A stretch of DNA of 58,261 nucleotides, taken from the IMG/VR virus record IMGVR_UViG_3300033141_003435, positions 1 through 58,261 of that record; one strand, given 5' to 3'. The notes below the pieces were generated by a model, which was not told where the DNA came from, ran no database searches, and saw nothing but the letters and a program-made list of their open reading frames with translations. The stretch comes from a virus. How positions within the stretch are numbered: position 1 is the first letter of the stretch; each line of letters begins with the position of its first letter. Shown piece after piece: positions 1 to 58,261 of the stretch. A program made the translations under genes and the position numbers.

Positions 1-932
1 TGCAGTTCTATCACTTGCTTCACCAACTCTCGATGAAGTTGCACATAGTTAAGTTTTACCTCTCCTGATGTAAGCTCAATCAACTGTCGAAACCGATTTA
101 TCTCGTCGTATAAACCCTCGAAAAGTTCTGCTACAGCTCCTGTAACGGAAGTTCCGTCACTCAGTGTTACAGTTGCTGAAGGAGGGAAGCCTCCTCGCAT
201 CATTTCTGCTTCGCCTCCAACTCCACGGTGTGTCGGAATCCAAAGTCGACAACGACAGTTAGTAAGACATCGCGTATGTCCTGCTCCTGGCACTGAAGGG
301 AGTGTCTCTTTTGTGTATGGAGAGCCAGCGTATATCGCAAGACAGTCAGGACAGTGAGCATGACGAACAGTTCCCAACTTCCAATAAATGAGAGTGCTGT
401 CGGGAGTGGCGGCAACAAACCCATTCCAGAATTGTGCTCGAATTGAGTCGACGTACATACGAGTCTGAAGCTGTCGAGGCATCCGAGGAGTGTGTGTTAG
501 TGTCTTAACAGCGAACTGCTTAAAAAAGTTCATCTCCGCTTTTGCCGCCTTGTGTATGAAGCGAATGTCGGCTGCCGTGAGACCCTCCTTGACGTATGCT
601 TGATTTCCAGTAAAGTTAGCGCCCAATCTGTAAGCTTTGGCGAAAGTCTTCCTCATCAACCGTTCAGTTTCTAGTCGAAATTTGTTCCACTGAGTTCCCG
701 CTCCAGGAACTGTTGCCATTTGGTCGACAACGCGAGTCAACGCCCTTGCATACCCTGATTGGAGGCCCGCGAGTTGTTGTAAGATCGTTTCTGTCCCGAC
801 AGGAGTGAACCCTCCCAGCTCGTAAGAGATGTCTGTTTGAAAACTGCGCCATGCATCGAGCTGCTTCGGTAGAGCTTTAGCGTCAGCTCCACTCGCTTCG
901 TAAAGCGCTCTGTCTACCGCCTCAATATCCAT
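1..932 (-). CDS. minor head / head-morphogenesis-like protein, 3' end cut by window edge
   Basis: The frame opens with ATG at 932 and stays open for about 310 codons to the window edge, so the C-terminus is missing. The first 150 residues are helical and charged. Around residues 191-230 there is a His/Cys cluster (HAHCPDC, then C222, C226 and C228 in RCLTNCRCRLW) of the kind found in the C-terminal domain of phage minor head or Mu F-like head morphogenesis proteins. Its place just downstream of the portal gene fits that role. The start overlaps the preceding gene by 19 bases. The family assignment rests on the Cys motif and position only. Confidence 0.6.
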   Translation of the reverse strand, partial: MDIEAVDRALYEASGADAKALPKQLDAWRSFQTDISYELGGFTPVGTETILQQLAGLQSGYARALTRVVDQMATVPGAGTQWNKFRLETERLMRKTFAKAYRLGANFTGNQAYVKEGLTAADIRFIHKAAKAEMNFFKQFAVKTLTHTPRMPRQLQTRMYVDSIRAQFWNGFVAATPDSTLIYWKLGTVRHAHCPDCLAIYAGSPYTKETLPSVPGAGHTRCLTNCRCRLWIPTHRGVGGEAEMMRGGFPPSATVTLSDGTSVTGAVAELFEGLYDEINRFRQLIELTSGEVKLNYVQLHRELVKQVIEL

Positions 933-1225
933 CGTCCAAACTCATCCTTCACGTACTTGTCTCGAAATCTGTCCCAAGCGTACAGATCACAGTCCGGCGC
1001 TCCGATCCTTATTCCTTCTTCATAGTAGCCCAACCACTCCTGCGCGAGTTCAATACGATAGTTGAACAGTCTTCTTTGCCAAGTAGACATGTTTTGAAGC
1101 GATTGATACGTGTGTCGTATCGCCCGATACGCTGCATATGCTCGATCAGCCGCCTTCTTCGTTTTGTAGATACACGGGCCGCTCCCGATGCGATACTTCC
1201 CGTTGGGGCATTTGTGCACAGGCAT
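914..1225 (-). CDS. small head-region protein of unknown function
   Basis: 103 residues, ATG start with a weak GTGAG ribosome site. The N-terminus carries a compact basic motif (CPNGKYRIGSGPC followed by KTKKAADRAYAAYRA) that I associate with short phage proteins near portal and head genes. The rest is aromatic and charged, with no membrane segment. It overlaps the next gene by 19 bases, suggesting coupled translation with the minor head protein. Function is unknown; a head-assembly role is inferred from position. Confidence 0.6.
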   Translation of the reverse strand: MPVHKCPNGKYRIGSGPCIYKTKKAADRAYAAYRAIRHTYQSLQNMSTWQRRLFNYRIELAQEWLGYYEEGIRIGAPDCDLYAWDRFRDKYVKDEFGRWILRR

Positions 1226-1249
1226 CTTTGCTCACTTTAAAAACAGAAT

Positions 1250-1402
1250 TTACGCTCGCCTCCCAGTTCCAGCACCTCTGCCTCTGCCACGTCCGTACCC
1301 AGGGCCTCCTCTCGCACATCTACCCCGATTTGCGTTTCTGCGGCCTCCCCCAGGCATCCCTCTCCCTGCGCCAGCACCTCGTCTTTGTCCGTACCTAGCC
1401 AT
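1250..1402 (-). CDS. 50-residue Arg/Gly-rich basic protein
   Basis: A short frame with ATG at 1402 behind a near-perfect ribosome site (AGGAGGTGAT, about 6 bases before the ATG) and a TAA stop. The product is almost only Gly, Arg, Ala, Pro and Asn, with repeated GRG and GAG steps, two Met and one Cys. It resembles eukaryotic RGG boxes and phage nucleic-acid-condensing peptides in composition. It sits in the head gene block, so a DNA- or RNA-binding or scaffold-like role is possible. The strong ribosome site is the main reason to call it real. Confidence 0.6.
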   Translation of the reverse strand: MARYGQRRGAGAGRGMPGGGRRNANRGRCARGGPGYGRGRGRGAGTGRRA

Positions 1403-1428
1403 CGTCTATCACCTCCTCACTCTTGATC

Positions 1429-1836
1429 TTACAGTATCTTAAAGTTGTGGCTTTTTACCCACTTACGCACGGCAGCCCGTGTCCACTTCTTCTTGTCAAA
1501 CAAGAGAGACTGAATGTCCCACTTCCCAGTTTTCTTGTTCTTCCCGTAGACAGCACGAATCCCTTTCGATCGACTAATCCATCCTATACGAAACTTAGAG
1601 TAGTTACCTGGAGGTGCTTGTCGTACGCGATACCAGTTGGGCGTAACATCAATTCCTGGCTCAAGCAGTCGAGTCTCACGAAACTCCCTCCCAATACGAA
1701 GAGCCTTCGCTATCGCGCTTCTCTCACTCGTAACAGCTGACGAGAATTCTCTCAACTCATCGAGCACCGCCTCAATACTGTCGTACTCCCTCTCTTCAGC
1801 GACTTCGGACAATCCTTCGATTTGCTCATCTGACAT
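1429..1836 (-). CDS. hypothetical head-region protein
   Basis: 135 residues, ATG start behind GGAGGG, directly downstream of the portal gene. The N-terminal half is acidic and helical. The C-terminal half holds a small domain with KFRIGWISRSKGIRAVYGK and ends in WTRAAVRKWVKSHNF, a W-x(n)-AxxWxxxH pattern that also occurs at the ends of some phage head-maturation proteins. I do not recognise a family with certainty. No protease catalytic residues are evident. Confidence 0.6.
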   Translation of the reverse strand: MSDEQIEGLSEVAEEREYDSIEAVLDELREFSSAVTSERSAIAKALRIGREFRETRLLEPGIDVTPNWYRVRQAPPGNYSKFRIGWISRSKGIRAVYGKNKKTGKWDIQSLLFDKKKWTRAAVRKWVKSHNFKIL

Positions 1837-1845
1837 ACTGCCCTC

Positions 1846-3432
1846 CTAATAGAGCTCAGGTCTTGTACGACCCGTGCGCAGAATATGACGAAGCTCATCC
1901 ACCATATCTTGTAACTTCCCGTCACCGCCAACTCGATTCACCAATGCAGCCAAATCTACGCTGTCTTCTGGGCCAGTCGGAGACGTTGTTCTGCCTCCTG
2001 AAGGAGGTCGTCCGGTAGGAACGGCAGGAGCACCAGCTCTCGCTTTCTTTTTGGGCACCATTGGCCCGTGCTTTTTCAACAGACTCAAAAGTTCATTCGC
2101 TTCCGCTTGAGAAAGCCCAAACATGAGATGTCGCACAACCCACTCGGTAGGAAGGTCAATCCCAGCTTCTACGTAGTTGCGCACAATAGTAGATTTGTAC
2201 TGCTCGATCTTCCAACGCAACTCCTCATCAGCGACCCCAAACCCAGGAAAGCGCAGTTTGAAAGAGACAGTGTTGGGATTGATTCCGTGCAAGATCATCT
2301 CCAGACGATACAACTTTCGAAGCCCTTTCGCGACAACGCTGCGCATTCTTCGCACAACTTTCGTAAATGCAAGTGACTGCTGAACAAGGGTCGCTTTTGC
2401 GTTAACATCCCGTTCGAACCCAAGATAAGCTTTCGGCACCTTTGTTCCAGAGAAAAGCTTGTTGTGAAAGTGCTCAATGTCTGCAATAGCCGCCACAGAC
2501 GTATCGGCTTGTATGACATCAATGTCTCCGACTCCTCCGCGTCGTACAGGCTGGTAGATGTCTTCTTGTGGAGCCATCGGGTTTTCTTCCATCTTAAGCT
2601 TGCCCTCAGAGTCAACATATCTTCGGCGTCTGTTCAACCTCTTCAGTCGGCGAATGTAGGCAATCGCCTCCATTACTCCCATATTTGAAACGTCAATCTT
2701 GTAGATTAGGCGTTGGTGCGCTCGTGTCAATCGATTGATGAGCATTGAGTCTTCTAACATACGCTCGACACGGTACAACCGTCGCAACTTAGCAAGCACC
2801 CCAGCGTTCACACCGTAAAGCTCTTCGCCGACCTTGAAGTGCACAATCTCCCACGGAGCAAACTTCGCTATGTTCTGCATCGCGCCCTCATACTCCTTCT
2901 GCACATACGGAAACTCAACATCTATCTTTCCGTTTTTGTCGAAGTTGTACCAAATTGTCTCGACGGGAAGTTTCTGCAGTTTAACAATGTTCTTCATGGT
3001 CGCAATGACTTCATAGAACGCATCACCAAACTTGCACACTTCACGTGCCATCCACCACACTCGAGACTTCAACTCAAGACGCTCTTCAAAGTCTTTGATC
3101 GTCGTCCTCAACGCTTCAGAAACAGAGTCACTGTCAAAGTTGTACGACTCATCACTCTCTTGTGCCCCCGATACAACAAAGTCAGCGTACAAATCGAGTG
3201 CAGAAGAAAGTTCGACAACCTCCTCGTCCATCTCCTTGTAGTCGTTATACTTTTTCGTGCGATCAGGCGAAAGCTCTATCAGTTTGGCGGTATCAGCCCA
3301 TTTGAGTGGAGTCGTATCGGGAAGACGTTCCGTCGTACTTACGTCAGATGCTGGATACAACGGTGTTACAGAGCGCCATAAGCTGGAGATATTTGCAACG
3401 AGTGCATCCCGTGCTCGTCTGATATCTGACAT
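1846..3432 (-). CDS. portal protein (T4 gp20-like)
   Basis: 528 residues, ATG start with GGAGAT upstream. The order of segments fits T4-type portals: an N-terminal acidic region, a core near residues 220-310 with LEDSMLINRLTRAHQR then IDVSNMG, a basic loop, GGVGDIDVIQADTS, and VPKAYLGFERD near residue 340. The C-terminal 80 residues are low-complexity (Pro/Gly/Lys) followed by an acidic tail. A portal forms the dodecameric ring through which terminase pumps DNA. It lies 12 kb from terminase in this genome because the base-modification cluster sits between them. Confidence 0.85.
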   Translation of the reverse strand: MSDIRRARDALVANISSLWRSVTPLYPASDVSTTERLPDTTPLKWADTAKLIELSPDRTKKYNDYKEMDEEVVELSSALDLYADFVVSGAQESDESYNFDSDSVSEALRTTIKDFEERLELKSRVWWMAREVCKFGDAFYEVIATMKNIVKLQKLPVETIWYNFDKNGKIDVEFPYVQKEYEGAMQNIAKFAPWEIVHFKVGEELYGVNAGVLAKLRRLYRVERMLEDSMLINRLTRAHQRLIYKIDVSNMGVMEAIAYIRRLKRLNRRRRYVDSEGKLKMEENPMAPQEDIYQPVRRGGVGDIDVIQADTSVAAIADIEHFHNKLFSGTKVPKAYLGFERDVNAKATLVQQSLAFTKVVRRMRSVVAKGLRKLYRLEMILHGINPNTVSFKLRFPGFGVADEELRWKIEQYKSTIVRNYVEAGIDLPTEWVVRHLMFGLSQAEANELLSLLKKHGPMVPKKKARAGAPAVPTGRPPSGGRTTSPTGPEDSVDLAALVNRVGGDGKLQDMVDELRHILRTGRTRPELY

Positions 3433-3465
3433 TCTTATCTCCTATTCACACCTCTTTTCAGCGTA

Positions 3466-4107
3466 TCAGGCACCAGACTTGTTGTCAACGACCTCCTCGG
3501 CGTCTTCCGGTGTAGCACGCACGAGATCGCACTTCTCACACTTGTAGACTTCGACCTCTTCCCAGTCATGAGCACACGCATCTACCGCTGACTGAGTGCG
3601 AGGACGCCTTGCGGCTTCCCATTCGTCGGGAAAGTCTTTCCAGTCTACCTTGGCGAAGATTTCCATGTCACGTAGCTCAGCATCCGTGAACGGGTAGCGC
3701 TCCTTGACATCTTCCTCTCCGAACTCAGTCTTGAACTCATCCACGAGCTTTGACAGCTTCAACAAGTCTGCCTCTCCACGATTCTCGTTCAAAAGCAGCA
3801 TCAACTCTTCAGCCGTGCGATCGTCTACCTCTCCAAGATTCTTCACATACAGCTTCTTCATTCCGAGCTGTTTGCAGGCTTTCCAACGATGTTCTCCGTC
3901 AATGATCTCCAGCCGATTCCGCCCGATGTCTCTGACGATCACAGGATAGAGACGGTTTCCGTAACGACGAATCGACGCTACAACAGCCTTGAAAACGTGC
4001 GGCTTTTGCTCGTTGAAATTCCATCGATTCGGGAAGACTCGATTGATGTCTACGATCTCTTCCTTTACTCGCTCGATGGACTGCTTGATTCTTCTAAGAT
4101 TCCGCAT
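3466..4107 (-). CDS. ParB/Srx-fold protein with C-terminal zinc motif (copy 2)
   Basis: About 213 residues. The ATG at 4107 is favoured because GAGGAG lies 9 bases upstream; ATG 4116 is an alternative. The N-terminal half has PNRWNFNEQ, PVIVRDIG and IIDGEHRWKA, the signature of the ParB/sulfiredoxin-like fold. A pair of Cys motifs (CAHDW and CEKC) near the C-terminus probably binds zinc. It is clearly a paralogue of the preceding gene, with the same motif order and spacing. DpdB of the bacterial 7-deazaguanine DNA system is a ParB-like partner of DpdA, so a similar role is inferred here. Confidence 0.65.
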   Translation of the reverse strand: MRNLRRIKQSIERVKEEIVDINRVFPNRWNFNEQKPHVFKAVVASIRRYGNRLYPVIVRDIGRNRLEIIDGEHRWKACKQLGMKKLYVKNLGEVDDRTAEELMLLLNENRGEADLLKLSKLVDEFKTEFGEEDVKERYPFTDAELRDMEIFAKVDWKDFPDEWEAARRPRTQSAVDACAHDWEEVEVYKCEKCDLVRATPEDAEEVVDNKSGA

Positions 4108-4691
4108 TTCTTGCATCTCCTCATTTTGACTTTCTTGAATTGATGTCTTGAGCACAAACGAGTCGACTCGGCCATCTCCTTCCACTCTTCAGGCGCTATT
4201 TCCTCGACTTCAGTTTCAGGCTCAAAGCCCTCACTCACCACGATCAACCTTTTCAACTGCTCTTCGTCATACGGAAGGACATCAAGCGGATTCTCGCCTT
4301 CCTCTTCCATTGTGTGAACAATCCTCGAAAGTGAGAGTCCCAGCTTTTCCACGTTAGCTTCACCTCGAGTTCTGTTGAGTATCATCATCAGTTCCTTCGC
4401 AAGGATGTCTGGAACCCGACCGAGATTCTTGACTGGAGTGAACTTCACCTTCAACTGAAGGAGCGCTTTCCAGCGATGCTCTCCATCAATGATCTCGTAC
4501 TTCCCAGACCCAGTTTCTCTCACAATGACTGGATAAATTTTCCCGAACTTCTTCAATGCGTTCTTCAGCGCGTTGAAAAGACGATCGCTCTGCACATTGA
4601 AGTTCCATCTGTTCGGCTTGATGTTCTTTGTCAGCACCAAAGTCTCTGGCGTTGACGCAATCCGCCTCTTCAGCTCTTCAAGCTCTTGCAT
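4065..4691 (-). CDS. ParB/Srx-fold protein with C-terminal zinc motif (copy 1)
   Basis: 208 residues, ATG behind AGGAGGAGAGA. It contains NRWNFNVQ, PVIVRETG and IIDGEHRWKALLQL in its first 100 residues and CSRHQF plus CKKCGIL at the end. These match the neighbouring copy, so the pair arose by tandem duplication and diverged. The start lies inside the end of the HIT-like gene (14-base overlap) and its end overlaps copy 2. Likely an NTP-dependent accessory factor for DpdA-mediated base exchange (inferred from location and the GEHRW motif). It could instead be a DNA-binding segregation factor. Confidence 0.65.
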   Translation of the reverse strand: MQELEELKRRIASTPETLVLTKNIKPNRWNFNVQSDRLFNALKNALKKFGKIYPVIVRETGSGKYEIIDGEHRWKALLQLKVKFTPVKNLGRVPDILAKELMMILNRTRGEANVEKLGLSLSRIVHTMEEEGENPLDVLPYDEEQLKRLIVVSEGFEPETEVEEIAPEEWKEMAESTRLCSRHQFKKVKMRRCKKCGILEESSSPSSE

Positions 4692-4986
4692 TCTCTCCTC
4701 CTAACAGCACATGCCAGTGCCAATGAAACTTGATCTGGCGTTGCTCCTTTCTGAATCCGACAAAAGCGTCACCGAATAAGTCGCGACAGATGTCCGTCAC
4801 TTCTTTCTCAACCATCTTCCAAAAGGTGCACGTCGGACAGGTGCACTGCAGATGAGACTTCAGCACAACCATAGGCACTTTGCATGTCAAACAGTCACAC
4901 ACGACATACTTGTCATCCTCGTAGTACCATCGTGTCTTCTTTTCAAGATTGCACAGCGGGCAGTCGCTACTTACAACTCGTTCCAT
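4678..4986 (-). CDS. HIT-like zinc-binding protein
   Basis: About 102 residues. ATG 4986 is chosen because the longer frame upstream runs backwards through the DpdA-like gene. The protein begins with a CPLC pair, has CDCLTC and CTCPTC pairs in the middle, and ends in FHWHWHVLLGG, which fits the HxHxH active-site motif of histidine-triad (HIT) nucleotide hydrolases and transferases. Histidine-triad proteins cleave or transfer nucleoside phosphoramidates. Its position in the 7-deazaguanine cluster suggests action on a modified nucleotide or adenylated intermediate, but this is a guess. Confidence 0.5.
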   Translation of the reverse strand: MERVVSSDCPLCNLEKKTRWYYEDDKYVVCDCLTCKVPMVVLKSHLQCTCPTCTFWKMVEKEVTDICRDLFGDAFVGFRKEQRQIKFHWHWHVLLGGENARA

Positions 4987-5002
4987 CGAAGCCTTCCGAT
5001 CT

Positions 5003-5914
5003 TCAGTCGTTGAACACCACACCTCGCCTCGCCCAGAACTTCGTAACGTAGTCTTCAAGCTCGCGATAGGCAAGCGCAGAAACAGCATCGACATAAACAG
5101 GATCGCGCGGATCAAAAGAAATCCCTTCAAGACCGATCTGCTTTGGATGTCTGTAAGCTACAACACCCTCGCTCGCATTCTCCCAGTGTATCCACTTCGT
5201 CTTTGGGTCAAAATACGTTGTTAATGCCCACCGAGTAAATGCCGACCAAGTTGTTGAATCCGCCGAGTAAAGCGGACAACCGAAAAGAAGGGAGCGCCGA
5301 AGTCCTGCGAAGAAGTGATATTTCTTCCCACGTTTCACTCCGTCCTCGACCATTTTACGCAGAAACTCAACAGTCCGTTGAGAATTGATCGACACTCCAG
5401 CAAAACCCTCTGAGAGAGCGATCCAATCGTACTCCTCGATCAGCTCCAAGTACGCTTCCTTCCCGATTGTTGGACGCCAAACAGGAATGATTCGCGCTCC
5501 GGTGTCTTCGAAACGTCTGCGATACTCCTTCACCTTCTCGTACCCGACAAAGTGATCAACATCCATCTCAACAGCGCAGTCGATGATCCCTGCCTGTGCC
5601 CCCGCTTTCAGGAGCACGCAGTACTTCGATACAAGCTCCTCTAGCTCGTGCTGATCAAAAGCATACTTCCCTCTACGACGGAGAATGTCGGTAACGAAGT
5701 AGCGATTGTTCAAAACCGCTACACCCGAATCAATCATCAACATCTCTCCGTTGCCCTTCACTCGCGTCAAGCCCTTCAGCACCTCCATCATTCCCCTCTT
5801 CGTAAAGGGAAACTCCCACAGATTGCTGAAGGCGTAGAGGCGATTCTTTGCGTGTGCGGCATCAAGAGATTTCGGCTGATCGTCCCAGTCAGCAACACAC
5901 AGAAAGATTCTCAT
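5003..5914 (-). CDS. dpdA: DpdA-like tRNA-guanine-transglycosylase family protein (DNA 7-deazaguanine insertion)
   Basis: 303 residues, ATG start. The TIM-barrel pattern of phage DpdA/TGT proteins is visible: MLMIDSGVAV (Asp62), AVEMDVDHFVGY (Asp118 and Asp120) and GARIIPVWRP, then DWIALSEGFAGVS. DpdA enzymes exchange guanine in DNA for a 7-deazaguanine base. The gene closes the row of preQ0-synthesis genes, which strongly supports this assignment over a tRNA enzyme. The classical TGT zinc site is not evident, as is usual for DpdA. The subfamily cannot be assigned without alignment. Confidence 0.75.
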   Translation of the reverse strand: MRIFLCVADWDDQPKSLDAAHAKNRLYAFSNLWEFPFTKRGMMEVLKGLTRVKGNGEMLMIDSGVAVLNNRYFVTDILRRRGKYAFDQHELEELVSKYCVLLKAGAQAGIIDCAVEMDVDHFVGYEKVKEYRRRFEDTGARIIPVWRPTIGKEAYLELIEEYDWIALSEGFAGVSINSQRTVEFLRKMVEDGVKRGKKYHFFAGLRRSLLFGCPLYSADSTTWSAFTRWALTTYFDPKTKWIHWENASEGVVAYRHPKQIGLEGISFDPRDPVYVDAVSALAYRELEDYVTKFWARRGVVFND

Positions 5915-5924
5915 CAGTCATCCT

Positions 5925-6614
5925 TTACTCGTTGATCCATTTTTTCGCTCCTTCTATGATGGCTTTTGCTCTCTCACCTGTAATCTCACCTCTCTCTACC
6001 TTGTCAACGTATCGTGCGACATGCGTTGCGTTCTGAAATTGAGGAACGCCTTGCACGCCACACCACTTCAAAGCTACCCACCAACGGAAGCACGCCGCGC
6101 ACTTCATGCAGCGCCCACTTCTTGAAGAGTAGCATGAGAGCGTTTGCAGAAGTAGTCTATCTGCCTTCTTTCCAAGCTCCCGCTTGAACCATCTTACCGC
6201 ATCGAATTTGCTCCAACCCTGCTCGGCGAAGGGGGCCGCTACTCTAACAAAACGCCCGGCATAACGGGAAATGAAAGAAGTCATATCAGCGTGAGCGACC
6301 CTCGTATTGTCGTTCACACGATCATCAGACACTCCTCCAAGATACACAATGTCAGCATAGCGGCTGGCCCCCATCGCCAACAGCACGTTCCGAAACGGAA
6401 TGTGAGCGTCTGGTAACTCCCAATCTGTAAGCGTGTAGCTAAAGTCAACCTCTGTATTTTTGATAAGCTTCGACACTACTTCCAGCTCTTTGTGCGCGTA
6501 ACGATGTCCCAAGTTAAAATAGAGGGTACGTGGCTTCTTGAGATAGAAATACAGTATGAAGCTGTCCAATCCGCCAGAAAACAACAAAATCTCCGACTTT
6601 TTGCCTCCGACCAT
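5925..6614 (-). CDS. queC: QueC-like 7-cyano-7-deazaguanine synthase
   Basis: About 229 residues. ATG 6614 is chosen because GGAGG lies 4 bases before it, whereas the GTG at 6632 has no ribosome site. The N-terminus has the PP-loop LLFSGGLDSF for ATP binding. A zinc-type cluster C-x8-C-x2-C-x2-C is present near residue 170, as in QueC. QueC converts 7-carboxy-7-deazaguanine to preQ0 with ATP and ammonia. A second QueC domain sits in the next gene upstream (Gat-QueC), so the two probably carry out successive steps. It follows a 180-base structured leader. Confidence 0.75.
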   Translation of the reverse strand: MVGGKKSEILLFSGGLDSFILYFYLKKPRTLYFNLGHRYAHKELEVVSKLIKNTEVDFSYTLTDWELPDAHIPFRNVLLAMGASRYADIVYLGGVSDDRVNDNTRVAHADMTSFISRYAGRFVRVAAPFAEQGWSKFDAVRWFKRELGKKADRLLLQTLSCYSSRSGRCMKCAACFRWWVALKWCGVQGVPQFQNATHVARYVDKVERGEITGERAKAIIEGAKKWINE

Positions 6615-6795
6615 GTTTCCTCCAAAAATCACCTAATGTCCTCGATCCTCCACGAAGTTTTTTATCGCTTAAATATCTAAGTATTAACGCTACCGAAAAC
6701 TTCGTGGAGAACTGTTCTCACAAGTTAGCATTTTATCGTGTAACCTATTTATTTTCAATAGGTTACATAGCCTCCCTCTCGCAAATCGTTTATTT
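6615..6795 (-). promoter_or_regulatory. structured leader between Gat-QueC and QueC genes
   Basis: This gap holds no gene. It contains an 11-bp hairpin at 6739-6767 (TGTAACCTATT with a 7-base loop) and a 14-bp stem formed by 6648-6661 and 6696-6709 around a 34-base loop. A GAGAAC-T-GTTCTC palindrome lies at 6707-6719. Neither stem is followed by a T-run on the minus strand, so they are not ordinary terminators. The element ends about 35 bases before the queC start and may be a cis-acting RNA controlling queC. It does not match the preQ1-I consensus closely. Confidence 0.4.
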
Positions 6796-8280
6796 TCAAT
6801 CATTTACAAGCCTCTTGAGAATCTCTTGCACCGAGTGTCTGGGCGGACGCATCTTAGATTTCATCCAAGGAGCCACATAGAGCTTCTTGTAGTCTGACGC
6901 GTAACGCGTCGCGTCCGTAACTCCTGCTTTTTCAAACGCCATTCGTCGAAGAGTGCAAGCTCCACAGACTCCACAAGCCTTTCCATCCTTCGGCGCGTTG
7001 TCACAAGAGTAAGTGATGTTGTACGGAACTTCAAGGTAGCTTCCGAGCTGTATGATCTCTGTTTTCATCAATCGTTCGAGGGGCATAACGAGTTTCGGTC
7101 GCATCAGCGTTCCGTAGTCAGAAAGCTCATTGAACTTTTGGAAGAACAGAATGGAGTTGTCTGGATAGCTTCCCTCCTCTTCCAACGTCCAGCCTGCCGT
7201 AATGTACTTCGCTCCCTTCGCTTCAGCGACCGCCATCAGAGAAGCTATCATCACGAGGTTGCGAGCAGGAGTCCAGCAGATCGTAGATTTCAAGTTTTGT
7301 CTCTTAGCTTTGGGCACAGGAAGACTCTTCTCAGTCAACACGCTGTGTCCGAGAGCACCGAGCCACTTCATGTCGAGAAACATGAACTCAACTCCAAGAT
7401 CAACGGCAATGCGCTTAACAGCCCGCCTCTCTCCCTCTTCACTCTTCTGCCCGTGATCAATGTGGCAAAGCACAACGTCTTTATGCCACAACTTCTTACA
7501 TACGTACGCCGCTGTCGTTGAATCTATCCCACCGCTTGAACAAACGAGCACTTTGTCTCCTTGAGCAGGAAGTTGAGAGATGAGCTTTGTCTGTAGCTCC
7601 TGAAATTTGAACTCCCTTTTGTCTACGTCGTACGTGCCACAGGTGTAGGACTCAACCTGTCTCCAGAACGGAAAGGCATGATCTCCGAAGATTGTGCGAA
7701 CAAATCTTTCTTCGCTGAGGATGAAAAACAGTTCGTCTGTTTCGCCGACAACCATAGTTTTGAAGTCTTTGATGAAGTGCAGACACCGCCTCTTAATGTC
7801 GTACAACAAGTAGGCGAAGCCCCCACTACACTCCTTAAAAGCCTTTAACAAGTCTCCAAACTTCTGATAGAGAAGAAACGGGACTTCGCTGTCTATCTCT
7901 GTTATCGGCTCAAGCTTGTGCTGTTTGATCAGCTCTTCGTCATTCGCAACTACACCGTTATGAGAAATGACGTGATAGTCACGAATAATGGGCTGCACAG
8001 ACCTCTCATCAAAGCTTCCCACTTCAGTCAGAGGTTGCGCTCGACAGTTCCAGATAAGAAAGTCTTCGGGCTCAATGCCATTGACAAACTGTCTCCACTC
8101 CGGTGAGGCGAGCACTTTACTCGCGGTTGTGGGACGCTTTAGCGTTTTGATACGACCCGACACCTTGACATCAACAATTCCGAAGGCGTCCTGTCCACGC
8201 TTTTCTGTCTCCAAAACCATGTGCTCAAGGAGACGCCCATCTACCTTTCTGTAAAAGACTGCTCCTCCGATTCCACACAT
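6796..8280 (-). CDS. gat-queC: Gat-QueC: glutamine amidotransferase fused to QueC-like domain
   Basis: 494 residues. The protein starts Met-Cys-Gly-Ile-Gly, so Cys2 becomes the class II glutaminase nucleophile once Met is removed. Residues 1-235 form the Ntn glutaminase domain (SHNGVVAND near 107). Residues 240-494 form a QueC-like domain with PP-loop SSGGIDST at 248 and zinc ligands C426, C436, C439 and C442. Gat-QueC proteins make the formamidino group of archaeosine from preQ0 in some archaea, and Escherichia phage 9g, whose DNA carries dG+, encodes one. Together with a separate QueC this points to an archaeosine-type base in the phage DNA. Confidence 0.82.
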   Translation of the reverse strand: MCGIGGAVFYRKVDGRLLEHMVLETEKRGQDAFGIVDVKVSGRIKTLKRPTTASKVLASPEWRQFVNGIEPEDFLIWNCRAQPLTEVGSFDERSVQPIIRDYHVISHNGVVANDEELIKQHKLEPITEIDSEVPFLLYQKFGDLLKAFKECSGGFAYLLYDIKRRCLHFIKDFKTMVVGETDELFFILSEERFVRTIFGDHAFPFWRQVESYTCGTYDVDKREFKFQELQTKLISQLPAQGDKVLVCSSGGIDSTTAAYVCKKLWHKDVVLCHIDHGQKSEEGERRAVKRIAVDLGVEFMFLDMKWLGALGHSVLTEKSLPVPKAKRQNLKSTICWTPARNLVMIASLMAVAEAKGAKYITAGWTLEEEGSYPDNSILFFQKFNELSDYGTLMRPKLVMPLERLMKTEIIQLGSYLEVPYNITYSCDNAPKDGKACGVCGACTLRRMAFEKAGVTDATRYASDYKKLYVAPWMKSKMRPPRHSVQEILKRLVND

Positions 8281-8282
8281 TT

Positions 8283-9104
8283 CTACTCCCCCACTCGTAG
8301 GTTGACGTACAACTCTACGATCAGTTTAACGACACTGACGACCCACTCCTTTTCAAATGTCTTCTTGGGACAAGTGCTCATTGTGCAAGGGTCGTCAGTG
8401 AGTTTTACGAAAGCCGGACTGTTGGGACGCTTGAAGATTTGTATCGGACTCAGCTTACAAACAAGAGGTGCATCCAGGCACAGCTTCGGGATGTCCTTCT
8501 TTTTGAGAATCGGACATTTGTACAGCACGTCTCCGTTTTCGACTTTGAATTCGTTCTTGGTAAACTCAGGCTTCAACTGGCGGCGCTTACGATACTCAAA
8601 CTCCCCCGGATAAAGAAAGATGAACGGGCGGGAGTTGCAAACACCACATTTCTTGCATTCGCCGATATCCTCAAACTTCCCGCCCATCCAGTAGAGTTCG
8701 TCGTAAATCTTGTCAGTCAGTCTGTCTTTCTCCCTGACTCCACGAATCTTCTCTTGCACCCGCCACTCGACAATCTCTCCAAACTCTCCCAGCGCTTCGC
8801 GCAAATCTGAAGCTAGGCGCTGTACGTCAGTGTCGAATTTGCACGTGTAAACGTCGAAAGAGATGTATCCGTGCTCTGGATAAGTGTGAAAGGAGCAATG
8901 CGAATCGGCAATCAGAAAGACTCCCGAAGCTCCCTGAGGATAGTAGTCCCACTGGGTGTAGTTAAGAATCATCTGTTGGTGCTTCATCAAGAGCTTGGCG
9001 ATGATGTTCTTCAACTGCCCTGTGTTCGCGACAATGCTCGCAGCACGCATGTCCATCCAGCAGTCTACCATCAAATGCTTTGATTTTGGATCGTAAATTT
9101 CCAT
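8283..9104 (-). CDS. S-adenosylmethionine decarboxylase-like (SpeD family) protein with Cys-rich C-terminal extension
   Basis: About 273 residues. ATG 9104 is preferred over GTG 9110 because of the GAGGGG ribosome site. The first 95 residues carry ADSHCSFHTYPEHGY and DVYTC. Ser68, His73 and Cys88 have exactly the spacing of the pyruvoyl serine, processing His and proton-donor Cys of bacterial AdoMetDC, with Asp replacing the usual Glu before Ser68. Residues 120-273 are an added Cys-rich domain (CKKCGVC, then further Cys). Phage SpeD homologues are known to have changed substrate. Within this cluster it may decarboxylate AdoMet or another substrate used in base tailoring. Confidence 0.75.
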   Translation of the reverse strand: MEIYDPKSKHLMVDCWMDMRAASIVANTGQLKNIIAKLLMKHQQMILNYTQWDYYPQGASGVFLIADSHCSFHTYPEHGYISFDVYTCKFDTDVQRLASDLREALGEFGEIVEWRVQEKIRGVREKDRLTDKIYDELYWMGGKFEDIGECKKCGVCNSRPFIFLYPGEFEYRKRRQLKPEFTKNEFKVENGDVLYKCPILKKKDIPKLCLDAPLVCKLSPIQIFKRPNSPAFVKLTDDPCTMSTCPKKTFEKEWVVSVVKLIVELYVNLRVGE

Positions 9105-9106
9105 CG

Positions 9107-9664
9107 TCACCCCTCGAAATACTTGAAGATGAAAAGCTCCTCAGACGGGTCTTCGTATGTGAGTTTGAAGCCGTCTTCCGCCGCAATGCTGCTAAGAACT
9201 TCTCTCCAAGTGTTGTACGACCACCACGTTATGTGAGACGGATCGTTGTAGAACCACTTGTGCTCGATAGAGCAAAATCCGACGACAACACACATCGACG
9301 AAACTCGAGTGAACTCTTTCATCGTTTTGTAGATGTCCAAAGTCGTGAGATGCTCAAGAAGATCAAACGAGATTGTGCACTCAAACGCGTCATCTCCTCC
9401 GACCATCTCGGAAAGAATGCGCGCATCTCCGAGCTTGATCAACTCTGGGAGCGGACAGCGCTTGACAATCTCTTCGTTGTACTCGACACCTAAGACTGTC
9501 TTCCCCAAACTATGGAGAAGGTGTAGCCCTTCAATGCTTTCGCACGGACAAAAAAGAAAGCTCTTCATGTAGTCAAGCTTGCTTTGATGCTCCTCCCAAA
9601 ACGCTATCTCCGAGCGTCGCAACCCCCCGTATCTTTCATAGTACTTCTTGTCAAAACCAGACAT
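9107..9664 (-). CDS. class I SAM-dependent methyltransferase-like protein
   Basis: 185 residues, ATG behind AGGAGGAGAAG. A Rossmann-type layout is visible: a FLFCPCESIEGLHLLHSLG segment in the place of motif I, VLGVEYNEEIV (acidic residue after strand 2), LGDARIL, and CTISFDLLEHLT, typical of type-11/12 methyltransferases. The motif I glycines are poorly kept, so it may act on an unusual ligand or be inactive. It lies between the SpeD-like and radical SAM genes and probably modifies the deazaguanine base or a side-chain precursor. Confidence 0.55.
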   Translation of the reverse strand: MSGFDKKYYERYGGLRRSEIAFWEEHQSKLDYMKSFLFCPCESIEGLHLLHSLGKTVLGVEYNEEIVKRCPLPELIKLGDARILSEMVGGDDAFECTISFDLLEHLTTLDIYKTMKEFTRVSSMCVVVGFCSIEHKWFYNDPSHITWWSYNTWREVLSSIAAEDGFKLTYEDPSEELFIFKYFEG

Positions 9665-9673
9665 CTTCTCCTC

Positions 9674-10687
9674 CTAATCTGAGCGGTGCTGAAAGTAGTC
9701 TTGCACTTTCTTGAGTGCCCGATCGACACCCAAATGTTTGTACTTCTTGTAGACCCACTCCGTCTCGACCTGACAGTTCCAATAGCATCCGTGACACTGC
9801 GCCTTAAAATCGTGCTTCCAGTCTAGGTGTATCCTTCCGAACGGTATCTCTCTGACACTGGCCCACTCGAGAACGTTGTATCGACGAATCTTGTTGCCCC
9901 GAAGGTGCAAACAAGGTCGCAGTGTTCCATCCGCGTCAATCACCAAGTTCGTCATTCCCAAACATCTGTAACGATACTCGTCTGGACAGACGTTGGATGC
10001 AAACTTGAGCAGATACTCTGAGGTGTTGTGGATGAGGTATCCCTCCCTCTTCATTCTCACGAGCCTCTTCATAACAGCGTTCAACGCGTGCCAGTCAGAC
10101 ATACGAAACGCAAACTTGCGATCGTAGAAGCCGAAGTCATAGTCGTGTGACGGATAAGCGATGTAGGGCGTTATTTCCGACCAACAACCCTCCTTTGATA
10201 AGAGCTTGACAAGCATGGTCGCGCCCTTGTAGTTCTCACGATCGAGAGTAAGCGTTGCGTGTAAGTCTTCCACACCCAAACGCTTAGCGACTTCGATCAC
10301 TCTTAGAGCGTTGCTCGTCTTTCGCGCTCTATCTTGACACCCCATGGGATCGGCTGAGAGACTAAGATTCTTCAACCCGCAAGCCTTAAGCTCGCGGATA
10401 TACTGTTCGTCAAGCAGCATCCCGTTTGTCACAATAGCATAGCTTAGGTCACCTAAATGCTTGACGAAACGCTTCAATCGCTTCTTCCCCCAAACAGTTA
10501 CGTCCCCTCCCAGTATGACGATAAACGAGTCGCTGAAGTGTCTCTTCAAAACAGCGATGACCCGATAGACATCCTCCTCGGTAAGCTCATCAAACTGATT
10601 GTCTCGAATACGACAGTACTCGCACCTCAGATTGCACCTCCGCGTCGGTAACCAGGTCACAACGGGTGGTTTTGCAAAGACACTCAT
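9674..10687 (-). CDS. radical SAM enzyme with SPASM-like C-terminus
   Basis: 337 residues. ATG 10687 overlaps the TGA of the preceding gene (ATGA) and has GGAGGAG upstream. The N-terminus has CNLRCEYC, the CxxxCxxC site of the 4Fe-4S cluster that cleaves AdoMet. GGDVTVWG, TNGML and LSLSADP follow the usual radical SAM barrel order. The C-terminal third carries CPDEYRYRC, LRPCLHLRG and CHGCYWNC, which look like auxiliary cluster ligands of a SPASM domain. It is distinct from the QueE in this cluster, so it likely performs an additional step on the base. Confidence 0.75.
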   Translation of the reverse strand: MSVFAKPPVVTWLPTRRCNLRCEYCRIRDNQFDELTEEDVYRVIAVLKRHFSDSFIVILGGDVTVWGKKRLKRFVKHLGDLSYAIVTNGMLLDEQYIRELKACGLKNLSLSADPMGCQDRARKTSNALRVIEVAKRLGVEDLHATLTLDRENYKGATMLVKLLSKEGCWSEITPYIAYPSHDYDFGFYDRKFAFRMSDWHALNAVMKRLVRMKREGYLIHNTSEYLLKFASNVCPDEYRYRCLGMTNLVIDADGTLRPCLHLRGNKIRRYNVLEWASVREIPFGRIHLDWKHDFKAQCHGCYWNCQVETEWVYKKYKHLGVDRALKKVQDYFQHRSD

Positions 10688-11391
10688 TGCTCTCCTCCAA
10701 TCCAAAAGAAGCAATCGTAGGTGTCTCTCACAATTATCTCCTTTACACTTCGTCCAAGCTTCTTGCCCAGCACTTCAATGGAGTCTTCGTGAAACATCTG
10801 CACATGTTCGCGGTTGTAAGACATCTCAAGCACATCCCACCTGAAGTCGGGAAACATCGGCACAATCCCGAAGAAGTCTCCATCAAGCGCCTTCCCCAAA
10901 TGCTCAACAAATGCACTCAGATCAATGATGTGCTCAAGCGTATGTGAACAGATAATCACGTCAAATCTTTCCCCAAACTCAGCCCACGCAAAAAGATTCT
11001 CTGAAACATCGATGAGATCGATGCGATGGCTCCGCGCCTCCAGCATATCGTCGTCTGTATAGAAATCGGCGGCGACTAAGTCCCAATTGCGCCGTCTTTC
11101 TCGTATCTGACGAAGCGTATGCTGGGACTTGCCCGCACCGATGTCAAGCACCGCAAACTTGGGACGACGTATGACGTTAAGCCGCTTCAACACCATCTCT
11201 GTGTTCAATCGATTTAGCCATTTGTACACTTCCAACCGCTCTTCTATCCACTTCGCGTCTTCTCCAAGTCTGTAGTCAACTCTCTCGGGGTTGACGTTCC
11301 ATACAAGTTCGCAAGAGAAACACTTACGAAACGCCCCTTCGCGCAAACTCCCCCACGAGTCATCTCCACACAACGGGCAAACGTTTCTCAA
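10684..11391 (-). CDS. zinc-ribbon methyltransferase (type 11)
   Basis: 235 residues with a TTG start preceded by CGGAG; the start overlaps the stop of the HAD gene. Residues 1-30 form a two-pair zinc ribbon (CPLCGDD and CFSCELV). A class I methyltransferase fold follows: FAVLDIGAGKSQHT (motif I), LVAADFY, and FDVIICSHTLEHI (motif IV and post). This architecture is common in methyltransferases acting on sugars or small molecules. It is the second methyltransferase of the cluster. Confidence 0.65.
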   Translation of the reverse strand: MRNVCPLCGDDSWGSLREGAFRKCFSCELVWNVNPERVDYRLGEDAKWIEERLEVYKWLNRLNTEMVLKRLNVIRRPKFAVLDIGAGKSQHTLRQIRERRRNWDLVAADFYTDDDMLEARSHRIDLIDVSENLFAWAEFGERFDVIICSHTLEHIIDLSAFVEHLGKALDGDFFGIVPMFPDFRWDVLEMSYNREHVQMFHEDSIEVLGKKLGRSVKEIIVRDTYDCFFWIGGEQ

Positions 11392-11990
11392 TGCTCCGAT
11401 TTTCCTTTCATTTCGACCATAGGAAGCACAAAAGTTTTGGGGCGTTCAAACGCCCCCGCCTTAGCCAGCGTGTCAATGATGATCTTGATGTAAGTTATCG
11501 CTTCCTCCTTCAAATCTTTGTCTCGAAGAAACTCGCCTTGCGCTGAGACTTCGAGTCCGTGTTTCGAGATTCGCACAACATAGCGATCAGGGAGCTTCAG
11601 TACCAACTTGGAATCCTGGAGGCGCTCATTGTGGAGATACGCAAAAATCCACATCTCTTCGCTTGACTTTCGCTCGTGAATAAACAGCCCCCTCCTCTGA
11701 GGGAAGTTGCACGTCGCGTGATCGTCGACGTAAAGGTCAGCTTGAGGTTTGTCAAACTTCAGCTCGTGGTACTTCACACCCCAACTCGCCAGCCACTCCT
11801 TTGTCACCTTCACTACGCCCTTGTCAGAGCTTCGGCGAGATGTAAAGAGTATGATTTTGTGCCCCGCATTATAGAGCGCATTAACAAGAGCGATGTTCTC
11901 TTTGTTTGGAACTCGAGAACGAAACGCTTCGACAGAATGGGTCGGAGGAGCATCACACAGTATTCCGTCAATGTCGACCACGTAGACCAT
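11388..11990 (-). CDS. HAD-like phosphatase
   Basis: About 200 residues. ATG 11990 shares a base with the upstream TGA and follows GGAGGAAGG. The start VVDIDGILCD is HAD motif I (DxD), IILFTSRRS is motif II, and LYVDDHATC is motif IV. The remaining 80 residues form a small alpha/beta extension of unknown role. Members of this kind remove phosphate from nucleotides or small metabolites. Beside a phosphoribosyltransferase-FolE fusion it may dephosphorylate a pterin or nucleotide intermediate; that is inference. Confidence 0.6.
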   Translation of the reverse strand: MVYVVDIDGILCDAPPTHSVEAFRSRVPNKENIALVNALYNAGHKIILFTSRRSSDKGVVKVTKEWLASWGVKYHELKFDKPQADLYVDDHATCNFPQRRGLFIHERKSSEEMWIFAYLHNERLQDSKLVLKLPDRYVVRISKHGLEVSAQGEFLRDKDLKEEAITYIKIIIDTLAKAGAFERPKTFVLPMVEMKGKSEH

Positions 11991-12940
11991 CACCTTCCTC
12001 CGATCAAGCGAAGAAACTCCTCTTTGACTTTGTCTTCGAGGAAGTTCCCCTGCATCGCTGAAGTTGTCATGACAGAAGCTTGCTTCTCAACACCTCTAGC
12101 CATCATACAAAGATGCTGAGCTTCGATGACAACTCCGACTCCCATGGGGCGCAACGTTTCTGTAATAGCACTTGCTATCTGTTGTGTAAGTCGCTCCTGT
12201 ATCTGCAGGCGTCTCGCATAGCACTCAACAAGTCTTATCAACTTCGAAATTCCGACAACTTTGTCTTTGGGAAGATAGCCGATATGCACTTTTCCAAAGA
12301 AGGGCATCATGTGATGCTCACACGTTGAGAAGAACTCGATGTTCTTCAGCACTATCATCTGATCATAGTGAAGCGTTTCAGAGAACTGAGCTTGAAGTTT
12401 GACGATGGCAGAGATGTTGTCGCGATACCCACCGAAGAGCTTGCCCCAGCTCTTAACGACTCTTGTCGGCGTATCCTTCAACCCCTCTCTGTTTGGGTCA
12501 TCTCCGATGTACTCGATGATTCGTCGTACGCTATCTTCGATTTCTCTCGGAGACTCCCAGGGAAACACAATCCACTTGCCGCGCGCCACCGTTCTGAGGA
12601 AGATGTCGGGCTTGATCGCCGCTCCTTCCTTCACGTACAACGCCGCCGTCAAAAAGCCCTTCTCAACATACGGACGAATCGTCTCCCCACTATCAACAAT
12701 GTCATCCACAATCACAGTGCGAGAAACATCGGGGGACGAATCAAGCGCCTCTAAAGTTCTCACGATTTCTCGAGCAACGAACCACCCTCCGACAGGAATT
12801 CCGAACACGGTTCGCAGCCCTCTTCGTGCGACTTCAATTGTCAGCTCGTTCCTTAGCTCATCGCAAAGCATTCCCAGCCCTTTCCACGAAAGAGCTATCT
12901 TATCTGCAGTATCTTGTGAAGTTGAAGACTGAGCCTCCAT
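11990..12940 (-). CDS. folE: phosphoribosyltransferase-GTP cyclohydrolase I (FolE) fusion
   Basis: 316 residues, ATG behind GGAGGGAAGG. Residues 1-125 are a type I phosphoribosyltransferase domain with the PRPP loop RTVIVDDIVDSGETI at 75-88. Residues 130-316 are GTP cyclohydrolase I: TPTRVVKSW, STCEHHMMPFFGKVHIGY (Cys207, His209/210) and HLCMMARGV (Cys278) give the zinc site and active centre. FolE opens GTP to dihydroneopterin triphosphate, the first step of the queuosine/preQ0 path. The fused phosphoribosyltransferase could supply guanine nucleotide by salvage or recapture released guanine. The fusion is unusual. Confidence 0.85.
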   Translation of the reverse strand: MEAQSSTSQDTADKIALSWKGLGMLCDELRNELTIEVARRGLRTVFGIPVGGWFVAREIVRTLEALDSSPDVSRTVIVDDIVDSGETIRPYVEKGFLTAALYVKEGAAIKPDIFLRTVARGKWIVFPWESPREIEDSVRRIIEYIGDDPNREGLKDTPTRVVKSWGKLFGGYRDNISAIVKLQAQFSETLHYDQMIVLKNIEFFSTCEHHMMPFFGKVHIGYLPKDKVVGISKLIRLVECYARRLQIQERLTQQIASAITETLRPMGVGVVIEAQHLCMMARGVEKQASVMTTSAMQGNFLEDKVKEEFLRLIGGR

Positions 12941-13506
12941 CCTTCCCTCCGTTTCACAATTTCAACGCACCTTCTAATCTCGTCTGGGTCATTGTCTTTC
13001 GGCTGAAGGAAAAGATGAAGGCCCTTGTCGGTTGACGCCCTTTCGAACTCCTCCAGCTCGCTATCTGTGTGGTTGTCAAACACCACTTTGACCTCTTTCG
13101 CCAATTGAACGTTGTAAGCCGACCCTCTTTTCGGACTGACCGTAACCCAATCGACATAGCACTCCAACCATCGAGGGGAGTTTGTTCCATTAGTTTCGAC
13201 CGCTATCCACCGCACGCCCCTCTCACGTACGCCGCAAACGAACTGCATCATAAGCTCATCGTCTTGTATCGTCGGCTCCCCTCCGGTCAACACTATGCGC
13301 GGAACACAGTACGACGCGACTTTAGTTATCAACGCACCGACTGTGTATTTCTTTCCTGACTTCCAGGCGTATTTCGTGTCACACCAGGAGCAACGAAGAT
13401 TACATCCAGCGAACCTCACAAACACAACAGGCAACCCCGTCCAAGCTCCCTCTCCTTGTATGGAGTAGAAAACCTCATTTACCTGCAGTTTCTTTGGCTT
13501 TGACAC
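12895..13506 (-). CDS. queE: QueE, 7-carboxy-7-deazaguanine synthase
   Basis: 203 residues. GTG 13506 is chosen because GAGGAG lies 5 bases before it and the product then begins near the conserved YSIQGEGAWTG. CNLRCSWCDTKYAW is the radical SAM CxxxCxxC motif. VLTGGEPTIQ, AVETNGT and VTVSPKRG complete the QueE order. It converts 6-carboxytetrahydropterin to 7-carboxy-7-deazaguanine. The 3' end overlaps the next gene by 46 bases. Confidence 0.9.
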   Translation of the reverse strand: MSKPKKLQVNEVFYSIQGEGAWTGLPVVFVRFAGCNLRCSWCDTKYAWKSGKKYTVGALITKVASYCVPRIVLTGGEPTIQDDELMMQFVCGVRERGVRWIAVETNGTNSPRWLECYVDWVTVSPKRGSAYNVQLAKEVKVVFDNHTDSELEEFERASTDKGLHLFLQPKDNDPDEIRRCVEIVKRREGWRLSLQLHKILQIR

Positions 13507-13909
13507 GTCGTCTCCTCGGCCAGACAATCTTCTGCTCGTTGTACGTACAACTGGCGTTGCTGCTCTCCCACACAGTGACACTCCAAAGCTTGCAAATTTT
13601 CTTTGCCTCAAAAGGAGCTAGAAGCTTTTGCAGCTCCTCGTAAATCCACTTTGAAAGATTCTCTGCAGTCGGATTGAGTCCCTCGGGGAGAATACGATTC
13701 AGATATCCGTGGTCAAGTTGTGACGTTACCTTCGTGATGTAGCGTTTGATGTCTCTGAAGTCGAGTACCATGCCGATCTCTCGCGTTTTGTTGGCGACAA
13801 TAGTCACAGCCACCTTCCATGTATGCCCGTGCAACGCCGCACAAGCTCCATGATAGCCCTCAAGGTGGTGGGCCGCCGCAAAGTCGCTTTCCAAAGTCAA
13901 TGCAAACAT
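13475..13909 (-). CDS. queD: QueD, 6-carboxytetrahydropterin synthase
   Basis: 144 residues starting at ATG 13909 (MFALTLESDF); the longer upstream frame runs through another gene and is ignored. DFAAAHHLEGYHGACAALHGH supplies the Cys and His ligands of the PTPS/QueD zinc site. LDFRDIKRYI, LDHGYLN, NPTAENLSKWI and VWESSNASCTY follow in family order. It makes 6-carboxytetrahydropterin from dihydroneopterin triphosphate, the product of the nearby FolE. It is translated before QueE with a 32-base overlap. Confidence 0.9.
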   Translation of the reverse strand: MFALTLESDFAAAHHLEGYHGACAALHGHTWKVAVTIVANKTREIGMVLDFRDIKRYITKVTSQLDHGYLNRILPEGLNPTAENLSKWIYEELQKLLAPFEAKKICKLWSVTVWESSNASCTYNEQKIVWPRRRRVKAKETAGK

Positions 13910-13919
13910 CTTGCCCTCC

Positions 13920-14132
13920 CTACAGCTCTCGCATCTCTCTGTCCTTACGCTTGTTGACACTGAGTTGCAGAACGCCAGCCACCATCCAAAAGATGAAGGT
14001 GGCTCCAATGCCCGCCAGCGGACACCACCAACGAAGCCCCAAGAGCCACCACAACACCTTGATCGTCGCCAGCAAGCCGAACAGTGTACCGACAAGCGCA
14101 ACCAAAGCAGGAGTTGATTCACCGACTCTCAT
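13920..14132 (-). CDS. small two-helix membrane protein
   Basis: 70 residues; its ATG overlaps the stop of the ParB-like gene by ATGA. Two hydrophobic segments (about residues 9-31 and 36-57, rich in Trp, Leu and Ala) separated by a short GLRWW turn suggest a hairpin in the membrane, followed by a charged tail (NKRKDREMREL). It could be a holin-like or accessory membrane protein, but nothing more specific can be said. Confidence 0.5.
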   Translation of the reverse strand: MRVGESTPALVALVGTLFGLLATIKVLWWLLGLRWWCPLAGIGATFIFWMVAGVLQLSVNKRKDREMREL

Positions 14133-14752
14133 TCCGTCACTTCCTGTATCGTGTAGAGTATCTCGGGGTGTCGCTCCTGAAGTCCCTTGACCAGAGACGC
14201 CACCTCGTCTGAGACAGAAGGCCAGAGGCCAGCCGGAATGCGAATCGTCACTTCGACATTCTGTATGAGTCGCTCCCCTTCCGCCTCTTCTCCCCCTTCT
14301 GCCATCTCTTCGCTCGCAGGAGGTTCGACATCAATCTGTGCCCAGTTTCGACGCTCCTCCAACTCGTCAGGAGTGAAAAGAGTGTCGAGATCAACTTCCT
14401 CCATCTCTTCCAGAGACTTGGCAAGTTGGTATCTCGCCAATTCGTCATACCCGTTGAACTCCGGGATACGATTCGATGCCAGCGAGTACCACTTCGCCTG
14501 CGCCTCCGTCAAATCGCTTCTGTCGATAACAGGCACTTCCGGAAGATTCAGCTTCTGTGCCGCCTTCCATCGAGCGGCCCCGGCAAGAATCACTCCGTCG
14601 CGCCAAACAACAATCGGGTCGATGAACCCAACCTTGGTTATCGACTCACACAGAGCGTCTATGCCCCTCTCTGTGTGGATGCGGCAATTCCAATCAGGCT
14701 CCTTGAGTGAGTCGACAGGAACAACCGCTCTCGATGACGCTGCCTCAACCAT
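14129..14752 (-). CDS. ParB-like nuclease/Srx-fold protein
   Basis: About 207 residues. ATG 14752 is preferred because GGAGG precedes it. PDWNCRIHTERGIDALCESI, FIDPIVVW and VILAGAARWKAAQKL match the ParB N-terminal domain of phage regulators. The usual GHGR becomes AGAAR, so the canonical catalytic or CTP motif is altered. An acidic linker (about 125-160) and a C-terminal alpha/beta region follow. It heads the modification cluster after the terminase. It is distinct from the two tandem ParB-like genes at 3.5-4.7 kb, which carry GEHRW. Confidence 0.65.
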   Translation of the reverse strand: MVEAASSRAVVPVDSLKEPDWNCRIHTERGIDALCESITKVGFIDPIVVWRDGVILAGAARWKAAQKLNLPEVPVIDRSDLTEAQAKWYSLASNRIPEFNGYDELARYQLAKSLEEMEEVDLDTLFTPDELEERRNWAQIDVEPPASEEMAEGGEEAEGERLIQNVEVTIRIPAGLWPSVSDEVASLVKGLQERHPEILYTIQEVTE

Positions 14753-14827
14753 TTCAACCTCCAATTCAAAAATATGTTATCACGAGTCGGATACGCGCCC
14801 GACAACCGTGACAACGACGTTTCAAAA

Positions 14828-15217
14828 TCATTCCGTCAAAATTATCCGCTCAGGTCTCCTCACCAACATCTGGGGTGTGATTATACGGGGAGTGACGGCG
14901 TTCATCATCTTCTCAACCTCTTGCTCGAACAGCTTCTTGTCTCTGTGCGTTTGGAAGTACGACACCTCATCAGGAGGAGACCTCAGACAGTCAAAAATGA
15001 CAGCGTTCAGCGTCGCAATCTGTATTTTGAGAGTTGCGTGAGCTTGTTTTGTCAGTCTTCTTTCTCTTGCCAGTCTAGCGTGCCCTTCCTGCAAGACATC
15101 TCGATACATGATCGTCCGGCCAAGAATGAATCGAAGACGATCTTCCAACAGCCTCGCCTTAGCCGCTTGGGACTTAGGACGAGGTACACCTCCCAAGCGC
15201 TTATGCTTTTTACCCAT
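14828..15217 (-). CDS. hypothetical basic protein downstream of terminase
   Basis: 129 residues, ATG behind GGAGGTGTT, 8 bases after the terminase stop. The first 40 residues are strongly basic (KKHKRLGG onwards); the middle is helical. No family is recognised. Position suggests a packaging or head-assembly role. Confidence 0.55.
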   Translation of the reverse strand: MGKKHKRLGGVPRPKSQAAKARLLEDRLRFILGRTIMYRDVLQEGHARLARERRLTKQAHATLKIQIATLNAVIFDCLRSPPDEVSYFQTHRDKKLFEQEVEKMMNAVTPRIITPQMLVRRPERIILTE

Positions 15218-15225
15218 AACACCTC

Positions 15226-17328
15226 CTAAAGAAAGTCTGGCTCGTCGTCGGCAAGAAAGTCGTCTTCGTCGTCCAGCTCTCCCGACATTATCGCCTTCAT
15301 AATCTGCATCTCTTCCGTCTCAATTCGCTTGGGACGACTCCGCTTCGTTCCTCCCAACAACCACTCCTTCGTTTCACGCTCAAGCTTCTCCTCCAACGTC
15401 TCGGTGTCTGCGAACTCTCCTAACTGAGGGAGGTCTGCGACCCCAAGATCGAACTGCTTAGTGGCAGCGAAAACGGCGCAAGCAAGAGCGTCGCTCACAT
15501 CCTTCGACCCTCCAGGAGGGTGATCAATCTTCCCTGTCCTCAAATCTCTCTGGAGCGTCCTAAGCTCCTCCATCAAAGGTTTATAAGGATAACATTTCAG
15601 ACGCCCCTCGTAAATACACTCTTTGAGCACCAGGTAAGGGTCCGGCGAACGATCAGCCGACTGGTGTCCGACTACCTCCTGTCCGAAACGCTTACGGAGA
15701 AGTTGTTGCGACTCCCTCGAACCGTACAAGTCGTATGTGATAGAAGAAAAGCGTACTCCGCAAACGTCTCTAAACCGATGGAGTATCTCCCTGATGTACT
15801 CAAACTCGATCTCACCCTCAGAAGGAGGGTTGATTCGCAGCACCAGGTCGACAAACACGATAGGGACAACCTCCATCGTCGCTTCGTAGTCGTCTTCCTC
15901 GGAGCTGGAGACGAACTCTGACTCGTGTCTATGGTGTCCACGTCTGTGATATTTGCGAGGCACCTCTTTGACCTGCCCAACGTGCACGATCGCCACTCCC
16001 GTTGAGTCTCCTGTTGACGAAAGGTCAATGTGTGCACACCTCAAAGCCCCTGGGTGAAGCTTCATTCTCGGAATGTCGAAAGATTTCCCTTCTGGAGGCT
16101 TCTTGATGAGACGATCAAGAATGACAGCATCCAACAGTCTGTCGTACGGAATGCCCTCGGGCCAATTGTCAGAAAGAGGAGAAGGAATTTGAGACGTGAA
16201 CATCGCCACGATTCTTGAGTCGTCGGGGATGAAACGATTCAACGATCTAACGTTCTTCCCCAAAATGTCTCGAATTGCCCCCTCCATATCAACCTCGAAG
16301 TCGCGCTTGTACTCAATCGGGATGGCACAGACCTCTCCACGCTTCTTGTAATTCTCCACCTCTTCAGAGGGAATTTCTTTCGGAGGCGTATGCTGATCAC
16401 CTATAAAAAGGTAGAATTTCCGACCGCTGTATCGTGACTCAGGTTTCGTCTCCCACTCAGAATGCTCGAAAACGACAGTCTCCCTTCCGTCGGCATGTTT
16501 GGAGAGTCGCTCCAGAAAGTCGTCAGGATGTTTGGCTGAAGAATTGAGAATCAACATCCCTGGGACGCGTCCCAAGTTCTGATAACGGGACTTCATCCTC
16601 CTCCAGATGCTGTCATGCAGCTTCTTTGCCTGATCCCACTCACGTTCGGCGGGGTTTGTGATCTTCGAACTCCCCTTGACAACCTGAAAGAAGTTTGCCT
16701 CCTCAATAACGCCTCCGAAGAGGTTCTCCCCAAGAGGAGCCAGTTCGGAAGAAGACCCCGGCACAATGCTGACCATCTTCTGCGGAAAGTCGATGATGGA
16801 CTGGATGTACTTGTTCCTCGGAAAGTCCTTCTGGAAATAAGGACTCTCGTCGATCATATCTTTAATCAATTTGAAGAGGACACGTTGGGCGTGCTGGGCT
16901 GAAACAGAGAGATTCATGAAACTGATCTGAGTCATCGGGGCCAGCCCGAAGTAGGCTTGGGGAGACTTCAAGCAGCTCAGCTCGTAAGCCATGTAAGAAA
17001 TCAACAACGCAGAAAGCCACGTCTTGCCCCAACCGATAGAGCCTTTAAGGATGACCCTCATCGGACGGGGATCGACCAGTACTACACGGTAGAAGTTGTC
17101 TTTGACCCCAGGATAGGTGCGCTGCCCTACAGCTCCAAAATAGTAGGGGTCGTTCAGCCACCGTACAGGATCGACAGGTTCACGCTCATACTTATTCTCG
17201 AACCACTCTTCGTACAACTCTCGGATGCTGAGGCCGCACTTAGCTGCTACTTCATGCAAATAGCGCTCCGCCTCTATCCCGAACTCTTCCATCGAAGGCG
17301 GCGACGATAGGCGCTTCTCACGACCCAC
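15226..17328 (-). CDS. terL: terminase large subunit
   Basis: 700 residues from GTG 17328, chosen because GGAGGT lies about 8 bases upstream. The ATPase domain has Walker A GSIGWGKTWL near residues 96-105 and Walker B FGGVIEEANFF. The nuclease domain has CAHIDLSSTGDSTG, then ITYDLYGS and a DVSDALACAV motif supplying the last acidic residue. The C-terminus is a highly acidic tail. The enzyme drives DNA into the portal and cuts the concatemer. Its start is overlapped by 11 bases by an open frame leaving the repeat-rich region. Confidence 0.92.
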   Translation of the reverse strand: MGREKRLSSPPSMEEFGIEAERYLHEVAAKCGLSIRELYEEWFENKYEREPVDPVRWLNDPYYFGAVGQRTYPGVKDNFYRVVLVDPRPMRVILKGSIGWGKTWLSALLISYMAYELSCLKSPQAYFGLAPMTQISFMNLSVSAQHAQRVLFKLIKDMIDESPYFQKDFPRNKYIQSIIDFPQKMVSIVPGSSSELAPLGENLFGGVIEEANFFQVVKGSSKITNPAEREWDQAKKLHDSIWRRMKSRYQNLGRVPGMLILNSSAKHPDDFLERLSKHADGRETVVFEHSEWETKPESRYSGRKFYLFIGDQHTPPKEIPSEEVENYKKRGEVCAIPIEYKRDFEVDMEGAIRDILGKNVRSLNRFIPDDSRIVAMFTSQIPSPLSDNWPEGIPYDRLLDAVILDRLIKKPPEGKSFDIPRMKLHPGALRCAHIDLSSTGDSTGVAIVHVGQVKEVPRKYHRRGHHRHESEFVSSSEEDDYEATMEVVPIVFVDLVLRINPPSEGEIEFEYIREILHRFRDVCGVRFSSITYDLYGSRESQQLLRKRFGQEVVGHQSADRSPDPYLVLKECIYEGRLKCYPYKPLMEELRTLQRDLRTGKIDHPPGGSKDVSDALACAVFAATKQFDLGVADLPQLGEFADTETLEEKLERETKEWLLGGTKRSRPKRIETEEMQIMKAIMSGELDDEDDFLADDEPDFL

Positions 17329-17866
17329 TGTACACACCTCCCGATAAGACGCCCAACCCTCCCATGAAAGAAGGACAACTTCCACTTCCCTTCCCTACAG
17401 TAACAACAACAGCAGTAGGAAGACCGTTCTTTGCCCTCTGTAGGGCTTCATGAACAGCCTCTGCTACTGAAGAACAAATGTTTGAAATCTGAAATATTTG
17501 TGTAGTCTTCCCAGTAGAAGCAGCACGGACTCCGTACAACGAAGCAGTCAGAAAAAGCAGACACGCACGAAAAAATCGACACGCGCGAAAAAATCGACAC
17601 GACGTGATGAGGGAATAACTAGACGCCCTTAACTCGTTACGCAGATGTTTTTTATGCGAATCGACACCATAACGCTCATGAGAACTCTGCTCTAGTATGA
17701 CAGAGTTGCCCTTCGCTACATGTGCTCTCACTACTCTCATGTGAGTAGACGTTAAAAGCCACCCAAGAACACCCTCGTACAACGTCAAGCATACTGTCAG
17801 AAGTCTCTCAGAAGACTCCCGTACGTAATGCCGGAGACACCTCATCTGCCTTCCCAATAGAGTGTC

Positions 17867-17896
17867 CATACCTATATCCTTACCTATATCCATACT
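17867..17896. repeat. 12-bp tandem repeat
   Basis: CCATACCTATATCC is followed by TTACCTATATCC and a further ATAC: an imperfect CCTATATCC(A/T)TA tandem array of about 2.5 copies. It is a minor block of the large repeat region. Confidence 0.6.
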
Positions 17897-18266
17897 ACAG
17901 CCCACCGTACAACGCAGTAAGTGCCTCCTTCCGACAATACGCTCTATAAGACTATGGTCGTTCTCGACGCTCGCGTGTAGCGTGCTCGCTCGTTTCAGCG
18001 TGCTCATCTGGCAGGCCCGACGAAAACGAAGACGTGATATACGGCGTACAACGTAACTCGCGTATATACGTCTAATATATACACGTGTTATTCTCGCTAC
18101 TTCCAACACCAGAAACAACGCAAGAGTCTTCACGAGAGTCTTCACAAAGTCGTGCAGTGAGCACACACGTCCCTGCGCACGTGTATAGCGAGAACTTGTG
18201 CCCTCACTCCTCTCGCGAGTAACGAGAGCGCTCGCTTCTCTCGAGAGCATAGCGAGTTCTCGTGTA

Positions 18267-18380
18267 TAGCGAGAACATGGGAGTATAGCGAGGTCGTACG
18301 GGTTTAGCGAGAACTTGTGAGTGTAGCGAGAACTTGTGTGTGTAGCGAGAACATGCGAGAAAAGCGAGAACTTGTGAGCA
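18267..18380 (+). repeat. array of six 19-bp-spaced TAGCGAG words
   Basis: TAGCGAG-type words begin at 18267, 18286, 18305, 18324, 18343 and 18362 (the last as AAGCGAG), each exactly 19 bases after the previous one. The typical unit is TAGCGAGAACTTGTGNGTG. Regular spacing near two helical turns is typical of arrays bound by a DNA-binding protein, but could also come from slippage. Confidence 0.75.
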
Positions 18381-18556
18381 TTGTGACAACGTGCGTTGTC
18401 TCTACATACGTGTGTAGCGAGAACATGCGAGAAAAGCGAGAACTTGTGAGCATTGTGACAACGCACGTTGTCTCTACATACGTGTGTAGCGAGAACATGC
18501 GAGAAAAGCGAGAACTTGTGAGCATTGTGACAACGCACGTTGTCACAATGCTCACA
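18341..18556 (+). repeat. three tandem 72-bp repeats
   Basis: Units begin at 18341, 18413 and 18485. Each contains TGTAGCGAGAACATGCGAG, AAAGCGAGAACTTGTGAGC and ATTGTGACAACG followed by a CG-rich turn and CGTTGTC. Copies 1 and 2 differ at two positions; copy 3 diverges in its last 20 bases to form a perfect palindrome. The period is a multiple of three, which helps keep the overlapping long frame open. Confidence 0.85.
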
Positions 18557-18558
18557 AG
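18515..18558. repeat. 44-bp perfect palindrome (21-bp arms)
   Basis: The arm CTTGTGAGCATTGTGACAAC plus G is followed by CA and then its exact reverse complement. It overlaps the end of the third 72-bp repeat. As DNA it could extrude a cruciform; as RNA it would form a 21-bp hairpin. There is no T-run, so it is not a standard terminator. Confidence 0.85.
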
Positions 18559-19075
18559 TAGCGAGATCAAGCGATTTTAGCGAGTCCATACGACTCTCAC
18601 TACTCTCACGAGTAACGAGCGCACTCGCATCTCTCACGTGTGTCATAGCGAGAACTTGTGCCCTCGCTACACTCACGTGTATAGCGTGCTCGAGAGCATA
18701 GCGAGAGCACTCACTCTCACTCCACCCTTGTGTGACATAGCGATCACACAAGTCCTCGCTCCTCTCGTGTGTAGCGAGAACATGAGAGTTTAGCGAGGTC
18801 ATGCGTGTTTGGTGACAACGCTCGGTGTCACTCCTCTCGTACGTAGCGAGAGCAAGCGAGTTCGGTGTCTCCTGAAGTAGTGGCGACACCGAACTCGTGA
18901 GCGGAGCGAGAACATGCGTGTACAGCGAAAGCCCATGTAGAATACGGCCCCAAATCGCTGCTTCATACGCGCTCACTCCACTCACGAGTGCCAAAGCGAG
19001 ATCACGTGGCGCTCGCAACCCTCGTGAGTAGCGTGCGCTGGCGCTTCTCTCGCTAAAATCGCTTGATCTTGCTAC
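18559..19075. repeat. inverted copies of a 24-base word about 480 bp apart
   Basis: GCGAGATCAAGCGATTTTAG lies near 18561 and its reverse complement (CTAAAATCGCTTGATCTTGC) lies near 19050. Most other words in this region share one orientation, so an inverted copy of this length is notable. Confidence 0.65.
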
Positions 19076-19381
19076 ATGTGCGTGTAGCGCGTGCTCTCGT
19101 GTATGATGAGCGCACACGGCTCGCACAAGTGACATAGCGACAACGAGCGTTGCTTCTGAGTGGAGCGCTCTCGCGTGTAGCGAGAGCACGCGATACTTGT
19201 GCGTGTTGCGAGCACATGTGCGTGTAGCGAGCACTCTTGCTGCTCTTGTGTGACATAGCGAGATCGCTCGGTGCACACACGCGTCGTATAGCGAGATCAC
19301 TCGTTGCTCTCGACACTTGTGTGTCAAAGCGTCAACATGCGACTGAGAGCGTCTCCACAAGTTGCTCTCAGGCCCGATCTT

Positions 19382-19655
19382 AGCGAGTCCATTCATCATG
19401 TCCGACTCACGTGTGTCATTGCGTGCACACATGTCACGCTTGTGTGTCAAAGCGTCAACGTGCGTTTGTAGCGACAACGAGCGCTGCCTCGTGAGTCGTG
19501 TAGCGAGGGCACTCGCATCTCTCACGTGTCGTATAGCGAGATCACTCGTTGCTCTCAGCACTTGTGAGTGATTGCGACAACGCACGTTGCCCACAAGCGC
19601 CATCTTAGCGAGTCCATTCATCATTCTCGGCTCACGTGTGTCATTGCGTGCTCGC
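19382..19655 (+). repeat. two direct copies of a ~45-bp unit
   Basis: TTAGCGAGTCCATTCATCAT occurs near 19381 and again near 19607, each followed after a few differing bases by CTCACGTGTGTCATTGCGTG. The copies are about 227 bp apart. Confidence 0.75.
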
Positions 19656-19659
19656 TCGT

Positions 19660-20110
19660 CATGTTGTGTAACTCAGCGCTCACATGCGCGTGTGACGAGA
19701 GCGCACGAAGCGATCGACTAACTCAGCGCTCACGCACGTCGTGCTGGGCAACTCAGCGCGCTCGCGGGCTGCGTTGAGTAACTCAGCGCTCACATGCGCA
19801 GCAGCATATGCGTGATAGCGACGGCGCACGGAGACTTTTGTGAGAGACGGGCACGTCAACACAAGGGCGTCGCGTACAGCCACGAGGGTCTTCACGCTCT
19901 CTGTCACAGAAGTCTCCACGCACAACTTGCGCGCTCACCACTCACAAGGGCGTCGCGAACTCTCACTAGGGTCTCCACGCTCTCTATCACAGGAGCATCG
20001 TGCGCAATTTCGTGCGCAAAATGCGTCGTCGTACGTCGCGCAGATGACGTGCCCTTTTGTCGTCGGTGTCGACGTGCCTTGACTGACATGGCTCGACAAA
20101 CATTGTCGAG
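19660..20110 (+). repeat. AACTCAGCGCTCAC words and an 85-bp direct repeat
   Basis: AACTCAGCGCTCAC or a close variant occurs four times between 19670 and 19795. ACAAGGGCGTCGCG followed by an AGGGTCTYCACGCTCTCT block occurs at about 19860 and again about 85 bases later. These words differ from the TAGCGAG class, so the 3 kb region is a mosaic of repeat families. Confidence 0.65.
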
Positions 20111-20129
20111 TGCGTTTGCGTGCAGATAA

Positions 20130-20345
20130 ACGTCCCCGTTTCTCACACGATTCTCACGCGATTCCTCCCTCTTTTTCTCGCACAATTTCTCACGCTTTTT
20201 CTCACGCGTTTTTCTGCGCTTTTCCTCACACAATTTCTCGCGCAATCCTGCTCGTGATTTTCGCACGTTTTCTCTCCCATTTTTCACGCGTTTTTCATCG
20301 CCCTATTTCTCGTGCTTTTCACCCGATCATTTCCGCGCATTTTCT
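20130..20345 (+). repeat. pyrimidine-rich TTTTCTCACGCG array
   Basis: Irregular 11-14 bp units of the type TTTTCTCACGCG, TTTCTCGCGCAA and TTTTTCACGCG run up to the end of the terminase small subunit gene. The plus strand is strongly T/C-rich here. On the minus strand it reads as an artificial Lys/Arg/Glu peptide, which I do not accept as a gene. Confidence 0.7.
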
Positions 20346-20920
20346 CCCCCTTTTTCCTCGACAATTTCCGCTGGGATTGCCTTCGCTTCTAACTCCTCTA
20401 AAGCACGCTTGTGAAGAAACTCGAATACCTTGTCCACTTTTCGTCTGTCTTTCTCCTCTAAAACACGCTCCATTATCGACGGAAGAAACTGCGGCTGCTG
20501 TTGCAAAACCTGTGTGAGGTAGATATCAAGGTCTATCATCGTTTTCGCCTCTGTGAGTGATCGAACCCTTATCTTGCCGTCCTTAACATCCTTCGCTACC
20601 TGCGAGAGAGCGTACCTCACCATTTTCCTGTAGAGCTTAACCATCTCGGTTAGACCCTTGGCTTGCTCCCGCATCTCCTCCTCTCTGGCTGACCGTTCCT
20701 CTATCTCCTTCCGCTTAACCCACTCCTGCCAGTTCTCCTTCAGAGACCATCTCTTTATCTTCGTATAGAAGGAGTTGAACTTAGACTCATATAGAGGCGT
20801 GCCTGGAGTAACATCTGGGTGCTCCTGAAGAAACCGAAGTTGGGCTACCTTTTTAAGCGTCCTTCCCTCCCCAAGATAGTAATAGAGCTCGAAAGTATCG
20901 GAGTGCTTTGGGTAATCCAT
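20327..20920 (-). CDS. putative terminase small subunit
   Basis: 197 residues. ATG 20920 follows GGTGGAG and lies about 20 bases after a good promoter. The N-terminal 75 residues look like a helix-turn-helix adapter (YYLGEGRTLKKVAQLRFLQ, then IKRWSLKENWQEWV), the common start of phage TerS proteins. The rest is a long charged helix, LTEMVKLYRKMVRYALSQV, and a coiled region for oligomerisation. TerS recognises the packaging site and passes DNA to TerL. It is separated from terL by 3 kb of repeats, which is unusual. Confidence 0.6.
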   Translation of the reverse strand: MDYPKHSDTFELYYYLGEGRTLKKVAQLRFLQEHPDVTPGTPLYESKFNSFYTKIKRWSLKENWQEWVKRKEIEERSAREEEMREQAKGLTEMVKLYRKMVRYALSQVAKDVKDGKIRVRSLTEAKTMIDLDIYLTQVLQQQPQFLPSIMERVLEEKDRRKVDKVFEFLHKRALEELEAKAIPAEIVEEKGGENARK

Positions 20921-20943
20921 CGTTCTCTCCACCCGTCGTACTC

Positions 20944-20972
20944 AACATAGACTTTCTGCTTCGCTTTGTCAA
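20944..20972 (-). promoter_or_regulatory. sigma70-type promoter for terminase small subunit
   Basis: On the minus strand TTGACA (20967-20972), a 17-base spacer and TATGTT (20944-20949) form a near-consensus promoter. Transcription would start about 15-20 bases before the TerS start codon. The rest of the 21-kb gap (20973-21118) holds no convincing gene. Confidence 0.7.
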
Positions 20973-21118
20973 GCTCTTTCGTAACATTTGCGCCTTAGAG
21001 CGCCTTGGAGCGAAAGAAAGCGTAAGGGGAAGGGAAAGTATTGGGTAACAGCTGAAAGAGCGTTCTCCGGCAAGCTGAGGGCGGAGAAGTAACATTTCTC
21101 AAAGAGTCTGTAACCGTT

Positions 21119-21535
21119 TTAGCGATATGAAGAGTACCAGAGCTGTGTGACAGCATTGAGAACGGAGTTGGCGATGAATCTCCAAAGCCCTCCCCGGTGC
21201 TGGCGGCGGAGATACTCGGCAAGTCGCCCAAACACCTCCTCTTTGGCCTTCACCTCGAAGACGTAAACGTCTTCCTTCAAAACACGGTCGTGGCTGTATT
21301 TCACAAGTCGTGCGGTGATTGTCTCATAGATCGGCGTTTCGGGTTCGAAGATTGATCGAACCTGAATAGGGCGAGCCAGAGCAGCGGTGTAGATGACGCG
21401 TTCGTGACTCTCTTCTGCTGACTGTCTTTCCGTCTTGAGGGGCGTCTTCTTCACTTGCTGTTCCAAGCTTTTCCGCTGGAGTTCGGCGACCTCGGTGACG
21501 CCTTCGACTGAACTGCGTTTACGCCTCTTGCTCAC
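21119..21535 (-). CDS. hypothetical protein
   Basis: 138 residues, GTG start with GAGGAGGGAGA upstream, overlapping the previous stop. The N-terminus is basic (SKRRKRSS). The second half is alpha/beta with ITARLVKYSHDRVLKEDVYV and a Trp/Tyr-rich end. No family recognised. It ends the operon before the TerS promoter. Confidence 0.5.
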   Translation of the reverse strand: MSKRRKRSSVEGVTEVAELQRKSLEQQVKKTPLKTERQSAEESHERVIYTAALARPIQVRSIFEPETPIYETITARLVKYSHDRVLKEDVYVFEVKAKEEVFGRLAEYLRRQHRGGLWRFIANSVLNAVTQLWYSSYR

Positions 21536-22038
21536 TCTCCCTCCTCGACTTGTCCGAACTGCTCCATCAACGTTCTGGTACGATCGACCTCGGTGGTCAA
21601 TCGCCTCAACGCCGCCGCGAAAGCGACGGCATTGTCACTCCGAATTGTCGGCCCCTGACTTGACGGTGCTCGAGTTGCGATCCCTCCTTCAGGTTCGATG
21701 ATGTGTATTGTGACATCTGGATGTCTGGGAATCTCCTCCCCTTCAGGAACTTCGGGCCAATCCGGATGCCAAAACAGACACCTGAAGGCGAACTGACGCT
21801 CATCCCACGAGACACCGACTGCCTTGGCTCCCTCAGGAAGGCCCTCGACAATCACATGGCGCTCTCCACTCTGACAGAATGCGGCGATGCAGACGGGTGA
21901 TAACAAAACGTACTTGAACCCACGACGCCTCTCGGGTCCGCTCACCTGACTGCTCTTCAGCCATGACGTAAAAAGCTGTTCTCTCTCTTTTCGTACAACG
22001 TCAGTCAGCTTTTCACAGGGAGTACGATGCTTCTTCAT
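21532..22038 (-). CDS. hypothetical protein
   Basis: 168 residues; ATG 22038 shares bases with the TGA of the ribbon-helix-helix gene. The N-terminus is charged and helical. The middle has a beta-rich stretch (FKYVLLSPVCIAAF) and a Pro/Glu-rich loop (WPEVPEGEEIPRHPDV). No motif is recognised. It is translated together with the ribbon-helix-helix protein. Confidence 0.5.
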   Translation of the reverse strand: MKKHRTPCEKLTDVVRKEREQLFTSWLKSSQVSGPERRRGFKYVLLSPVCIAAFCQSGERHVIVEGLPEGAKAVGVSWDERQFAFRCLFWHPDWPEVPEGEEIPRHPDVTIHIIEPEGGIATRAPSSQGPTIRSDNAVAFAAALRRLTTEVDRTRTLMEQFGQVEEGE

Positions 22039-22268
22039 CACAAGTGGTCAGAAAGCTGCTTGTCACCGACCAAAAAGTCCACCACGTCTGAAGGGCTGTG
22101 TGCGAGAACCCAATCAAGCCCCAAACGTACGAGATCGGAGACCTTCACCTCTCCGTCAACCTCAGCCGTTGCTTTTCGAGCGAACTCTTGCAAACTCTCC
22201 TTGAAAGCGTCAGAAGCCCTGATTGTTATCGTACGCTTCAATACAACTTCTTCTTCTCCTTCACTCAT
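22038..22268 (-). CDS. ribbon-helix-helix-like DNA-binding protein
   Basis: 76 residues, ATG behind AAGGAGGAGAC. The layout of a short beta strand (KRTITIRAS) followed by two helices (DAFKESLQEFARKA and KVSDLVRLGLDWVL) matches Arc/MetJ-type repressors. Such proteins dimerise and insert the strand in the major groove. It sits directly after a 131-nt structured leader, which may control it. Confidence 0.6.
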   Translation of the reverse strand: MSEGEEEVVLKRTITIRASDAFKESLQEFARKATAEVDGEVKVSDLVRLGLDWVLAHSPSDVVDFLVGDKQLSDHL

Positions 22269-22291
22269 GTCTCCTCCTTAAAAGAAAAGTG

Positions 22292-22422
22292 AGAGCGGAT
22301 GTGGAGTAACGGCACCCTCTTGCCTGAACTTCTCGTCGATTGCTCAACGAAAGGAGGCGGACACTCCTTGCCCGGGTTTTGGAGCGCCTCTTGTGCCGCT
22401 TGGGATTTCACACATCCGCTCT
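22292..22422 (-). ncRNA. candidate structured RNA (multi-stem leader of the ribbon-helix-helix gene)
   Basis: A 12-bp closing stem (AGAGCGGATGTG at 22411-22422 on the minus strand and its complement at 22292-22303) encloses 107 bases. Inside I find CGGCAC/GTGCCG, a GAGGCG-CTCC...GGAG...CGCCTC stem with a bulge, and a 6-bp hairpin capped by a GCAA tetraloop. The fold ends about 12 bases before the ribosome site. No known riboswitch or ribozyme family is recognised. The nested order of four stems is unlikely by chance, but comparative support is lacking. Confidence 0.5.
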
Positions 22423-22626
22423 TCATATCATCAAACTCACCTCGAAGCTCCGAGAACGAAGCTCTTCTCTGAGCGTCGCCAGAAAGGCCCTCCGGGGCTT
22501 CGGCGAGTATCGTCCATAGTATGCACTATAGTACGACACTAAGTCCAGAAATTTCTCCCAATCTTTGAACTCGGCGAGATCGTTGACCAAGTCAATCGCT
22601 TTTTGTTCCGTCACCTTAAGGGACAT
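22423..22626 (-). CDS. small hypothetical protein
   Basis: 67 residues from ATG 22626 with GAGAGG upstream; ATG 22638 (ATGA overlap with the previous gene) is an alternative. Helical, with AEFKDWEKFLDLVSYYSAYY and a basic RYSPKPRR stretch. Function unknown. Its stop abuts the closing stem of the candidate leader RNA. Confidence 0.5.
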   Translation of the reverse strand: MSLKVTEQKAIDLVNDLAEFKDWEKFLDLVSYYSAYYGRYSPKPRRAFLATLREELRSRSFEVSLMI

Positions 22627-22634
22627 TGTGCCTC

Positions 22635-22874
22635 TCATTTGTCTAAACGCTCCAAGTCTCTCGTAATGCGTTTCGCAATTCTGATCGCCTTCTCTGCCGG
22701 AATGACGTTGTACTCCGTAGCCTTCAGCACCCTGTCAATACCCCGTACTTTGATCAGCGGAACCCTTTCTCCACTGTCGCTTGTTCCGATAGCCACAACC
22801 TTGCCCCACCCAAGACAACAAGCTCGCTTATCGTCCCAAACTTGGACCTTCTCTCCCAGTTTAAGTTTGCTCAT
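22635..22874 (-). CDS. small hypothetical protein (beta-rich)
   Basis: 79 residues from ATG 22874 (GTTGGAGGTGCAA upstream); the longer frame is rejected because it extends through the preceding gene. LGEKVQVWDD and LGWGKVVAIG resemble an SH3-like small barrel. A similar start (GQRVQIWD and LLGVGTVIEI) is seen in the gene at 40836-41060, so the two may be related. Confidence 0.5.
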   Translation of the reverse strand: MSKLKLGEKVQVWDDKRACCLGWGKVVAIGTSDSGERVPLIKVRGIDRVLKATEYNVIPAEKAIRIAKRITRDLERLDK

Positions 22875-23763
22875 TTGCACCTCCAACACTCTTCTGCTTA
22901 CGATGACGAAGCAGATTCTCCAGAACGCCCTCAAGCGTCACTTTCTCCATGTGCGTCAATGCCCAAACTAGCTCCAAAGGAGTTGTCACTACCCCAAAAT
23001 GCTCCTTGAGACTTTGCTGCAGACTCTGAAGCGCACTAGCCAGACGTATCACGCTTCTCCTCCTATAATTTGCTCCAAGCCCGGCGTTACGCATCCGTTG
23101 CGCCAGAGTCTGCACCGAAATCCCAAGTTGCTTCGCAACCCTCTTCTTGTCGTAGTGTCTTGTTTGAAGCAGCATCAAAAGATGTGCTCTCTTCGCCATT
23201 CGCTCTGCTTTCTGATAGGCGCCCTTCCCTCTTCGAACGAAGTCTATCAACCCAAGCTCTTCCGTCAATTGTCGTACACGCTCCCTAGACAACTTCAACT
23301 TCTGCCCCGCTTTACTGTAGTTGAAAAGCGAAGAAGACAGAACTTTCCGAAGCATCTCCCTCCTTGTACGACGAATCACCTCTGAACGTGTGCCATAAAG
23401 CTGACGAAGCACTACATCTCGATGTACGAAGATACGAAGTGTGTCATATGACACACCAATCCTCTCTGCAATCCCATGAAGTGTGCTGCTTGACTTCACC
23501 AACTCTTGGGCAATCAAATCCCAATGTCGTTCACACTTCACCATTGCCCTTGCTCGTCTCATACTTGTCTTACGTTCTCTCGCTCTATACGCGTGAGCCG
23601 CCTCTTGATTCTGCCAAATCCAGTAATACAACGAGTTGATTGACGCTCCTGGACTCCCAAAACGTCGTACAATCTTTTCCAGAGTTACGCCCTCTTTCAA
23701 AGCCCGTACGACAGCCTCACGATGACGATCGTACGCAAGACTGCTAGTTCGTCTTCTCCCCAC
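22861..23763 (-). CDS. multi-helix-turn-helix DNA-binding protein
   Basis: 300 residues, GTG start behind GGAGGAGGAGA. At least three helix-turn-helix units are visible: VTLEKIVRRFG near residue 25, LHGIAERIGVSYDTLR near 95, and KRVAKQLGISVQTLAQRMR near 210, with similar basic linkers. The protein is very Arg/Lys-rich throughout. Repeated HTH units suggest a transcription regulator or a protein binding long repeated DNA. It lies at the end of the ubiquitin-like operon. Confidence 0.6.
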   Translation of the reverse strand: MGRRRTSSLAYDRHREAVVRALKEGVTLEKIVRRFGSPGASINSLYYWIWQNQEAAHAYRARERKTSMRRARAMVKCERHWDLIAQELVKSSSTLHGIAERIGVSYDTLRIFVHRDVVLRQLYGTRSEVIRRTRREMLRKVLSSSLFNYSKAGQKLKLSRERVRQLTEELGLIDFVRRGKGAYQKAERMAKRAHLLMLLQTRHYDKKRVAKQLGISVQTLAQRMRNAGLGANYRRRSVIRLASALQSLQQSLKEHFGVVTTPLELVWALTHMEKVTLEGVLENLLRHRKQKSVGGANEQT

Positions 23764-24664
23764 TCTCCTCCTCCTCCTTCAAACCAGACAAATCACACGA
23801 TTTAGACCATAACTCTTTGTGCAACTTAGTCATACGCTTCTTCTCACTCGAAAGAAGGTAGCCCGTCGAAAAGAGATACTTCTGCTGAAGGGCAATAAGC
23901 TCCATAAACATCTCCTCAAGTTGTGACAGCTCACTCCCCTTCGAAAAGCCACCCAAGACATCTCTCCAAACAGCTAGACGAAATGAGTCCCAATGTCGAC
24001 AAACATCAAGTGAAGAAGGCAGCCTGAAGGTCGAATACGGCGCAACGAATCCGCCAAGATACATCGGTTCAAGTCGTTTGAATCCATGCGGATTCGTTAT
24101 CGGACTCAAAAGATGCTTCAGAAACAACGACCAGTTCTTCCACATCCCGGCCAACGCCTTCGCTTTGAGCCAAGTGCGCAGAGGCTCTTCATCCCCTTCA
24201 AGCACAGCTATTTGGACCGCCTTAGCCATCCCAGTCATAATCTCTCCAACACGAAACAGCTCGACCAACAACGGTCGTCCTTTCGCTTCACCTACCATCC
24301 ACAACACAGCCCAGAGCTTGCTATTCCCAACAAATTTAGTAAACTGGGCCTTGTCATCGACAACAACTCCCAACCGCCAACTCACCGGAATAAGCTCCCC
24401 AGAGGAAGTTCGCAGTGGACGCTTGTGCTGTGACAGTTGATCGAAGAGCAGCTCACAAACCATCCTTGGATCACCAAGACTCGCAAGCCACATATAGAAT
24501 TCTGCTCCTATCTGCCTTCCATCTCGAATTCCGAACTGTCGTTTGACTCCCTCTACTATACAGCTCTCATCTATCTCCTGCAAAGCCACTGCGTCCTCAC
24601 CTTCAGCTTCGTACATCAACCTCCAATGTCGTTCACTGTTCGCCAAGACTTTCACCTCTCTCAT
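23744..24664 (-). CDS. hypothetical protein downstream of the ubiquitin-like cassette
   Basis: About 306 residues from ATG 24664; GTG 24718 would extend it by 18 residues and increase the overlap with the JAB gene to 86 bases. Neither start has a good ribosome site. The protein is Trp- and Leu-rich and mostly helical (KLWAVLWMVGEAKGRPLLVEL, WKNWSLFLKHLLSP). No catalytic motif is seen. It shares the operon with the E1/E2/JAB genes and could be a target adaptor or effector. Confidence 0.5.
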   Translation of the reverse strand: MREVKVLANSERHWRLMYEAEGEDAVALQEIDESCIVEGVKRQFGIRDGRQIGAEFYMWLASLGDPRMVCELLFDQLSQHKRPLRTSSGELIPVSWRLGVVVDDKAQFTKFVGNSKLWAVLWMVGEAKGRPLLVELFRVGEIMTGMAKAVQIAVLEGDEEPLRTWLKAKALAGMWKNWSLFLKHLLSPITNPHGFKRLEPMYLGGFVAPYSTFRLPSSLDVCRHWDSFRLAVWRDVLGGFSKGSELSQLEEMFMELIALQQKYLFSTGYLLSSEKKRMTKLHKELWSKSCDLSGLKEEEESGEKTN

Positions 24665-25409
24665 TGAAGAGCGCGCAAGCAGGAGAAACAACTGAGAGCT
24701 TTTGGTTGGTGTACTCACATGTCAACACGCCGTCCCTTCCACTCACAGGAGTTGCATGACTGCACTCTCGACAAAACTTCCCTGGAGTCACCGTCCCCAA
24801 CTTTAGACTCTTCGCAACAGGAGCAACCAACTCTCTTGAGTCGAACTCAACCTTTGACACCTTTTCGTCGATCTCCTGTTTGAGAGCTGTTCTTTGTGAA
24901 GAAGACAACGTTGTACTGATGACCACCTTGATAGGAAGTGTATACGCTCCAAACTCAGCTTGTCCATCAATGCGAGCAAGGGCTTCTCCCCCTGTATTGA
25001 GAACCAACGACACAAACCACTCTCCGCACTTTCGCAAGTCTGCACAAGTCTTCTCGTCAATATCGCTCCAGAAGACCTCTCCATCTCCATGCGTATGCCA
25101 CCAAAACTTGAGCAACAACCCCTCATCATGACTTTTCTCATTCATCAAAGTCGCCTGGAGAGCAGCAACCTGCTCCGACTCAAGCTCCACATCAGCCAAC
25201 CCAGCTTTTTGCTCCAGCAGATAGAGCCTCTCAACACAAAGTCTTCCCTCTTCTGCTATCCTCAACTCACCCAAGCCGCTCACTTCATATGGAGCAACGT
25301 CCCTTGCGATAAAGAGCAGCTCATCCCACTGCTCTCTCGAAAGAACCAACCTCAATTTAGGCCCTTCGTAAGCGGCTGACACCTTCCCTCTTCCGTCTAA
25401 CTCTTCCAT
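24633..25409 (-). CDS. JAB/JAMM-domain metallopeptidase with zinc-binding tail (JAB-A)
   Basis: 258 residues, ATG behind GAGGAGGAACA. Glu42, then HTHGDGEVFWSDID at 105-118, gives the full JAMM zinc motif (E, HxHx7SxxD) of deubiquitinase-like peptidases. Residues 210-250 hold a Cys4 module (CRECSH, CEYT and PAC). Such enzymes cut ubiquitin-like proteins after the C-terminal Gly, maturing the precursor or removing the tag. It is the second of two JAB genes in the cassette. All metal ligands are present, so it should be active. Confidence 0.8.
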   Translation of the reverse strand: MEELDGRGKVSAAYEGPKLRLVLSREQWDELLFIARDVAPYEVSGLGELRIAEEGRLCVERLYLLEQKAGLADVELESEQVAALQATLMNEKSHDEGLLLKFWWHTHGDGEVFWSDIDEKTCADLRKCGEWFVSLVLNTGGEALARIDGQAEFGAYTLPIKVVISTTLSSSQRTALKQEIDEKVSKVEFDSRELVAPVAKSLKLGTVTPGKFCRECSHATPVSGRDGVLTCEYTNQKLSVVSPACALFNERGESLGEQ

Positions 25410-25422
25410 TGTTCCTCCTCAG

Positions 25423-26466
25423 TCATTTTTTCTTTCTCTTCCATAGGTGACATGCGGCGGCTCCAGCATATATGTCTCCAGGCTCAAGCGTCTCACCACG
25501 TGCCATCGCTTCATGAAATAACGTCCCCATTCTTTCGCAATGCGGCTTCTCTCGTTCATTGAAGTATCTGCACGTTCCACATGTTTCTCTTTCCCACTTC
25601 TTGGATTTTTCGGACTTTACTTTTTTCTTCGCTTCACCCTTCACATCATCGCTCTGCAGCTTCTTTGTCAACGTTTCAACAACCTTCTGCTGTTCAGAGC
25701 GAGTTTTGAACTCTCCGACTTTGCTCTCTCTAGGAAGAAACTGCGAACAAGCGGGGGCTGTAGGACGACGATGAGTATCTCGAACAGACTCTGAGTTGGT
25801 GCACAACCCTGTTAAGCTCCTACCAGTACTGTAATAAAAACACTCTTGACAACGATTCCTCCACCACTCCGATTCGCCTCTCCACTCTCGCAGCGCCCAA
25901 CGCCTTCTTGGTTCTTCGTCGACTTCTCTCGGAGACAATTGAAGCTTTCGTACCATCTTACGCAACTGCTCCTGACGCCTTTCGCTTAACTCGGATGAGA
26001 AAGAGAGCTTCAAGTTGTCGACCTTCAACCTTCCGTATCCTTCATCGACATCAAGACGCAACTTATATTCTTGAGATGTGTTCAACACCAACGAAAGAAA
26101 CCAACCTCCACTACTGACCAACGCTCTTATTGTCGACTCGTCCGTCCCAGACCAAAATGCGCCCATCCTTCCGTGCGAATGCCACCAAAACTTCAACTCC
26201 TCCGACTCATCGTGTTCGTGGATATACTTCGCTATTGCTTCACCATCCAGTGTTGAATGAGTAGTCGAGCACCGCTGAGGGAACAAAAGCCAGTCGTAGA
26301 CAACCAGTTTGTGATCATCCTCAACACGTACCTTCCCCAGTCCACTCAACTCGTCGGGCAACACCTCCTTTGACAAAAACAGAATTTCTTCCCATATCCG
26401 ATTCGACATGCTCACTTCTACTTCAAACTCAACGTCGAGCAACAAATCCTTCCCGTCTTTTCTCAT
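25423..26466 (-). CDS. JAB/JAMM-domain metallopeptidase with two zinc-binding modules (JAB-B)
   Basis: 347 residues, ATG after GGAGGTTGATGA. Glu39 and HSHGRMGAFWSGTD at 96-109 form a complete JAMM motif. The tail has two Cys modules: CQECFYY...C...PAC near 205-240 and CGTCRYF...C...AAC near 295-340, joined by a Lys/Glu-rich linker. It is a paralogue of JAB-A with the same N-terminal pattern (SGLG then FWWH). Two JAB enzymes in one cassette suggest separate precursor processing and deconjugation roles. Confidence 0.8.
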   Translation of the reverse strand: MRKDGKDLLLDVEFEVEVSMSNRIWEEILFLSKEVLPDELSGLGKVRVEDDHKLVVYDWLLFPQRCSTTHSTLDGEAIAKYIHEHDESEELKFWWHSHGRMGAFWSGTDESTIRALVSSGGWFLSLVLNTSQEYKLRLDVDEGYGRLKVDNLKLSFSSELSERRQEQLRKMVRKLQLSPREVDEEPRRRWALREWRGESEWWRNRCQECFYYSTGRSLTGLCTNSESVRDTHRRPTAPACSQFLPRESKVGEFKTRSEQQKVVETLTKKLQSDDVKGEAKKKVKSEKSKKWERETCGTCRYFNEREKPHCERMGTLFHEAMARGETLEPGDIYAGAAACHLWKRKKK

Positions 26467-26469
26467 TCA

Positions 26470-27129
26470 TCAACCTCCTGTCACAGACTCTATCGTTGGA
26501 GTATGCATTGACGCTACAAATGTCATCTGCTCTCCCGACTTTAAGTATCCTCGCACAGCCCTCACCACCAAAGCCGCTACCAAAAAAGCCACGTCGATGA
26601 TTGCTCTTGCTGTACAAGGCAACTCTGCTGCATCCTTATCTTCAAACAAAGTCGTCTCATATGCTGTGATTCCATCTACATCACAAGGGTTGAAAGCGAT
26701 GACCTTTACGTTCTCACCCCCTATTCGACCGTCGACAAAAAGACGAACAGCTGGATTCAACCGCGCCTTCTCCCAAATCTTCTTTCTCACTTCCATCTTG
26801 TCCACGGCAGCGATGACTACCCCTTCGAGTTCCGACCCCTCCCAGTACTTCTCAATCGGACTTATCTTCGCCTCTCCCATCCCTAAGAGAATGTCGGCAA
26901 GGGCAACCGCCTTATTGCTTCCAATGTCTTCAATCCTGAAGAGCTGATTTGGGGTGTTGTGCTCTTCAACTTTGTCTCCGTCCCAAAGCTCCAATCGCTC
27001 CACCCCGAGTTTCACCAAGCCCAAAGTCGTCCAGCTTCCAATTCCGCCGCAACCAATCACCGTCACCTTCACTCCCTTTAGCTTGGCGGGCTCTAAGAAA
27101 TCCATCTGACGCCAATATCTCGTCTCCAT
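26470..27129 (-). CDS. E1/ThiF-like ubiquitin-activating adenylyltransferase
   Basis: 219 residues; ATG 27129 shares its A with the stop of the E2-like gene. VTVIGCGGIGSWTTLGL (nucleotide loop at 26-31), LWDGDKVEEHN (Asp50/52), NQLFR and IGSNKA, then VVIAAVDKME (Asp110), are the ordered ATP-binding motifs of ThiF/MoeB/E1 enzymes. Cys172 in LPCTAR is placed like the E1 thioester cysteine. The enzyme would adenylate the C-terminus of the beta-grasp protein encoded two genes upstream. It is short, lacking extra E1 domains, like ThiF in bacterial Bil and PRTRC cassettes. Confidence 0.82.
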   Translation of the reverse strand: METRYWRQMDFLEPAKLKGVKVTVIGCGGIGSWTTLGLVKLGVERLELWDGDKVEEHNTPNQLFRIEDIGSNKAVALADILLGMGEAKISPIEKYWEGSELEGVVIAAVDKMEVRKKIWEKARLNPAVRLFVDGRIGGENVKVIAFNPCDVDGITAYETTLFEDKDAAELPCTARAIIDVAFLVAALVVRAVRGYLKSGEQMTFVASMHTPTIESVTGG

Positions 27130-28472
27130 CACGCACCTCCAACTTCAGGAGACGGAAGCTCCTCACCCGTCCAATTTTTCCACAGCACATTCAACCTTGT
27201 GAAGCAATCACCGTAGTTGTATGAGTTCAAAAAGTTCCAGATCAACTGCACCAACATCAAGAAATTCCACTCCTTCAACAGCTTAAGGGCCGCACCTCTG
27301 ATGTTACCCCAACAAATGCTCTGACCAGCCGTAGGCTTGCCGCTAACGTGCGGATGTTGGTAAGAACTTCTCTTCCCGTAGCGCAAATTCTCCAAAGCTA
27401 TTTGAGCATCTCCTCTAAACAGCTTCAAAATGATACGAAACTCTCCAATTTCTACCATACGTTGCTCTACCTTCCTAACCCCCCGGTTCTGCACTTCGTA
27501 ACGATAACACAACTTTGCTGGAACCGTATCTACCACCAGACCGCCATCCAAGAAGCGAATAGCTCTCACAAACTTCAGCGCTGCTATCTCTTGCAACTGC
27601 TGTTGTGCCACCTCAGAAATCTTCGCTCTAGACTGTGAAGCAGCCTTAATAGCATTGACAGCACTCTCTAACGTAGCCTCTGCTTCCAACACCGCTCTCA
27701 TCGCCTGCTCAGAGACAGTAGCATCAACGTTGCTTCGATGAAACAACCGCACCCGTGCAAGAATCGCTTGCTGTACTGTTTCCCTTGTATGTGTAGTGCC
27801 AAAAGCCCTCATACGCTGCACAATCTCCTCAAGTCTAGCGCCCATCTCTTCGTCAGGATTCACCAACCGCTGCTCCAAAGCCCGAAGGTGTTCCGTGAAA
27901 AACTGAGACGCCTTGACTTGTGCGACAGTCTCAACAAACTCTTGAAACTTAGTGTTCAGCGTATTTCTTCCCTGCACGATCGCTCTTCTAAGCTCGTCAA
28001 ATCTCCGCTCTAACCCGGTAGCCAGCATCTGAGCAAACGCCTCCTCATCCCGTCGTGTCATCTTCTTCAACACTTGCTCCCGATGCTCCATCAGGTTGAA
28101 CGCCTGTACTTCCAACTCCTCAACATCCTTCAGTTGGGCGGCTCGTCCTCCTCTTCTAACTTGAGAGACCTGTTGCTCCTCATCCGTTTGTGATTGCGAC
28201 TGAGTTCTGTCCAACGCTCCTTCAGGAATCGAAATGGTTGCTACTTCTCCCTCTTCCACTCTAGTTGATCCGTATCCTGCTTGATTCAACGCTTCCAATA
28301 CCTGCTCTCGATACTCCTCAGGACACTCAAGAACATTAACGCGATACACAACGGGCAAGCCTGAGAGGTTGACTCTTGTAATATCCCCCGAAAAAGGGAT
28401 TCTTACCCATTGAGCATCCTGCTCTGCAGGTTGGCCAGAGCTTTGTCTAGCCGTTGGAGGTCGTTGACTCAT
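27129..28472 (-). CDS. E2-like conjugating protein with long helical N-terminal region
   Basis: 447 residues. Residues 20-85 are a small alpha/beta segment; 105-300 are a long charged helical region. Residues about 300-447 resemble a UBC/RWD-type E2 domain: beta strands followed by HPHVS at 373-377 and GQSICWGN with Cys387, echoing the HPN...G.ICL active-site region of E2 enzymes. The stop overlaps the start of the E1-like gene. PRTRC-type cassettes carry an E2-like protein with a similar GxxCxG motif. The E2 assignment depends on this motif and neighbours. Confidence 0.65.
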   Translation of the reverse strand: MSQRPPTARQSSGQPAEQDAQWVRIPFSGDITRVNLSGLPVVYRVNVLECPEEYREQVLEALNQAGYGSTRVEEGEVATISIPEGALDRTQSQSQTDEEQQVSQVRRGGRAAQLKDVEELEVQAFNLMEHREQVLKKMTRRDEEAFAQMLATGLERRFDELRRAIVQGRNTLNTKFQEFVETVAQVKASQFFTEHLRALEQRLVNPDEEMGARLEEIVQRMRAFGTTHTRETVQQAILARVRLFHRSNVDATVSEQAMRAVLEAEATLESAVNAIKAASQSRAKISEVAQQQLQEIAALKFVRAIRFLDGGLVVDTVPAKLCYRYEVQNRGVRKVEQRMVEIGEFRIILKLFRGDAQIALENLRYGKRSSYQHPHVSGKPTAGQSICWGNIRGAALKLLKEWNFLMLVQLIWNFLNSYNYGDCFTRLNVLWKNWTGEELPSPEVGGA

Positions 28473-28484
28473 TTGCTCCAGCGA

Positions 28485-28751
28485 TCAGCTTCCAGCAGCT
28501 ATCCTCGGCACTGACACAACAGCGTCTCCAGGGTACACCATCATGTCTTCAGTTACCCTCTGACCGTTGACGAAATACTCCATGTTGGAGCGAAGCGATC
28601 CCTCCTCGATCAGCTGTCGAATGCTCCGACTTTCCTCATTTGGAGGAAGACTGATCTGCTTGGGTCGTCGACCCAACTCCGCAACCTTGATAGGCCGTCT
28701 TGCTGGAGTTGCTTCGTTAACAACCTCAGGTTCTCTTCTTTCGTCCGTCAT
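28485..28751 (-). CDS. ubiquitin-like beta-grasp modifier
   Basis: 88 residues, ATG behind AGGAGGAG. Residues 18-85 fit a MoaD/ThiS/ubiquitin-like beta-grasp: IKVAELG and KQISLP strands, SIRQLIEEG helix, YFVNGQRVTED, and MVYPGDAVVSVP, the typical GD turn near the end. The C-terminus is AAGS instead of GG, so removal of one Ser would expose Gly. It is the first gene after the repeated promoter element and heads the E2, E1, JAB, JAB operon. The disordered N-terminal 18 residues are unlike ThiS. Confidence 0.72.
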   Translation of the reverse strand: MTDERREPEVVNEATPARRPIKVAELGRRPKQISLPPNEESRSIRQLIEEGSLRSNMEYFVNGQRVTEDMMVYPGDAVVSVPRIAAGS

Positions 28752-28766
28752 TTGACTCCTCCTTTC

Positions 28767-28808
28767 TTTCCATTATTTTTATTATAATTCTGCAAAATCC
28801 TTCGAAAA
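28767..28808 (-). promoter_or_regulatory. repeated promoter element, copy 1 (drives ubiquitin-like operon)
   Basis: Minus strand: TTCGAAGGATTTTGCAGAAT then TATAAT (28781-28786) and AAAAATAATGGAA. It is one of five near-identical copies in the window. The upstream half is also the end of the preceding gene (codons for FSKDFAEL and stop). Transcription would start about 20-25 bases before the modifier gene start codon. Confidence 0.65.
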
Positions 28809-29081
28809 CTGTTGCTGCAAATCACGCAAAATCTTGTCTACGTCCTGAGCTAGCTGCTCCTCGTCTGGCGATCGCATCGGCTCCTCCTCAACACCCAACA
28901 ACCCCAAAGCAATCTTGATTCCTTGAGCCAACGCTCCTGATAGCATTCTAAGCTCTTGTCCATTGTCACTATCTTGAAACATACTGTTGATTCGCTCGTA
29001 GACAAGGCGCATATACTGCATCTTCTGCACTCGTTTGAGCAAATCAGTGTTAGCGTCTTCTAACTTGTCAAGTATGTTCAT
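28782..29081 (-). CDS. hypothetical helical protein upstream of the ubiquitin-like operon
   Basis: 99 residues from ATG 29081 (AGGAGGTGGAAACG upstream). Mostly helical: LEDANTDLLKRVQKMQYMRL, an Ala/Gly-rich central helix and an acidic C-terminal helix. No family recognised. Its last codons coincide with a copy of the repeated promoter element. Confidence 0.55.
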   Translation of the reverse strand: MNILDKLEDANTDLLKRVQKMQYMRLVYERINSMFQDSDNGQELRMLSGALAQGIKIALGLLGVEEEPMRSPDEEQLAQDVDKILRDLQQQFSKDFAEL

Positions 29082-29674
29082 CGTTTCCACCTCCTTCTTC
29101 TGCGAAGTTTAGGACGAAGCTTTGTCTGAAGCTCCTCTTCAACCATCTGCACCAGACGATCCCACTTCATCTCCGTCATACTCGCCAACTTAAAGCGAAT
29201 CACATCTCTAATCCGCCAAAGTGCGTCACTGTAGCTGATCTTGTTGCTTCTCACTCCTGTCACAAGACGTATAGCCTCTTGCACAACAGGATTCGCAAAA
29301 CATCTTCCGTAGCGCATATCACAAAAAGCCTGCTCCTCAGGAGGAACTGCTCCAGATAGATGCACCAAACAAGTGTCGCACATCTCACCCTTCACAATCT
29401 GCAAAGTGCAAAATGCGTTGAACTCAACGCTCATAAGCGCTTCCTCCAACAACCGCCACTCCCGATAAGTGAGCGTACGACGATTAAAGAGAAGCATCGA
29501 CAAAATTCCAAACTTCTCTGCTTCATAGAATAACGCCACCTCTGGAAAGGGATATTTCATCAACATTTTTATCATTCTCCGTGGAAACTCTACTCTCCAG
29601 CTCCCTGTTATCGGAGCGACATTGCCTCGAAACCTGTACCAAGAGTGCAACAGCGCCTTCTCCTCACTACTCAT
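29078..29674 (-). CDS. hypothetical protein with Cys cluster
   Basis: About 198 residues. ATG 29674 is preferred to ATG 29692, which would lie at the predicted transcription start. FRGNVAPITGSWRVEFPRR opens the domain; residues 95-130 contain CDTC, FCDMRYGRC and several other Cys likely to bind metal. The C-terminus is very basic (RPKLRRRRRWKR). It is co-transcribed from promoter copy 2. Function unknown. Confidence 0.55.
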   Translation of the reverse strand: MSSEEKALLHSWYRFRGNVAPITGSWRVEFPRRMIKMLMKYPFPEVALFYEAEKFGILSMLLFNRRTLTYREWRLLEEALMSVEFNAFCTLQIVKGEMCDTCLVHLSGAVPPEEQAFCDMRYGRCFANPVVQEAIRLVTGVRSNKISYSDALWRIRDVIRFKLASMTEMKWDRLVQMVEEELQTKLRPKLRRRRRWKR

Positions 29675-29689
29675 CTCTTTTTTCCCTTC

Positions 29690-29730
29690 CATTATTTTTA
29701 TTATAATTCTGCAGAATCCTTCGGAAAGAA
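29690..29730 (-). promoter_or_regulatory. repeated promoter element, copy 2
   Basis: Minus strand TTTCCGAAGGATTCTGCAGA, then ATTATAATAAAAATAATGG; the -10 is at 29700-29705. It lies between a small coiled-coil gene and the gene ending at 29078. The ATG inside the element is probably not the translation start. Confidence 0.7.
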
Positions 29731-29737
29731 TGTCGTC

Positions 29738-29917
29738 TCACTTCCCTTTGGCCTTCTCACGCTCGAATCGCCTCAACTTGCGCTGTAGACTGTCGATTTT
29801 CGTTTGCTTCTCCCTCACACTGTTTGAGAGCTTCTTTATCTGAGTCATCAATTCTGCCCTTTCCTTCCTCAAACGAGAAAGCTCTCCCCTATGAAACACC
29901 CTTTCAAAAATGCTCAC
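29738..29917 (-). CDS. 59-residue coiled-coil protein
   Basis: A GTG at 29917 with AGGAGG upstream opens 59 codons to TGA at 29738. The product is a nearly continuous charged helix (LSRLRKERAELMTQIKKLS, then REKQTKIDSLQRKLRR) with heptad leucines. It follows the SbcC-like gene within 15 bases. Function unknown; oligomerisation or partner binding is likely. Confidence 0.6.
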   Translation of the reverse strand: MSIFERVFHRGELSRLRKERAELMTQIKKLSNSVREKQTKIDSLQRKLRRFEREKAKGK

Positions 29918-29931
29918 TAGTCATCCTCCTT

Positions 29932-31707
29932 TCAGACAACTCTACTTACTCCTCCCGATTTTCTGACGCGTATCACATTGTCAAAGAAGTCTCCCATCTC
30001 TGACATATGAGAGATGACATAGACAGCCTTCTCTCTTGCGAACTCCTGGAGGAGCGTTACAAGTCTCTCTACTCCCGCCTTGTCCAACGCCTCAAACACC
30101 TCATCCAAAATAAGTAGATTCACCTGCGTGTGAGAACGTCTGCTTATCAAATCGTGCAGCGCCAACAACACAACTACATCCGCTCGGCGCTTCTCGCCTC
30201 CAGAACAACCTACGTAAGAGTCGGAGGCACTTTGTTCTCGCACAACAACCGAGAGCTTATCGCGTATCTGACCAGCTTTAGTTTCGCTCGTGCTGCGAAA
30301 TTCTACACTTATCTTTCCATCTGTCAAAAGATTGCTGTATCGAACTGCGGATTCATTCAACATCGGTACAACACTGTCGAGAAGCATCGATTTGATGCCC
30401 CTGTTTCCAAAGCCCTCAACCCAAAAGTTGAGATGCGTAAGACGCTCACCGATGCTCTCTAACTCAACCTGCGCCTCTTTCAACTCCTTCACCAATTTGC
30501 GCTTCTCCTTAGTGCGCTCCCTCATACGATTGCGCAACTCCCTCAACACTCTACGATTCGCCTCAAGAGACGCTTCAGTCGCCTTCAAAGCACCTTGCTC
30601 CGCCAATTGAGCCTCAAACTCACCAACAATGCGCCTCACTTCAACAACCTCAGATGACAACTTTTGCTCCTCTCTTTTGAGACTGCTTGTAGCCTCAACA
30701 GACTGCTTCAAAAGCTCTTCCAACGACGCCTTCTTCTCTTCAAGCAGTCGTATAACACCAGCAATTCCGCTCTCTGTCACCTTCTGTCCACAAGTAGGGC
30801 AGACACCTCCAACCCTCTTGCACTTCGCTTCTAAATCGCTCCCAACACTCCGAAGTTCGCGCTCAGTCTGCCGCACTTTCATATCCTCTCGTTGTAGAGT
30901 GTCAGATGCCTTACGCCACTCATCCTCAAGCTTGTTTCGACGTTCTCGCATCTCCTCAAGACGCTGAAGGTCGATCGCCTTCTTCGACTCTTCGGCGACC
31001 CGCTCCGCCAACTCTTGAGTCTCAACTTCCAGTTTTCTCAACTGACTTTCTTCGTCAGCGATGACTTTCATCAGCAACGAACGCCTCTCCTCAAGTCTCA
31101 CTTTGTCTCGCTCCAACTTCGCTGCTTCCGCCTGCACGTCTGACACAGCCACTCTCACATTCTGTCTTGACTCCTCCAACCATTCCAATTGCAAGATGTC
31201 ATCAAGAACCGCTTTCTTCTCACTATCTCCCACCTGTGTGAAACGATAAGGAAGCCCTTGCGGAAAGTAGACGCTATTTGTGAAGACTTGAAACGTCATG
31301 CCCAAAATGTCTCGAATTTTCGCATCTGTAGCCTGCATAGTTGGCATCGTGATGTTATGACTTCCTCTTTTGAAGCTAACGCCTGCGGGAAATCTTGAAC
31401 GACACACAGAAAACGGAGTTTCATCCACGCTAAAAGTCACCTCGACAAAGCAGCGTGGAGAATCTTCGTCTCCTTCAAGAAGAGAGTCACGACGTACAAC
31501 ATCATCGGCTGCCACGCCTCGAATCGTACGACCGTACAGTGCCCAACACAACGCCTCCCAAATTGCGCTTTTTCCCGCCCCATTAGAGTCTGCCACACTT
31601 CCCTCAACCTCTCCGACAACGTAAAACAAGCCAGACTGCGGGATAGATAGCTCCAGCTCTTCAAACGACATAAAGTTCTTGGCTTTGATTTTGTGAAACG
31701 TTATCAA
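29932..31707 (-). CDS. SbcC / T4 gp46-like recombination exonuclease ATPase subunit
   Basis: 591 residues with a TTG start behind TAGGAG. N-terminal ATPase half: KAKNFMSFEELEL and Walker A SNGAGKSAIWEAL. A long coiled coil (about 180-450) is interrupted by the zinc-hook VCPTCGQKV near residue 295. The C-terminal half has the CSGGEKRRADVVVLLALHDL signature and Walker B LLILDEVFEALD. Together with the SbcD-like gene nearby it forms the Mre11-Rad50-type nuclease that resects ends for recombination-dependent replication. Confidence 0.9.
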   Translation of the reverse strand: MITFHKIKAKNFMSFEELELSIPQSGLFYVVGEVEGSVADSNGAGKSAIWEALCWALYGRTIRGVAADDVVRRDSLLEGDEDSPRCFVEVTFSVDETPFSVCRSRFPAGVSFKRGSHNITMPTMQATDAKIRDILGMTFQVFTNSVYFPQGLPYRFTQVGDSEKKAVLDDILQLEWLEESRQNVRVAVSDVQAEAAKLERDKVRLEERRSLLMKVIADEESQLRKLEVETQELAERVAEESKKAIDLQRLEEMRERRNKLEDEWRKASDTLQREDMKVRQTERELRSVGSDLEAKCKRVGGVCPTCGQKVTESGIAGVIRLLEEKKASLEELLKQSVEATSSLKREEQKLSSEVVEVRRIVGEFEAQLAEQGALKATEASLEANRRVLRELRNRMRERTKEKRKLVKELKEAQVELESIGERLTHLNFWVEGFGNRGIKSMLLDSVVPMLNESAVRYSNLLTDGKISVEFRSTSETKAGQIRDKLSVVVREQSASDSYVGCSGGEKRRADVVVLLALHDLISRRSHTQVNLLILDEVFEALDKAGVERLVTLLQEFAREKAVYVISHMSEMGDFFDNVIRVRKSGGVSRVV

Positions 31708-31718
31708 CAGTCAAGCTC

Positions 31719-31907
31719 CTACACAAGCGTAAATGCAATCCCTCTCCGATCAGCTTCCTTCTCTGCATACGCTTGTGCGTCCTGCTGAGACTTAAATCGA
31801 GCTAAAACAACACTGCTTCCCACCTCCTCACACACCAACAACACCCTGTAGCGCAGCGCCCATACCTCTTCCATCACGTCCACCTTGATACGATGCTTAG
31901 ACTTCAT
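31719..31907 (-). CDS. small hypothetical protein
   Basis: 62 residues, ATG after GGAGTGAGCA. It shows a beta-beta-alpha pattern: YRVLLVCEEVGSSVVLARF, then SQQDAQAYAEKEADRRG and a final strand. Such short proteins resemble phage DUF2188-like folds, but identity is uncertain. Confidence 0.5.
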   Translation of the reverse strand: MKSKHRIKVDVMEEVWALRYRVLLVCEEVGSSVVLARFKSQQDAQAYAEKEADRRGIAFTLV

Positions 31908-31910
31908 TGC

Positions 31911-32150
31911 TCACTCCTCAACTTCATAGACAACATTAAGTTGTCGAAAAGTAAAATGCGTTCCGCAATCAGGACACACTGTAATGACTTCTTTAAGAAG
32001 ATGAAGCTCGCGATCCTTACAATTCGGACAGACAATGACACAATTCTCTTCTTCAACACACACTACTTCTACGTTTTCAACGGGGCGCATCGCATCGCCA
32101 AATCTTCTCAAAAACGCCTCTTCCTGACTTTTAATGCGAAGTTTGCTCAC
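31911..32150 (-). CDS. zinc-ribbon protein
   Basis: 79 residues, GTG start behind GGAGGGAGAG, overlapping the SbcD-like stop. CPNCKDRE and CPDCGTHF form a Cys4 zinc ribbon in the C-terminal half. It lies between the two subunits of the exonuclease and may act in transcription or recombination. Not further identified. Confidence 0.55.
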   Translation of the reverse strand: MSKLRIKSQEEAFLRRFGDAMRPVENVEVVCVEEENCVIVCPNCKDRELHLLKEVITVCPDCGTHFTFRQLNVVYEVEE

Positions 32151-33151
32151 CTCTCCCTCCTTGAAATAAAGCCCTTTCCAAGAAGAGCAAGCTCACGTGC
32201 CTTATCGCCTCCCCGAGCCTCCGCATAACGTTCAACTAGCGTCGCCGGATCGTCAAGAAGCGAAATTTCCGCCCTCCTCTCAACCTCCACGACTTCAGGC
32301 GAGACAACAATCGCTTTCACTCCTTTAGGCAACGAGACAGAACGCGTTGTTGTAACCCGATAGAAATCCCTCTCATTAAATCTGTAGTCTGGATTCTCAT
32401 CGAGATTCACTTCAACAAATCTGCTAGAGTCGATCTCCTCAAAGCTCTCAATAGAACACGCTGAAGGGTCTAACTCAACGATCCAGCATCCTCGCTCCTG
32501 CCCTCTATCTCCCCAATTGTGCTGTTGCGGCGCTCCAGGAATCAACACAGTGTCGGAGACAATCGTCGGATTGTGATAATGTCCAACAACGGCGAAAGCA
32601 AATTCATCTAGAAGCTCGGGAGGCAGCCCTTCCCTAACTTCGTAGGAACCGTAATGTTGTCCGACGACATCTCCGTGTGTAATGAGCACAGTTCGACTCT
32701 TGTCTCTCACCGCGTCAAACATGTGAAGCTGATCAGAAACGTTGTAGCAGTAAGGGACACAGACAATCGACAGTCCTTCAAACACGTCGCTCACCGCATC
32801 TATCATACAACGTGAACCCAAAGCAAACTCAACCATGTTCAGAGCTGAGTAAGGAAAGTAAGGATGCTTGAAAAGCAAGTCGTGATTGCCAGACGCCCAG
32901 AAGCTTGGCTTCTTCAGCTTTCGAAGGATGCGAAGAGTCTCATAGACTGTTCGCACAGAGGCTCGATGCTTTTCGTGCCAAAGGTCTCCAGCGTGAATGA
33001 AGACATCAATGTCATCTTCATTCGCTCTGTCTATGAGCAGCTCAAGAACCTCAAGCTCCTCTTTCAGTCGGGAGTTAATGCCGTATTCGACAGCATGAGC
33101 AAACTGTTTAAATTCGTAGATGTGCGTATCAGCAGCAACTAAAGCTCTCAC
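32147..33151 (-). CDS. SbcD / T4 gp47-like nuclease subunit
   Basis: 334 residues, GTG start with only a weak ribosome site. The calcineurin-type metallophosphoesterase motifs are in order: AADTHIYEF, FIHAGDLWHE, WASGNHDLL, LITHGDVVG and VVGHYHNP, the metal ligands of the Mre11/SbcD family. It partners with the SbcC-like ATPase downstream. The C-terminal region (230-334) is the capping and DNA-binding part. Confidence 0.9.
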   Translation of the reverse strand: MRALVAADTHIYEFKQFAHAVEYGINSRLKEELEVLELLIDRANEDDIDVFIHAGDLWHEKHRASVRTVYETLRILRKLKKPSFWASGNHDLLFKHPYFPYSALNMVEFALGSRCMIDAVSDVFEGLSIVCVPYCYNVSDQLHMFDAVRDKSRTVLITHGDVVGQHYGSYEVREGLPPELLDEFAFAVVGHYHNPTIVSDTVLIPGAPQQHNWGDRGQERGCWIVELDPSACSIESFEEIDSSRFVEVNLDENPDYRFNERDFYRVTTTRSVSLPKGVKAIVVSPEVVEVERRAEISLLDDPATLVERYAEARGGDKARELALLGKGFISRRER

Positions 33152-33166
33152 CGTTTCTTCTTCTAA

Positions 33167-33448
33167 TCAAGCGTTGTGCTTTTGCTCGACCGGATCGCAT
33201 TGTGGACCACCTTGCGAAATTGTTGAGGACGAAGCAAAGAGAGTTCGCAACCCGCCACGTTGCAGCACCTTTACCTGCGAATCATCGAACCACTCCGCAG
33301 CTACGCTCCCACCATCTCTGTCTTTCAGTTTCCGCGGCTGGATGCATACCCTCGTACACCCATTCAGATAGTGAGCTATCGCCACCGCGATTCCCTCAAA
33401 CCCTGTGATTGTGTCTCTGACCCTCTTACCCAAAATTGACTTGTCCAC
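33167..33448 (-). CDS. conserved phage hypothetical protein
   Basis: 93 residues, GTG start behind TAGGAGGTGAAAA. LGKRVRDTITGFEGIAVA and HYLNGCTRVCIQPRKL match a short beta-rich family that I recall from many phages, ending in a GGPQ motif. Its function is not known to me. It lies between the nuclease and SbcD genes. Confidence 0.6.
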   Translation of the reverse strand: MDKSILGKRVRDTITGFEGIAVAIAHYLNGCTRVCIQPRKLKDRDGGSVAAEWFDDSQVKVLQRGGLRTLFASSSTISQGGPQCDPVEQKHNA

Positions 33449-33458
33449 TTTTCACCTC

Positions 33459-34013
33459 CTACAGATTTTCCCACCGCTCTTTATAGCGTCTGAGGAACTC
33501 GTCCAAGTTTCCCCAAATGAGTGGGCCTATACTCTTAGAGACAGACAGCCCCGTCAAGGAGAGACGTGAAGAAACAAACTCCACATACTCGCTAGGAAGC
33601 TCTCCGAAGAAGCTTCGCCAATCTGCTTTACCCATCACGAAAAAAGTGCCCTGATGGTACAACTGACGGAAGATAAGTACGACGGGACTTTTCGCTTTCT
33701 TCAATGCCGCTACATACCACGCAAGCGGCGTATCTGAGTTCCCAACAAACATGCCCAACAGATTCAGATAGCGGCGTATCTTACACTCAACGTGTATGTC
33801 CCAACGATCGTCTCGTCTCAACTCCCCCTTCACCTTCTTCATCGCAACGATGTCATACGCCATTGAGCGACTCCACCCTCCTGAGAGTGGAACACGCTTC
33901 ACAATGCCGTCCTTAGCTGGATACAAAGCAGCGGTGAACTTTCTTGCCACTTCCCTCTCAAAGTCAGAACCCTTTTTCTTGCTTCGTTTTCCTACTTTCG
34001 ACCAATCAACCAT
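33459..34013 (-). CDS. PD-(D/E)xK nuclease, Holliday-junction-resolvase-like
   Basis: About 184 residues from ATG 34013, which overlaps the end of the RecA gene by 8 bases. KGSDFEREVARKFT, RVPLSGGWSRSMAYDIVA and WDIHVECKIRRY give the E, D and ExK of a PD-(D/E)xK catalytic core, as in RecU/Hjc-type and VRR-NUC enzymes. The genes around it (RecA, SbcCD, SSB) support a recombination-intermediate nuclease. Confidence 0.65.
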   Translation of the reverse strand: MVDWSKVGKRSKKKGSDFEREVARKFTAALYPAKDGIVKRVPLSGGWSRSMAYDIVAMKKVKGELRRDDRWDIHVECKIRRYLNLLGMFVGNSDTPLAWYVAALKKAKSPVVLIFRQLYHQGTFFVMGKADWRSFFGELPSEYVEFVSSRLSLTGLSVSKSIGPLIWGNLDEFLRRYKERWENL

Positions 34014-35031
34014 CTCCTGCCTCACACTCTGCTCGTGACTCACTTTGTCTGTCCTCCGTTTCTGTTCTTGCAAGAGCTTCCCTCCAAAGCTCCTCATTGA
34101 ACTCACTTGCTCTAAACTTCTTTTCTCCGATACTGTACCACGTCGACTTCGGCTCATGTTGCACCTTCCCTTCTCGCACTGCCAAAGCAAGAAGCCCAGA
34201 ATCTCTCAAAATACCTCGATCATAGTACAGCTCGAAATCTGCATAGCGAAACGGAACACAAACCTTCGACTTAGTGCACTCCAAATCACCCCGCATTCCA
34301 ACGACGCGATCACCCTCAACAATCTTGCCCGCTTTGCCTCCCTTCTTCCGCATCTTCAAACGGAGACTTGCATGAAACTTAATCGCCCGTCCGCCAGTTG
34401 TCTCCTCAGTTTCTCCGAAAAGCACCATCGGACGATCACGAAGCTGGTTGACAAAGACCGCAATCGCTCTTGAGTCTCGAATCAGTCTTGTAAGTCTTCG
34501 CAACCCCGCTGAGATGACCCTGGCCCTTAACGCAACCTCTGGATGTCCGTAAGGCTGTCTGCTCTCTTCTTCCGCCTGAGTGGCCGCTACAGAATCCCAT
34601 GCAATCAAAAAAGGTTTGTCACGAAAATAGGAGTCAGATCGAACAGCTTCGATCCCATCCTCCATCTGCTGAAAGACGCTTTCGATGGGCATCGGCTCGT
34701 AGTAGAAAAGACGATCCAGATCAATCCCAAGCATCTCAGCCCAAGGCTCGTTGAGTGCTCCCTCGGAGTCGTGAAGCATTGCCACTCCACCAGCCCTTTG
34801 TGTTTGTGCTATCGCTTGATAGACGAACACGGACTTCCCACTCGAGAAATCTCCGTAAATCTCCGTGAGTCGACCCTCAGGCAACCCCCCTCCCATGATG
34901 TAGTCGAAAGCAATGACTCCTGTGCTCATCACCCTCACATCGGAAGAGAGGTCGATGGACTCGATTTTTCGGCGCAGTCGTGCAAATGCGGCAGCTTGCT
35001 CTCTTGCTACGACGTTTACCTTCTCACTCAT
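34006..35031 (-). CDS. RecA/UvsX-family recombinase
   Basis: 341 residues; ATG overlaps the upstream stop. Walker A is YGDFSSGKSVFVYQAI near residue 60; LIAWDSVAATQ is Walker B and AIAVFVNQLRD is the L2-proximal motif with the allosteric Gln. The size and lack of a long C-terminal domain fit phage UvsX-like RecA proteins. It forms filaments on ssDNA for strand exchange. It is coupled to the gp32-like gene upstream. Confidence 0.9.
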   Translation of the reverse strand: MSEKVNVVAREQAAAFARLRRKIESIDLSSDVRVMSTGVIAFDYIMGGGLPEGRLTEIYGDFSSGKSVFVYQAIAQTQRAGGVAMLHDSEGALNEPWAEMLGIDLDRLFYYEPMPIESVFQQMEDGIEAVRSDSYFRDKPFLIAWDSVAATQAEEESRQPYGHPEVALRARVISAGLRRLTRLIRDSRAIAVFVNQLRDRPMVLFGETEETTGGRAIKFHASLRLKMRKKGGKAGKIVEGDRVVGMRGDLECTKSKVCVPFRYADFELYYDRGILRDSGLLALAVREGKVQHEPKSTWYSIGEKKFRASEFNEELWREALARTETEDRQSESRAECEAGDG

Positions 35032-35933
35032 TTCTTCACATCACTCGGCTTGCGCAGCTTCCTTAACCTCTCTTCCACCTTCTCGCTCTTGCTGAAGGCA
35101 GGCTTTGCGTTTTTGGTCGCCGTCTTTGTCGCCCCTCCTTTCTTGAAGTCTTCTTCGGATGGAGGGGTGACTACTCGAGAATCAGTCGGAGCTTTCACAG
35201 TTGAGGGCTTCTTCGGCGGTACGGCAGGCGGTGCTTCTTCCTCTGCTACTAGCTCTTCTGCCGCTTGTTCTTCGCTCCTTCGCTGTGTCTCACCCGGCTC
35301 TTCTCCTTCCAAGATCGCAACGATGTCCTCCACTGGCAGAGGCATGTAGAGCTGATCGAGGTCGTTGAGTTGGTCAGCTATCGCCTCGGGATCGACGGGT
35401 GCTGGATTTGCTGCTGGCATCGTAGAGTAGCGAGTGTCCGTCATCCCCGTTCCTGTTCTCTCGATGAGTATGTAGCGTCCTTCCCGGTAGTCGTCTAAAT
35501 CGCCGTAGTCACCGTCGGTGAACATCCACAAGATGTCCTGGAACAGCCCTCTTCCACATTCGAAAACCTGCGGACCTCTCTCGAGATCGGACCCATCCAG
35601 AATGTTCATCGCGTAGCGTTCCGCCTGCTGCATCGCCTCTCCATACCGAACATCGTCGGCGCTGGAGCTTCGAAGCAACTCTTCAACGAACTCACACACC
35701 GGACAGGACTCTCGCTCATCCAGCGTCTTTCTGCAAACAACCTTCCTCTGGTTCTCTCCCACATTCCAATGCACGTACACCTTCTTGTAGAAGACATCCG
35801 ATGGGTTCCTCCAGTTAGGCAAGATACGTATCATGTTCTTGCCCACTTGAGGGCGCCACCACACTCCGCCGTCTTCAAGTTTACGCTTCAGGTTTTCAAA
35901 CTCCCTCCGGTAAATCTCACGCTTGTCTTCCAC
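35028..35933 (-). CDS. gp32-like single-stranded DNA-binding protein
   Basis: About 301 residues. GTG 35933 lies 8 bases after AGGAGG; GTG 35939 is also possible. An OB-type core occupies residues 1-180, with a metal site suggested by CRKTLDERESCPVCEFVEEL, as in T4 gp32. A long acidic, Pro-rich linker (195-250) is followed by a basic tail. It coats ssDNA during replication and recombination. Confidence 0.75.
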   Translation of the reverse strand: MEDKREIYRREFENLKRKLEDGGVWWRPQVGKNMIRILPNWRNPSDVFYKKVYVHWNVGENQRKVVCRKTLDERESCPVCEFVEELLRSSSADDVRYGEAMQQAERYAMNILDGSDLERGPQVFECGRGLFQDILWMFTDGDYGDLDDYREGRYILIERTGTGMTDTRYSTMPAANPAPVDPEAIADQLNDLDQLYMPLPVEDIVAILEGEEPGETQRRSEEQAAEELVAEEEAPPAVPPKKPSTVKAPTDSRVVTPPSEEDFKKGGATKTATKNAKPAFSKSEKVEERLRKLRKPSDVKK

Positions 35934-35950
35934 GAACACACCTCCTAGAG

Positions 35951-36526
35951 TTAAGATTTATTTCGTCGACGTGAGTCTTCAAACGCCTTCCTTTTGTTGA
36001 GAAAAAGGTCGGTGTCCCACTCACGCCGTCGATTTGCGGCCAAAGTCATCAAACAATCCTTCTTCTGTGCCAAAGAGTCTCGAATGCTCCACAACACATC
36101 AAGCTGGAGCTGAAGCTCGATAACTTGGCGTCGTCTCTCTTTGAGTTGTGGGTCTTCATTCACCTTCGCCGACACTTCAGCCTCTGTTGGCCTCCTTCCT
36201 CCAGAAGCCGTAGCCAATCTGTTCTTTATGAACGTGTACAACTTCGCTTCATACTCTCTTAGCTCGTTTTTGGCGGAGTCAACCAGCGCTTTCTGCATAC
36301 CGAGCAATCGAGCGTAGTAAGTGTAAAGTGCGGGTTGTTGAGCCAATTCCGTATCCAAGTTGTTCTCGTCTATATGCAGATGCTCCATGTAGTTCAACTC
36401 TACGACTTCCTCGCCAAAACGCAGCTTCAAAACACCGTTGTCCGAAAACCGTGTTGAGTGACGCCTAGAGACATCTCTCACACTGCCCACTTTTTTAAGT
36501 CGTCTTACTCTACTTTTTCTCTCCAT
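35951..36526 (-). CDS. hypothetical helical protein, possible recombination mediator
   Basis: 191 residues from ATG 36526. The middle holds HLHIDENNLDTELAQQPALY and YYARLLGMQKALVDSAKNEL, then a KPTEAEV-like segment (RRPTEAEVSAKV), a pattern I recall from proteins encoded next to phage ssDNA-binding genes. It may have a UvsY-like role, but the evidence is only position and helical character. Confidence 0.5.
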   Translation of the reverse strand: MERKSRVRRLKKVGSVRDVSRRHSTRFSDNGVLKLRFGEEVVELNYMEHLHIDENNLDTELAQQPALYTYYARLLGMQKALVDSAKNELREYEAKLYTFIKNRLATASGGRRPTEAEVSAKVNEDPQLKERRRQVIELQLQLDVLWSIRDSLAQKKDCLMTLAANRRREWDTDLFLNKRKAFEDSRRRNKS

Positions 36527-36914
36527 CTCCTGCACCCGGCTCCCATCGCTTCAGCACCTCTGTCAAAAGCTCCACGACCTTTTCTTGCCCCTCGAATGCC
36601 CGCTGCAACTCCTTTGCTCGTTTTGTGGCTTCCATCCCCGCATTCATCAACTCCACCCGCATCTTTCCAACGAAGCTCTCAACGGCAGCAGCGTTACTCC
36701 ACTCATGGGACTGCAAGGCTTTAGGATGACGCCTAGCAAGATCAGAAAGCTCCTTCCTTTCGAACAAAAGTCTGAGGGTGGCGTCTATGCCTTGAAAGTA
36801 CCCCCATAAGAGCAACGCCTCAGGCGTGGTGAAGTGAAGACTTGCAAAAGCTCTTGCAATTGTCGCTCGTGCCATCTTATCAACTACATCCTGCAACTTG
36901 ATCTGCTTAGGCAT
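36510..36914 (-). CDS. hypothetical protein, first gene after promoter copy 3
   Basis: 134 residues, ATG after GGAAGGAGGCATTA. Largely helical and Ala/Leu-rich (MARATIARAFASLHFTTPEA), with a Lys-rich C-terminus. It overlaps the next gene by 17 bases. No family is recognised. It opens the recombination operon (SSB, RecA, nuclease, SbcCD). Confidence 0.55.
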   Translation of the reverse strand: MPKQIKLQDVVDKMARATIARAFASLHFTTPEALLLWGYFQGIDATLRLLFERKELSDLARRHPKALQSHEWSNAAAVESFVGKMRVELMNAGMEATKRAKELQRAFEGQEKVVELLTEVLKRWEPGAGDGEKK

Positions 36915-36926
36915 TAATGCCTCCTT

Positions 36927-36967
36927 CCATTATTTTATTATAACTCTGCGAAATCTTTCGGAAAAAA
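36927..36967 (-). promoter_or_regulatory. repeated promoter element, copy 3
   Basis: Minus strand TTTCCGAAAGATTTCGCAGA, GTTATAATAAAATAATGG and GGAGG; -10 at 36937-36942. It follows the lytic transglycosylase gene and drives the recombination gene block. Confidence 0.7.
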
Positions 36968-37777
36968 TCACTGCAGCCCCCTCTCCGTGAATTGTTGAGC
37001 CGCTTCCAAAATGCTCTTCGGATGACCCATTCCTCGCACTTCAACACGCCTACTTGACTGTAACTCCTTCAATGCTCTTGATCCAGCGTAGTACTCATAC
37101 AACGTCATCCACCCTATGCTATCGATCTTCTCGTGTCCCAAACGCACGTTGAACATATGAATCTTGTCCAAATAGTAGAATCCCGCTCTAAGGTTGCGTT
37201 CAACGTCATAGCTGTCTTCTGGCTTCGTCCATAACATGTGCTTATCTCCACGAGCAAACAACTCATCGCAAACTTGCTTCATCGTAGAATCGATTATCTG
37301 CATCAACCCACGAGCCTCCCAAACAGGAGAGACCGCTCTCGGATTCCAGTTTGACTCCTTTTCAATAATCGCACAGTACAACGCCAGCGTTTGTCCACGC
37401 TTTCCGTACTCCGCAACTCCTTCAAGCATCGTTTCTGCCGCAACTCTCTTTTGAGCTGGTGTCAACAACTCCCTTCCCTTTGCGTCCCTTGCCTCCTTGT
37501 CAATAATGTTGTAAAGGAGCATCTTCTCCTCGAACGTTGTCGAAAGAAGAGCAAGCTGATTTTGTTGCTTAGACAGTTCGAGCTGAAGTCTGTCTATCCC
37601 GAGACGAGTCTTCATATAGACGCCTGCCCCAACAACCGCCGAACACAAAAGGACCACAAAGCAAAGAAGCACAAAGTATCCACGCACCTTCGCCTTTCTT
37701 TGTGCTTCCATCAAAGACGACTTGAGTCTCCTGTACGATTTCGTCGAGCGAGGAAGTTGTGTTGCATTATTTGCCAC
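36968..37777 (-). CDS. membrane-anchored lytic transglycosylase (SLT domain)
   Basis: 269 residues. A single membrane segment (about 33-55, YFVLLCFVVLLCSAVVGAGV) follows a basic N-terminus. A coiled linker precedes the SLT domain: CAIIEKESNWNPRAVSP contains the catalytic Glu near residue 140, then ARGLMQIIDSTMK and LRAGFYYLDKI. It would cut peptidoglycan either at infection or lysis. The membrane anchor is unusual for a tail lysozyme. Confidence 0.8.
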   Translation of the reverse strand: MANNATQLPRSTKSYRRLKSSLMEAQRKAKVRGYFVLLCFVVLLCSAVVGAGVYMKTRLGIDRLQLELSKQQNQLALLSTTFEEKMLLYNIIDKEARDAKGRELLTPAQKRVAAETMLEGVAEYGKRGQTLALYCAIIEKESNWNPRAVSPVWEARGLMQIIDSTMKQVCDELFARGDKHMLWTKPEDSYDVERNLRAGFYYLDKIHMFNVRLGHEKIDSIGWMTLYEYYAGSRALKELQSSRRVEVRGMGHPKSILEAAQQFTERGLQ

Positions 37778-37790
37778 CTTCTTCCCTCCT

Positions 37791-37991
37791 TTAGACCCCG
37801 CAAAAGTCTTTGAAGCATGAAGGGCAAAGAGCAGAAATGCGATATTCCGCCACGTCGATCGGCTTCATAGTCTGTTCGTCGACTGACTTCTTGCATGAAA
37901 TGCAAATCTTCTGCGTCTTTGCCTCAGAAGCGGTCATCCCAAACATCCTCTTGGCAAAAGCATCCTTGAGCGTTTCCAAATCATTCGACAT
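37791..37991 (-). CDS. small zinc-binding phage protein
   Basis: 66 residues, ATG behind GGGAGGAAGAGC. LKDAFAKRMFGMTASEA precedes a two-pair Cys motif (CISC and CPSC) with EYRISALCPSCF. This pattern occurs in short proteins of many phages; function is unknown. Confidence 0.65.
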   Translation of the reverse strand: MSNDLETLKDAFAKRMFGMTASEAKTQKICISCKKSVDEQTMKPIDVAEYRISALCPSCFKDFCGV

Positions 37992-38226
37992 GCTCTTCCT
38001 CCCTTACAGCTTGTCTAGAGGGCCTCTTCTCTCGCAGTCTCTCGGCTTCTTTCTTGAGTTCAGCGTTCTCTTCCATAAGAGCGGTGTACTCCTCCATGAA
38101 CTGCCACATGTGCTCTCTCATCTTTGAGAGCTTTGAAACCGCTCCCAAAGACAGAACGATCACCCCAAGAATGAATCCGACGAAAAGAGCGAAAACAGCC
38201 ACTACCCAAGATAGCGCATCAGACAC
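37981..38226 (-). CDS. small membrane protein with coiled-coil tail
   Basis: 81 residues, GTG start after GGGAGAAGA. One hydrophobic segment (7-31, VVAVFALFVGFILGVIVLSL) is followed by a charged helix (YTALMEENAELKKEAERLRE). This layout resembles phage spanin-like or accessory lysis proteins. It is next to the transglycosylase, so a lysis role is possible. Confidence 0.55.
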   Translation of the reverse strand: MSDALSWVVAVFALFVGFILGVIVLSLGAVSKLSKMREHMWQFMEEYTALMEENAELKKEAERLREKRPSRQAVREEEHVE

Positions 38227-38476
38227 TCTTCTCTCCCTTCTCGCCTCTGACTTTCGACAACAGCCCCTTCAGCTCATCGTCTACGGCAACGAACATAGAG
38301 ACCGTATCACCCAAGAGGTGAACGTTTTTAAGCTTAGCTACAAGCGTCGCAACAACATCACGTCGTAATCTCAGTCGCGTCTCAGCAGGAATATCACATC
38401 GAAATCGCACCTCAAGAAGAATAGAGACAACATCCCTCTTCTCAGCAGACTTTTTTGTCGTCAAACACTTAGCCAT
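38219..38476 (-). CDS. small hypothetical protein
   Basis: 85 residues from ATG 38476 (TGAGGAGGCAAAAA upstream); the longer frame is not supported. It shows KRDVVSILLEVRFRCDIPA and LRRDVVATLVAKLK, a beta-alpha-beta outline. Function unknown. Confidence 0.5.
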   Translation of the reverse strand: MAKCLTTKKSAEKRDVVSILLEVRFRCDIPAETRLRLRRDVVATLVAKLKNVHLLGDTVSMFVAVDDELKGLLSKVRGEKGEKSV

Positions 38477-38759
38477 TTTTTGCCTCCTCAATTTCTTCAA
38501 GCTCTGATTCGTGAACAAGCTCTCCGAACCCGCCCACTTTACCGTAGTAGACCTCACCTTCGATTGGAAGACCCTCAAATGCGGACCGCACACTGTAAGA
38601 CATACACGCAGGATTTCCGATTTGATGCATCCACCCATCCGACCAGATGTCTGTGTCCTTTCCTTCAATGACAATCGTCGGATTAGAGTCCCCATACTTC
38701 TTGGCGAAATACGGAGAATTCCCTTTGATTCGATACGTCTTACCAGATTCGATCTTCAT
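38469..38759 (-). CDS. small hypothetical protein
   Basis: 96 residues, ATG behind GGAGGAGTCTG. Beta-rich and Gly/Tyr-rich (TYRIKGNSPYFAKKYGDSN, DIWSDGWMHQIGN), with an acidic C-terminal helix. No family recognised. Confidence 0.55.
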   Translation of the reverse strand: MKIESGKTYRIKGNSPYFAKKYGDSNPTIVIEGKDTDIWSDGWMHQIGNPACMSYSVRSAFEGLPIEGEVYYGKVGGFGELVHESELEEIEEAKNG

Positions 38760-38777
38760 CAGACTCCTCCTTGATAC

Positions 38778-39176
38778 TCACCACTCCCTCTCGACATCGC
38801 CGTTCTTTCGCACCTCTTTGCCGCATTCCACACAAAATTCCCCTGTACGCCCCGTCCCGCTATAATTGAAGACCATGAGAGAGATAGTACGTTTGTGAGA
38901 ACACTCACACTTGTCCCTATCGTCATCGTTGTGCTTCCGAGCACCCCTATACCTCAGCTTCAAATGCACAGTGAATGTGTCTTCGAGCGGAAGCATCCCA
39001 ACATTCCGTGGGTCAATCCTTATGTACGAGTACTCTGTCCTTCCATGCCCACAACAAGATGCGATAGTTCGCAACCCAAAATCATTCAACGTTTGTATGA
39101 GGGGAGCAAGACAAGCGTCGATCATGACTTCCTCTCCCTCGATAATGACTTTCCGCTTCGTTCCCTCTTCACACAC
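38778..39176 (-). CDS. conserved phage hypothetical protein with Cys/His cluster
   Basis: 132 residues, GTG start after GGAG. VMIDACLAPLIQTLNDFGLR then TIASCCGHGR is a pattern I recall from a widespread phage family. Later CECSHKR and CVECGKEV probably bind zinc. Its biochemical role is not known to me. Confidence 0.6.
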   Translation of the reverse strand: MCEEGTKRKVIIEGEEVMIDACLAPLIQTLNDFGLRTIASCCGHGRTEYSYIRIDPRNVGMLPLEDTFTVHLKLRYRGARKHNDDDRDKCECSHKRTISLMVFNYSGTGRTGEFCVECGKEVRKNGDVEREW

Positions 39177-39201
39177 CTATCAGTCTTCTCCTAGAGTTCG
39201 A

Positions 39202-39531
39202 TTACTCGCCGCGAACAAACTGAAGGCAAGCTCGCAGTCTTCCAACAAGCGGCAGAAGTGAAGAATATATGCTGTCGATGCTCTCACACAGCTCAGAAAA
39301 GACAGACCCCGCAGTCTCTCCTTCCCGAAGCACTGACGATGCTTCTCCTCCTCCACTACGCGCCGCCGTCTCAAGAAATCCCAAGAAAAGAAGGTTATGC
39401 AGCTCTTCAAACAGCTCTCGCGCTTCGTTTGCCAGCGACGAGCACTGACGCGCAGTGCCCTTCAATTGGGAAACCTTGTCTCGGTTCGCCTCCACGATAG
39501 GTTTTCCTGGACGGACATCATGTCTTGCCAT
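39202..39531 (-). CDS. hypothetical helical protein
   Basis: 109 residues, ATG behind GAGGAGGAAAGG. Helical, with a Gly/Ala/Ser-rich middle. No recognisable motif. The 113-base gap upstream (39532-39644) holds TTGACA at about 39565 but no matching -10 at the right distance, and no gene is seen. Confidence 0.5.
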   Translation of the reverse strand: MARHDVRPGKPIVEANRDKVSQLKGTARQCSSLANEARELFEELHNLLFLGFLETAARSGGGEASSVLREGETAGSVFSELCESIDSIYSSLLPLVGRLRACLQFVRGE

Positions 39532-39644
39532 CCTTTCCTCCTCTCATCCAATGAATTTGGCATTGTCAAGGAGTCTATCCCTGACACCACAGATTCGTGG
39601 TCGCCGTTTCCACCCACAATCCAAACGGAGGTGAATTACAAAAT

Positions 39645-40028
39645 TCATAGCAGCACTCCATCTCGAATGTCTTCTTTCAATAATGCCATCAATTCGCATT
39701 TCGATTTACGATAGTTTCGCCACGCATAGGGAATCATGTCCCAAAGCCTCTTCAACTTCCTATCCAATTCTGGGTGTTGATCTGCTATTTCTCGACACAA
39801 AAAGAGCTTACAACTTATACACTTGACAGTACACCCATTTGGGCCAAGATAGACACAACACTCACAACAAGTAACGTTCCTCGCACTTTCAAACTTAAGG
39901 TAGCTTCTACCTCTGTCTGCACAAATCACCCCCTTGCCAACTTTCTCTACCCGACAAGGATCATACCGCTTAATAAGAGAATCTGCGACAGCATAGACTC
40001 TATCGTAAAGCTCTTCCCACTCCTTCAT
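39645..40028 (-). CDS. Cys-rich hypothetical protein
   Basis: 127 residues if ATG 40028 is used; GTG 40046 or a start near 40085-40100 overlapping the ATPase gene are alternatives with no better ribosome site. The centre carries CCECCVYLGPNGCTVKCISC and KLFLC, likely a zinc-binding cluster. The C-terminus is basic and helical. Function unknown. Confidence 0.5.
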   Translation of the reverse strand: MKEWEELYDRVYAVADSLIKRYDPCRVEKVGKGVICADRGRSYLKFESARNVTCCECCVYLGPNGCTVKCISCKLFLCREIADQHPELDRKLKRLWDMIPYAWRNYRKSKCELMALLKEDIRDGVLL

Positions 40029-40053
40029 CGTTTTTACTTTAAACACGGCTGTC

Positions 40054-40839
40054 TCACTCTGACCCCACCGATTCCTCTTTGCCATTCGTTGCACAGCCAA
40101 AACGGCGATTCCATTTCTTGAGGCGGCTTCTGACTATCTGCACTTTGCTTATGTGAGAAGCTGTCATAACGCGTCGTCGTTGGACATCCAAACAGAATTG
40201 TTCAAGCTCTGAGAAACTTGCTCCTTCCAAACTTTTCGCCAAAGCGCTTAAAGAAACGCCAAACTTCTCATCAACCCTGTCTTCAAAACGACGAAGCCAA
40301 TCCTCTATTTGCTTCCTGGTGGGGAGCGGAAGCTCCAACTCTATCTGGAACCGCTGTTTCACGCGTCGCTCAAGAAGCTCTGAACGAGTTGTTGCGGCAA
40401 TGACTACCACATAGCTTGGAAGTGTATCGACCTGAAGCAACAAAAAGCCCACAACGTCTCTGTCTCTCGCAACAACGTCAAATTCATCAAAGAACAGAAC
40501 ACATCGTCGTGTTCTGACTTGCTCGAACAGTCGCGCCAACCTAACAACGCTCTCCTCAAAAGAGTCTGCCAACACAGCTTCGTATCGAACAACAAAAAGC
40601 GGCAAAAGCAACTCAGACGCAATCGCCTCTGCCAATAAGGTCTTTCCGTTTCCCGACGAACCTGTGAGCAACACCCGGTGTCTCGGCTCAAGATTCTTCG
40701 CCCGGAGCAGCCCCGACTTATGCTGCTCCTCAATGAACTCCTCACATTCTGTCATGACAACATCGGGCAAAATAAGGTCTTGAATCTTTGCTGTCGGATG
40801 AACTTCCGTCAAGCACTCCAAAAAGCGCAAATCCTTCAT
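40054..40839 (-). CDS. AAA+ ATPase
   Basis: 261 residues, ATG start. Walker A LLTGSSGNGKTLLAEAIASE, Walker B CVLFFDEFDVVARD, sensor 1 VVVIAATTRSEL and an arginine-rich sensor region (RVKQRFQIELELP) are present. The arrangement resembles FtsH/Vps4-type or clamp-loader-like AAA proteins rather than a helicase. The position next to polymerase suggests a replication or remodelling role. Confidence 0.75.
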   Translation of the reverse strand: MKDLRFLECLTEVHPTAKIQDLILPDVVMTECEEFIEEQHKSGLLRAKNLEPRHRVLLTGSSGNGKTLLAEAIASELLLPLFVVRYEAVLADSFEESVVRLARLFEQVRTRRCVLFFDEFDVVARDRDVVGFLLLQVDTLPSYVVVIAATTRSELLERRVKQRFQIELELPLPTRKQIEDWLRRFEDRVDEKFGVSLSALAKSLEGASFSELEQFCLDVQRRRVMTASHISKVQIVRSRLKKWNRRFGCATNGKEESVGSE

Positions 40840-41060
40840 TTAGACGCTCCCTTCTCAGACTTCTCGGGGACGAAATCGTACCGATCACCGTAGAAAACAC
40901 GCCGCAGACTGTGCGAATAGACAAAGACAGTTCTCTTCTTCGGATTCGTCATCGGACGAGCGATCTCAATGACCGTCCCGACTCCAAGAAGAACGGGCTT
41001 TGAGTAGCTCATATCCCAGATTTGAACTCTCTGTCCTCTTTCCAAATCGTCTTCGCTCAT
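40836..41060 (-). CDS. small hypothetical protein (beta-rich)
   Basis: 74 residues, ATG overlapping the upstream stop by ATGA. GQRVQIWDMSYSKPVLLGVG and TVIEIARPM resemble a small barrel; the 22635-22874 product has a similar beginning. The C-terminus is basic. Function unknown. Confidence 0.5.
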   Translation of the reverse strand: MSEDDLERGQRVQIWDMSYSKPVLLGVGTVIEIARPMTNPKKRTVFVYSHSLRRVFYGDRYDFVPEKSEKGASK

Positions 41061-41350
41061 CCAATTCCCCCACCAAACCAGGGCTTGTCGACCTTTCTTA
41101 GCATCGCTATCTCAAGCTCCTTCAACTGCTTGTCTTTCACATACAAAAGCTGGGTGAGCTTTCGCACTTTCTCTTCCAACATCCTCAACTCAGAAGAAGC
41201 TTCCTCTTTCCAATCTTCGATCGCCATCAACCGTCGTTGTACCGCCGTCAGCGTCGTGCGCACCGACTCCCGAAACTGCTGTGTCTCCTGCTCCATTTCA
41301 CTGAGCAAGTTCAACAGCACTCGCAACGAAAGCTTTTCTTTCTCATCCAT
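41057..41350 (-). CDS. coiled-coil protein after DNA polymerase
   Basis: 97 residues from ATG 41350, overlapping the polymerase stop by 8 bases, with GGAGGAGG upstream. Continuous charged helix with heptads (LSEMEQETQQFRESVRTTL, LRMLEEKVRKLTQLLYVK). Probably an oligomerising or polymerase-associated factor; not identified. Confidence 0.55.
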   Translation of the reverse strand: MDEKEKLSLRVLLNLLSEMEQETQQFRESVRTTLTAVQRRLMAIEDWKEEASSELRMLEEKVRKLTQLLYVKDKQLKELEIAMLRKVDKPWFGGGIG

Positions 41351-43790
41351 GAAATTCGACCTCCTCCAGACTCCCCCACCTCTCACCAATCGAAATATCG
41401 ACCCGCAACGGAAACGACATAAAGTCAAACTGAAGAGATTCGGGAGCCTGCTTCATAAGCTGCACGATTTCTTCGACCTCCTCAGGAGGCGCATCAACGA
41501 CTATCGAGTCATGCACAGTCGCTACCAGCAACGACTTCAAACCATTGACTCGCAAGTACTCAGCGATCTCATTAAGCACAATCAAATTCAAGTCCGATGC
41601 TGTCGACTGAATCGGGAAATTGAATGCTTTCCGAATAGCGTCCGCCTCTTCGTAGCCCTGTAAGTTGCGTCGCCTCCCAAAGAAGTTCTCGATCACCTTA
41701 TTACCGGCTCGAATCCGATTTCTAATGCCGTCCTGATACGCACGCACTCCTCTAAAAACTCTAAAGTAGTGCGACATAAACTCTTCCGCGTCCGCCAAAG
41801 AAATTCCTGTTGACTCCTGTACCGTATATGGTGACCCACCGTAAATCAACGCAAAGTTCACCGCTTTTGCGATTCTTCTCTCTTCCGTCCCCTCCATCTC
41901 CTCTGCTTTGTATTCTCTGCCCTCTCTGATCGACTTGATTCGCGCCGCCGTTTCAGCATGTATATCACGTCCCGCCTCAAACGCCGCCTTGAGTTGAGGG
42001 TCTCCGCTTGCATAAGCCATTACCGCCATCTCCATTTGAGAGAAGTCAAGTTGTACAAGCTTTCCTCCCTCAAATCGAGAGCGAAAACAATCTCTGACTT
42101 CATACGGTAAATTCTGCATGTTGGGGTTCGAAGAGTTAAGTCTCCCACCTGAGGTGAAGAAGCCGTAGCTTCCATGCACCAACCCGTCGACATTCTTCTC
42201 TGCGAAATTCTTCAGATAAGTATTTAGCGTCTTCACCGTCCTACGATACTCAATCAGCCTTCTCGCAAAATCGCAACCCCTCGACGCGTAATTCTCAAGT
42301 ATGTCAGCTGTAAGTTGCGGCTGCCCCCGAGCCGTTCTCGAAATAACAGGCATATGATACCTGTCAATCAACACCTTCTTCAGTTGGGGAAGAGAGTTAA
42401 ACGAAAACGTCTCCCTTTCGTCATCCTCAATCATGGGATCGGCCCTAAGTTGACGAAGCAACGAATCCACTCTCGCTTGAAGCTCTCTCTGCTTTGCGTC
42501 CAACACCCCAAAATCAAGACAAAGGCCGTTCACTTCTATGTCTGTCAGTGTAGAAATCGTAGGGTTCATAATCTCTCTGTAGAGAAACATCATGCCCTTC
42601 TCTTTCAACTTCTCTTCAACTTCGGAAACCAGCCTCAACGCAAAAATGGAATCAAGAGCACAGTACTTAAAAAGCTTTTCTGTGTCTTTCTCCTCTAAAT
42701 TAGAGTAGTCACCGCCGATCAAATCTTCCTCGTAGCCCCCCTCTTCAGGAAAGTACTGCCACACCAAAGACTTCAACGCCGTCGACTGCTGAACTCCCTC
42801 ATTCAACAAGTGTTGTGCTGCCTGAGGGTCAATGTAGAAGCCCTCAACCCTCACTCCGTACTTCACACGCAGCCAAAGCATATCGAACTTGGCGTTTATC
42901 GCCACCTTCTTTGCTTTGCCGTTAAACAGATGCTGAAGCTTGCTCACCAAAAGATTGGAGCTACAAAACTCAGGAGCTTCTCGATGCTCCAGCGGAATCA
43001 CACAACACTCACTTTCAGTCGCAATCGACATACAAAGTATCCTTGCGCCCGATTCCCACGGATCCAAGCCCGTTGTCTCAAGATCGAACGCAAGCCACTC
43101 AGCGTCTCGAGCAAGAGATATAAACTCGTCTAACTCACGACAAGTCTTCACCACAGTAAAAGGGATGCTATCCCGAGTAGGCGCTCCACGCGAGAGAAGT
43201 TTGAGCACCTGTCGAAGCTCTCTTCTCCACTGATGTATGGCATTTGGAGAACGACAAACATAGCTGGGATGCCACAGAAAAAGAAAGACTGAGTCGCCTA
43301 TCTTTTTTACTGTCCCTCTTACGCTCCCAATCGAACGTGCCCCAGCCACCGCCTTGGCCGCTATCCCTCCCAAAACGATAACCACTTTATGATTGAGCAA
43401 CTCCTCCCACTCTTCCTTGTGCTGCTCCATACAGTAGCTTTGAGTGGCCGGATCAGGGTCAGCATTACCTGGCGGTCGACAATGTACAACGTTGGTGAAA
43501 CAAATCTGTGTGTCGTCAAGCCCCAACACTCTCAGCTCCCTACGCAACAACTGCCCCGATTGTCCGACAAACGGAATTCCTTTTATGTCCTCGAACTGTC
43601 CAGGAGCTTCCCCCAAGCAAACCAGCTCAGCGTCTTTGATTGGAATCGAAGCCGGAACTGGAAGTTTTCCGTACAACTTGCATTTCTTCTGCCCGCAACG
43701 CTCAGTAGGACGTGTTGTCCCTCGCTGACGATTCTCAACCCCATCAAATTGCTTCTTAATCAAGTCTGATGGCCTCGGCAATCTGCTCAC
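41343..43790 (-). CDS. DNA polymerase I with N-terminal uracil-DNA glycosylase domain
   Basis: 815 residues, GTG start with GAGAGGAG upstream. Residues about 30-200 are a family-4-type UDG: CGQKKC, GEAPGQFEDIKGIPFVGQSG, FTNVVHCRPPGN, C136-region Cys and FLWHPSYVCR, including four Cys for an Fe-S cluster. Residues 215-400 are a 3'-5' exonuclease (FDLETTGLDP). Residues 410-815 are a family A polymerase: LVQLDFSQMEMAVMAYASGD (motif A), AKAVNFALIYGGS (motif B) and TVHDSIVVDAP (motif C). All catalytic residues appear intact. A fused glycosylase could remove uracil ahead of synthesis. Confidence 0.92.
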   Translation of the reverse strand: MSRLPRPSDLIKKQFDGVENRQRGTTRPTERCGQKKCKLYGKLPVPASIPIKDAELVCLGEAPGQFEDIKGIPFVGQSGQLLRRELRVLGLDDTQICFTNVVHCRPPGNADPDPATQSYCMEQHKEEWEELLNHKVVIVLGGIAAKAVAGARSIGSVRGTVKKIGDSVFLFLWHPSYVCRSPNAIHQWRRELRQVLKLLSRGAPTRDSIPFTVVKTCRELDEFISLARDAEWLAFDLETTGLDPWESGARILCMSIATESECCVIPLEHREAPEFCSSNLLVSKLQHLFNGKAKKVAINAKFDMLWLRVKYGVRVEGFYIDPQAAQHLLNEGVQQSTALKSLVWQYFPEEGGYEEDLIGGDYSNLEEKDTEKLFKYCALDSIFALRLVSEVEEKLKEKGMMFLYREIMNPTISTLTDIEVNGLCLDFGVLDAKQRELQARVDSLLRQLRADPMIEDDERETFSFNSLPQLKKVLIDRYHMPVISRTARGQPQLTADILENYASRGCDFARRLIEYRRTVKTLNTYLKNFAEKNVDGLVHGSYGFFTSGGRLNSSNPNMQNLPYEVRDCFRSRFEGGKLVQLDFSQMEMAVMAYASGDPQLKAAFEAGRDIHAETAARIKSIREGREYKAEEMEGTEERRIAKAVNFALIYGGSPYTVQESTGISLADAEEFMSHYFRVFRGVRAYQDGIRNRIRAGNKVIENFFGRRRNLQGYEEADAIRKAFNFPIQSTASDLNLIVLNEIAEYLRVNGLKSLLVATVHDSIVVDAPPEEVEEIVQLMKQAPESLQFDFMSFPLRVDISIGERWGSLEEVEFHG

Positions 43791-43945
43791 AAGGCGACTC
43801 CTCTCATGGAGGAAAGAATGAAGGGAGTCAGGGGAGGCAACAAGTGTCGAAAACCGGGGAATAAAGGAAGCCCGACTCCCTTCAATGTATCTCTTTGGAA
43901 GGGTCCGAACTCCTCTCTACCAACCGCGAAATTTTCTGAGTTCAT
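43787..43945 (-). CDS. 52-residue hypothetical protein coupled to DNA polymerase
   Basis: ATG 43945 follows GGAAGGAAGGAAG, and its TGA overlaps the GTG of the polymerase gene (GTGA). The product is Pro/Leu/Phe-rich (FGPFQRDTLKGVGLPLFPGF). It may be a true small protein or a leader peptide that couples translation of the polymerase. It is the first frame after promoter copy 4. Confidence 0.5.
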   Translation of the reverse strand: MNSENFAVGREEFGPFQRDTLKGVGLPLFPGFRHLLPPLTPFILSSMRGVAL

Positions 43946-43954
43946 CTTCCTTCC

Positions 43955-43998
43955 TTCCATTATTTTTATTATAATTCTGCGAAATCTTTCGGAAATTT
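43955..43998 (-). promoter_or_regulatory. repeated promoter element, copy 4
   Basis: Minus strand TTTCCGAAAGATTTCGCAGA, ATTATAATAAAAATAATGG; -10 at 43968-43973. It precedes the DNA polymerase gene. Confidence 0.7.
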
Positions 43999-44007
43999 TT
44001 TAACAAT

Positions 44008-44370
44008 CTAAGCTCCAAAGCACCCGAAAGTGCGATCTAAAACTTCTTCCAAACAAGGAAAATCCGACGGAAACCGCCGAGAAAACTTCATTTCCACAGA
44101 AACTAAATTGTCGCCGTAGACTGCGCTCACCTCTCTTTCCCTCTCCGTCCAACCGTTCTTCACCAAAAAATCAACAACCTCCTCTACCGTAACAGAAGGA
44201 GACGAATCAGAGTCGGATTGAAAAACTAGCCGAAGTCCTACCGTAACTACAACACCAAGATCAATCTCCTCCATCACACATCCCTCTGCTGTCACTACTG
44301 AAGCTACATCATGCTCAATCCACATACCTGTACGTCGTACCCGACAAGCGAAGACTTCTCCGTCAGACAT
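44008..44370 (-). CDS. hypothetical protein downstream of the replicative helicase
   Basis: 120 residues; ATG 44370 overlaps the helicase stop and has AAGGAG upstream. Beta-rich first half, then SPSVTVEEVVDFLVKNGWTE. No family recognised. Its end lies just before promoter copy 4. Confidence 0.5.
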   Translation of the reverse strand: MSDGEVFACRVRRTGMWIEHDVASVVTAEGCVMEEIDLGVVVTVGLRLVFQSDSDSSPSVTVEEVVDFLVKNGWTEREREVSAVYGDNLVSVEMKFSRRFPSDFPCLEEVLDRTFGCFGA

Positions 44371-45733
44371 CAACTTCTCCTTCTTCCCACCTCTGCTGCA
44401 TTCGTTCGAACTCCTCCTGCGGAATCGTTCCTCCCTGTATCTCCCAAAATCTGTTTGAAGCCAAATCCTCTTTGAACGGGATGGTCACCTCACTAATGTT
44501 ATCACGATTCTTCGCCAGAAAGAATCGCCCTTCGTTGATCCTTCTCTCTCGCGTCGTACGACAGATGGCAAGAACAACGTCCGCTACCATCGCCTTCTCG
44601 AAACTCTCAGCGATGTCAAGCACCGTTATAATCGGCTTTGACAGCCCAGAACGATTCGTTTGAGATGCTGTCCAAATAGGCTTGTCCAACTCCATTGCGA
44701 GTCCTCGAAGCGTCTCGTAAATCGACCCAAGCTGATGTCGTGTCTCTGCTCTCGCATAAGCGACCTCTGGACGCATCAGATCGGCGTAGTCAACAATGAT
44801 AACATCGGGATCAAACCCTTCTCTCAAACGAAGAGTGTAAATAAAGCCTCTCAACATATCGACTGTACAACTCCGCGAAGGCCACTCCTTCACAACCAAG
44901 TCTGCGTTTCCAACAACCCTCCGAATCCTCTTCATCTTGCGTCTAACTTCGTCCTGTCTATCAAACAGTTCGTCTTTTGCCACCTTCGAAAGAGACGAAA
45001 CGTAACGAGCCTTCACTCTCTCCTTACCCAGCTCAAACGTCACATGTAGAGGTTTCTTCCCAATCCGAAGAACGTTGCACCCGATCTGTATCAATACAGC
45101 ACTTTTCCCTCTTCCCGTTGGAGCGAGCACAATCCCCAACTCTTTCCCACCAAGACCGCCTCCCAGAGCTTCGTCAAGCTTTCTAAACCCAGTTGAAATC
45201 TTCCCTTCAGAACTAGATCGAAACGACAACTGATCGATATCGCGAAGAAGAAAATCTCCCGCATCCTCCCCCCCAGCCATCATCGTCGCAATCTTGCGAA
45301 ACTGCTGTGTGACTACGGATGTGCTCACTCTCTCAATGGAAACGGCCTCTGTCTGCGCAACACGACTAAGCTCTAAAAGCTCTCTACGAAGTAAGAAGTC
45401 GTAAACACTATCGACAACATACTCTCGCTCCTCCAACGAGACACTGTAGACTTTCGTCACCTCCGCCCAGAAATACTGGTCTGGCACGTACGACTTTTCG
45501 CTATCTAGAAGACGCTGCAGCTCACTTTGTAATGTGCGTTGTGAAGGAACTCTCTTATACTCACTGAAGTGGTGCTGCACGATTCGAAAAATCAAGCGAT
45601 GAATCGGATTGTCAAAGTGCCTCTCTTGCAGAACACCGCTAAACTTCGACATCACCACCTTGTCGCGTGCAACATATCCCAAAACTGTCAACTGAAGTTC
45701 TTGAGAAAGAACTTGCTCGTTGTTCACAACCAT
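44363..45733 (-). CDS. DnaB-type replicative DNA helicase
   Basis: 456 residues, ATG after GAGGAGGACTGGGA. Residues 1-150 form the helical N-terminal domain. Residues 170-456 are the RecA-type motor: ISTGFRKLDEALGGGL, Walker A LAPTGRGKSAVLI, Walker B PDVIIVDYADLM and the WTASQTNRSG motif. It unwinds DNA at the phage fork with the primase encoded at 50 kb. Confidence 0.85.
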   Translation of the reverse strand: MVVNNEQVLSQELQLTVLGYVARDKVVMSKFSGVLQERHFDNPIHRLIFRIVQHHFSEYKRVPSQRTLQSELQRLLDSEKSYVPDQYFWAEVTKVYSVSLEEREYVVDSVYDFLLRRELLELSRVAQTEAVSIERVSTSVVTQQFRKIATMMAGGEDAGDFLLRDIDQLSFRSSSEGKISTGFRKLDEALGGGLGGKELGIVLAPTGRGKSAVLIQIGCNVLRIGKKPLHVTFELGKERVKARYVSSLSKVAKDELFDRQDEVRRKMKRIRRVVGNADLVVKEWPSRSCTVDMLRGFIYTLRLREGFDPDVIIVDYADLMRPEVAYARAETRHQLGSIYETLRGLAMELDKPIWTASQTNRSGLSKPIITVLDIAESFEKAMVADVVLAICRTTRERRINEGRFFLAKNRDNISEVTIPFKEDLASNRFWEIQGGTIPQEEFERMQQRWEEGEVDV

Positions 45734-46566
45734 TCCCAGTCCTCCTCATACTCATCTGTCAGATGAGCAAAATCGTGCTCCCACATTCTCCTCTGCTCTT
45801 CCTTACACTCTTGTCGTGTTTGCATCACTCGCTTCCTCCACTTCTCATTCCGAAGTCGTTTTAACGGCTCTCTCGTCATCAAGTTCCACACTTCGAAAAC
45901 ATCGTGCATCTCTCTCGGGTTGTAGATATGAACGTCCCGAAAGTTTCGCATTTTCGGCAGCACCTTTACAACAGGAGAAGTCGCCAAGAAATAGTCTGTG
46001 AACACGCGTCCCCTCTCCGACACAAGCACAACCAGCAAATCAAGCCAGCCCCACCCGCCGCATTGATTCTGTGCGTACAACCGATGGTCGTGTACAACAC
46101 TCACACCTTCATAGAAGCATCCCCTTCCTTCAAGCGAGAAATGCTGCTTCACATTCAAGAACGATATCGTCTGCAAGTACTCCGCAATCGTCATACGCGT
46201 ACCAGCAACATTTGCTCGAAGCTCCTTCCACCGAATCTCAAAAATCTCACGCGCCCTGTCAGTTCCCAGCCAGTTCAATGGAGGATATGGCCATCCCGCG
46301 TCATGCTCTTCAGATACAGGTTCGCGAAACATCACTTCGAAGTACGTCCGCTCATCAATGTTGAGCTTCTTACAATTCTCAACAATTTTGTTGAACTTCG
46401 TACGCAATTTTGGACTTCTCACGTTGTACCTACAAGAGACTCCTGTCACGGCAGAAACGAAAGCTCCATACAGTTGTGCCGCCGCTTTCACCCTTTGAGT
46501 TGCAGGAGATGATCGCCAGCTACTAAGCTCACGAAGCGTCTGTTTGTACTTTTCCCTCTTGTTCAC
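45724..46566 (-). CDS. hypothetical protein, possible helicase-associated factor
   Basis: 280 residues, GTG start. Rich in Trp, Tyr and Arg, with a helical N-terminus and a conserved-looking AGWPYPPLNWLGTDRAREIF. No Walker motif is present, so it is not a DnaC-type ATPase loader. Overlap with the helicase gene by 10 bases suggests co-function. Could be a loader or a DNA-binding protein. Confidence 0.5.
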   Translation of the reverse strand: MNKREKYKQTLRELSSWRSSPATQRVKAAAQLYGAFVSAVTGVSCRYNVRSPKLRTKFNKIVENCKKLNIDERTYFEVMFREPVSEEHDAGWPYPPLNWLGTDRAREIFEIRWKELRANVAGTRMTIAEYLQTISFLNVKQHFSLEGRGCFYEGVSVVHDHRLYAQNQCGGWGWLDLLVVLVSERGRVFTDYFLATSPVVKVLPKMRNFRDVHIYNPREMHDVFEVWNLMTREPLKRLRNEKWRKRVMQTRQECKEEQRRMWEHDFAHLTDEYEEDWEWL

Positions 46567-46873
46567 GCAAGCCCCCCAACGTCTCTCTCACTTTCTCCAA
46601 CGCCTCCCCCAATGCTTGGTGCACCATAGTAGCCTTCCTCACTCCCATCCTCAAAACGCGTCGAAGTGGAATGTCAAACTCATCTCTATACCCTTCTTCA
46701 ATGTCATAATTTGACCAACAACGAATATCTACAAAACTCTTCCCATCACGTCTAAAAGTGAACGCTCTCAGCTTCTGCGTCCTTGAAACGTCCCACTCCC
46801 CAACCAACTCAACATCCTCACAGCCCTCAAAAACACTCCATGGCCACGGCTTTCCCTTCCTTAACTCACTCAC
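46529..46873 (-). CDS. small PC4-like or DNA-binding protein (tentative)
   Basis: 114 residues, GTG start behind AAAGGAGGTG. KLRAFTFRRDGKSFVDIRCW followed by RDEFDIPLRRVLRMG resembles the beta-sheet/helix of PC4-type ssDNA-binding proteins. A helical tail follows. The resemblance is weak and no partner is known. Confidence 0.45.
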   Translation of the reverse strand: MSELRKGKPWPWSVFEGCEDVELVGEWDVSRTQKLRAFTFRRDGKSFVDIRCWSNYDIEEGYRDEFDIPLRRVLRMGVRKATMVHQALGEALEKVRETLGGLREQEGKVQTDAS

Positions 46874-47064
46874 TTACACACACCTCCTTTCACCAGAATA
46901 TCTATGTGATCACGACACCTTCGACGTCGTGTTGTACCAACCCTTGTTATGTTATTAATTAAGTAATTGATCCAGTTAAGTCTGTTAATAAGAACATTCA
47001 GGAGAATATAACCTAGTAACCCAGTAAAGAGAGTAAAGAGAGTAAAGTTGCCCTCTTTAGACAC
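46870..47064 (-). CDS. small single-pass membrane protein
   Basis: 64 residues, GTG start after AAGAGGGTACAA; its TGA overlaps the start of the next gene by GTGA. A hydrophobic segment (about 7-32, FTLFTLFTGLLGYILLNVLI) is followed by a basic tail (TRRRRCRDH). The overlap arrangement favours a real gene despite low complexity. Confidence 0.45.
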   Translation of the reverse strand: MSKEGNFTLFTLFTGLLGYILLNVLINRLNWINYLINNITRVGTTRRRRCRDHIDILVKGGVCK

Positions 47065-47182
47065 TTGTACCCTCTTTAGACTCTTGTTCTAGAGAACATG
47101 TCAGTAACTCATCTCTTAAAAGAGATGAGTTACTGACACGCCCTGCGGGCGTCAACTGAGATAGGAACTCAAACGGTGACAT
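47057..47182 (-). CDS. possible 41-residue coupled ORF after the UvsW-like gene
   Basis: ATG 47182 lies inside the end of the helicase gene with GAGGT 5 bases upstream; its TAA overlaps the start of the next small frame. It contains the 18-bp inverted repeat at 47100-47137 within its coding part (VSNSSLLRDELL). It may be a coupling peptide or not translated at all. Confidence 0.3.
   Translation of the reverse strand: MSPFEFLSQLTPAGRVSNSSLLRDELLTCSLEQESKEGTSV
47085..47152. repeat. cluster of perfect palindromes behind the UvsW-like gene
   Basis: TGTTCT-AG-AGAACA lies at 47085-47098. GTCAGTAACTCATCTCTT, AA, and its exact complement lie at 47100-47137 (18-bp arms). ACGCCC-TGC-GGGCGT lies at 47138-47152. 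None is followed by a T-run on either strand. They may be RNA-processing hairpins, protein sites or recombination targets. A CCCTCTTTAGAC word is repeated just beside them. Confidence 0.7.
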
Positions 47183-49541
47183 GTTGTACCTCGAACCCCT
47201 GCTGTTCATACACGCTGATCCTTCTACGTGCATGGCTCGCAAGATACTTATTCCCGACATCGAGAAAGTCGTAAATCTTCACAACATTGTCTCCTGTCGT
47301 CTTGCGCCTCATCCCTCTTCCAACACGCTGCAGAAGCTTTATCTGTGACTTTCCTCCACCAGCCAAAACGAGCACTCGTATTTCCGGCACGTCCATACCC
47401 TCGTCGAAAATGGGCGTCGCAACAATTGCACCAACCCGTCCCCGACGTAAATCCTTGAGCGCCTTCATCCTCTCACTTACATCCACACCTCCATGTAGAA
47501 GTCTCACTCGTCGTACTCCAGCATCAGTTTCACTCAGAGTCCAAAAAATACTGGTCTGATGCTTGACCGTATTTGTCAGAACAAGTGTCGACTCTCCTCT
47601 CTTCATAGCTTCGCTTACAATCTTCGCTATCAGCAAATTTCGATCGAAGTTTGTCTCGATTCCCAACCGATAAGCGGCGTGGTACGTTTTGCGCTCCAAG
47701 TCAGTGCTTATCGTACGATTCTCGACTACGTATATGATCGGCTTGGCTGAAATTCCTCGCTCAATCAGGTCTGCATTTGTGATGCTCCCGACAACGCCTC
47801 CCGTCTGTCCGATAAGCTGTAGATTGCTGATTGCGTCTCTCATAACTGGCGTTGCACTCATCCCATACCTGAAGTAAGCGTTACAACGTCTGGCGATAAA
47901 CAGCCAGGACTGGGATGTCAAGTGATGACAGTTGTGTACTACAATTCCATTCGCAATGAAAAGTCTATCTTCGTCATCCAACTCTATATCGTAAAGTTCT
48001 CTCTCACCGAGTGAAATCACCTCTCTAATCTTCTCCTCCTTGAACTTCCCTCTTCTGTTGTAGCGAGTTTTTCGCGAAAACTGCTTTCGCTTCAGCTCAA
48101 AGCCGAACAAAGAGTTGAACGCGTGTACGTATTCACCGTAGATTGCAAGTCTCCATCTATCACGGTGAGGCGCTCGTCGCCTATAGCGATACACTGTATT
48201 CCACACACCATAAACTTTCAACATGTCAGATAATTGACGAACGCACTTCTCAGATGTCATATCAACACAAATTCTCCTATTGTCGGGGCTGTGCCCCTCC
48301 GCATCGAACAGCCCTTTTATCACTCCAACACTGCATTTTTCATACAGCTCTTTGGGAATCTCGACTGTCTCTGTTTTTCTCCCTCTAGGAATGTCGTACT
48401 TCTCCTCAAGGCGTCTGGCGTCTTCTCGTTCAAGAGCGAAGATGGTATCGCCTCGAGCGTTTGTGTATTCTCTCATAGCACAGCGATGTCTTCTAAAGAT
48501 TTCTCTAATTTCGTCTACATCCTTCCTAAATGCGAACTTGATGTACCCACGATCGTTCGTCCCATCGCCCAATATCCAGCCGAGCATATATTCGTCCTCA
48601 TCGTAAGGGAGCTTTCTCATTAGATGCTTCAAAACCAACAGTCTGTCGACCTGACTAATCGGCTTAAGCGTTATCCCCTTTCCACTCCAAAACGTTGGCA
48701 CAATGTGATTGGCGGAAGCAATCAAATAACTGTTCTCTCCAGACAAAACATACTTGAAAGCGGGCGCTTTCGTCTTCCATTTTCTCTTGACCCTCGCTAC
48801 TCCATCAGGAGTTAAAACTGTGTCTCCCACACGAAGCTCTCGCAGCAACACCATCCCGTTTGGAGTAGCTATCTGAGTGTCTCCGTCCAGACATTCGTCC
48901 AGGAACAAACAGTCAACATTCTCCCACAGATACTCCCTGACTCTCTCACTTTTTGACTTCAATCTTTGATACAGTGTAGGAATCATCCCGACCGTAATCT
49001 TCTTCGGCTCCCAACGATCAGCGAAGATTACGCCGACTTCACACCCCAACCTGTTCTCAAGTCGCTCTCTTGTCTGCTCTGCTAAGTTTTGAAGGTGTGT
49101 CAGGAACAGCGTACGACACTGGAGGACGCTGATTATGCCCGCCGCAAGCTCCGTCTTTCCCGAGTTAGTGGGAGCCATCAACACACATCGCTTCCGCTTC
49201 AATCCCTCTCGTATCATCTCCAACTGATAGTCTCGAAGCTCGATCCCCCGCAACTGCGGCAACGCATCTTCACTAACTTCAGCGGGCTGTCTTCGTGCAT
49301 CAACAATCAAACACTTCTCTCTAAGCTTCGGGGGGAGAATGTCAATTAAGCCCGACGGAAACGTCATGCGATAGAGATTCAAAAATGAGTAAGTTCCGTC
49401 CCATCTCCCAGAACGAAACGAGGGCATCCAGAATCGTCCAGGAACGACAAAAGTCAAAGCTTTCTTCAACGCCAGTCTCTCGACGTTCGTATCGACGTGA
49501 GTGACCTGAGCTTTAAGGTTACCTAATTGAATCTTAATCAA
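47169..49541 (-). CDS. UvsW-like SF2 DNA helicase interrupted by an intein
   Basis: 790 residues, TTG start after GGAGAGG. Extein: an N-terminal DNA-binding part, LRDYQLEMIREGL, Walker A LMAPTNSGKTELA, then the DECH box split by the intein (LFLDE / CHHLTSQSW), YGMSATPVM (motif III), GAIVATPIFDEGMDVP (motif V) and LLQRVGRGMRRK (motif VI). After splicing the helicase is about 469 residues, close to phage UvsW/XPB-like branch-migration enzymes. It is the first gene after a strong sigma70-like promoter. Confidence 0.85.
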   Translation of the reverse strand: MIKIQLGNLKAQVTHVDTNVERLALKKALTFVVPGRFWMPSFRSGRWDGTYSFLNLYRMTFPSGLIDILPPKLREKCLIVDARRQPAEVSEDALPQLRGIELRDYQLEMIREGLKRKRCVLMAPTNSGKTELAAGIISVLQCRTLFLTHLQNLAEQTRERLENRLGCEVGVIFADRWEPKKITVGMIPTLYQRLKSKSERVREYLWENVDCLFLDECLDGDTQIATPNGMVLLRELRVGDTVLTPDGVARVKRKWKTKAPAFKYVLSGENSYLIASANHIVPTFWSGKGITLKPISQVDRLLVLKHLMRKLPYDEDEYMLGWILGDGTNDRGYIKFAFRKDVDEIREIFRRHRCAMREYTNARGDTIFALEREDARRLEEKYDIPRGRKTETVEIPKELYEKCSVGVIKGLFDAEGHSPDNRRICVDMTSEKCVRQLSDMLKVYGVWNTVYRYRRRAPHRDRWRLAIYGEYVHAFNSLFGFELKRKQFSRKTRYNRRGKFKEEKIREVISLGERELYDIELDDEDRLFIANGIVVHNCHHLTSQSWLFIARRCNAYFRYGMSATPVMRDAISNLQLIGQTGGVVGSITNADLIERGISAKPIIYVVENRTISTDLERKTYHAAYRLGIETNFDRNLLIAKIVSEAMKRGESTLVLTNTVKHQTSIFWTLSETDAGVRRVRLLHGGVDVSERMKALKDLRRGRVGAIVATPIFDEGMDVPEIRVLVLAGGGKSQIKLLQRVGRGMRRKTTGDNVVKIYDFLDVGNKYLASHARRRISVYEQQGFEVQHVTV
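47931..48893 (-). other. intein with LAGLIDADG-type homing endonuclease in the DECH motif
   Basis: Residues 217-537 of the helicase frame (321 aa). It begins CLDGDTQIATPNG (Cys1, block A) and ends NGIVVHN followed by Cys+1, the standard His-Asn/Cys junction. Two LAGLIDADG-like motifs, YMLGWILGDGT and GVIKGLFDAEGH, indicate an endonuclease domain with acidic residues kept. The insertion lies exactly in the Walker B/DECH box of the helicase, a favoured conserved target. Confidence 0.88.
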
Positions 49542-49578
49542 CTTTGCCTCTCCGTCAACCCTTGTTCCTTTTTATTTT

Positions 49579-49607
49579 ATTATAATAAATGCCCTGTAGA
49601 AAATCAA
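49579..49607 (-). promoter_or_regulatory. sigma70-type promoter of the UvsW-like gene
   Basis: Minus strand TTGATT (49602-49607), 17-base spacer and TATAAT (49579-49584). It lies about 35 bases before the TTG start. It differs from the five-copy element upstream of the -10. Confidence 0.7.
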
Positions 49608-49678
49608 GTAAATTTTTTGTTTTCAACAACTTAGCTCTCTCTCTCTCTGCGCACTCGACATTTGGAGCTCGCGGTCAA

Positions 49679-49919
49679 CAAGTTCAAGCCGTAAGCTTTG
49701 CAAGTTCAAGCCGTAAGCTTTGCGAGTGCAAGCCGTAAGCTTTGCAAGTTCAAGCCGTAAGCTTTGCAAGTTACAAAACCGCATTTTGCAGAACGAGGCC
49801 ATAAGAGCGACAACGTGCGTCGTAAGCTTTGCAAGTTCAAGCCGTAAGCTTTGCAAGTTCAAGTCGTAAGCTTTGCGAGTGCAAGCCGTAAGCTTTGCAA
49901 GTTCAAGCCGTAAGCTTTG
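49679..49919 (+). repeat. nine 22-bp iteron-like repeats (candidate replication origin)
   Basis: Unit CAAGTTCAAGCCGTAAGCTT plus TG. Copies start at 49679, 49701, 49723, 49745, then after a 43-base break at 49810, 49832, 49854, 49876 and 49898. Copies 3 and 8 read CGAGTG at the start, so a four-unit block (F, F, variant, F) is duplicated. They lie between primase and helicase genes, a common origin position. The rest of the 49542-50016 gap shows no gene. Confidence 0.85.
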
Positions 49920-50016
49920 CAAGTTCAATGTTGAATGTTGTACCGAGCGTTTGATTTTTTCGACGCGACGTATGGGACCAACTTTCAGTGTTTGGTTTTT
50001 TGATGGTCGTTGTGCG

Positions 50017-50883
50017 CTACGAAGTTGAACCAACTTTTAGCTTCCTCACAGCTTCTTCTCGCTCTTCCTTTGGGAGACGCAGCGCGTCTCCCCAGTCTTT
50101 GCACTCAGGCGGCGGAGTTTGAATCTCCGTCTTCACGACCCAGCGCAGAAGATCGTAAATTCTTAAAGCTTCCTCACTCGCATCTCTATCGAGTGCGACT
50201 ATCACTTTCGATGGAACGAGGTTGAGAATCTTGCGAAGTTGAGCATTCGTGGCTCTCTTTCCCAACAACGCGACTCCACCAAGAGCAATCGCGTCAAACA
50301 CCCCTTCGCATATTGCAACAACCGCGCCACTCTTCCCTCTGAATCTGTCGATCCCGTAAACGACTTCTGTCTTCGGAAGCAGCCCCTCTTCTCTCTTCGA
50401 CGGATTCCTCCACTTAGGGCCGACTCCCTCTAGCCTTCTCCCGACGTAGTACACAACTCTTTGATTTTCGTAGCAAGGAAAGATCACTCTGTTGGACCAG
50501 TGCGGACTCCACACTGCGTTGGAAACGCTGATGTCGTTGCGTGACAACCCGCGAAACTCAAGATACGCCACCGCCTTCGCCCTCTCCTCTCGATGGACAC
50601 TAGACGAAGAGAGCAACGAAACAGCTGACGCCAAAATACTGGGACGACTTCTCTCTATGGGCTTCACTGTTCGCTCGATGTAGGCAGCTATCTCTTCAAA
50701 CTGTACGGCACGAACGACCGCAGGAAAGTCACGTTTTAGCCTTTCCACCGAACCTGCGGCGTCGCACAACTTGCAGTGAAAGACTTTGTGTCTGAGGTTG
50801 ATATAGAGATGCTTGTGGTGCCATCCAGACTTATCCCCGCAGTAAGGGCACGCAACGACAACCTCGTCTCCGTATCTCTTCAT
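50017..50883 (-). CDS. DnaG-type DNA primase
   Basis: 288 residues, ATG start. Residues 10-45 form a zinc-binding domain (CPYCGDKSG and HCKLCDAAG). The TOPRIM core has VVAICEGVFDAIAL and VIVALDRDAS, giving the catalytic Glu and Asp residues. It is short like T7- or phage-type primases, with no helicase domain. The helicase gene lies 5 kb downstream. Confidence 0.85.
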   Translation of the reverse strand: MKRYGDEVVVACPYCGDKSGWHHKHLYINLRHKVFHCKLCDAAGSVERLKRDFPAVVRAVQFEEIAAYIERTVKPIERSRPSILASAVSLLSSSSVHREERAKAVAYLEFRGLSRNDISVSNAVWSPHWSNRVIFPCYENQRVVYYVGRRLEGVGPKWRNPSKREEGLLPKTEVVYGIDRFRGKSGAVVAICEGVFDAIALGGVALLGKRATNAQLRKILNLVPSKVIVALDRDASEEALRIYDLLRWVVKTEIQTPPPECKDWGDALRLPKEEREEAVRKLKVGSTS

Positions 50884-51251
50884 TTCTCTTCGACTTCACT
50901 TTCCATGGGGACTCCGAACATACGCTTTGCTTCCTCGGGGGTCAATTCTTCGCCGTTCCAACGTTCGAGGTTCCGACGAAGCTCCTCTTCAATACTACGC
51001 TCAAGTGGGCTGACGTTGGCTCGCAGCTCTTGAAGAAGTTTCTCTCTTCTCTCCTCTTCGCTCATACGCTTAAGACGACGACGAGTCTCCTTATTAGCTC
51101 GTTTCACGAACTTGCGCAAGGCTCTCACGTACGGGTCTCTCCGAAGCTTTCTCAACAAGTTCCAGATGATGAGTCGACGAATCAGTCGATCCCCCGTTGG
51201 GCTGAGCAAGAAGGCCACGACTACAGCAAATACAAGTAGCACATACTTCAT
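50880..51251 (-). CDS. membrane-anchored basic coiled protein
   Basis: 123 residues from ATG 51251 (GGAGGAAGTAAG upstream). A signal-anchor helix (KYVLLVFAVVVAFLLSP) is followed by a strongly basic region and helices ending in EELTPEEAKRMFGVP. It overlaps the primase start by ATGA. Function unknown. Confidence 0.55.
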   Translation of the reverse strand: MKYVLLVFAVVVAFLLSPTGDRLIRRLIIWNLLRKLRRDPYVRALRKFVKRANKETRRRLKRMSEEERREKLLQELRANVSPLERSIEEELRRNLERWNGEELTPEEAKRMFGVPMESEVEEK

Positions 51252-51252
51252 C

Positions 51253-51462
51253 TTACTTCCTCCTTTCGTCTTTTGCTCTTTCAACCGAACAATGCTTCAA
51301 GTCCAGTGACACACAATGCACTTCTCGCAGATGCTCCACAATGTGCGCTCCACAAAGCTTCGCTCCACAATGCAGACATTGTGCGTCAACATCCCTCGGA
51401 CAAAACACACCCCGCTCTTCCTCTTTGCTTCTCTTACACTCAGAGCAAATCTCGTAAAGCAT
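51253..51462 (-). CDS. small zinc-finger (B-box-like) protein
   Basis: 69 residues from ATG 51462 (TTGGAGGAGTG upstream). CSEC, CPRDVDAQCLHCGAKLCGAH and HLREVHC give at least two zinc sites resembling a B-box or FYVE-like knuckle. Not otherwise identified. Confidence 0.55.
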   Translation of the reverse strand: MLYEICSECKRSKEEERGVFCPRDVDAQCLHCGAKLCGAHIVEHLREVHCVSLDLKHCSVERAKDERRK

Positions 51463-51668
51463 CACTCCTCCAATTTGTCTGTGTTTGGGGCTGGCTCCTG
51501 AAGATTGTCCTTTTCAAACGCGCCCTTTCCAACGAGATACCCTCGCAGAAAGGTCATGCGTCGCTCAAGTTCGACTCTTCGCCATGTCGGAACTTTCTCC
51601 GTATCAAGTTCCGCTCTGATGGCGTTCATCTCCCTTTGAGCTTCTTCGATACTCTTAGGCGCTTTCAT
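51462..51668 (-). CDS. small helical protein
   Basis: 68 residues, ATG after GGAGGTGTCAC. SIEEAQREMNAIRAEL and RRVELERRMTFLRGYL form a helical hairpin with an acidic end. No family recognised. Confidence 0.5.
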   Translation of the reverse strand: MKAPKSIEEAQREMNAIRAELDTEKVPTWRRVELERRMTFLRGYLVGKGAFEKDNLQEPAPNTDKLEE

Positions 51669-51840
51669 GTGACACCTCCTTTTTTGTTTTCACGCCTTCT
51701 TTGCCTTTCCAATCTCTACAAACAGAAGCAGGGTGCTTCTCTTCCTTGTGAAGCTTGCAGACTCCTCGTCTCAAGAAGTACGACCTTACTAGCGGCGCGT
51801 AGAAGTGAACGCAGTTAGAACACCTCCGTCTGTCCCTCAT
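51655..51840 (-). CDS. small Cys4 zinc-binding protein
   Basis: 61 residues. CSNCVHFYAP, then GVCKLH and ASVCRDW follow the CxxCxxF...C...C pattern also seen in the JAB proteins and in the 52946-53281 product. Likely a zinc-binding interaction module. Confidence 0.55.
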   Translation of the reverse strand: MRDRRRCSNCVHFYAPLVRSYFLRRGVCKLHKEEKHPASVCRDWKGKEGVKTKKEVSHESA

Positions 51841-51841
51841 G

Positions 51842-52000
51842 CTACTCCTCCTTCAACTGCGCTATCTCTTTCAACAGTCTTATCTTGGCGGCGAAAGTAG
51901 CGGGGTACTTCTCCCCCATCAGCGTCGAAAGATAGCCCCACTGTGTTGGCGTAAGAGTCTCAGCCAACTTCCAAACAATCTCGCCCTTCAGTGTTTCCAT
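51842..52000 (-). CDS. small hypothetical protein
   Basis: 52 residues from ATG 52000 (GGGAGGCAAAA upstream); an upstream start at 52024 overlaps the previous gene. Helical (LAETLTPTQWGYLSTLMGEK). Unknown. Confidence 0.45.
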   Translation of the reverse strand: METLKGEIVWKLAETLTPTQWGYLSTLMGEKYPATFAAKIRLLKEIAQLKEE

Positions 52001-52020
52001 TTTTGCCTCCCACCACATCG

Positions 52021-52263
52021 TCATCTCCGACCACGCTCAAAAACTTCGTTCAGCGTTTTCGACCCAACTGAACGAATGTTGACGCCGCCTCTTCCACCTT
52101 CAGCTTTGTAAAACTTGCCCCCGAAGTAAAAGACAGCCTTGAAAGACGGACACCCAATGTACGCGAACTCATCTGGAAGAGCGTCGCTGATGTCGCAGAG
52201 TCGACGGTTGTTCTTCTCCACCCACTCGTTCCATTGTTCAACTGTCATGTGTCTTGGAAGCAT
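52021..52263 (-). CDS. small hypothetical protein
   Basis: 80 residues, ATG behind GGAGGAAG. WNEWVEKNNRRLCDISDALP and AVFYFGGKFYKAEGGRGG suggest a small alpha/beta fold. It overlaps the upstream gene by 26 bases. Confidence 0.5.
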   Translation of the reverse strand: MLPRHMTVEQWNEWVEKNNRRLCDISDALPDEFAYIGCPSFKAVFYFGGKFYKAEGGRGGVNIRSVGSKTLNEVFERGRR

Positions 52264-52771
52264 CTTCTTCCTCCTTCAATACTGAGTCTGGGATGCCCCA
52301 AACTTTGAGCACGTCGTCTAGAGTCTTGCAGTGTGAAAAGTCTGTCGTCACGTAATCTTTGATGTACCCGTCTTCCTTCAGCTTCGCGAATATCAAGAGT
52401 GCACTGCCTTTGTAATGATCTCCACTTTTCTTCCCCGCGGGCTCTAGAGTGACGACCTGCTTGTGTGGAAGTGTGCCTTCAGGCGCATCATCCTCCAAGT
52501 GCTGTTGGAGAACCAGCTTTGTGCAGAACTCTCCTGTTGAGACCTTTCGCGTAATGAAAAGCTTAAGCAACTCGACGGGAAACAGCACCGGATTCGCTCT
52601 AGCGGAGATGAAGAGATAGAGCAAGTTGTCTTCACTGAGAGCACAAATGACTCGCTTGCTCGTCAGCTCTTTCTGCTCCTCGCTCATCAGCTCTTTCTGC
52701 TCCTCCTCGCTCATCTCTTCGACTTTCCACACTGTCACTTCCTCGTTGTCGAAAACTCGTTTTTTCTTCAT
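52238..52771 (-). CDS. hypothetical protein with internal tandem repeat
   Basis: 177 residues. Near residue 20 a MSEEEQKEL-type unit is duplicated (a roughly 24-base repeat in the DNA). The rest is alpha/beta with ARANPVLFPVELLKLFITRK. No family recognised. Confidence 0.5.
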   Translation of the reverse strand: MKKKRVFDNEEVTVWKVEEMSEEEQKELMSEEQKELTSKRVICALSEDNLLYLFISARANPVLFPVELLKLFITRKVSTGEFCTKLVLQQHLEDDAPEGTLPHKQVVTLEPAGKKSGDHYKGSALLIFAKLKEDGYIKDYVTTDFSHCKTLDDVLKVWGIPDSVLKEEEDASKTHDS

Positions 52772-52953
52772 GTTGAGGCTCCTCTACTGACGCAAGTCTC
52801 TCTGACGACGATTCTCCAACCCAACACATTGTCTTCTTCGACAAGTATCCGCTCATCGTTTCGCTTCCAGAGAACCCACGGCGGGCTGCTGATTCCGTAG
52901 GTGATGTTCTGGCGCTCAAAGCCCATCCTCTTCAACTCAGTCTCGTCAATCAT
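52768..52953 (-). CDS. small hypothetical protein
   Basis: 61 residues, ATG overlapping the next gene by ATGA. Sequence features include ISSPPWVLWKRND and VEEDNVLGWRIVVRE, a likely beta hairpin. Unknown. Confidence 0.45.
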   Translation of the reverse strand: MIDETELKRMGFERQNITYGISSPPWVLWKRNDERILVEEDNVLGWRIVVRETCVSRGAST

Positions 52954-53281
52954 TTCTTCCTCCTTTCTTAGACTTTGATCTAAAGCTAAAACAGAACGTC
53001 AGAAGGTTCTCTGACACTGCCCCACTGTCTGCCCCCCCAACGGCACACCACCCATTTATCGTTTTTGAGCTATACGGATTGAAGTGAGCACACTCACCAC
53101 ATCGAACCATCAACTTTTGCTCCGTCTCTATCCGCTCCTCGATGTAGCGCAACCGAGACTCAATGAAATCCTTGCTCGCCGCCGAAGCGTTGCGAAGGTC
53201 GATCTCAAATGCTTCTTTCACCGCCTTGAGAGCCGCATAGTCCATACTGTCGTACACTTGCCTCCAAGCGTTTTTGCGCAA
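52946..53281 (-). CDS. hypothetical protein with Cys4 module
   Basis: 111 residues, TTG start behind GGAGGTGTGAA. A helical N-terminal half is followed by CGECAHFNPY...GWCAV...TFCFSF, the same CxxCxxF...C...C layout found in other proteins of this phage. Unknown function. Confidence 0.5.
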   Translation of the reverse strand: MRKNAWRQVYDSMDYAALKAVKEAFEIDLRNASAASKDFIESRLRYIEERIETEQKLMVRCGECAHFNPYSSKTINGWCAVGGADSGAVSENLLTFCFSFRSKSKKGGRND

Positions 53282-53282
53282 T

Positions 53283-54290
53283 TCACACCTCCTCTATGAA
53301 CTTCACCAACCGACAGTGCCTCATCAGCCCCCTTAGTGGAGGCTGATATCTGACGAGCACTCTCTTTCCGTAGTACTCTTTCTTCAAGCTTCCGTCTGAG
53401 GCTGTCATTTGCTCCCTAAGCTCATCCGTCAGATTTCCGAAAGCACCGACCACTTTTCCGTCAATCGACACCGTACACGCTCCGACTTTCCCTTCGATCC
53501 TTCCAGCTCCAGGGCTCCACCCAGTTATCACAGCCTCTACATCATCGTAGCGTTTGACCTTCAGCCAACAATCCACTCTTGAGTTGGGCCTGTACTTGGA
53601 ATAGATGTGCTTCAGCATAACTCCTTCTCCCTTTCGTCTCACAACCTCTTCGTAGAACGCTTTCTTCCCCTCTTTGACAACTTCCGACACTTGAAGACGA
53701 AGCGATTTGCAGACCGTCTCCAGCTTCTTTCTTCTTGCTTGCCACGAAAGCTCTGTCACATCTTCTCTCCCAAAGCGTATTATGTCAAACACTACAAATC
53801 TTGCCCATCCAAACTTCTTTTGGGTCTCGAGTGCTTGTTCGGGCAGTGCCCCATTTATCGCTTGTATCGCCGCTATCGGCGGCCTCTTGTCGCCTTCTCC
53901 GGCAATCATCTCCCCGTCTAAGATCGTTCCCTCTAACGCTTCAGAGTATCTGTCGTGATACTGAGGGTAGTTGTCCGTCTTTTCGTTGTACAGCAGCGTT
54001 TTCGGGTCTTTCCCTCTTGTAGTGAATCGAATTCGTCCACGATGAAAGTGCATCAACATTCTAACCCCATCAAGCTTCTCTTCGCAAATCCAATCTTTGT
54101 CCTCCCAGTACGGCTCCGGGTTCTCCGTTACGTCTTCTGCTAACATCGGCTCTATCTGTGTCGGAGTGTCTTCCGTCGTAAAGTGCTTTGCTACTCTTCC
54201 TTCTAGCACCTCATATGTTTCCGACTCGTCCGCTTCAAGCCCCAAGCTTCTCACGTACTCTACAAATTCTTGTTTAGGCGACTTGCTCAT
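53283..54290 (-). CDS. ATP-dependent DNA ligase
   Basis: 335 residues. EEKLDGVRM places the AMP-linked Lys at residue 72. RGKD, LDGEMIAG, FVVFDII, GEGVMLKH and WLKVKRYD are nucleotidyltransferase motifs III-V in order, and the C-terminal 90 residues form the OB domain. The size fits compact phage/T4-like or viral ligases. It seals nicks in replication and recombination. Confidence 0.9.
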   Translation of the reverse strand: MSKSPKQEFVEYVRSLGLEADESETYEVLEGRVAKHFTTEDTPTQIEPMLAEDVTENPEPYWEDKDWICEEKLDGVRMLMHFHRGRIRFTTRGKDPKTLLYNEKTDNYPQYHDRYSEALEGTILDGEMIAGEGDKRPPIAAIQAINGALPEQALETQKKFGWARFVVFDIIRFGREDVTELSWQARRKKLETVCKSLRLQVSEVVKEGKKAFYEEVVRRKGEGVMLKHIYSKYRPNSRVDCWLKVKRYDDVEAVITGWSPGAGRIEGKVGACTVSIDGKVVGAFGNLTDELREQMTASDGSLKKEYYGKRVLVRYQPPLRGLMRHCRLVKFIEEV

Positions 54291-54501
54291 CTTTCATCTC
54301 TTCCCTGGGAACCAGATCAAAGGTCACCGACATGTCCCCTGAAAAGCGATCTTGTACCTTGATCCCGATCAAGTCGTGGGCGGACGAATACTTCCACCGC
54401 TTGGTCAGTCTTTCTCTTGGGTCGTTCTTGAGAGCTTTGAACATAGCAAGCTCTAGTCTCCCAAGGACTCTTCTTTCACTGCGTTTTCGTCCTCTTGCCA
54501 T
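54274..54501 (-). CDS. small basic hypothetical protein
   Basis: 75 residues. Basic N-terminus (ARGRKRSERRVLGRL) with a central helix and acidic tail, possibly nucleic-acid binding. It overlaps both neighbours. Confidence 0.5.
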   Translation of the reverse strand: MARGRKRSERRVLGRLELAMFKALKNDPRERLTKRWKYSSAHDLIGIKVQDRFSGDMSVTFDLVPREEMKDEQVA

Positions 54502-55051
54502 TTCGTTGCCTCCTTTGTTGAATGTCTAACAGCCTCTGAAGCTCAGAGGCCATCGCTCTAACGATGTCGTACGTAGCATCTAAGCTTGTATCGACATCGC
54601 CGAGATCGTCCCAAAGCTCCTGATAAGCTTTGTTTGCCGTAAGCCCGTCCATCAGCTTTTCCACCAGCAGTCTCTCATATCCGTGTTTGCCTTCTTTCCA
54701 CTTTTCGATCGTCATCCGCAGTGTCTTCAGCCGTTCCTCTCTCCATCGTTTGCTTCCGAGTCCCTCGATGTCTACCACAACGTTTGTCGCAAGTCGACTT
54801 TGCTTTCGAAGATAGTTTCGACTCCCCTTTGGAACGCTCTCCGCATTCCAACTCCCGAGTTTGAAGTTGATGATTTCCCGCTTTGCGATCGTTCCAACTT
54901 TAGCAGGATTAAGCTGCCCCTTCTTGGCGGCTTCTAGTATCCCGACCAGAGCTACATTTCTTAGCTCGTCCCGCTCAGTTTGTATCGTAGTGTCTCGAAG
55001 CTGCTTGCTTACGACTTTCTCCACGATAGGGAGAATCTCTTCGAACTTCAC
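54476..55051 (-). CDS. sigma-factor-like transcription protein (tentative)
   Basis: 191 residues, GTG start after AAAGGAGCAACG. ERDELRNVALVGILEAAKKG and VGTIAKREIINF resemble sigma70 region 2, and the C-terminal helices might act like region 4. A clear -35-binding HTH is not evident. If it is a sigma factor it could read the repeated promoter element in this genome. The assignment is uncertain. Confidence 0.45.
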   Translation of the reverse strand: MKFEEILPIVEKVVSKQLRDTTIQTERDELRNVALVGILEAAKKGQLNPAKVGTIAKREIINFKLGSWNAESVPKGSRNYLRKQSRLATNVVVDIEGLGSKRWREERLKTLRMTIEKWKEGKHGYERLLVEKLMDGLTANKAYQELWDDLGDVDTSLDATYDIVRAMASELQRLLDIQQRRQRNGKRTKTQ

Positions 55052-55248
55052 CGTTGCTCCTTTGCTTTGTTCAAAGCAAGCCTGAGAGAAGCGATGTCAT
55101 CTTCCAAAGCAGAGATTTCCGAGTTCAGCCAGTCTGTGTTTATGCTGGAGCCGCAAGAGCTTTTGAGTCCTCTGAGTTCGGCCAGCGCTCTTTCTTTTGC
55201 TTTGATCAGTTTCTTGGCCTCTTTGATGAACCATTGATTTCTGTTCAC
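55048..55248 (-). CDS. small coiled-coil protein
   Basis: 66 residues, GTG start behind AAGGAGGCAACG. A helical hairpin (FIKEAKKLIKAKERALAEL and ISALEDDIASLRLALNKA). Unknown function. Confidence 0.5.
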   Translation of the reverse strand: MNRNQWFIKEAKKLIKAKERALAELRGLKSSCGSSINTDWLNSEISALEDDIASLRLALNKAKEQR

Positions 55249-55583
55249 CGTTGCCTCCTTTTCTTAAACAAGCGTTCCATTCTCGCTATATCTCTTCGCC
55301 TTGCCTTCACTTGCTTTTCCTTCCCCATCGACTCCAGAAGAGCGAAGTAGCCCTCCCTGATTTCAGAAGTGACATCCTTGAACGTTTCCCTGAGTTGTCG
55401 ATATCGTCGATCATAGTCGCCTATCAGCTCCACTCGATCTCCCTTCCAGCGAGTAGATTTCAGAAACCCTTGCAGCTTTGGGTCGTTAGCCTCTATCTCG
55501 ACTTTTTTAGCTAGACCGCCAACTCCCCAAAAGTTGACCTTCTCCTTCTTTGTGAAATTGAAGAACTGAAAGTATTGTCCCAT
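55245..55583 (-). CDS. hypothetical protein (MGQYF-type)
   Basis: 112 residues from ATG 55583 (AGGAGGTTTGAG upstream); the upstream extension is rejected. It begins MGQYFQFFNFTKKEKV, a start I recall from short uncharacterised phage and bacterial proteins. The C-terminal half is basic and helical. Confidence 0.5.
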   Translation of the reverse strand: MGQYFQFFNFTKKEKVNFWGVGGLAKKVEIEANDPKLQGFLKSTRWKGDRVELIGDYDRRYRQLRETFKDVTSEIREGYFALLESMGKEKQVKARRRDIARMERLFKKRRQR

Positions 55584-55594
55584 CTCAAACCTCC

Positions 55595-55885
55595 TCAACG
55601 CTCCTTCCAAAGGAAGAGCATTAGCTCTCCAACTGTTCGAAGCCCTCTGTATTTGTTACGAGCATCGAAGAAATCTACGCAATAGATTTCTTCGAACAAT
55701 ACGTATTGCTCATCCCGCGTTATAACGACATCGTAGGGCAACTGTCTTTCTATCTCTGCGTCTTTCCTATCCGCCTTTTTCCACACCCGTATCATTCCCC
55801 CATCATCGGGAGAACCATACAGTTCCACCAACCAGGACGAAATCTTCTTCGTCCTACTGTCTTCCCCTCCTAGCTGCAATCTCAT
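55595..55885 (-). CDS. hypothetical protein
   Basis: 96 residues, ATG overlapping the previous stop (ATGA). Alpha/beta: SWLVELYGSPDDGGMIRVW and YVLFEEIYCVDFF. No family recognised. Confidence 0.5.
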   Translation of the reverse strand: MRLQLGGEDSRTKKISSWLVELYGSPDDGGMIRVWKKADRKDAEIERQLPYDVVITRDEQYVLFEEIYCVDFFDARNKYRGLRTVGELMLFLWKER

Positions 55886-56028
55886 TTTGCTCTCAACTTA
55901 TACAGATACCGAAAACGACGATTGAGTTCGTCTTCGATCCTTTTTCCGACAGCCGTATTCAACTCTAACCTGAGTTGCCGTTTGAGCTGATACATTGTCG
56001 GCTTCCTACCTTTGCTTTTCTTTCCCAT
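55882..56028 (-). CDS. 48-residue basic protein
   Basis: ATG 56028 behind GGAGGCAACAG; TGA overlaps the next ATG. The product starts MGKKSKGRKPTMYQLKRQLR and is helical and basic, a likely nucleic-acid-binding peptide. Its strong ribosome site supports it. Confidence 0.55.
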   Translation of the reverse strand: MGKKSKGRKPTMYQLKRQLRLELNTAVGKRIEDELNRRFRYLYKLRAK

Positions 56029-56043
56029 CTGTTGCCTCCTTTT

Positions 56044-56241
56044 TTAGATGCTCTCAACATCTCCGAAAGCAAGTCCCTTACCCGAATTCTTTCTCCAGAA
56101 TCTTTCGTAGATTCCTCGTCCCGATTTCGTTGGGTAGAACTGCTTCCCGCATCCTAAACAAGTAATACGACATTCGCACAAACGAAAGTCAAATCCGATC
56201 CTGAACATTTTGTGTTTGTGCTCTCTTGTTTTTGAAGTCAT
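56044..56241 (-). CDS. small zinc-binding protein, first gene after a strong promoter
   Basis: 65 residues from ATG 56241 (TAGGAGGCAACAA upstream). CECRITCLGCGKQF suggests a zinc site in a basic context. It opens the long operon that runs down through ligase and primase. Confidence 0.55.
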   Translation of the reverse strand: MTSKTREHKHKMFRIGFDFRLCECRITCLGCGKQFYPTKSGRGIYERFWRKNSGKGLAFGDVESI

Positions 56242-56298
56242 TTGTTGCCTCCTAGTTTTTGTTTTGTTTTTTCCTTTTTTTTCTTCCATTCTATATAT

Positions 56299-56327
56299 AA
56301 TATAATGTATCCTTATATATTTGTCAA
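56299..56327 (-). promoter_or_regulatory. consensus sigma70 promoter
   Basis: Minus strand TTGACA (56322-56327), 17-base spacer, TATATT (56299-56304): close to consensus, unlike the repeated element. It is a good candidate for an early promoter recognised by host RNA polymerase. Confidence 0.8.
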
Positions 56328-56524
56328 GTATTTTAAGGAAAAAATTAAAAAAAGTCTAAAAAAAGTTGGCGACTTTTTACTGGAGAACAAGTTCTCCTTA
56401 GAGCACAAGAAAGAACAAGATTGATTATCCCATAGTATTAATGCCTTGAAGTTCTTACTGGAGAATCGAAGAGCCCTTGTTTGCAAAACCGCCATTTTTG
56501 CAAAATTTCGACGACTTTTTAAGC
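56328..56524. other. AT-rich intergenic region with inverted repeats
   Basis: No gene is seen. GGAGAAC-AA-GTTCTCC at 56382-56397 and a 9-bp inverted repeat TTTGCAAAA...TTTTGCAAA at 56480-56504 are present, with minus-strand T-runs at 56340-56365. It probably holds the terminator of the upstream operon and an operator for the early promoter. Confidence 0.5.
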
Positions 56525-56779
56525 TCACAGCGATATCTCTCCGAAGCTCTGAGCACAGTACGCCCCGTTCGCTAGCCTTAGATGCTCTTCAACCCACTGT
56601 GTGTGCTTGCAGCCTCTCTCAACTCTCTCCGTACCACTCGCGTCTCGAATGCGCCGTACTCTCTTTGTCCACCCAGGACAGTTGCAGCCTAGCGTTCCCT
56701 CTGACGACAGCTTCACCTCGTAGAGTCGATTGCTGTTCGGAGACCTAAAACGACAAATAAGAACCCAGCTCCTTCTCAA
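56525..56779 (-). CDS. SWIM-zinc-finger-like protein
   Basis: About 84 residues from TTG 56779 (GGAGGA 5 bases upstream); ATG 56791 would lie at the transcription start of promoter copy 5. YEVKLSSEGTLGCNCPGW then RGCKHTQWVEEHL gives the CxC...CxH pattern of SWIM domains, which bind DNA or proteins. Confidence 0.6.
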   Translation of the reverse strand: MRRSWVLICRFRSPNSNRLYEVKLSSEGTLGCNCPGWTKRVRRIRDASGTERVERGCKHTQWVEEHLRLANGAYCAQSFGEISL

Positions 56780-56784
56780 GAGTT

Positions 56785-56830
56785 CCTCCATTATTTTTAT
56801 TATAAAAGTCAGAACTCCTTCGGAAAAAGT
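56785..56830 (-). promoter_or_regulatory. repeated promoter element, copy 5 (variant)
   Basis: Minus strand TTTTTCCGAAGGAGTTCTGA, then TTTTATAATAAAAATAATGG; -10 at 56799-56804. The middle part differs from the other four copies, but the TTTCCGAAGGA box, the -10 and the downstream AAAAATAATGG are kept. Confidence 0.6.
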
Positions 56831-56879
56831 GAGATAGACGTGTGCCCCAGACTCAGAAAAGGCTTTGTGCACGACTACA

Positions 56880-57311
56880 CTACTTGATGATAACCTGATT
56901 CTCCTTCGTCGAAAGCGTCAAAGGAGCGAAATGAAAGAAGAGATGTTTCGAATACCAGATCAACTGCTTGAAGCCGCTCTTACCCTCTATCCACTCAATG
57001 ATGTCGTCGGCGCTCCACGACTTTGACATTGCGTGAGGATAGAAGTCGACTGCACAAGAATAATGCCCTCTGAAGAGGTGGTCGCTATTGTTGACGCCGC
57101 CCACCTTGTTGTTCAGCTCGACACTTCGCTTCCCAGACAGCACTTCGATTGCGTCTCCCGTTTCATCTCTTAGCGGCTGCAACCAGTGGACGCAAAGAAA
57201 CTTGATTTTCGCTTTGTCTGACTCAGTTAAAACGATCTCTGCTGCCAGCTCTGGAAAGTCCCTGCTGACTTTAAACTCGCTGAAACTGAAATTCCGTGTG
57301 ACATCCCCCAT
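56880..57311 (-). CDS. M15-type peptidase (VanY/endolysin-like)
   Basis: 143 residues; ATG 57311 shares a base with the upstream TAA. NFSFSEFKVS, LQPLRDETGDAIEVLSGKRS and LNNKVGGVNNSDHLFRGH followed by CAVDFYPHA are the ordered motifs and zinc ligands (His, Asp) of M15A peptidases. Phages use them to cut peptide bridges in peptidoglycan during lysis or in tail proteins. Confidence 0.75.
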   Translation of the reverse strand: MGDVTRNFSFSEFKVSRDFPELAAEIVLTESDKAKIKFLCVHWLQPLRDETGDAIEVLSGKRSVELNNKVGGVNNSDHLFRGHYSCAVDFYPHAMSKSWSADDIIEWIEGKSGFKQLIWYSKHLFFHFAPLTLSTKENQVIIK

Positions 57312-58261
57312 TATCTCGTCTCGCCGTAGACTTCCTCCCAAGCCTTCGCCAGAGCCTTGAATCGTGACCAGTCGATTCTCTCTACGCGATAGTCCTCCAG
57401 ATACCGTACAACGCCACCCTCATCGAGTATCTGAATTGTCTCCACCGGAAACGATCCGTAGATGATGCGCTTTCCCTTCGCTTTAGCTTTCGTCCACATG
57501 AACTTTCCCATCTCGTACTGCTGGTCAGCATCTCCGAATATGAACGTCGGTGAAGGGGCATTGGGAGGCCACGTCATTCCACGTCCGTCACGAGAACGAC
57601 CACCAGCATCCTCCGTGAACCTTCGCCACTTGTTCGCCGACCCAAGATAGACATCAACGAGCGGTCGTTTTCGTCCACGGCTGTCAGTGATCTTTTCGGC
57701 AAAATCAGCCTTCGTCGAAAACCCGTGCATCTCAGCCACAGCCAGTCTGTCATACCCTTTTTTCCCGTGCCATCCCAGACGCACCACACTCCCGGTCTTG
57801 ACACCCGCTCGAAGCGTCGTCCACTCACGGACTCCGACTTCCCTGTTCTCAACAAGCATCCTACCTTTTCCCTCATCCACGCTCTTGACAACGAAGTTTG
57901 CTTTTTGGTCACACTCTCCTTGCTTTGCGCACAGATGTGGCTCCCGCAGTTCGTCCAGAGCACCCTCCGAATGGCTGATGTCGACGATGACATGTCTCAA
58001 GTCCGTGTAGCGCTTCAGCACATTCTCATAGACATCCTCATGAAACCGCATAATCTCATGAAATGTCGTGCCGCTCCCGCCGTGTGCAGGTTCGTTGCAC
58101 ACCTTGACCCAGGGCTTGTAAGCGTCGCCATACACTTTGCGATACATGAGGCACACCCTCTCGGTCAAGTCATACACATACGACCTGATAGACTGGTCCC
58201 AGATATGCCGGGCATGGATACCCTGGACGTTGTTCTGAAACGGATACATATTGTACCGAAA
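57311..58261 (-). CDS. hypothetical protein, 5' end beyond window (possible glycoside-hydrolase-like)
   Basis: The frame is open to the right edge, so only the C-terminal 316 residues are seen. WVKVCNEPAHGGSG recalls the NEP motif of clan A glycoside hydrolases, and VYENVLKRYTDLRHVIVDIS fits a barrel strand, but no second catalytic Glu is certain. A beta-rich part with KTGSVVRLGWHGKKGYDRL follows. Located beside a peptidase, it may be a wall- or polysaccharide-degrading protein or tail component. Confidence 0.45.
   Translation of the reverse strand, partial: FRYNMYPFQNNVQGIHARHIWDQSIRSYVYDLTERVCLMYRKVYGDAYKPWVKVCNEPAHGGSGTTFHEIMRFHEDVYENVLKRYTDLRHVIVDISHSEGALDELREPHLCAKQGECDQKANFVVKSVDEGKGRMLVENREVGVREWTTLRAGVKTGSVVRLGWHGKKGYDRLAVAEMHGFSTKADFAEKITDSRGRKRPLVDVYLGSANKWRRFTEDAGGRSRDGRGMTWPPNAPSPTFIFGDADQQYEMGKFMWTKAKAKGKRIIYGSFPVETIQILDEGGVVRYLEDYRVERIDWSRFKALAKAWEEVYGETR

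Follow-up and report, generated by a model that had tools for sequence, protein, structure and literature searches.

A viral gene array for predicted 7-deazaguanine DNA modification that carries a divergent QueC-family protein with radical-SAM and HAD partners

Results

The window analysed here is the whole 58,261-nucleotide stretch of the IMG/VR virus record IMGVR_UViG_3300033141_003435. On its minus strand, a single gene array runs from QueD (start at 13909) to DpdA (end at 5003), in which neighbouring genes overlap or almost touch, the one exception being a 163-base gap before the gene at 5925–6632 (Table 1). The clustering of genes at 4678–13909 is far beyond chance. An assembly artefact was set aside, as the same array is intact in a second contig (L004); being 99.6% identical, that contig does not count as independent support for the array. 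Profile matches from Pfam, TIGR and PHROG bear out the original prediction of QueD, QueE, FolE, Gat-QueC and DpdA within this interval; all of them lie on the minus strand. The families named there are present, but the list omitted the HAD phosphatase, the methyltransferase-fold proteins MT1 and MT2, the radical-SAM enzyme rSAM-X and SpeD, and overlooked a phosphoribosyltransferase (PRTase)-like domain fused to FolE. The far end of the interval (4678–4986) is a small separate ORF outside DpdA, which possibly belongs to the operon.

Table 1. Predicted genes of the array and its flanks, with the matches or motifs on which each assignment is based.
Feature	Position	Strand	Basis
ParB-N domain protein, C-terminal Cys cluster, downstream of dpdA	4065..4691	-	PF02195 1.1e-9
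Small ORF with CPLC and histidine-triad-like HWHWHVLL	4678..4986	-	translation; no Pfam match
DpdA, DNA 7-deazaguanine transglycosylase	5003..5914	-	PHROG 887 1.7e-14; DSG, MDVD, DSTTW motifs
Divergent QueC-family protein ('QueCs'), 235 aa	5925..6632	-	PF06508 48.7 bits, gathering cut-off 22
Gat-QueC (class II glutaminase + canonical QueC)	6796..8280	-	PF06508 1.7e-49; GATase_7/6; PHROG 10428 full length
SpeD / S-adenosylmethionine decarboxylase (residues about 12–108)	8283..9110	-	PF02675 5.8e-20
MT1, small class I methyltransferase-fold protein	9107..9664	-	PHROG 27380 1.2e-4 only; DLLEH motif
Radical-SAM enzyme, rSAM-X family, twitch-like, four further C-terminal Cys	9674..10714	-	PF04055 1.5e-15
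MT2, Zn-ribbon + class I methyltransferase fold	10684..11391	-	PF13489 2e-12; CPLC/CFSC, DIGAG, HTLEH
HAD phosphatase with C-terminal extension	11388..11993	-	PHROG 1238 1.5e-22
FolE with N-terminal PRTase-like domain	11990..12940	-	PF01227 (GTP_cyclohydroI) 9.4e-71
QueE (CDG synthase, radical SAM)	12895..13506	-	PF04055 2.3e-11; CxxxCxxC as CNLRCSWC
QueD (6-carboxytetrahydropterin synthase), 144 aa	13475..13909	-	PF01242 (PTPS) 1.4e-36; TIGR03367 above cut-off
ParB-N domain protein, directly upstream of queD	14129..14764	-	PF02195 6.5e-8

The queD gene starts with the ATG at 13909, with GGGAGGG ahead of it, and queE probably with the GTG at 13506; QueE can be aligned with QueE from other loci. 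The N-terminal portion of FolE matches PF00156 at about 5e-5 and contains the motif VDDIVDSGET, and the same PRTase-FolE fusion occurs in other deazaguanine loci. FolE, QueD and QueE are encoded together with a QueC-type enzyme, a combination expected of a viral pathway for 7-deazaguanine DNA modification.

Gat-QueC is predicted, by established homology, to be a preQ0 and archaeosine synthase. It shares about 28–30% identity with phage Gat-QueCs over about 98% of its length and has the N-terminal Cys, the Arg, HNG and the CDG-binding YPD of that family; with CRAQ, SGGIDS, PARN and the zinc cysteines also present, archaeosine chemistry would be available through this enzyme, as originally predicted. 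The Gat-QueC of phage 9g performs both steps unaided: with it, an E. coli strain mutated in queC still forms dG+ (PMC6884629), so that a separate QueC is unnecessary.

DpdA retains the catalytic Asp residues of TGT-type enzymes, D62 and D219 being invariant. Compared with solved structures, the DpdA-family profile matched solely the DNA-guanine transglycosylase 7ui4 (E=5.5e-5), and no tRNA TGT. The protein is distant from its phage relatives, with one weak phage match only, and single-protein scans of viral contigs with DpdA and SpeD gave nothing beyond the near-identical contig. This full complement of genes with intact motifs supports the prediction of a self-sufficient enzyme set that makes a 7-deazaguanine and inserts it into DNA.

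A separate QueC had also been predicted, and a QueC-family protein is indeed encoded at 5925–6632, but it is not a canonical QueC: it scores 36.8 bits against TIGR00364, under the equivalog cut-off of 150.3. The protein keeps SGGLDS, PFRN, SCY, the zinc cysteines and the Asp of YPD, and has lost YPDC (its Tyr) and YxQxHxxE. The Tyr residues of the two lost motifs correspond to Y35 and Y131 of E. coli QueC, both essential there (PMC13329287). Among the matches listed (the best 80 from each locus scan, many loci being fragments), the divergent clade comprises 66 non-redundant viral loci; YPD is found in 4 of these 66 proteins as against 24 of 32 canonical QueCs, and YxQ..E in 5 of the 66, with SGGxDS retained in all 66, the Zn motif in 62 and PxRN in 60. 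In a quick tree, the 66 divergent rows lie across a 100% branch from canonical QueCs and Gat-QueCs. The AlphaFold model (pLDDT 92.5) has QueC (2pg3/3bl5) as its nearest solved fold in Foldseek, with Cap9 close, and the clade has matches in at most 4 of 50,697 phage records.

At most of its loci, among them minimal clusters from gut phages (L006) and a bacterial operon, folE2-queD-queE (L247), the divergent protein is the sole QueC homologue found. It coexists with another Gat-QueC in L223 and with a plain canonical QueC in L029, and is therefore not simply a QueC stand-in at those loci. The loss of two motifs, the distinct viral subfamily and the company of radical-SAM and HAD proteins, kept also beside the L029 QueC and the L223 Gat-QueC, suggest an additional step, and not the synthesis of preQ0, as its function. 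Alternatively, since no second QueC homologue was found at most of its loci, it may make preQ0 or an amide from CDG.

In rSAM-X, C27/C31/C34 and C251/C268/C307/C310 are invariant among 10 relatives, consistent with a SPASM/twitch protein. Its structure model (pLDDT 80) gave SkfB, SuiB and BlsE as best Foldseek matches; RiPP maturases, BlsE, viperin and MoaA are all similar, and no function is singled out. Among the matches listed, rSAM-X lies beside a divergent QueC in 18/18 non-redundant clusters, with DpdA in 17 and HAD in 16; the radical-SAM and HAD HMMs were partly trained on loci already having that neighbourhood, and eight of the 18 clusters were recovered independently by scanning with the radical-SAM profile. 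A search of 50,697 phage records returned zero matches to rSAM-X.

The HAD phosphatase has motifs I–IV intact (D7/D9 of DxDG, T51/R53 of T/S-x-R, K82 and the D90/D91 pair). Among the matches listed, HAD is present in 23/66 divergent-QueC loci versus 0/46 DpdA loci without a divergent QueC (Fisher 1.3e-6), and is adjacent to or fused with the divergent QueC in 17 loci; three QueC-HAD fusions were found (L013, L014 and L153). This linkage sets the divergent QueC, HAD and radical-SAM proteins apart as a separate module. Sister clusters carry varying methyltransferases, GT2 glycosyltransferases and one SDR, which look like tailoring functions.

SpeD keeps the processing Ser70, His75 and Cys90 together with Pro78, as in class 1b AdoMetDCs, and bears a unique, Cys-rich C-terminal extension for which no relatives were found. 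Its score of 67.2 against TIGR03330 falls below the cut-off of 75.65, and its assignment as an AdoMet decarboxylase is a prediction from sequence; SpeD homologues may decarboxylate Arg or Orn instead. No spermidine synthase (SpeE) was found within the window, and neither SpeD nor MT1 has relatives in 47 other viral records. The SpeD scan of viral contigs yielded ordinary short SpeDs, linked to queuosine-type genes only in L274/L275, fragments without QueC for which the DpdA search was run without a positive control. Comparison of MT1 and MT2 with the L224 methyltransferases gave no convincing sign of a common family, and this assignment was set aside. Within the sampled deazaguanine viruses, SpeD, MT1 and MT2 are confined to this virus, so that it is their position that would argue for a role in base tailoring.

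Discussion

On balance, we favour the view that the array encodes a self-sufficient pathway by which the virus puts a hypermodified 7-deazaguanine, heavier than dG+, in place of guanines in its DNA, and that it includes a tailoring module. By established homology, FolE, QueD and QueE would convert GTP to 7-carboxy-7-deazaguanine (CDG), Gat-QueC would take CDG through preQ0 to the archaeosine base with nitrogen from glutamine, and DpdA would exchange the base into DNA. The divergent QueC, HAD and radical-SAM proteins would form the tailoring module, whose chemistry we infer. Most likely, the Asp kept in the divergent QueC still serves to bind a 7-deazaguanine, and the protein uses ATP to adenylate a carboxylate or amide on that base, followed by coupling to a nitrogen nucleophile, by analogy with QueC (ammonia) and Cap9 (protein amine). 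The attached group might be built or trimmed by the radical-SAM enzyme and HAD, and alkyl groups might be added by the methyltransferase-fold proteins and SpeD through decarboxylated SAM. With such tailoring steps the final base is expected to be, and probably is, heavier than dG+. The recurring add-on of divergent QueC, radical-SAM enzyme and small phosphatase, joined here by SpeD, suggests a more complex base than the archaeosine already known.

The original prediction had the stand-alone QueC convert CDG to preQ0 and Gat-QueC perform the amidine step only, with dG+ as product. Both proteins are present, their ATP-binding and Zn motifs are intact, and the divergent QueC keeps the Asp at the YPD position; moreover, as the sole QueC found with QueD, QueE and FolE in most loci, it must act usefully on CDG or its products. 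This division of labour is nonetheless weakened, and we regard it as rather unlikely: the 9g enzyme works without a partner QueC (PMC6884629), the CDG-binding YPD is in Gat-QueC here and not in the divergent QueC, which has lost the YPD Tyr and YxQxHxxE with the Tyr residues essential in E. coli (PMC13329287), and the linkage to radical-SAM, HAD and fusions, like the canonical QueC in L029, would be left unexplained.

It is improbable that the array yields nothing beyond dG+ or dPreQ0, with SpeD serving host spermidine synthesis and the radical-SAM, HAD and methyltransferase genes unrelated. In phages, SpeD does occur as a gene of general polyamine metabolism (PMC9992855), it was found in 28 phage records, and SpeD, MT1 and MT2 were found in none of the other deazaguanine viruses sampled. 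Against this, radical-SAM and HAD are no bystanders, given their co-occurrence (18/18 and 16/18 among the matches listed), the genes overlap inside one array, and in another virus QueE overlaps SpeD, with a second SpeD-like ORF and SpeE.

Equally doubtful is a different phage conversion of CDG by the divergent QueC, such as amide formation or decarboxylation, with mixed small 7-deazaguanines inserted. Cui et al. are said to have described dCDG and dDG as phage bases in 2023. The divergent QueC is often the lone QueC-family gene with QueD, QueE, FolE and DpdA, and dADG is already a phage base (PMC6884629), but such a conversion does not account for the radical-SAM and HAD partnership. That the target is host or viral tRNA is very improbable: DpdA has the TGT fold, but its family profile matches the DNA enzyme, the window has zero tRNA genes, and the surrounding genes encode packaging and ParB proteins. 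At other loci, too, dpdA has a ParB gene next to it.

Within the favoured pathway, one specific chemistry, to which we attach little probability, has the divergent QueC as an amide/amidine ligase joining a 7-deazaguanine carboxylate to an amine made or altered by the radical-SAM enzyme and HAD, with decarboxylated SAM from SpeD used for aminopropylation by a methyltransferase-fold protein. If so, a hypermodified 7-deazaguanine of polyamine-like character would be present in the viral DNA; we know of no earlier description of this class of DNA base. To our knowledge, the phage 7-deazaguanines known so far carry small C7 groups. A recurrent viral module of divergent QueC, radical-SAM, HAD and DpdA, almost absent from isolated phage records, predicts larger, unseen DNA bases, which could shield viral DNA against restriction and nucleases. 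The module offers a concrete test case for functional change on the QueC scaffold, and SpeD in the array is a candidate case of decarboxylated SAM being put to use in modifying DNA.

Five activities (FolE, QueD, QueE, Gat-QueC and DpdA) are in common with the dG+ pathway of Enterobacteria phage 9g. Phage 9g has one QueC, the fusion, whereas this virus adds the divergent QueC, radical-SAM, HAD, two methyltransferase-fold proteins, SpeD and the PRTase domain on FolE. Phage SpeD/AdoMetDCs (PMC9992855, PMC10407285) have the same class 1b core, with Ser/His/Cys and the Pro that marks true AdoMetDCs; the SpeD described here differs in its long Cys-rich tail, its deazaguanine-operon setting and the lack of SpeE. 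In the CmoA-CmoX-CmoY carboxymethylcytosine system of phage S-B43 (PMC12783734), a carboxyl handle on the base is elaborated by an ATP-dependent ligase, with a phage-supplied modified SAM cofactor and ParB-domain neighbours; the base and enzymes differ from those of this array, and the likeness is one of analogy.

Canonical QueC (PF06508 cluster 1, PMC13329287) and the divergent protein have in common the fold, SGGxDS, PxRN, the essential SCY Tyr, the Zn cysteines and the YPDC Asp, but the YPDC Tyr and YxQxHxxE of canonical QueC are missing in the divergent clade. Cap9 (CBASS) and QatC (Qat) are likewise divergent QueC scaffolds with ATP chemistry beyond preQ0. Cap9 retains YxDC and QatC has long extensions, whereas the divergent QueC has neither and stands in a viral DNA-modification context; as the Cap9 YxDC and QatC extension motifs are absent from the 235 aa protein, a defence system of either type was set aside, no partner protein having been noted either. 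PADLOC matched the protein with its generic QueC model only.

Organization of the 7-deazaguanine cluster

The cluster placed at 4678-13909 by the original prediction was confirmed, with correct start and end coordinates, in a record of 58,261 bases and 49% G+C. Its genes overlap or almost abut, the sole exception being a 163-base gap before 5925-6632. As had been claimed, this is a real, self-sufficient cluster for a 7-deazaguanine: from established homology, FolE, QueD and QueE would convert GTP to CDG, Gat-QueC would convert CDG to preQ0 and then G+, and DpdA, whose profile matches the solved DNA-guanine transglycosylase 7ui4, would exchange the base in DNA. The whole array is also intact in a second contig (L004; 99.6% identity), which, being near-identical to the window, provides no independent support.

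Genes of the cluster, with coordinates in the window
Feature	Position	Strand	Remarks
QueD	13475-13909	minus	
QueE	12895-13506	minus	
PRTase-FolE	11990-12940	minus	N-terminal phosphoribosyltransferase-like domain (PRTase), VDDIVDSGET
HAD phosphatase	11388-11993	minus	PHROG 1238, 1.5e-22
MT2	10684-11391	minus	class I methyltransferase fold
Radical SAM	9674-10714	minus	four conserved C-terminal cysteines
MT1	9107-9664	minus	class I methyltransferase fold
SpeD	8283-9110	minus	PF02675, 5.8e-20
Gat-QueC	6796-8280	minus	every motif of both halves
Divergent QueC	5925-6632	minus	PF06508, 48.7 bits
DpdA	5003-5914	minus	
Small ORF	4678-4986	minus	beyond DpdA, followed by two ParB-domain genes

Five enzymes within the interval (HAD, MT1, MT2, radical SAM and SpeD) were absent from the original prediction and belong to no dG+ pathway in the literature examined. 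The PRTase-FolE fusion recurs in 27 locus records of deazaguanine viral loci, some of them redundant, and 17 further PRTase ORFs stand unfused within loci of this type; the domain could turn the guanine that DpdA releases back into GMP and GTP. Three ParB-N domain proteins, two with a C-terminal cysteine cluster, flank the cluster (3466-4691 and 14129-14764), and ParB genes beside dpdA recur across many viral loci.

Two QueC-family proteins

The model in which QueC makes preQ0 and Gat-QueC then forms the amidine is only partly supported. Both proteins are encoded, but an E. coli queC mutant given the phage 9g Gat-QueC and DpdA makes dG+ (Hutinet et al., PMC6884629), so that a second QueC is unnecessary. 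The window Gat-QueC is ∼29% identical to phage Gat-QueCs across almost its full length.

The divergent QueC scores 48.7 bits against PF06508, yet with the QueC equivalog model, whose cut-off is 150, it reaches 36.8. Its predicted structure is confident (pLDDT 92.5), with QueC and Cap9 as nearest folds. Among its 66 non-redundant relatives in the viral loci listed, SGGxDS (66/66), the Zn motif (62/66) and PxRN (60/66) are conserved, YPD is found in four and YxQ..E in five; canonical QueCs of the same sample carry YPD in 24 of 32. The YPD aspartate is retained as the invariant D108. In Cap9 and QueC the tyrosine stacks on the deazaguanine and the aspartate reads it (PMC13279940), and the Y35A and Y131A variants of E. 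coli QueC are inactive (PMC13329287). A quick tree search separated all 66 from the canonical QueCs and Gat-QueCs by a fully supported branch.

The divergent QueC accompanies another Gat-QueC in one locus (L223) and a plain canonical QueC in another (L029). In most of its loci, many being fragments, no other QueC was found, and it may therefore use CDG to form preQ0 or an amide. It was found in 4 of 50,697 phage records and is rare in cellular genomes (at least 10 loci in one scan), mostly adjoining DpdA or within queD-queE operons. It lies near queD, queE and a FolE2-type ORF in a bacterial MAG contig (L247:9992-12963), and near queD and queE in an Amycolatopsis scaffold (L248:8093-10711).

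A recurrent module

Profile scans with divergent QueC and DpdA collected at least about 150 loci (best 80 matches per scan), many of them fragments. Among the matches listed, HAD occurred in 23 of 66 divergent-QueC loci versus none of 46 non-redundant DpdA loci lacking divergent QueC (Fisher 1.3e-6), and was adjacent or fused to divergent QueC in 17, with fusions in L013, L014 and L153. An independent radical-SAM profile scan separated the family (≥252 bits) from other radical-SAM proteins (≤177 bits). Its 18 non-redundant members, among the matches listed, co-occurred with divergent QueC (18/18), DpdA (17/18) and HAD (16/18), although some module profiles were trained on loci of the same neighbourhood; eight of the 18 clusters came from the radical-SAM scan alone. 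The family was found in none of the 50,697 phage records, and its chemistry cannot be read from fold comparison. Sister clusters carry other methyltransferases, GT2 glycosyltransferases or an SDR, as expected of tailoring. One Cys-rich C-terminal domain recurs across three clusters, as a fusion with an FkbM methyltransferase in one and with the HAD protein in the other two (L012:10947-11858, L224:12571-13203, L236:12394-13056). In many large viral contigs (L171-L241) a MoaA-like radical-SAM gene lies several kb downstream of a QueD-like gene; this is a different system.

Proposed tailoring

The final base is likely more than dG+. The divergent QueC would perform an ATP-dependent step on a 7-deazaguanine, partnered by HAD and the radical-SAM enzyme, and MT1, MT2 and SpeD may add alkyl groups. 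A 2023 paper reportedly described another four phage 7-deazaguanines together with their enzymes. By analogy, a precedent for an ATP-dependent step of the proposed kind is CmoY of phage S-B43, an ATP-dependent ligase extending a carboxyl handle on a phage base (PMC12783734).

SpeD is the weakest link of this mechanism, and is unique to the window virus within the sampled deazaguanine loci. It has Ser70, His75 and Cys90, plus the proline that marks true AdoMet decarboxylases (PMC10407285); its Cys-rich tail of ∼150 residues found no relative. A second link of 7-deazaguanine with aminopropyl genes is the viral contig pair L274 (3044-9482)/L275, where, in overlapping order, QueE overlaps SpeD, with a second SpeD-like ORF, SpeE, and QueD and a FolE2-type ORF nearby. 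In Pseudomonas phage ZRG1 (L261:5410-7255) a ParB-N domain protein directly precedes SpeD.

Other window genes

A family A DNA polymerase with a fused N-terminal uracil-DNA-glycosylase domain (PF03167, 3.5e-22) lies at 41343-43790, an arrangement apparently shared by the module-bearing L013. The superfamily II helicase ORF at 47169-49541 is interrupted by what is probably an intein, with matches to Hint_2, Intein_splicing and LAGLIDADG_3.

Follow-up and report, generated by a model that had tools for sequence, protein, structure and literature searches.

A recurrent phosphoribosyltransferase-GTP cyclohydrolase I fusion in phage 7-deazaguanine DNA-modification clusters, with a plausible role in guanine recycling

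Modification of phage DNA with 7-deazaguanines shields it from restriction enzymes, at a cost of about one GTP per modified base. A viral record of 58,261 nucleotides (IMGVR_UViG_3300033141_003435), called the window here, encodes a phosphoribosyltransferase (PRT) joined to GTP cyclohydrolase I (FolE), raising the question of what a PRT would do in such a pathway. The gene is a 316-residue open reading frame on the minus strand (11990..12940), supported by Pfam, PHROG, and NCBIfam matches. It starts with an ATG at 12940, with GGAGGGAAGG just upstream and GGAGG preceding the ATG. The PRT domain covers residues ~12-130, followed by a complete GTP cyclohydrolase I at residues 132-314. An AlphaFold2 model of the whole chain showed a pLDDT of 88.5 and a pTM of 0.63, indicating that the relative placement of the two domains is unreliable. 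The same gene was found on a second contig (L001), differing by one substitution, and the architecture recurred in ~100 other loci; thus, the join is not an assembly error. The preliminary description had placed an N-terminal PRPP loop and a complete FolE zinc center in a single chain, and the open reading frame, Pfam, motifs, and models confirmed this.

The C-terminal half (residues 132-314; 11999..12547, minus strand) is identified by homology as FolE, predicted to convert GTP to dihydroneopterin triphosphate for QueD, QueE, and QueC. Pfam GTP_cyclohydroI (PF01227) spanned residues 134-313 with 237 bits against a cut-off of 27 (E 9e-71), and TIGR00063 matched with 232 bits against a cut-off of 181.6. 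The model matched Thermus thermophilus FolE (1wm9) with Z 24.2, rmsd 1.5, and 51% identity. The zinc/catalytic set is complete, comprising C207-E-H-H210 (CEHH, residues 207-210; 12311..12322, minus strand) and H276-x-C278, such that C207, H209, H210, H276, and C278 are all present. CEHH and the third zinc ligand C278 (12107-12109, minus strand) were invariant in alignment A1. We take these residues to be equivalent to C110, H113, and C181 of E. coli FolE.

The N-terminal half (12551..12907, minus strand) was modeled alone with a pLDDT of 91.4, and the model matched E. coli XGPRT (4jls) with Z 17.2 and rmsd 1.9 over 117 aligned residues. It carries the PRPP-binding motif of type I PRTs, DD-x4-G-x-T, as VIVDDIVDSGET (residues 76-87; 12680..12715, minus strand), in which D79, D80, G85, and T87 were invariant in alignment A1. 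Pfam Pribosyltran (PF00156) scored below its gathering threshold (20.2 bits versus 26.3, E 4e-4) and detected the PRPP loop alone, which explains why depositors overlooked the domain; it matched 7 of 21 fused relatives at E 1e-3. The NCBIfam xanthine PRT model matched the half with E 1e-6, while the NF006613 equivalog cut-off was not reached (28.5 bits versus 138), and phmmer matched archaeal purine PRTs with E 1e-5. Furthermore, a profile built from 46 fused-type PRT domains retrieved from the PDB a Pyrococcus purine PRT with E 6e-21 and the E. coli and Yersinia XGPRTs with E ~1e-14 to 1e-16. Together, NCBIfam, phmmer, and the two structure models leave no doubt about the predicted PRT fold, and the modeled half clearly belongs with the xanthine-guanine (Gpt) PRTs.

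Next, the active site was surveyed in 68 fused PRTs aligned to E. coli Gpt as the reference row. The GG and W columns, which had partly served to select the fused PRTs, were given no weight in the counts. In E. coli XGPRT, D92 contacts guanine N7, K115 contacts O6, and W134 provides stacking. These three 6-oxopurine contacts are present in the window as D83 (within the PRPP loop), K105, and W123, the last lying in the purine-stacking motif KWIVFPWE (residues 122-129; 12554..12577, minus strand), which was recognized by alignment and profile search and abuts FolE directly. Among the 68 fused PRTs, the PRPP Asp pair (D88/D89 in E. coli numbering) was found in all, D92 was kept in 64, and K115 in 57. 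OPRT/PyrR-type structures scored below Gpt-type ones against the PRT model. An identity as pyrimidine, adenine, or orotate PRT was thus rejected, since the Asp at the D92 position and the Trp of KWIVFPWE are 6-oxopurine features. The substrate class is therefore predicted, with strong support from D83, K105, and W123, to be 6-oxopurine, and the pyrimidine substrate that the preliminary description had named as the opposing case found no support.

The same survey showed what the domain has lost. In every one of the 68 fused PRTs, 20-38 residues (median 26) separate the pyrophosphate-loop GG from the PRPP Asp, versus 48 in E. coli Gpt; ~22 residues are missing at the site of the canonical flexible catalytic loop. 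The separate PRTs encoded in DpdA loci are mostly short in this interval as well, which indicates that the loop was lost throughout this PRT group. The PF00156 profile covers the region of the missing loop. In Gpt, the flexible loop is believed to seal the active site over the transition state. In addition, the pyrophosphate loop of the window, GIPVGG (residues 47-52; 12785..12802, minus strand), carries Val50 where relatives in alignment A1 carry Arg or Lys; the position was Arg in 63, Lys in 4, and Val in only one of the 68, namely the window. A sequencing error is unlikely to explain V50, as L001 carries it as well. Fold and residues thus identify the half as a predicted minimal Gpt-type 6-oxopurine PRT. 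It is under purifying selection (dN/dS about 0.02-0.5 where dS was estimable) and evolves faster than the FolE half (about 0.01-0.2). Two pairs of loci showed nearly identical PRT halves with diverged FolE halves (L016/L021, 98% versus 81% identity; L007/L008, 97% versus 68%), indicating that the halves have been exchanged independently between phages at the junction.

The window contains a full 7-deazaguanine DNA-modification set (DpdA, FolE, QueD, QueE, and QueC/GAT-QueC) within 5003-14122. All genes of the cluster lie on the minus strand, in the order QueD (13475..14122; Pfam PTPS, E 1e-36), QueE (12895..13611; phrog_2076, E 5e-38), PRT-FolE, five further genes, an archaeosine-type glutamine amidotransferase-QueC fusion (GAT-QueC, 6796..8280; Pfam QueC, E 2e-49, plus GATase_6/7), a second, stand-alone QueC (5925..6632; Pfam QueC, E 9e-13), and a divergent DpdA-type DNA guanine transglycosylase (5003..5914; phrog_887, E 2e-14). 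The true starts of QueD and QueE are probably internal to the frames given. The phage therefore probably replaces guanines of its own DNA by a chemically altered base, with the fused FolE as the first enzyme of the pathway. The combination of FolE, QueD, QueE, GAT-QueC, and DpdA leads to archaeosine-type DNA in a published scheme (PMC6884629), which predicts the same for this cluster. The five genes between PRT-FolE and GAT-QueC (8283-11993) encode a HAD-type protein, a methyltransferase, a second radical-SAM protein, a second methyltransferase-like protein, and an AdoMet decarboxylase, and may carry out additional modification of the base, for instance using decarboxylated SAM. The radical-SAM and HAD-type genes recur in two other loci (L097/L098), which also have a related QueC.

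Elsewhere in the window, several other features were observed. A helicase frame (47169-49541) has an apparent intein inside its DEAD/DECHH motif, beginning with CLDGDTQIATP and ending with IVVHN followed by C. Two JAB-like (MPN) frames adjoin a ThiF/E1-like protein (24633-27132), possibly forming a ubiquitin-like processing set in a phage, and a family A DNA polymerase (41343-43790) carries a uracil-DNA glycosylase-superfamily domain at its N-terminus. A repetitive 768-residue frame (17318-19624; HVLATH and AHKFSL repeats) is probably not a gene but a stretch of repeats.

The preliminary description had proposed looking for the same architecture in other phages, and it was found in ~33 GenBank records and ~100 IMG/VR loci, representing many unrelated phages. 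By tblastn against GenBank phages, 37 records covered at least 80% of the window protein, 33 in one piece and four, the immuto phages, in two. The PRT domain alone retrieved 33 records, located at FolE wherever annotation exists. The fusion records belong to Queuovirinae and relatives and are mostly named FolE only. In PaMx25, the annotated FolE start lies inside WIVFPWE, so that the PRT is cut off; gp38 of this phage was considered as a separate PRT gene and rejected as a wrong-frame ORF. Genuinely separate PRT genes occurred in the DpdA/Que clusters of eight loci (L024, L025, L037, L038, L062, L070, L157, and L159), in a bacterial locus (L167), and in the immuto phages (L182). The fusion was also found in bacterial metagenome-assembled genomes of Tepidiformaceae (L160) and Planctomycetaceae (L161/L162); a search of L160 and L161 for DpdA returned only the tRNA-type TGT. 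Separately, a 651-residue PRT-FolE frame (L064:7647-9602) has an apparent intein at the FolE active-site Cys, and two further oversized frames (L082, 580 residues; L232, 599 residues) may resemble it.

The association with the pathway was then analyzed in 80 control loci anchored on an unrelated gene, the thymidylate synthase of an immuto phage. PRT was present in 7 of the 8 control loci with at least two of QueD, QueE, FolE, and DpdA, and in none of the remaining 72. Among DpdA-anchored loci, 42 of the 74 that also have FolE contained a PRT. The direction of the association is clear; the percentages are no population estimates, because the control anchor phage itself has a PRT and the DpdA-anchored sample was ranked by likeness to the DpdA of fused systems and is thus enriched for relatives. 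DpdA was found in 21 of 24 contigs with the fused PRT, the other three being contig edges or fragments. Fusion contigs in general nearly always showed DpdA, and the exceptions were again fragments or edges, such as L017, whose close relative L018 possesses it. DpdA did not help to tell fused from plain FolE (21/24 versus 16/19 contigs), since phage FolE mostly occurs in DpdA clusters regardless. The link between PRT-FolE and the DpdA pathway drawn in the preliminary description is accordingly strong and recurrent at the level of gene clusters.

Absences were observed on both sides. No PRT was found by Pfam or PRT-domain tblastn in the DpdA phages 9g, CAjan, Dp-1, the Rosebush type, BcepGomr, and RHEph04; tblastn was used as well because Pfam misses some loop-less PRTs, including that of PaMx25. 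Conversely, profile searches detected no DpdA in three PRT-containing contigs, L153 (170 kb), L156 (166 kb), and MIJ3 (288 kb). Such an absence is weak evidence, as DpdA families are highly divergent, and those of phiST and MaInes were revealed only by a third profile. Four phages initially taken as DpdA-less negatives (phiST, MaInes, BSTP8, and CP220) were dropped, since phrog_887 was negative but a profile of immuto-type DpdA-like proteins matched all four. The CP220 match (FN667788, 54675-55436) had E 2e-60; the CP220 group of Campylobacter phages was reported to lack DpdA (PMC6884629).

We propose, at about an even chance, that PRT-FolE is a bifunctional enzyme of 7-deazaguanine DNA modification whose PRT half salvages the guanine released by DpdA as GMP. 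DpdA would insert the deazaguanine base and eject one guanine per exchange; the PRT half would join this guanine with PRPP to form GMP, and host guanylate and nucleoside-diphosphate kinases would return GMP to GTP. Since each modified base costs one GTP and each exchange frees one guanine, the loop would balance 1:1. From TGT chemistry, removal of guanine would also be expected to end its competition with preQ0 at DpdA. With a GC content of 0.49 and ~30% of G replaced, the figure for other phages (PMC6884629), ~8-9 thousand guanines would be released per 58-kb genome copy. Of the guanine recycling put forward in the preliminary description, the purine PRT and the link to FolE, DpdA, and Que genes stood, and the recycling itself is the leading explanation, consistent with fold, residues, and neighbors. 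Any return to FolE would have to pass through two kinase steps, because FolE uses GTP rather than GMP, and direct channeling is excluded. A fixed ratio of salvage to precursor synthesis is the likelier benefit of the fusion. The proposal is qualified by the loss of the loop, which would demand catalysis without it, by V50, by the DpdA phages in which no PRT was found, and by the PRT-containing contigs in which no DpdA was detected. The bacterial genomes L160 and L161 count against it, as does the fact that hosts usually have their own Gpt/Hpt.

An unlikely alternative is that the PRT half acts as a sensor, binding PRPP, GMP/GTP, or ppGpp and tuning FolE to keep deazaguanine synthesis in step with guanine supply while the phage replicates. 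Animal FolE is tuned by GFRP, and the PRT fold has been adopted for regulatory purposes in PurR and PyrR. The loss of the catalytic loop in all 68 fused PRTs, V50 in the window, and the almost linker-free junction with FolE would suit such a role, and related folds retrieved with the PRT model bind regulatory nucleotides (PyrR, Z 11.6; 5vog with ppGpp, Z 13.1). However, the PRPP and 6-oxopurine contacts are all retained, and the halves have been swapped independently. Furthermore, loop-less PRTs encoded apart from FolE cannot tune it in cis, which argues against a general rule. That the loop-less PRT represents a new kind of regulatory module gating FolE is doubtful. It is rather improbable that the PRT performs general 6-oxopurine salvage, raising GTP for FolE from the hypoxanthine, xanthine, and guanine of host nucleic acid breakdown, with the DpdA link being incidental. 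The specificity of the Gpt family spans these three bases, and PRT occurs with FolE or QueE in L153, L156, and MIJ3 and in two bacterial lineages; nevertheless, most PRT-containing contigs have DpdA, and no PRT occurred in the 72 control loci without Que genes. Lastly, that the PRT converts a 7-deazaguanine base (preQ0 or archaeosine base) to a nucleotide for polymerase incorporation is very improbable: a separate full-length PRT lies near ribonucleotide reductase in phiST and MaInes, adjoining FolE in the latter, but both phages do have a DpdA-like protein, DpdA inserts free bases and needs no nucleotide, D92, conserved in 64/68, contacts N7, an atom absent from deazaguanines, which makes preQ0 an unlikely substrate, and no PRT was found in HVTV-1 or in CP220, whose group is reported to be highly modified with dADG (PMC6884629).

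PRT-FolE thus recurs as a so far unannotated part of a known pathway, its PRT is unusual and reduced, and guanine recycling is a plausible interpretation. If true, this recycling would be an additional step in a well-studied pathway, contributed by a recurrent PRT linked to FolE and DpdA. Hutinet et al. 2019 (PMC6884629) measured replacement of ~30% of G in CAjan and Rosebush, and the main text of that paper is silent on salvage of the freed guanine; our literature search found no paper that connects a PRT to FolE or DpdA in the modification of phage DNA. The missing loop is of interest either way, as the domain would be a PRT that works despite lacking the flexible loop or one converted into a FolE regulator. 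The annotation gap is systematic, since ~33 GenBank records contain the PRT domain under mostly FolE names, and in at least one of them (PaMx25) the annotated start falls inside the domain.

Compared with known systems, the PRT half shares with E. coli Gpt/XGPRT (1a95-1a98, 4jls) the fold, the PRPP loop, and the purine-selecting Asp, Lys, and Trp, at 20% identity, but it lacks ~22 residues in the flexible-loop region, has Val for the pyrophosphate-loop Arg, and is fused to FolE. The closest by sequence are archaeal purine PRTs, KWIVFPWE included, from Pyrococcus horikoshii (1vdm; Z 15.6-15.8, 30-31% identity) and S. solfataricus (HGXPRT/GpT-2, 4z1o), which in contrast stand alone and retain the loop. 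The 9g phage has the FolE domain, active by complementation (PMC6884629), in the same context of DpdA, QueD, QueE, and GAT-QueC, and differs from the window in having no PRT anywhere in its genome by Pfam or PRT-domain tblastn. In the Flavobacterium immuto phages, a loop-less PRT of 131 residues lies directly upstream of FolE in the cluster QueD-QueE-PRT-FolE-DpdA-QueF, such that the two are separate genes, not one as in the window. The GTP cyclohydrolase I of PaMx25, NP1, VpKK5, MMDA13, and other phages, deposited as plain FolE, shows the same PRT-FolE architecture as the window at 38-43% identity, making the system accessible in cultured Pseudomonas and Vibrio phages.

Follow-up and report, generated by a model that had tools for sequence, protein, structure and literature searches.

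An array of 22-bp direct repeats between the primase and helicase genes of an uncultivated phage, a plausible iteron-type origin of replication

Is an array of 22-bp direct repeats lying between two replication genes of a phage its origin of replication? The question was addressed for a virus record of 58,261 bp (IMG/VR IMGVR_UViG_3300033141_003435), which was analysed over its full length and is termed the window. The original prediction had placed nine repeat units, in two similar blocks, at 49679-49919 and had considered them a plausible phage origin. The reading preferred here, tentatively and at a probability of roughly 0.45, is that the repeats are bound by a sequence-specific protein, probably one that the phage encodes, and most likely form an iteron-type replication origin. 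This reading is plausible and partly supported, and a regulatory function of the array is nearly as likely. The locus comprises the following elements.

47169-49541, minus strand: UvsW/XPB-like SF2 helicase gene, 790 aa, with an intein (residues 217-536) inserted at the DE|CHH motif
49542-50016: non-coding gap of 475 bp between the primase and helicase genes, holding array and promoter
49579-49607, minus strand: sigma70-like promoter, TTGATT-N17-TATAAT, directed into the helicase gene and lying in the AT-rich stretch 49570-49630
49679-49772, plus strand: block 1, four 22-bp units, the third being the variant CGAGTG..., plus CAAGTT
49773-49818: spacer of 46 bp between the blocks, containing GACAACGTGCGT
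49819-49831, plus strand: truncated unit of 13 nt preceding block 2
49832-49928, plus strand: block 2, four 22-bp units, the third being the variant of block 1 and the second having one extra change, plus CAAGTTCAA
50017-50883, minus strand: DnaG-type primase gene, 288 aa

Structure of the array and of its gap

Eight full units with the sequence CAAGTTCAAGCCGTAAGCTTTG (starting at 49679, 49701, 49723, 49745, 49832, 49854, 49876 and 49898) and one partial unit were found at 49679-49928, all in the same orientation and with a period of 22 bp within the blocks. Five of the eight full units were perfect, those at 49723 and 49876 carried an identical two-base change (CGAGTG...), and the unit at 49854 differed at one position. 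The predicted count of nine held for the eight full units, but the ninth was only a 5'-truncated copy of 13 nt (GTCGTAAGCTTTG). In a self-comparison over 66 bp, the best match was 62 positions, versus 34-36 in ten shuffled windows; this self-similarity is far beyond chance and confirms the repeat array. Iteron origins are characterized by direct repeats in tandem, about 17-22 bp long, with a single orientation and helical phasing, and the array has all of these.

The block pair 49679-49772 and 49832-49925 (94 bp each, offset 153 bp) was 99% identical, and the two-base variant was the third unit in both, just as had been claimed. Since the blocks are nearly identical and share this variant in the same place, they are best read as the product of a recent block duplication. 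The 46-bp spacer might consist of decayed units (P about 0.04-0.06); its GACAACGTGCGT was present again at 18385-18400. No further copy of the unit with up to six mismatches occurred elsewhere in the window, and sites with 7 or 8 mismatches were present at counts near expectation. Searches for the iterons in viral contigs, and in plasmid and phage records, matched no array; a search of genome contigs returned only five single matches and no array, and these were taken as chance.

Not counting the left end, where the record is cut, the 475-bp gap was the second-longest non-coding stretch, after a 2.9-kb gap at the terminase genes, and it was non-coding by codon statistics. A 136-aa minus-strand frame (49623-50033) stays open across both blocks, because the third-unit variant removes an in-frame TGA in each of them and the offset of 153 is a multiple of three. 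That this frame encodes a repetitive protein is nevertheless scarcely credible: its codon score was -0.02, where coding windows scored 0.19 +/- 0.05 and wrong frames -0.08 +/- 0.05; the other two minus-strand frames scored about the same, and no family match was obtained. A coding repeat was rejected, the codon usage being unlike that of the genome's genes. A structured RNA (folding z +1.16 as RNA and +0.40 as DNA against shuffles, no Rfam match) and tRNA genes were rejected as well.

The adjacent promoter and possible control of the helicase gene

The array is located upstream of the sigma70-like promoter, at distances of about 70 to 320 bp from the -35 hexamer, and overlaps neither hexamer. 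Its predicted placement between the primase and helicase genes and beside an AT-rich promoter was correct. Among 60-bp stretches of the window, 49570-49630 ranks second in AT content. It is itself a canonical promoter and therefore not independent evidence for an unwinding element, for which its support is ambiguous. A 44-bp motif with the consensus CCGAAgGATTtyGCAGAATTATAATAAAAATAATGGAA was found on the minus strand in five copies before genes (28764-28808, 29685-29727, 36922-36964, 43952-43995 and 56787-56831) and probably represents a phage-specific promoter class. The helicase promoter has only the -10 region TTATAATAAAATAA in common with this motif and differs upstream of the -10.

The array may be an upstream regulatory region serving the helicase promoter only, at which a phage or host transcription factor would activate or repress and which would have no role as an origin; this reading comes a close second to the origin. 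The sole nearby downstream element is the canonical promoter, which is directed into the helicase operon, and the phage encodes proteins with multiple helix-turn-helix (HTH) domains. In relatives the helicase gene abuts the primase gene without a promoter gap, so promoter and array seem to have arrived together. However, a distance of about 70-320 bp from the -35 hexamer without hexamer overlap is unusual for an operator, although action at a distance is possible, and there were no further unit sites at other promoters. Neither the promoter-contact placement nor the copies at co-regulated promoters that mark an operator or enhancer array were found.

One multi-HTH protein is encoded at 22861-23763 (minus strand); it is basic, has 300 aa and several predicted HTH domains, and searches of phage records and viral contigs found no relative of it. 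Its structure model (pLDDT 50) was too poor for use, and naming it as the initiator would be only a guess. A site for partition (centromere) or for another protein assembly, and not an origin, is very improbable. Direct-repeat arrays can act as centromeres and a protein with a ParB-like domain is encoded at 3466-4185, but no ParA was present among the proteins scanned, the ParB-like gene is 46 kb off and adjoins the portal gene, and phage ParB-like domains are often nucleases or methyltransferase companions.

Replication genes, relatives and nucleotide skew

The window encodes a T4/SPO1-like replication and recombination set consisting of the DnaG-type primase, the UvsW/XPB-like helicase, a DnaB-like helicase, a ligase, a PolA polymerase with a UDG domain, a RecA-like recombinase, a UvsY-like mediator, SSB and SbcCD. 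A T4-like portal, terminase genes and deazapurine/queuosine-type genes are also encoded, and the great majority of the genes are on the minus strand. A search with the ligase found no relatives. For the terminase large subunit (15226-17385, minus strand), 533 residues aligned to 315 family profile positions, which hints at an inserted segment of about 200 aa. The helicase intein is of the LAGLIDADG type (320 aa, 47934-48893, minus strand); contig L125 of a 99.6% identical virus (IMGVR_UViG_3300033150_001595) carries the helicase gene without it, and the intein is thus polymorphic for presence and absence.

If the array is an origin, copies of the initiator would occupy the eight or nine sites, which share one orientation and are about two helical turns apart, so all on one face of the DNA, and the bound protein would wrap the DNA. 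Wrapping, together with transcription from the adjacent promoter, would help to open the stretch 49570-49630, at which the DnaB-like helicase and the primase encoded nearby would be loaded. The spacing, said earlier to fit initiator binding, was confirmed together with the common orientation, but no cognate initiator was recognised in the window by family or solved-structure searches. A conserved 280-aa protein encoded beside DnaB, at 45724-46566, gave no family match and a low-confidence fold (pLDDT 46, model too poor for use). DnaA boxes were absent from the window; such boxes are dispensable for some phage origins.

Several observations speak for an origin. The regular 22-bp repeats of one orientation are unique to one place in the genome, they lie amid the genes for primase, DnaB-like helicase, PolA polymerase, RecA-like recombinase and SSB, and the gap, with its rank in length, adjoins a stretch of similar rank in AT content. 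Against it stand the lack of DnaA boxes and of a recognised initiator, a flat G/C skew at the array and the conserved primase-helicase order of relatives that have neither gap nor array; moreover, by analogy, T4-like phages can initiate replication without iterons. The proposal of a plausible phage origin was therefore upheld by the anatomy but not by skew, DnaA boxes, initiator or relatives.

In L009 and L010 the primase was 33% and the helicase 45-47% identical to those of the window, and in L104 the helicase was 46% identical. In all three, the primase and helicase genes overlap or abut, and both gap and array are absent; a scan of 99.9 kb of the 100-kb L104 genome revealed no array comparable in period and quality. 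Because three distinct relatives share this arrangement, the cassette, with the helicase gene's own promoter as part of it, resembles a lineage-specific insertion and was seemingly gained in this lineage. The 99.6% identical virus is represented by two contigs, neither covering the array: L125 stops within the helicase gene, the sister contig stops at the 18-kb repeats, and the within-species comparison therefore does not include the array region. Tandem repeats near the primases of the distant phages L021 and L052 were rejected as mainly coding or low-complexity.

Absence from relatives would also fit a neutral expansion, in which slippage or recombination in this recombination-proficient phage multiplied a 22-bp sequence within inserted non-coding DNA and left a functionless array. 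The almost identical units and the 99% identity of the blocks indicate that any expansion was recent, and the same phage has a second repeat-rich non-coding region at 17.4-20.3 kb. Nevertheless, such an expansion is unlikely, as chance is disfavoured by a 0.5-kb insertion placed exactly between two replication genes, with a strong promoter, in a tightly packed genome. Less probable still is a recent origin or control cassette of one lineage that is bound by the multi-HTH protein, replaces or supplements an ancestral origin and is maybe shared with the 2.9-kb repeat region. The multi-HTH protein, like the cassette, has no counterpart in the relatives.

GC skew had been proposed as a check of the origin, and the result did not bear it out. 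At four-fold degenerate sites, no G/C-skew change was detected at the array (P 0.93), and the best change point, the only clear shift, was near 22 kb (permutation P 0.005). T/A skew had a small shift near 50-52 kb (P about 0.02, uncorrected). Skew thus lends the array no support as the main origin over the long term, although such signals are blurred by effects of gene modules and by recombination-dependent replication.

The four-fold G/C-skew shift is close to the 2.9-kb repeat-rich non-coding region (17386-20326), which separates the genes for the large and small terminase subunits. This region contains 13 copies of AGCGAGAAC, all on the same strand, periods of 19 bp and 72 bp, and a 46-bp palindrome at 18514 (22-bp arms, 2-bp centre). 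It is missing from the relative G007, and contig G009 of the 99.6% variant breaks inside it.

Comparison with known iteron systems

If it is an origin, the array would give a precise start site for an uncultivated phage group, would suggest that a T4/SPO1-like replication module can acquire an iteron origin not present in its relatives, and would bear on what the oriE iterons of T4 do. If it serves the promoter only, it is an ordinary regulatory feature.

Among described systems, T4 oriE comes closest. It combines evenly spaced direct repeats with an early-mode, not a middle-mode, promoter, and the role of its iterons is unproven (PMC3016281). Evenly spaced direct repeats and a myovirus-type replication system are common to both, as is an early-mode promoter without the phage middle-promoter motif, which in the array is recognised by sequence only; by analogy, this pairing would favour an origin. 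In contrast, the T4 units are 12 nt long and those of the array 22 bp, and the T4 iterons recur at syntenic regions of relatives whereas no repeats are kept at the syntenic place in L009, L010 and L104. Furthermore, origin activity is mapped in T4 and predicted for the array.

The iterons of phage lambda sit inside the initiator gene O. There are four of them, 19 bp each and bound by O, and together with transcriptional activation from nearby they can fire the origin (PMC3985674), a precedent that would likewise favour an origin at the array. Both systems have tandem iterons of similar size, an AT-rich flank and a nearby promoter, but the array lies between genes, and the window has no recognisable O-like initiator. 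Iteron plasmid origins (R6K gamma, RK2 and others) consist of same-orientation repeats with a period of about 22 bp beside an AT-rich region. The array shares this arrangement, but no Rep gene, DnaA box or plasmid match was found. Taken together, the array is a real feature, and an origin function is plausible for it.
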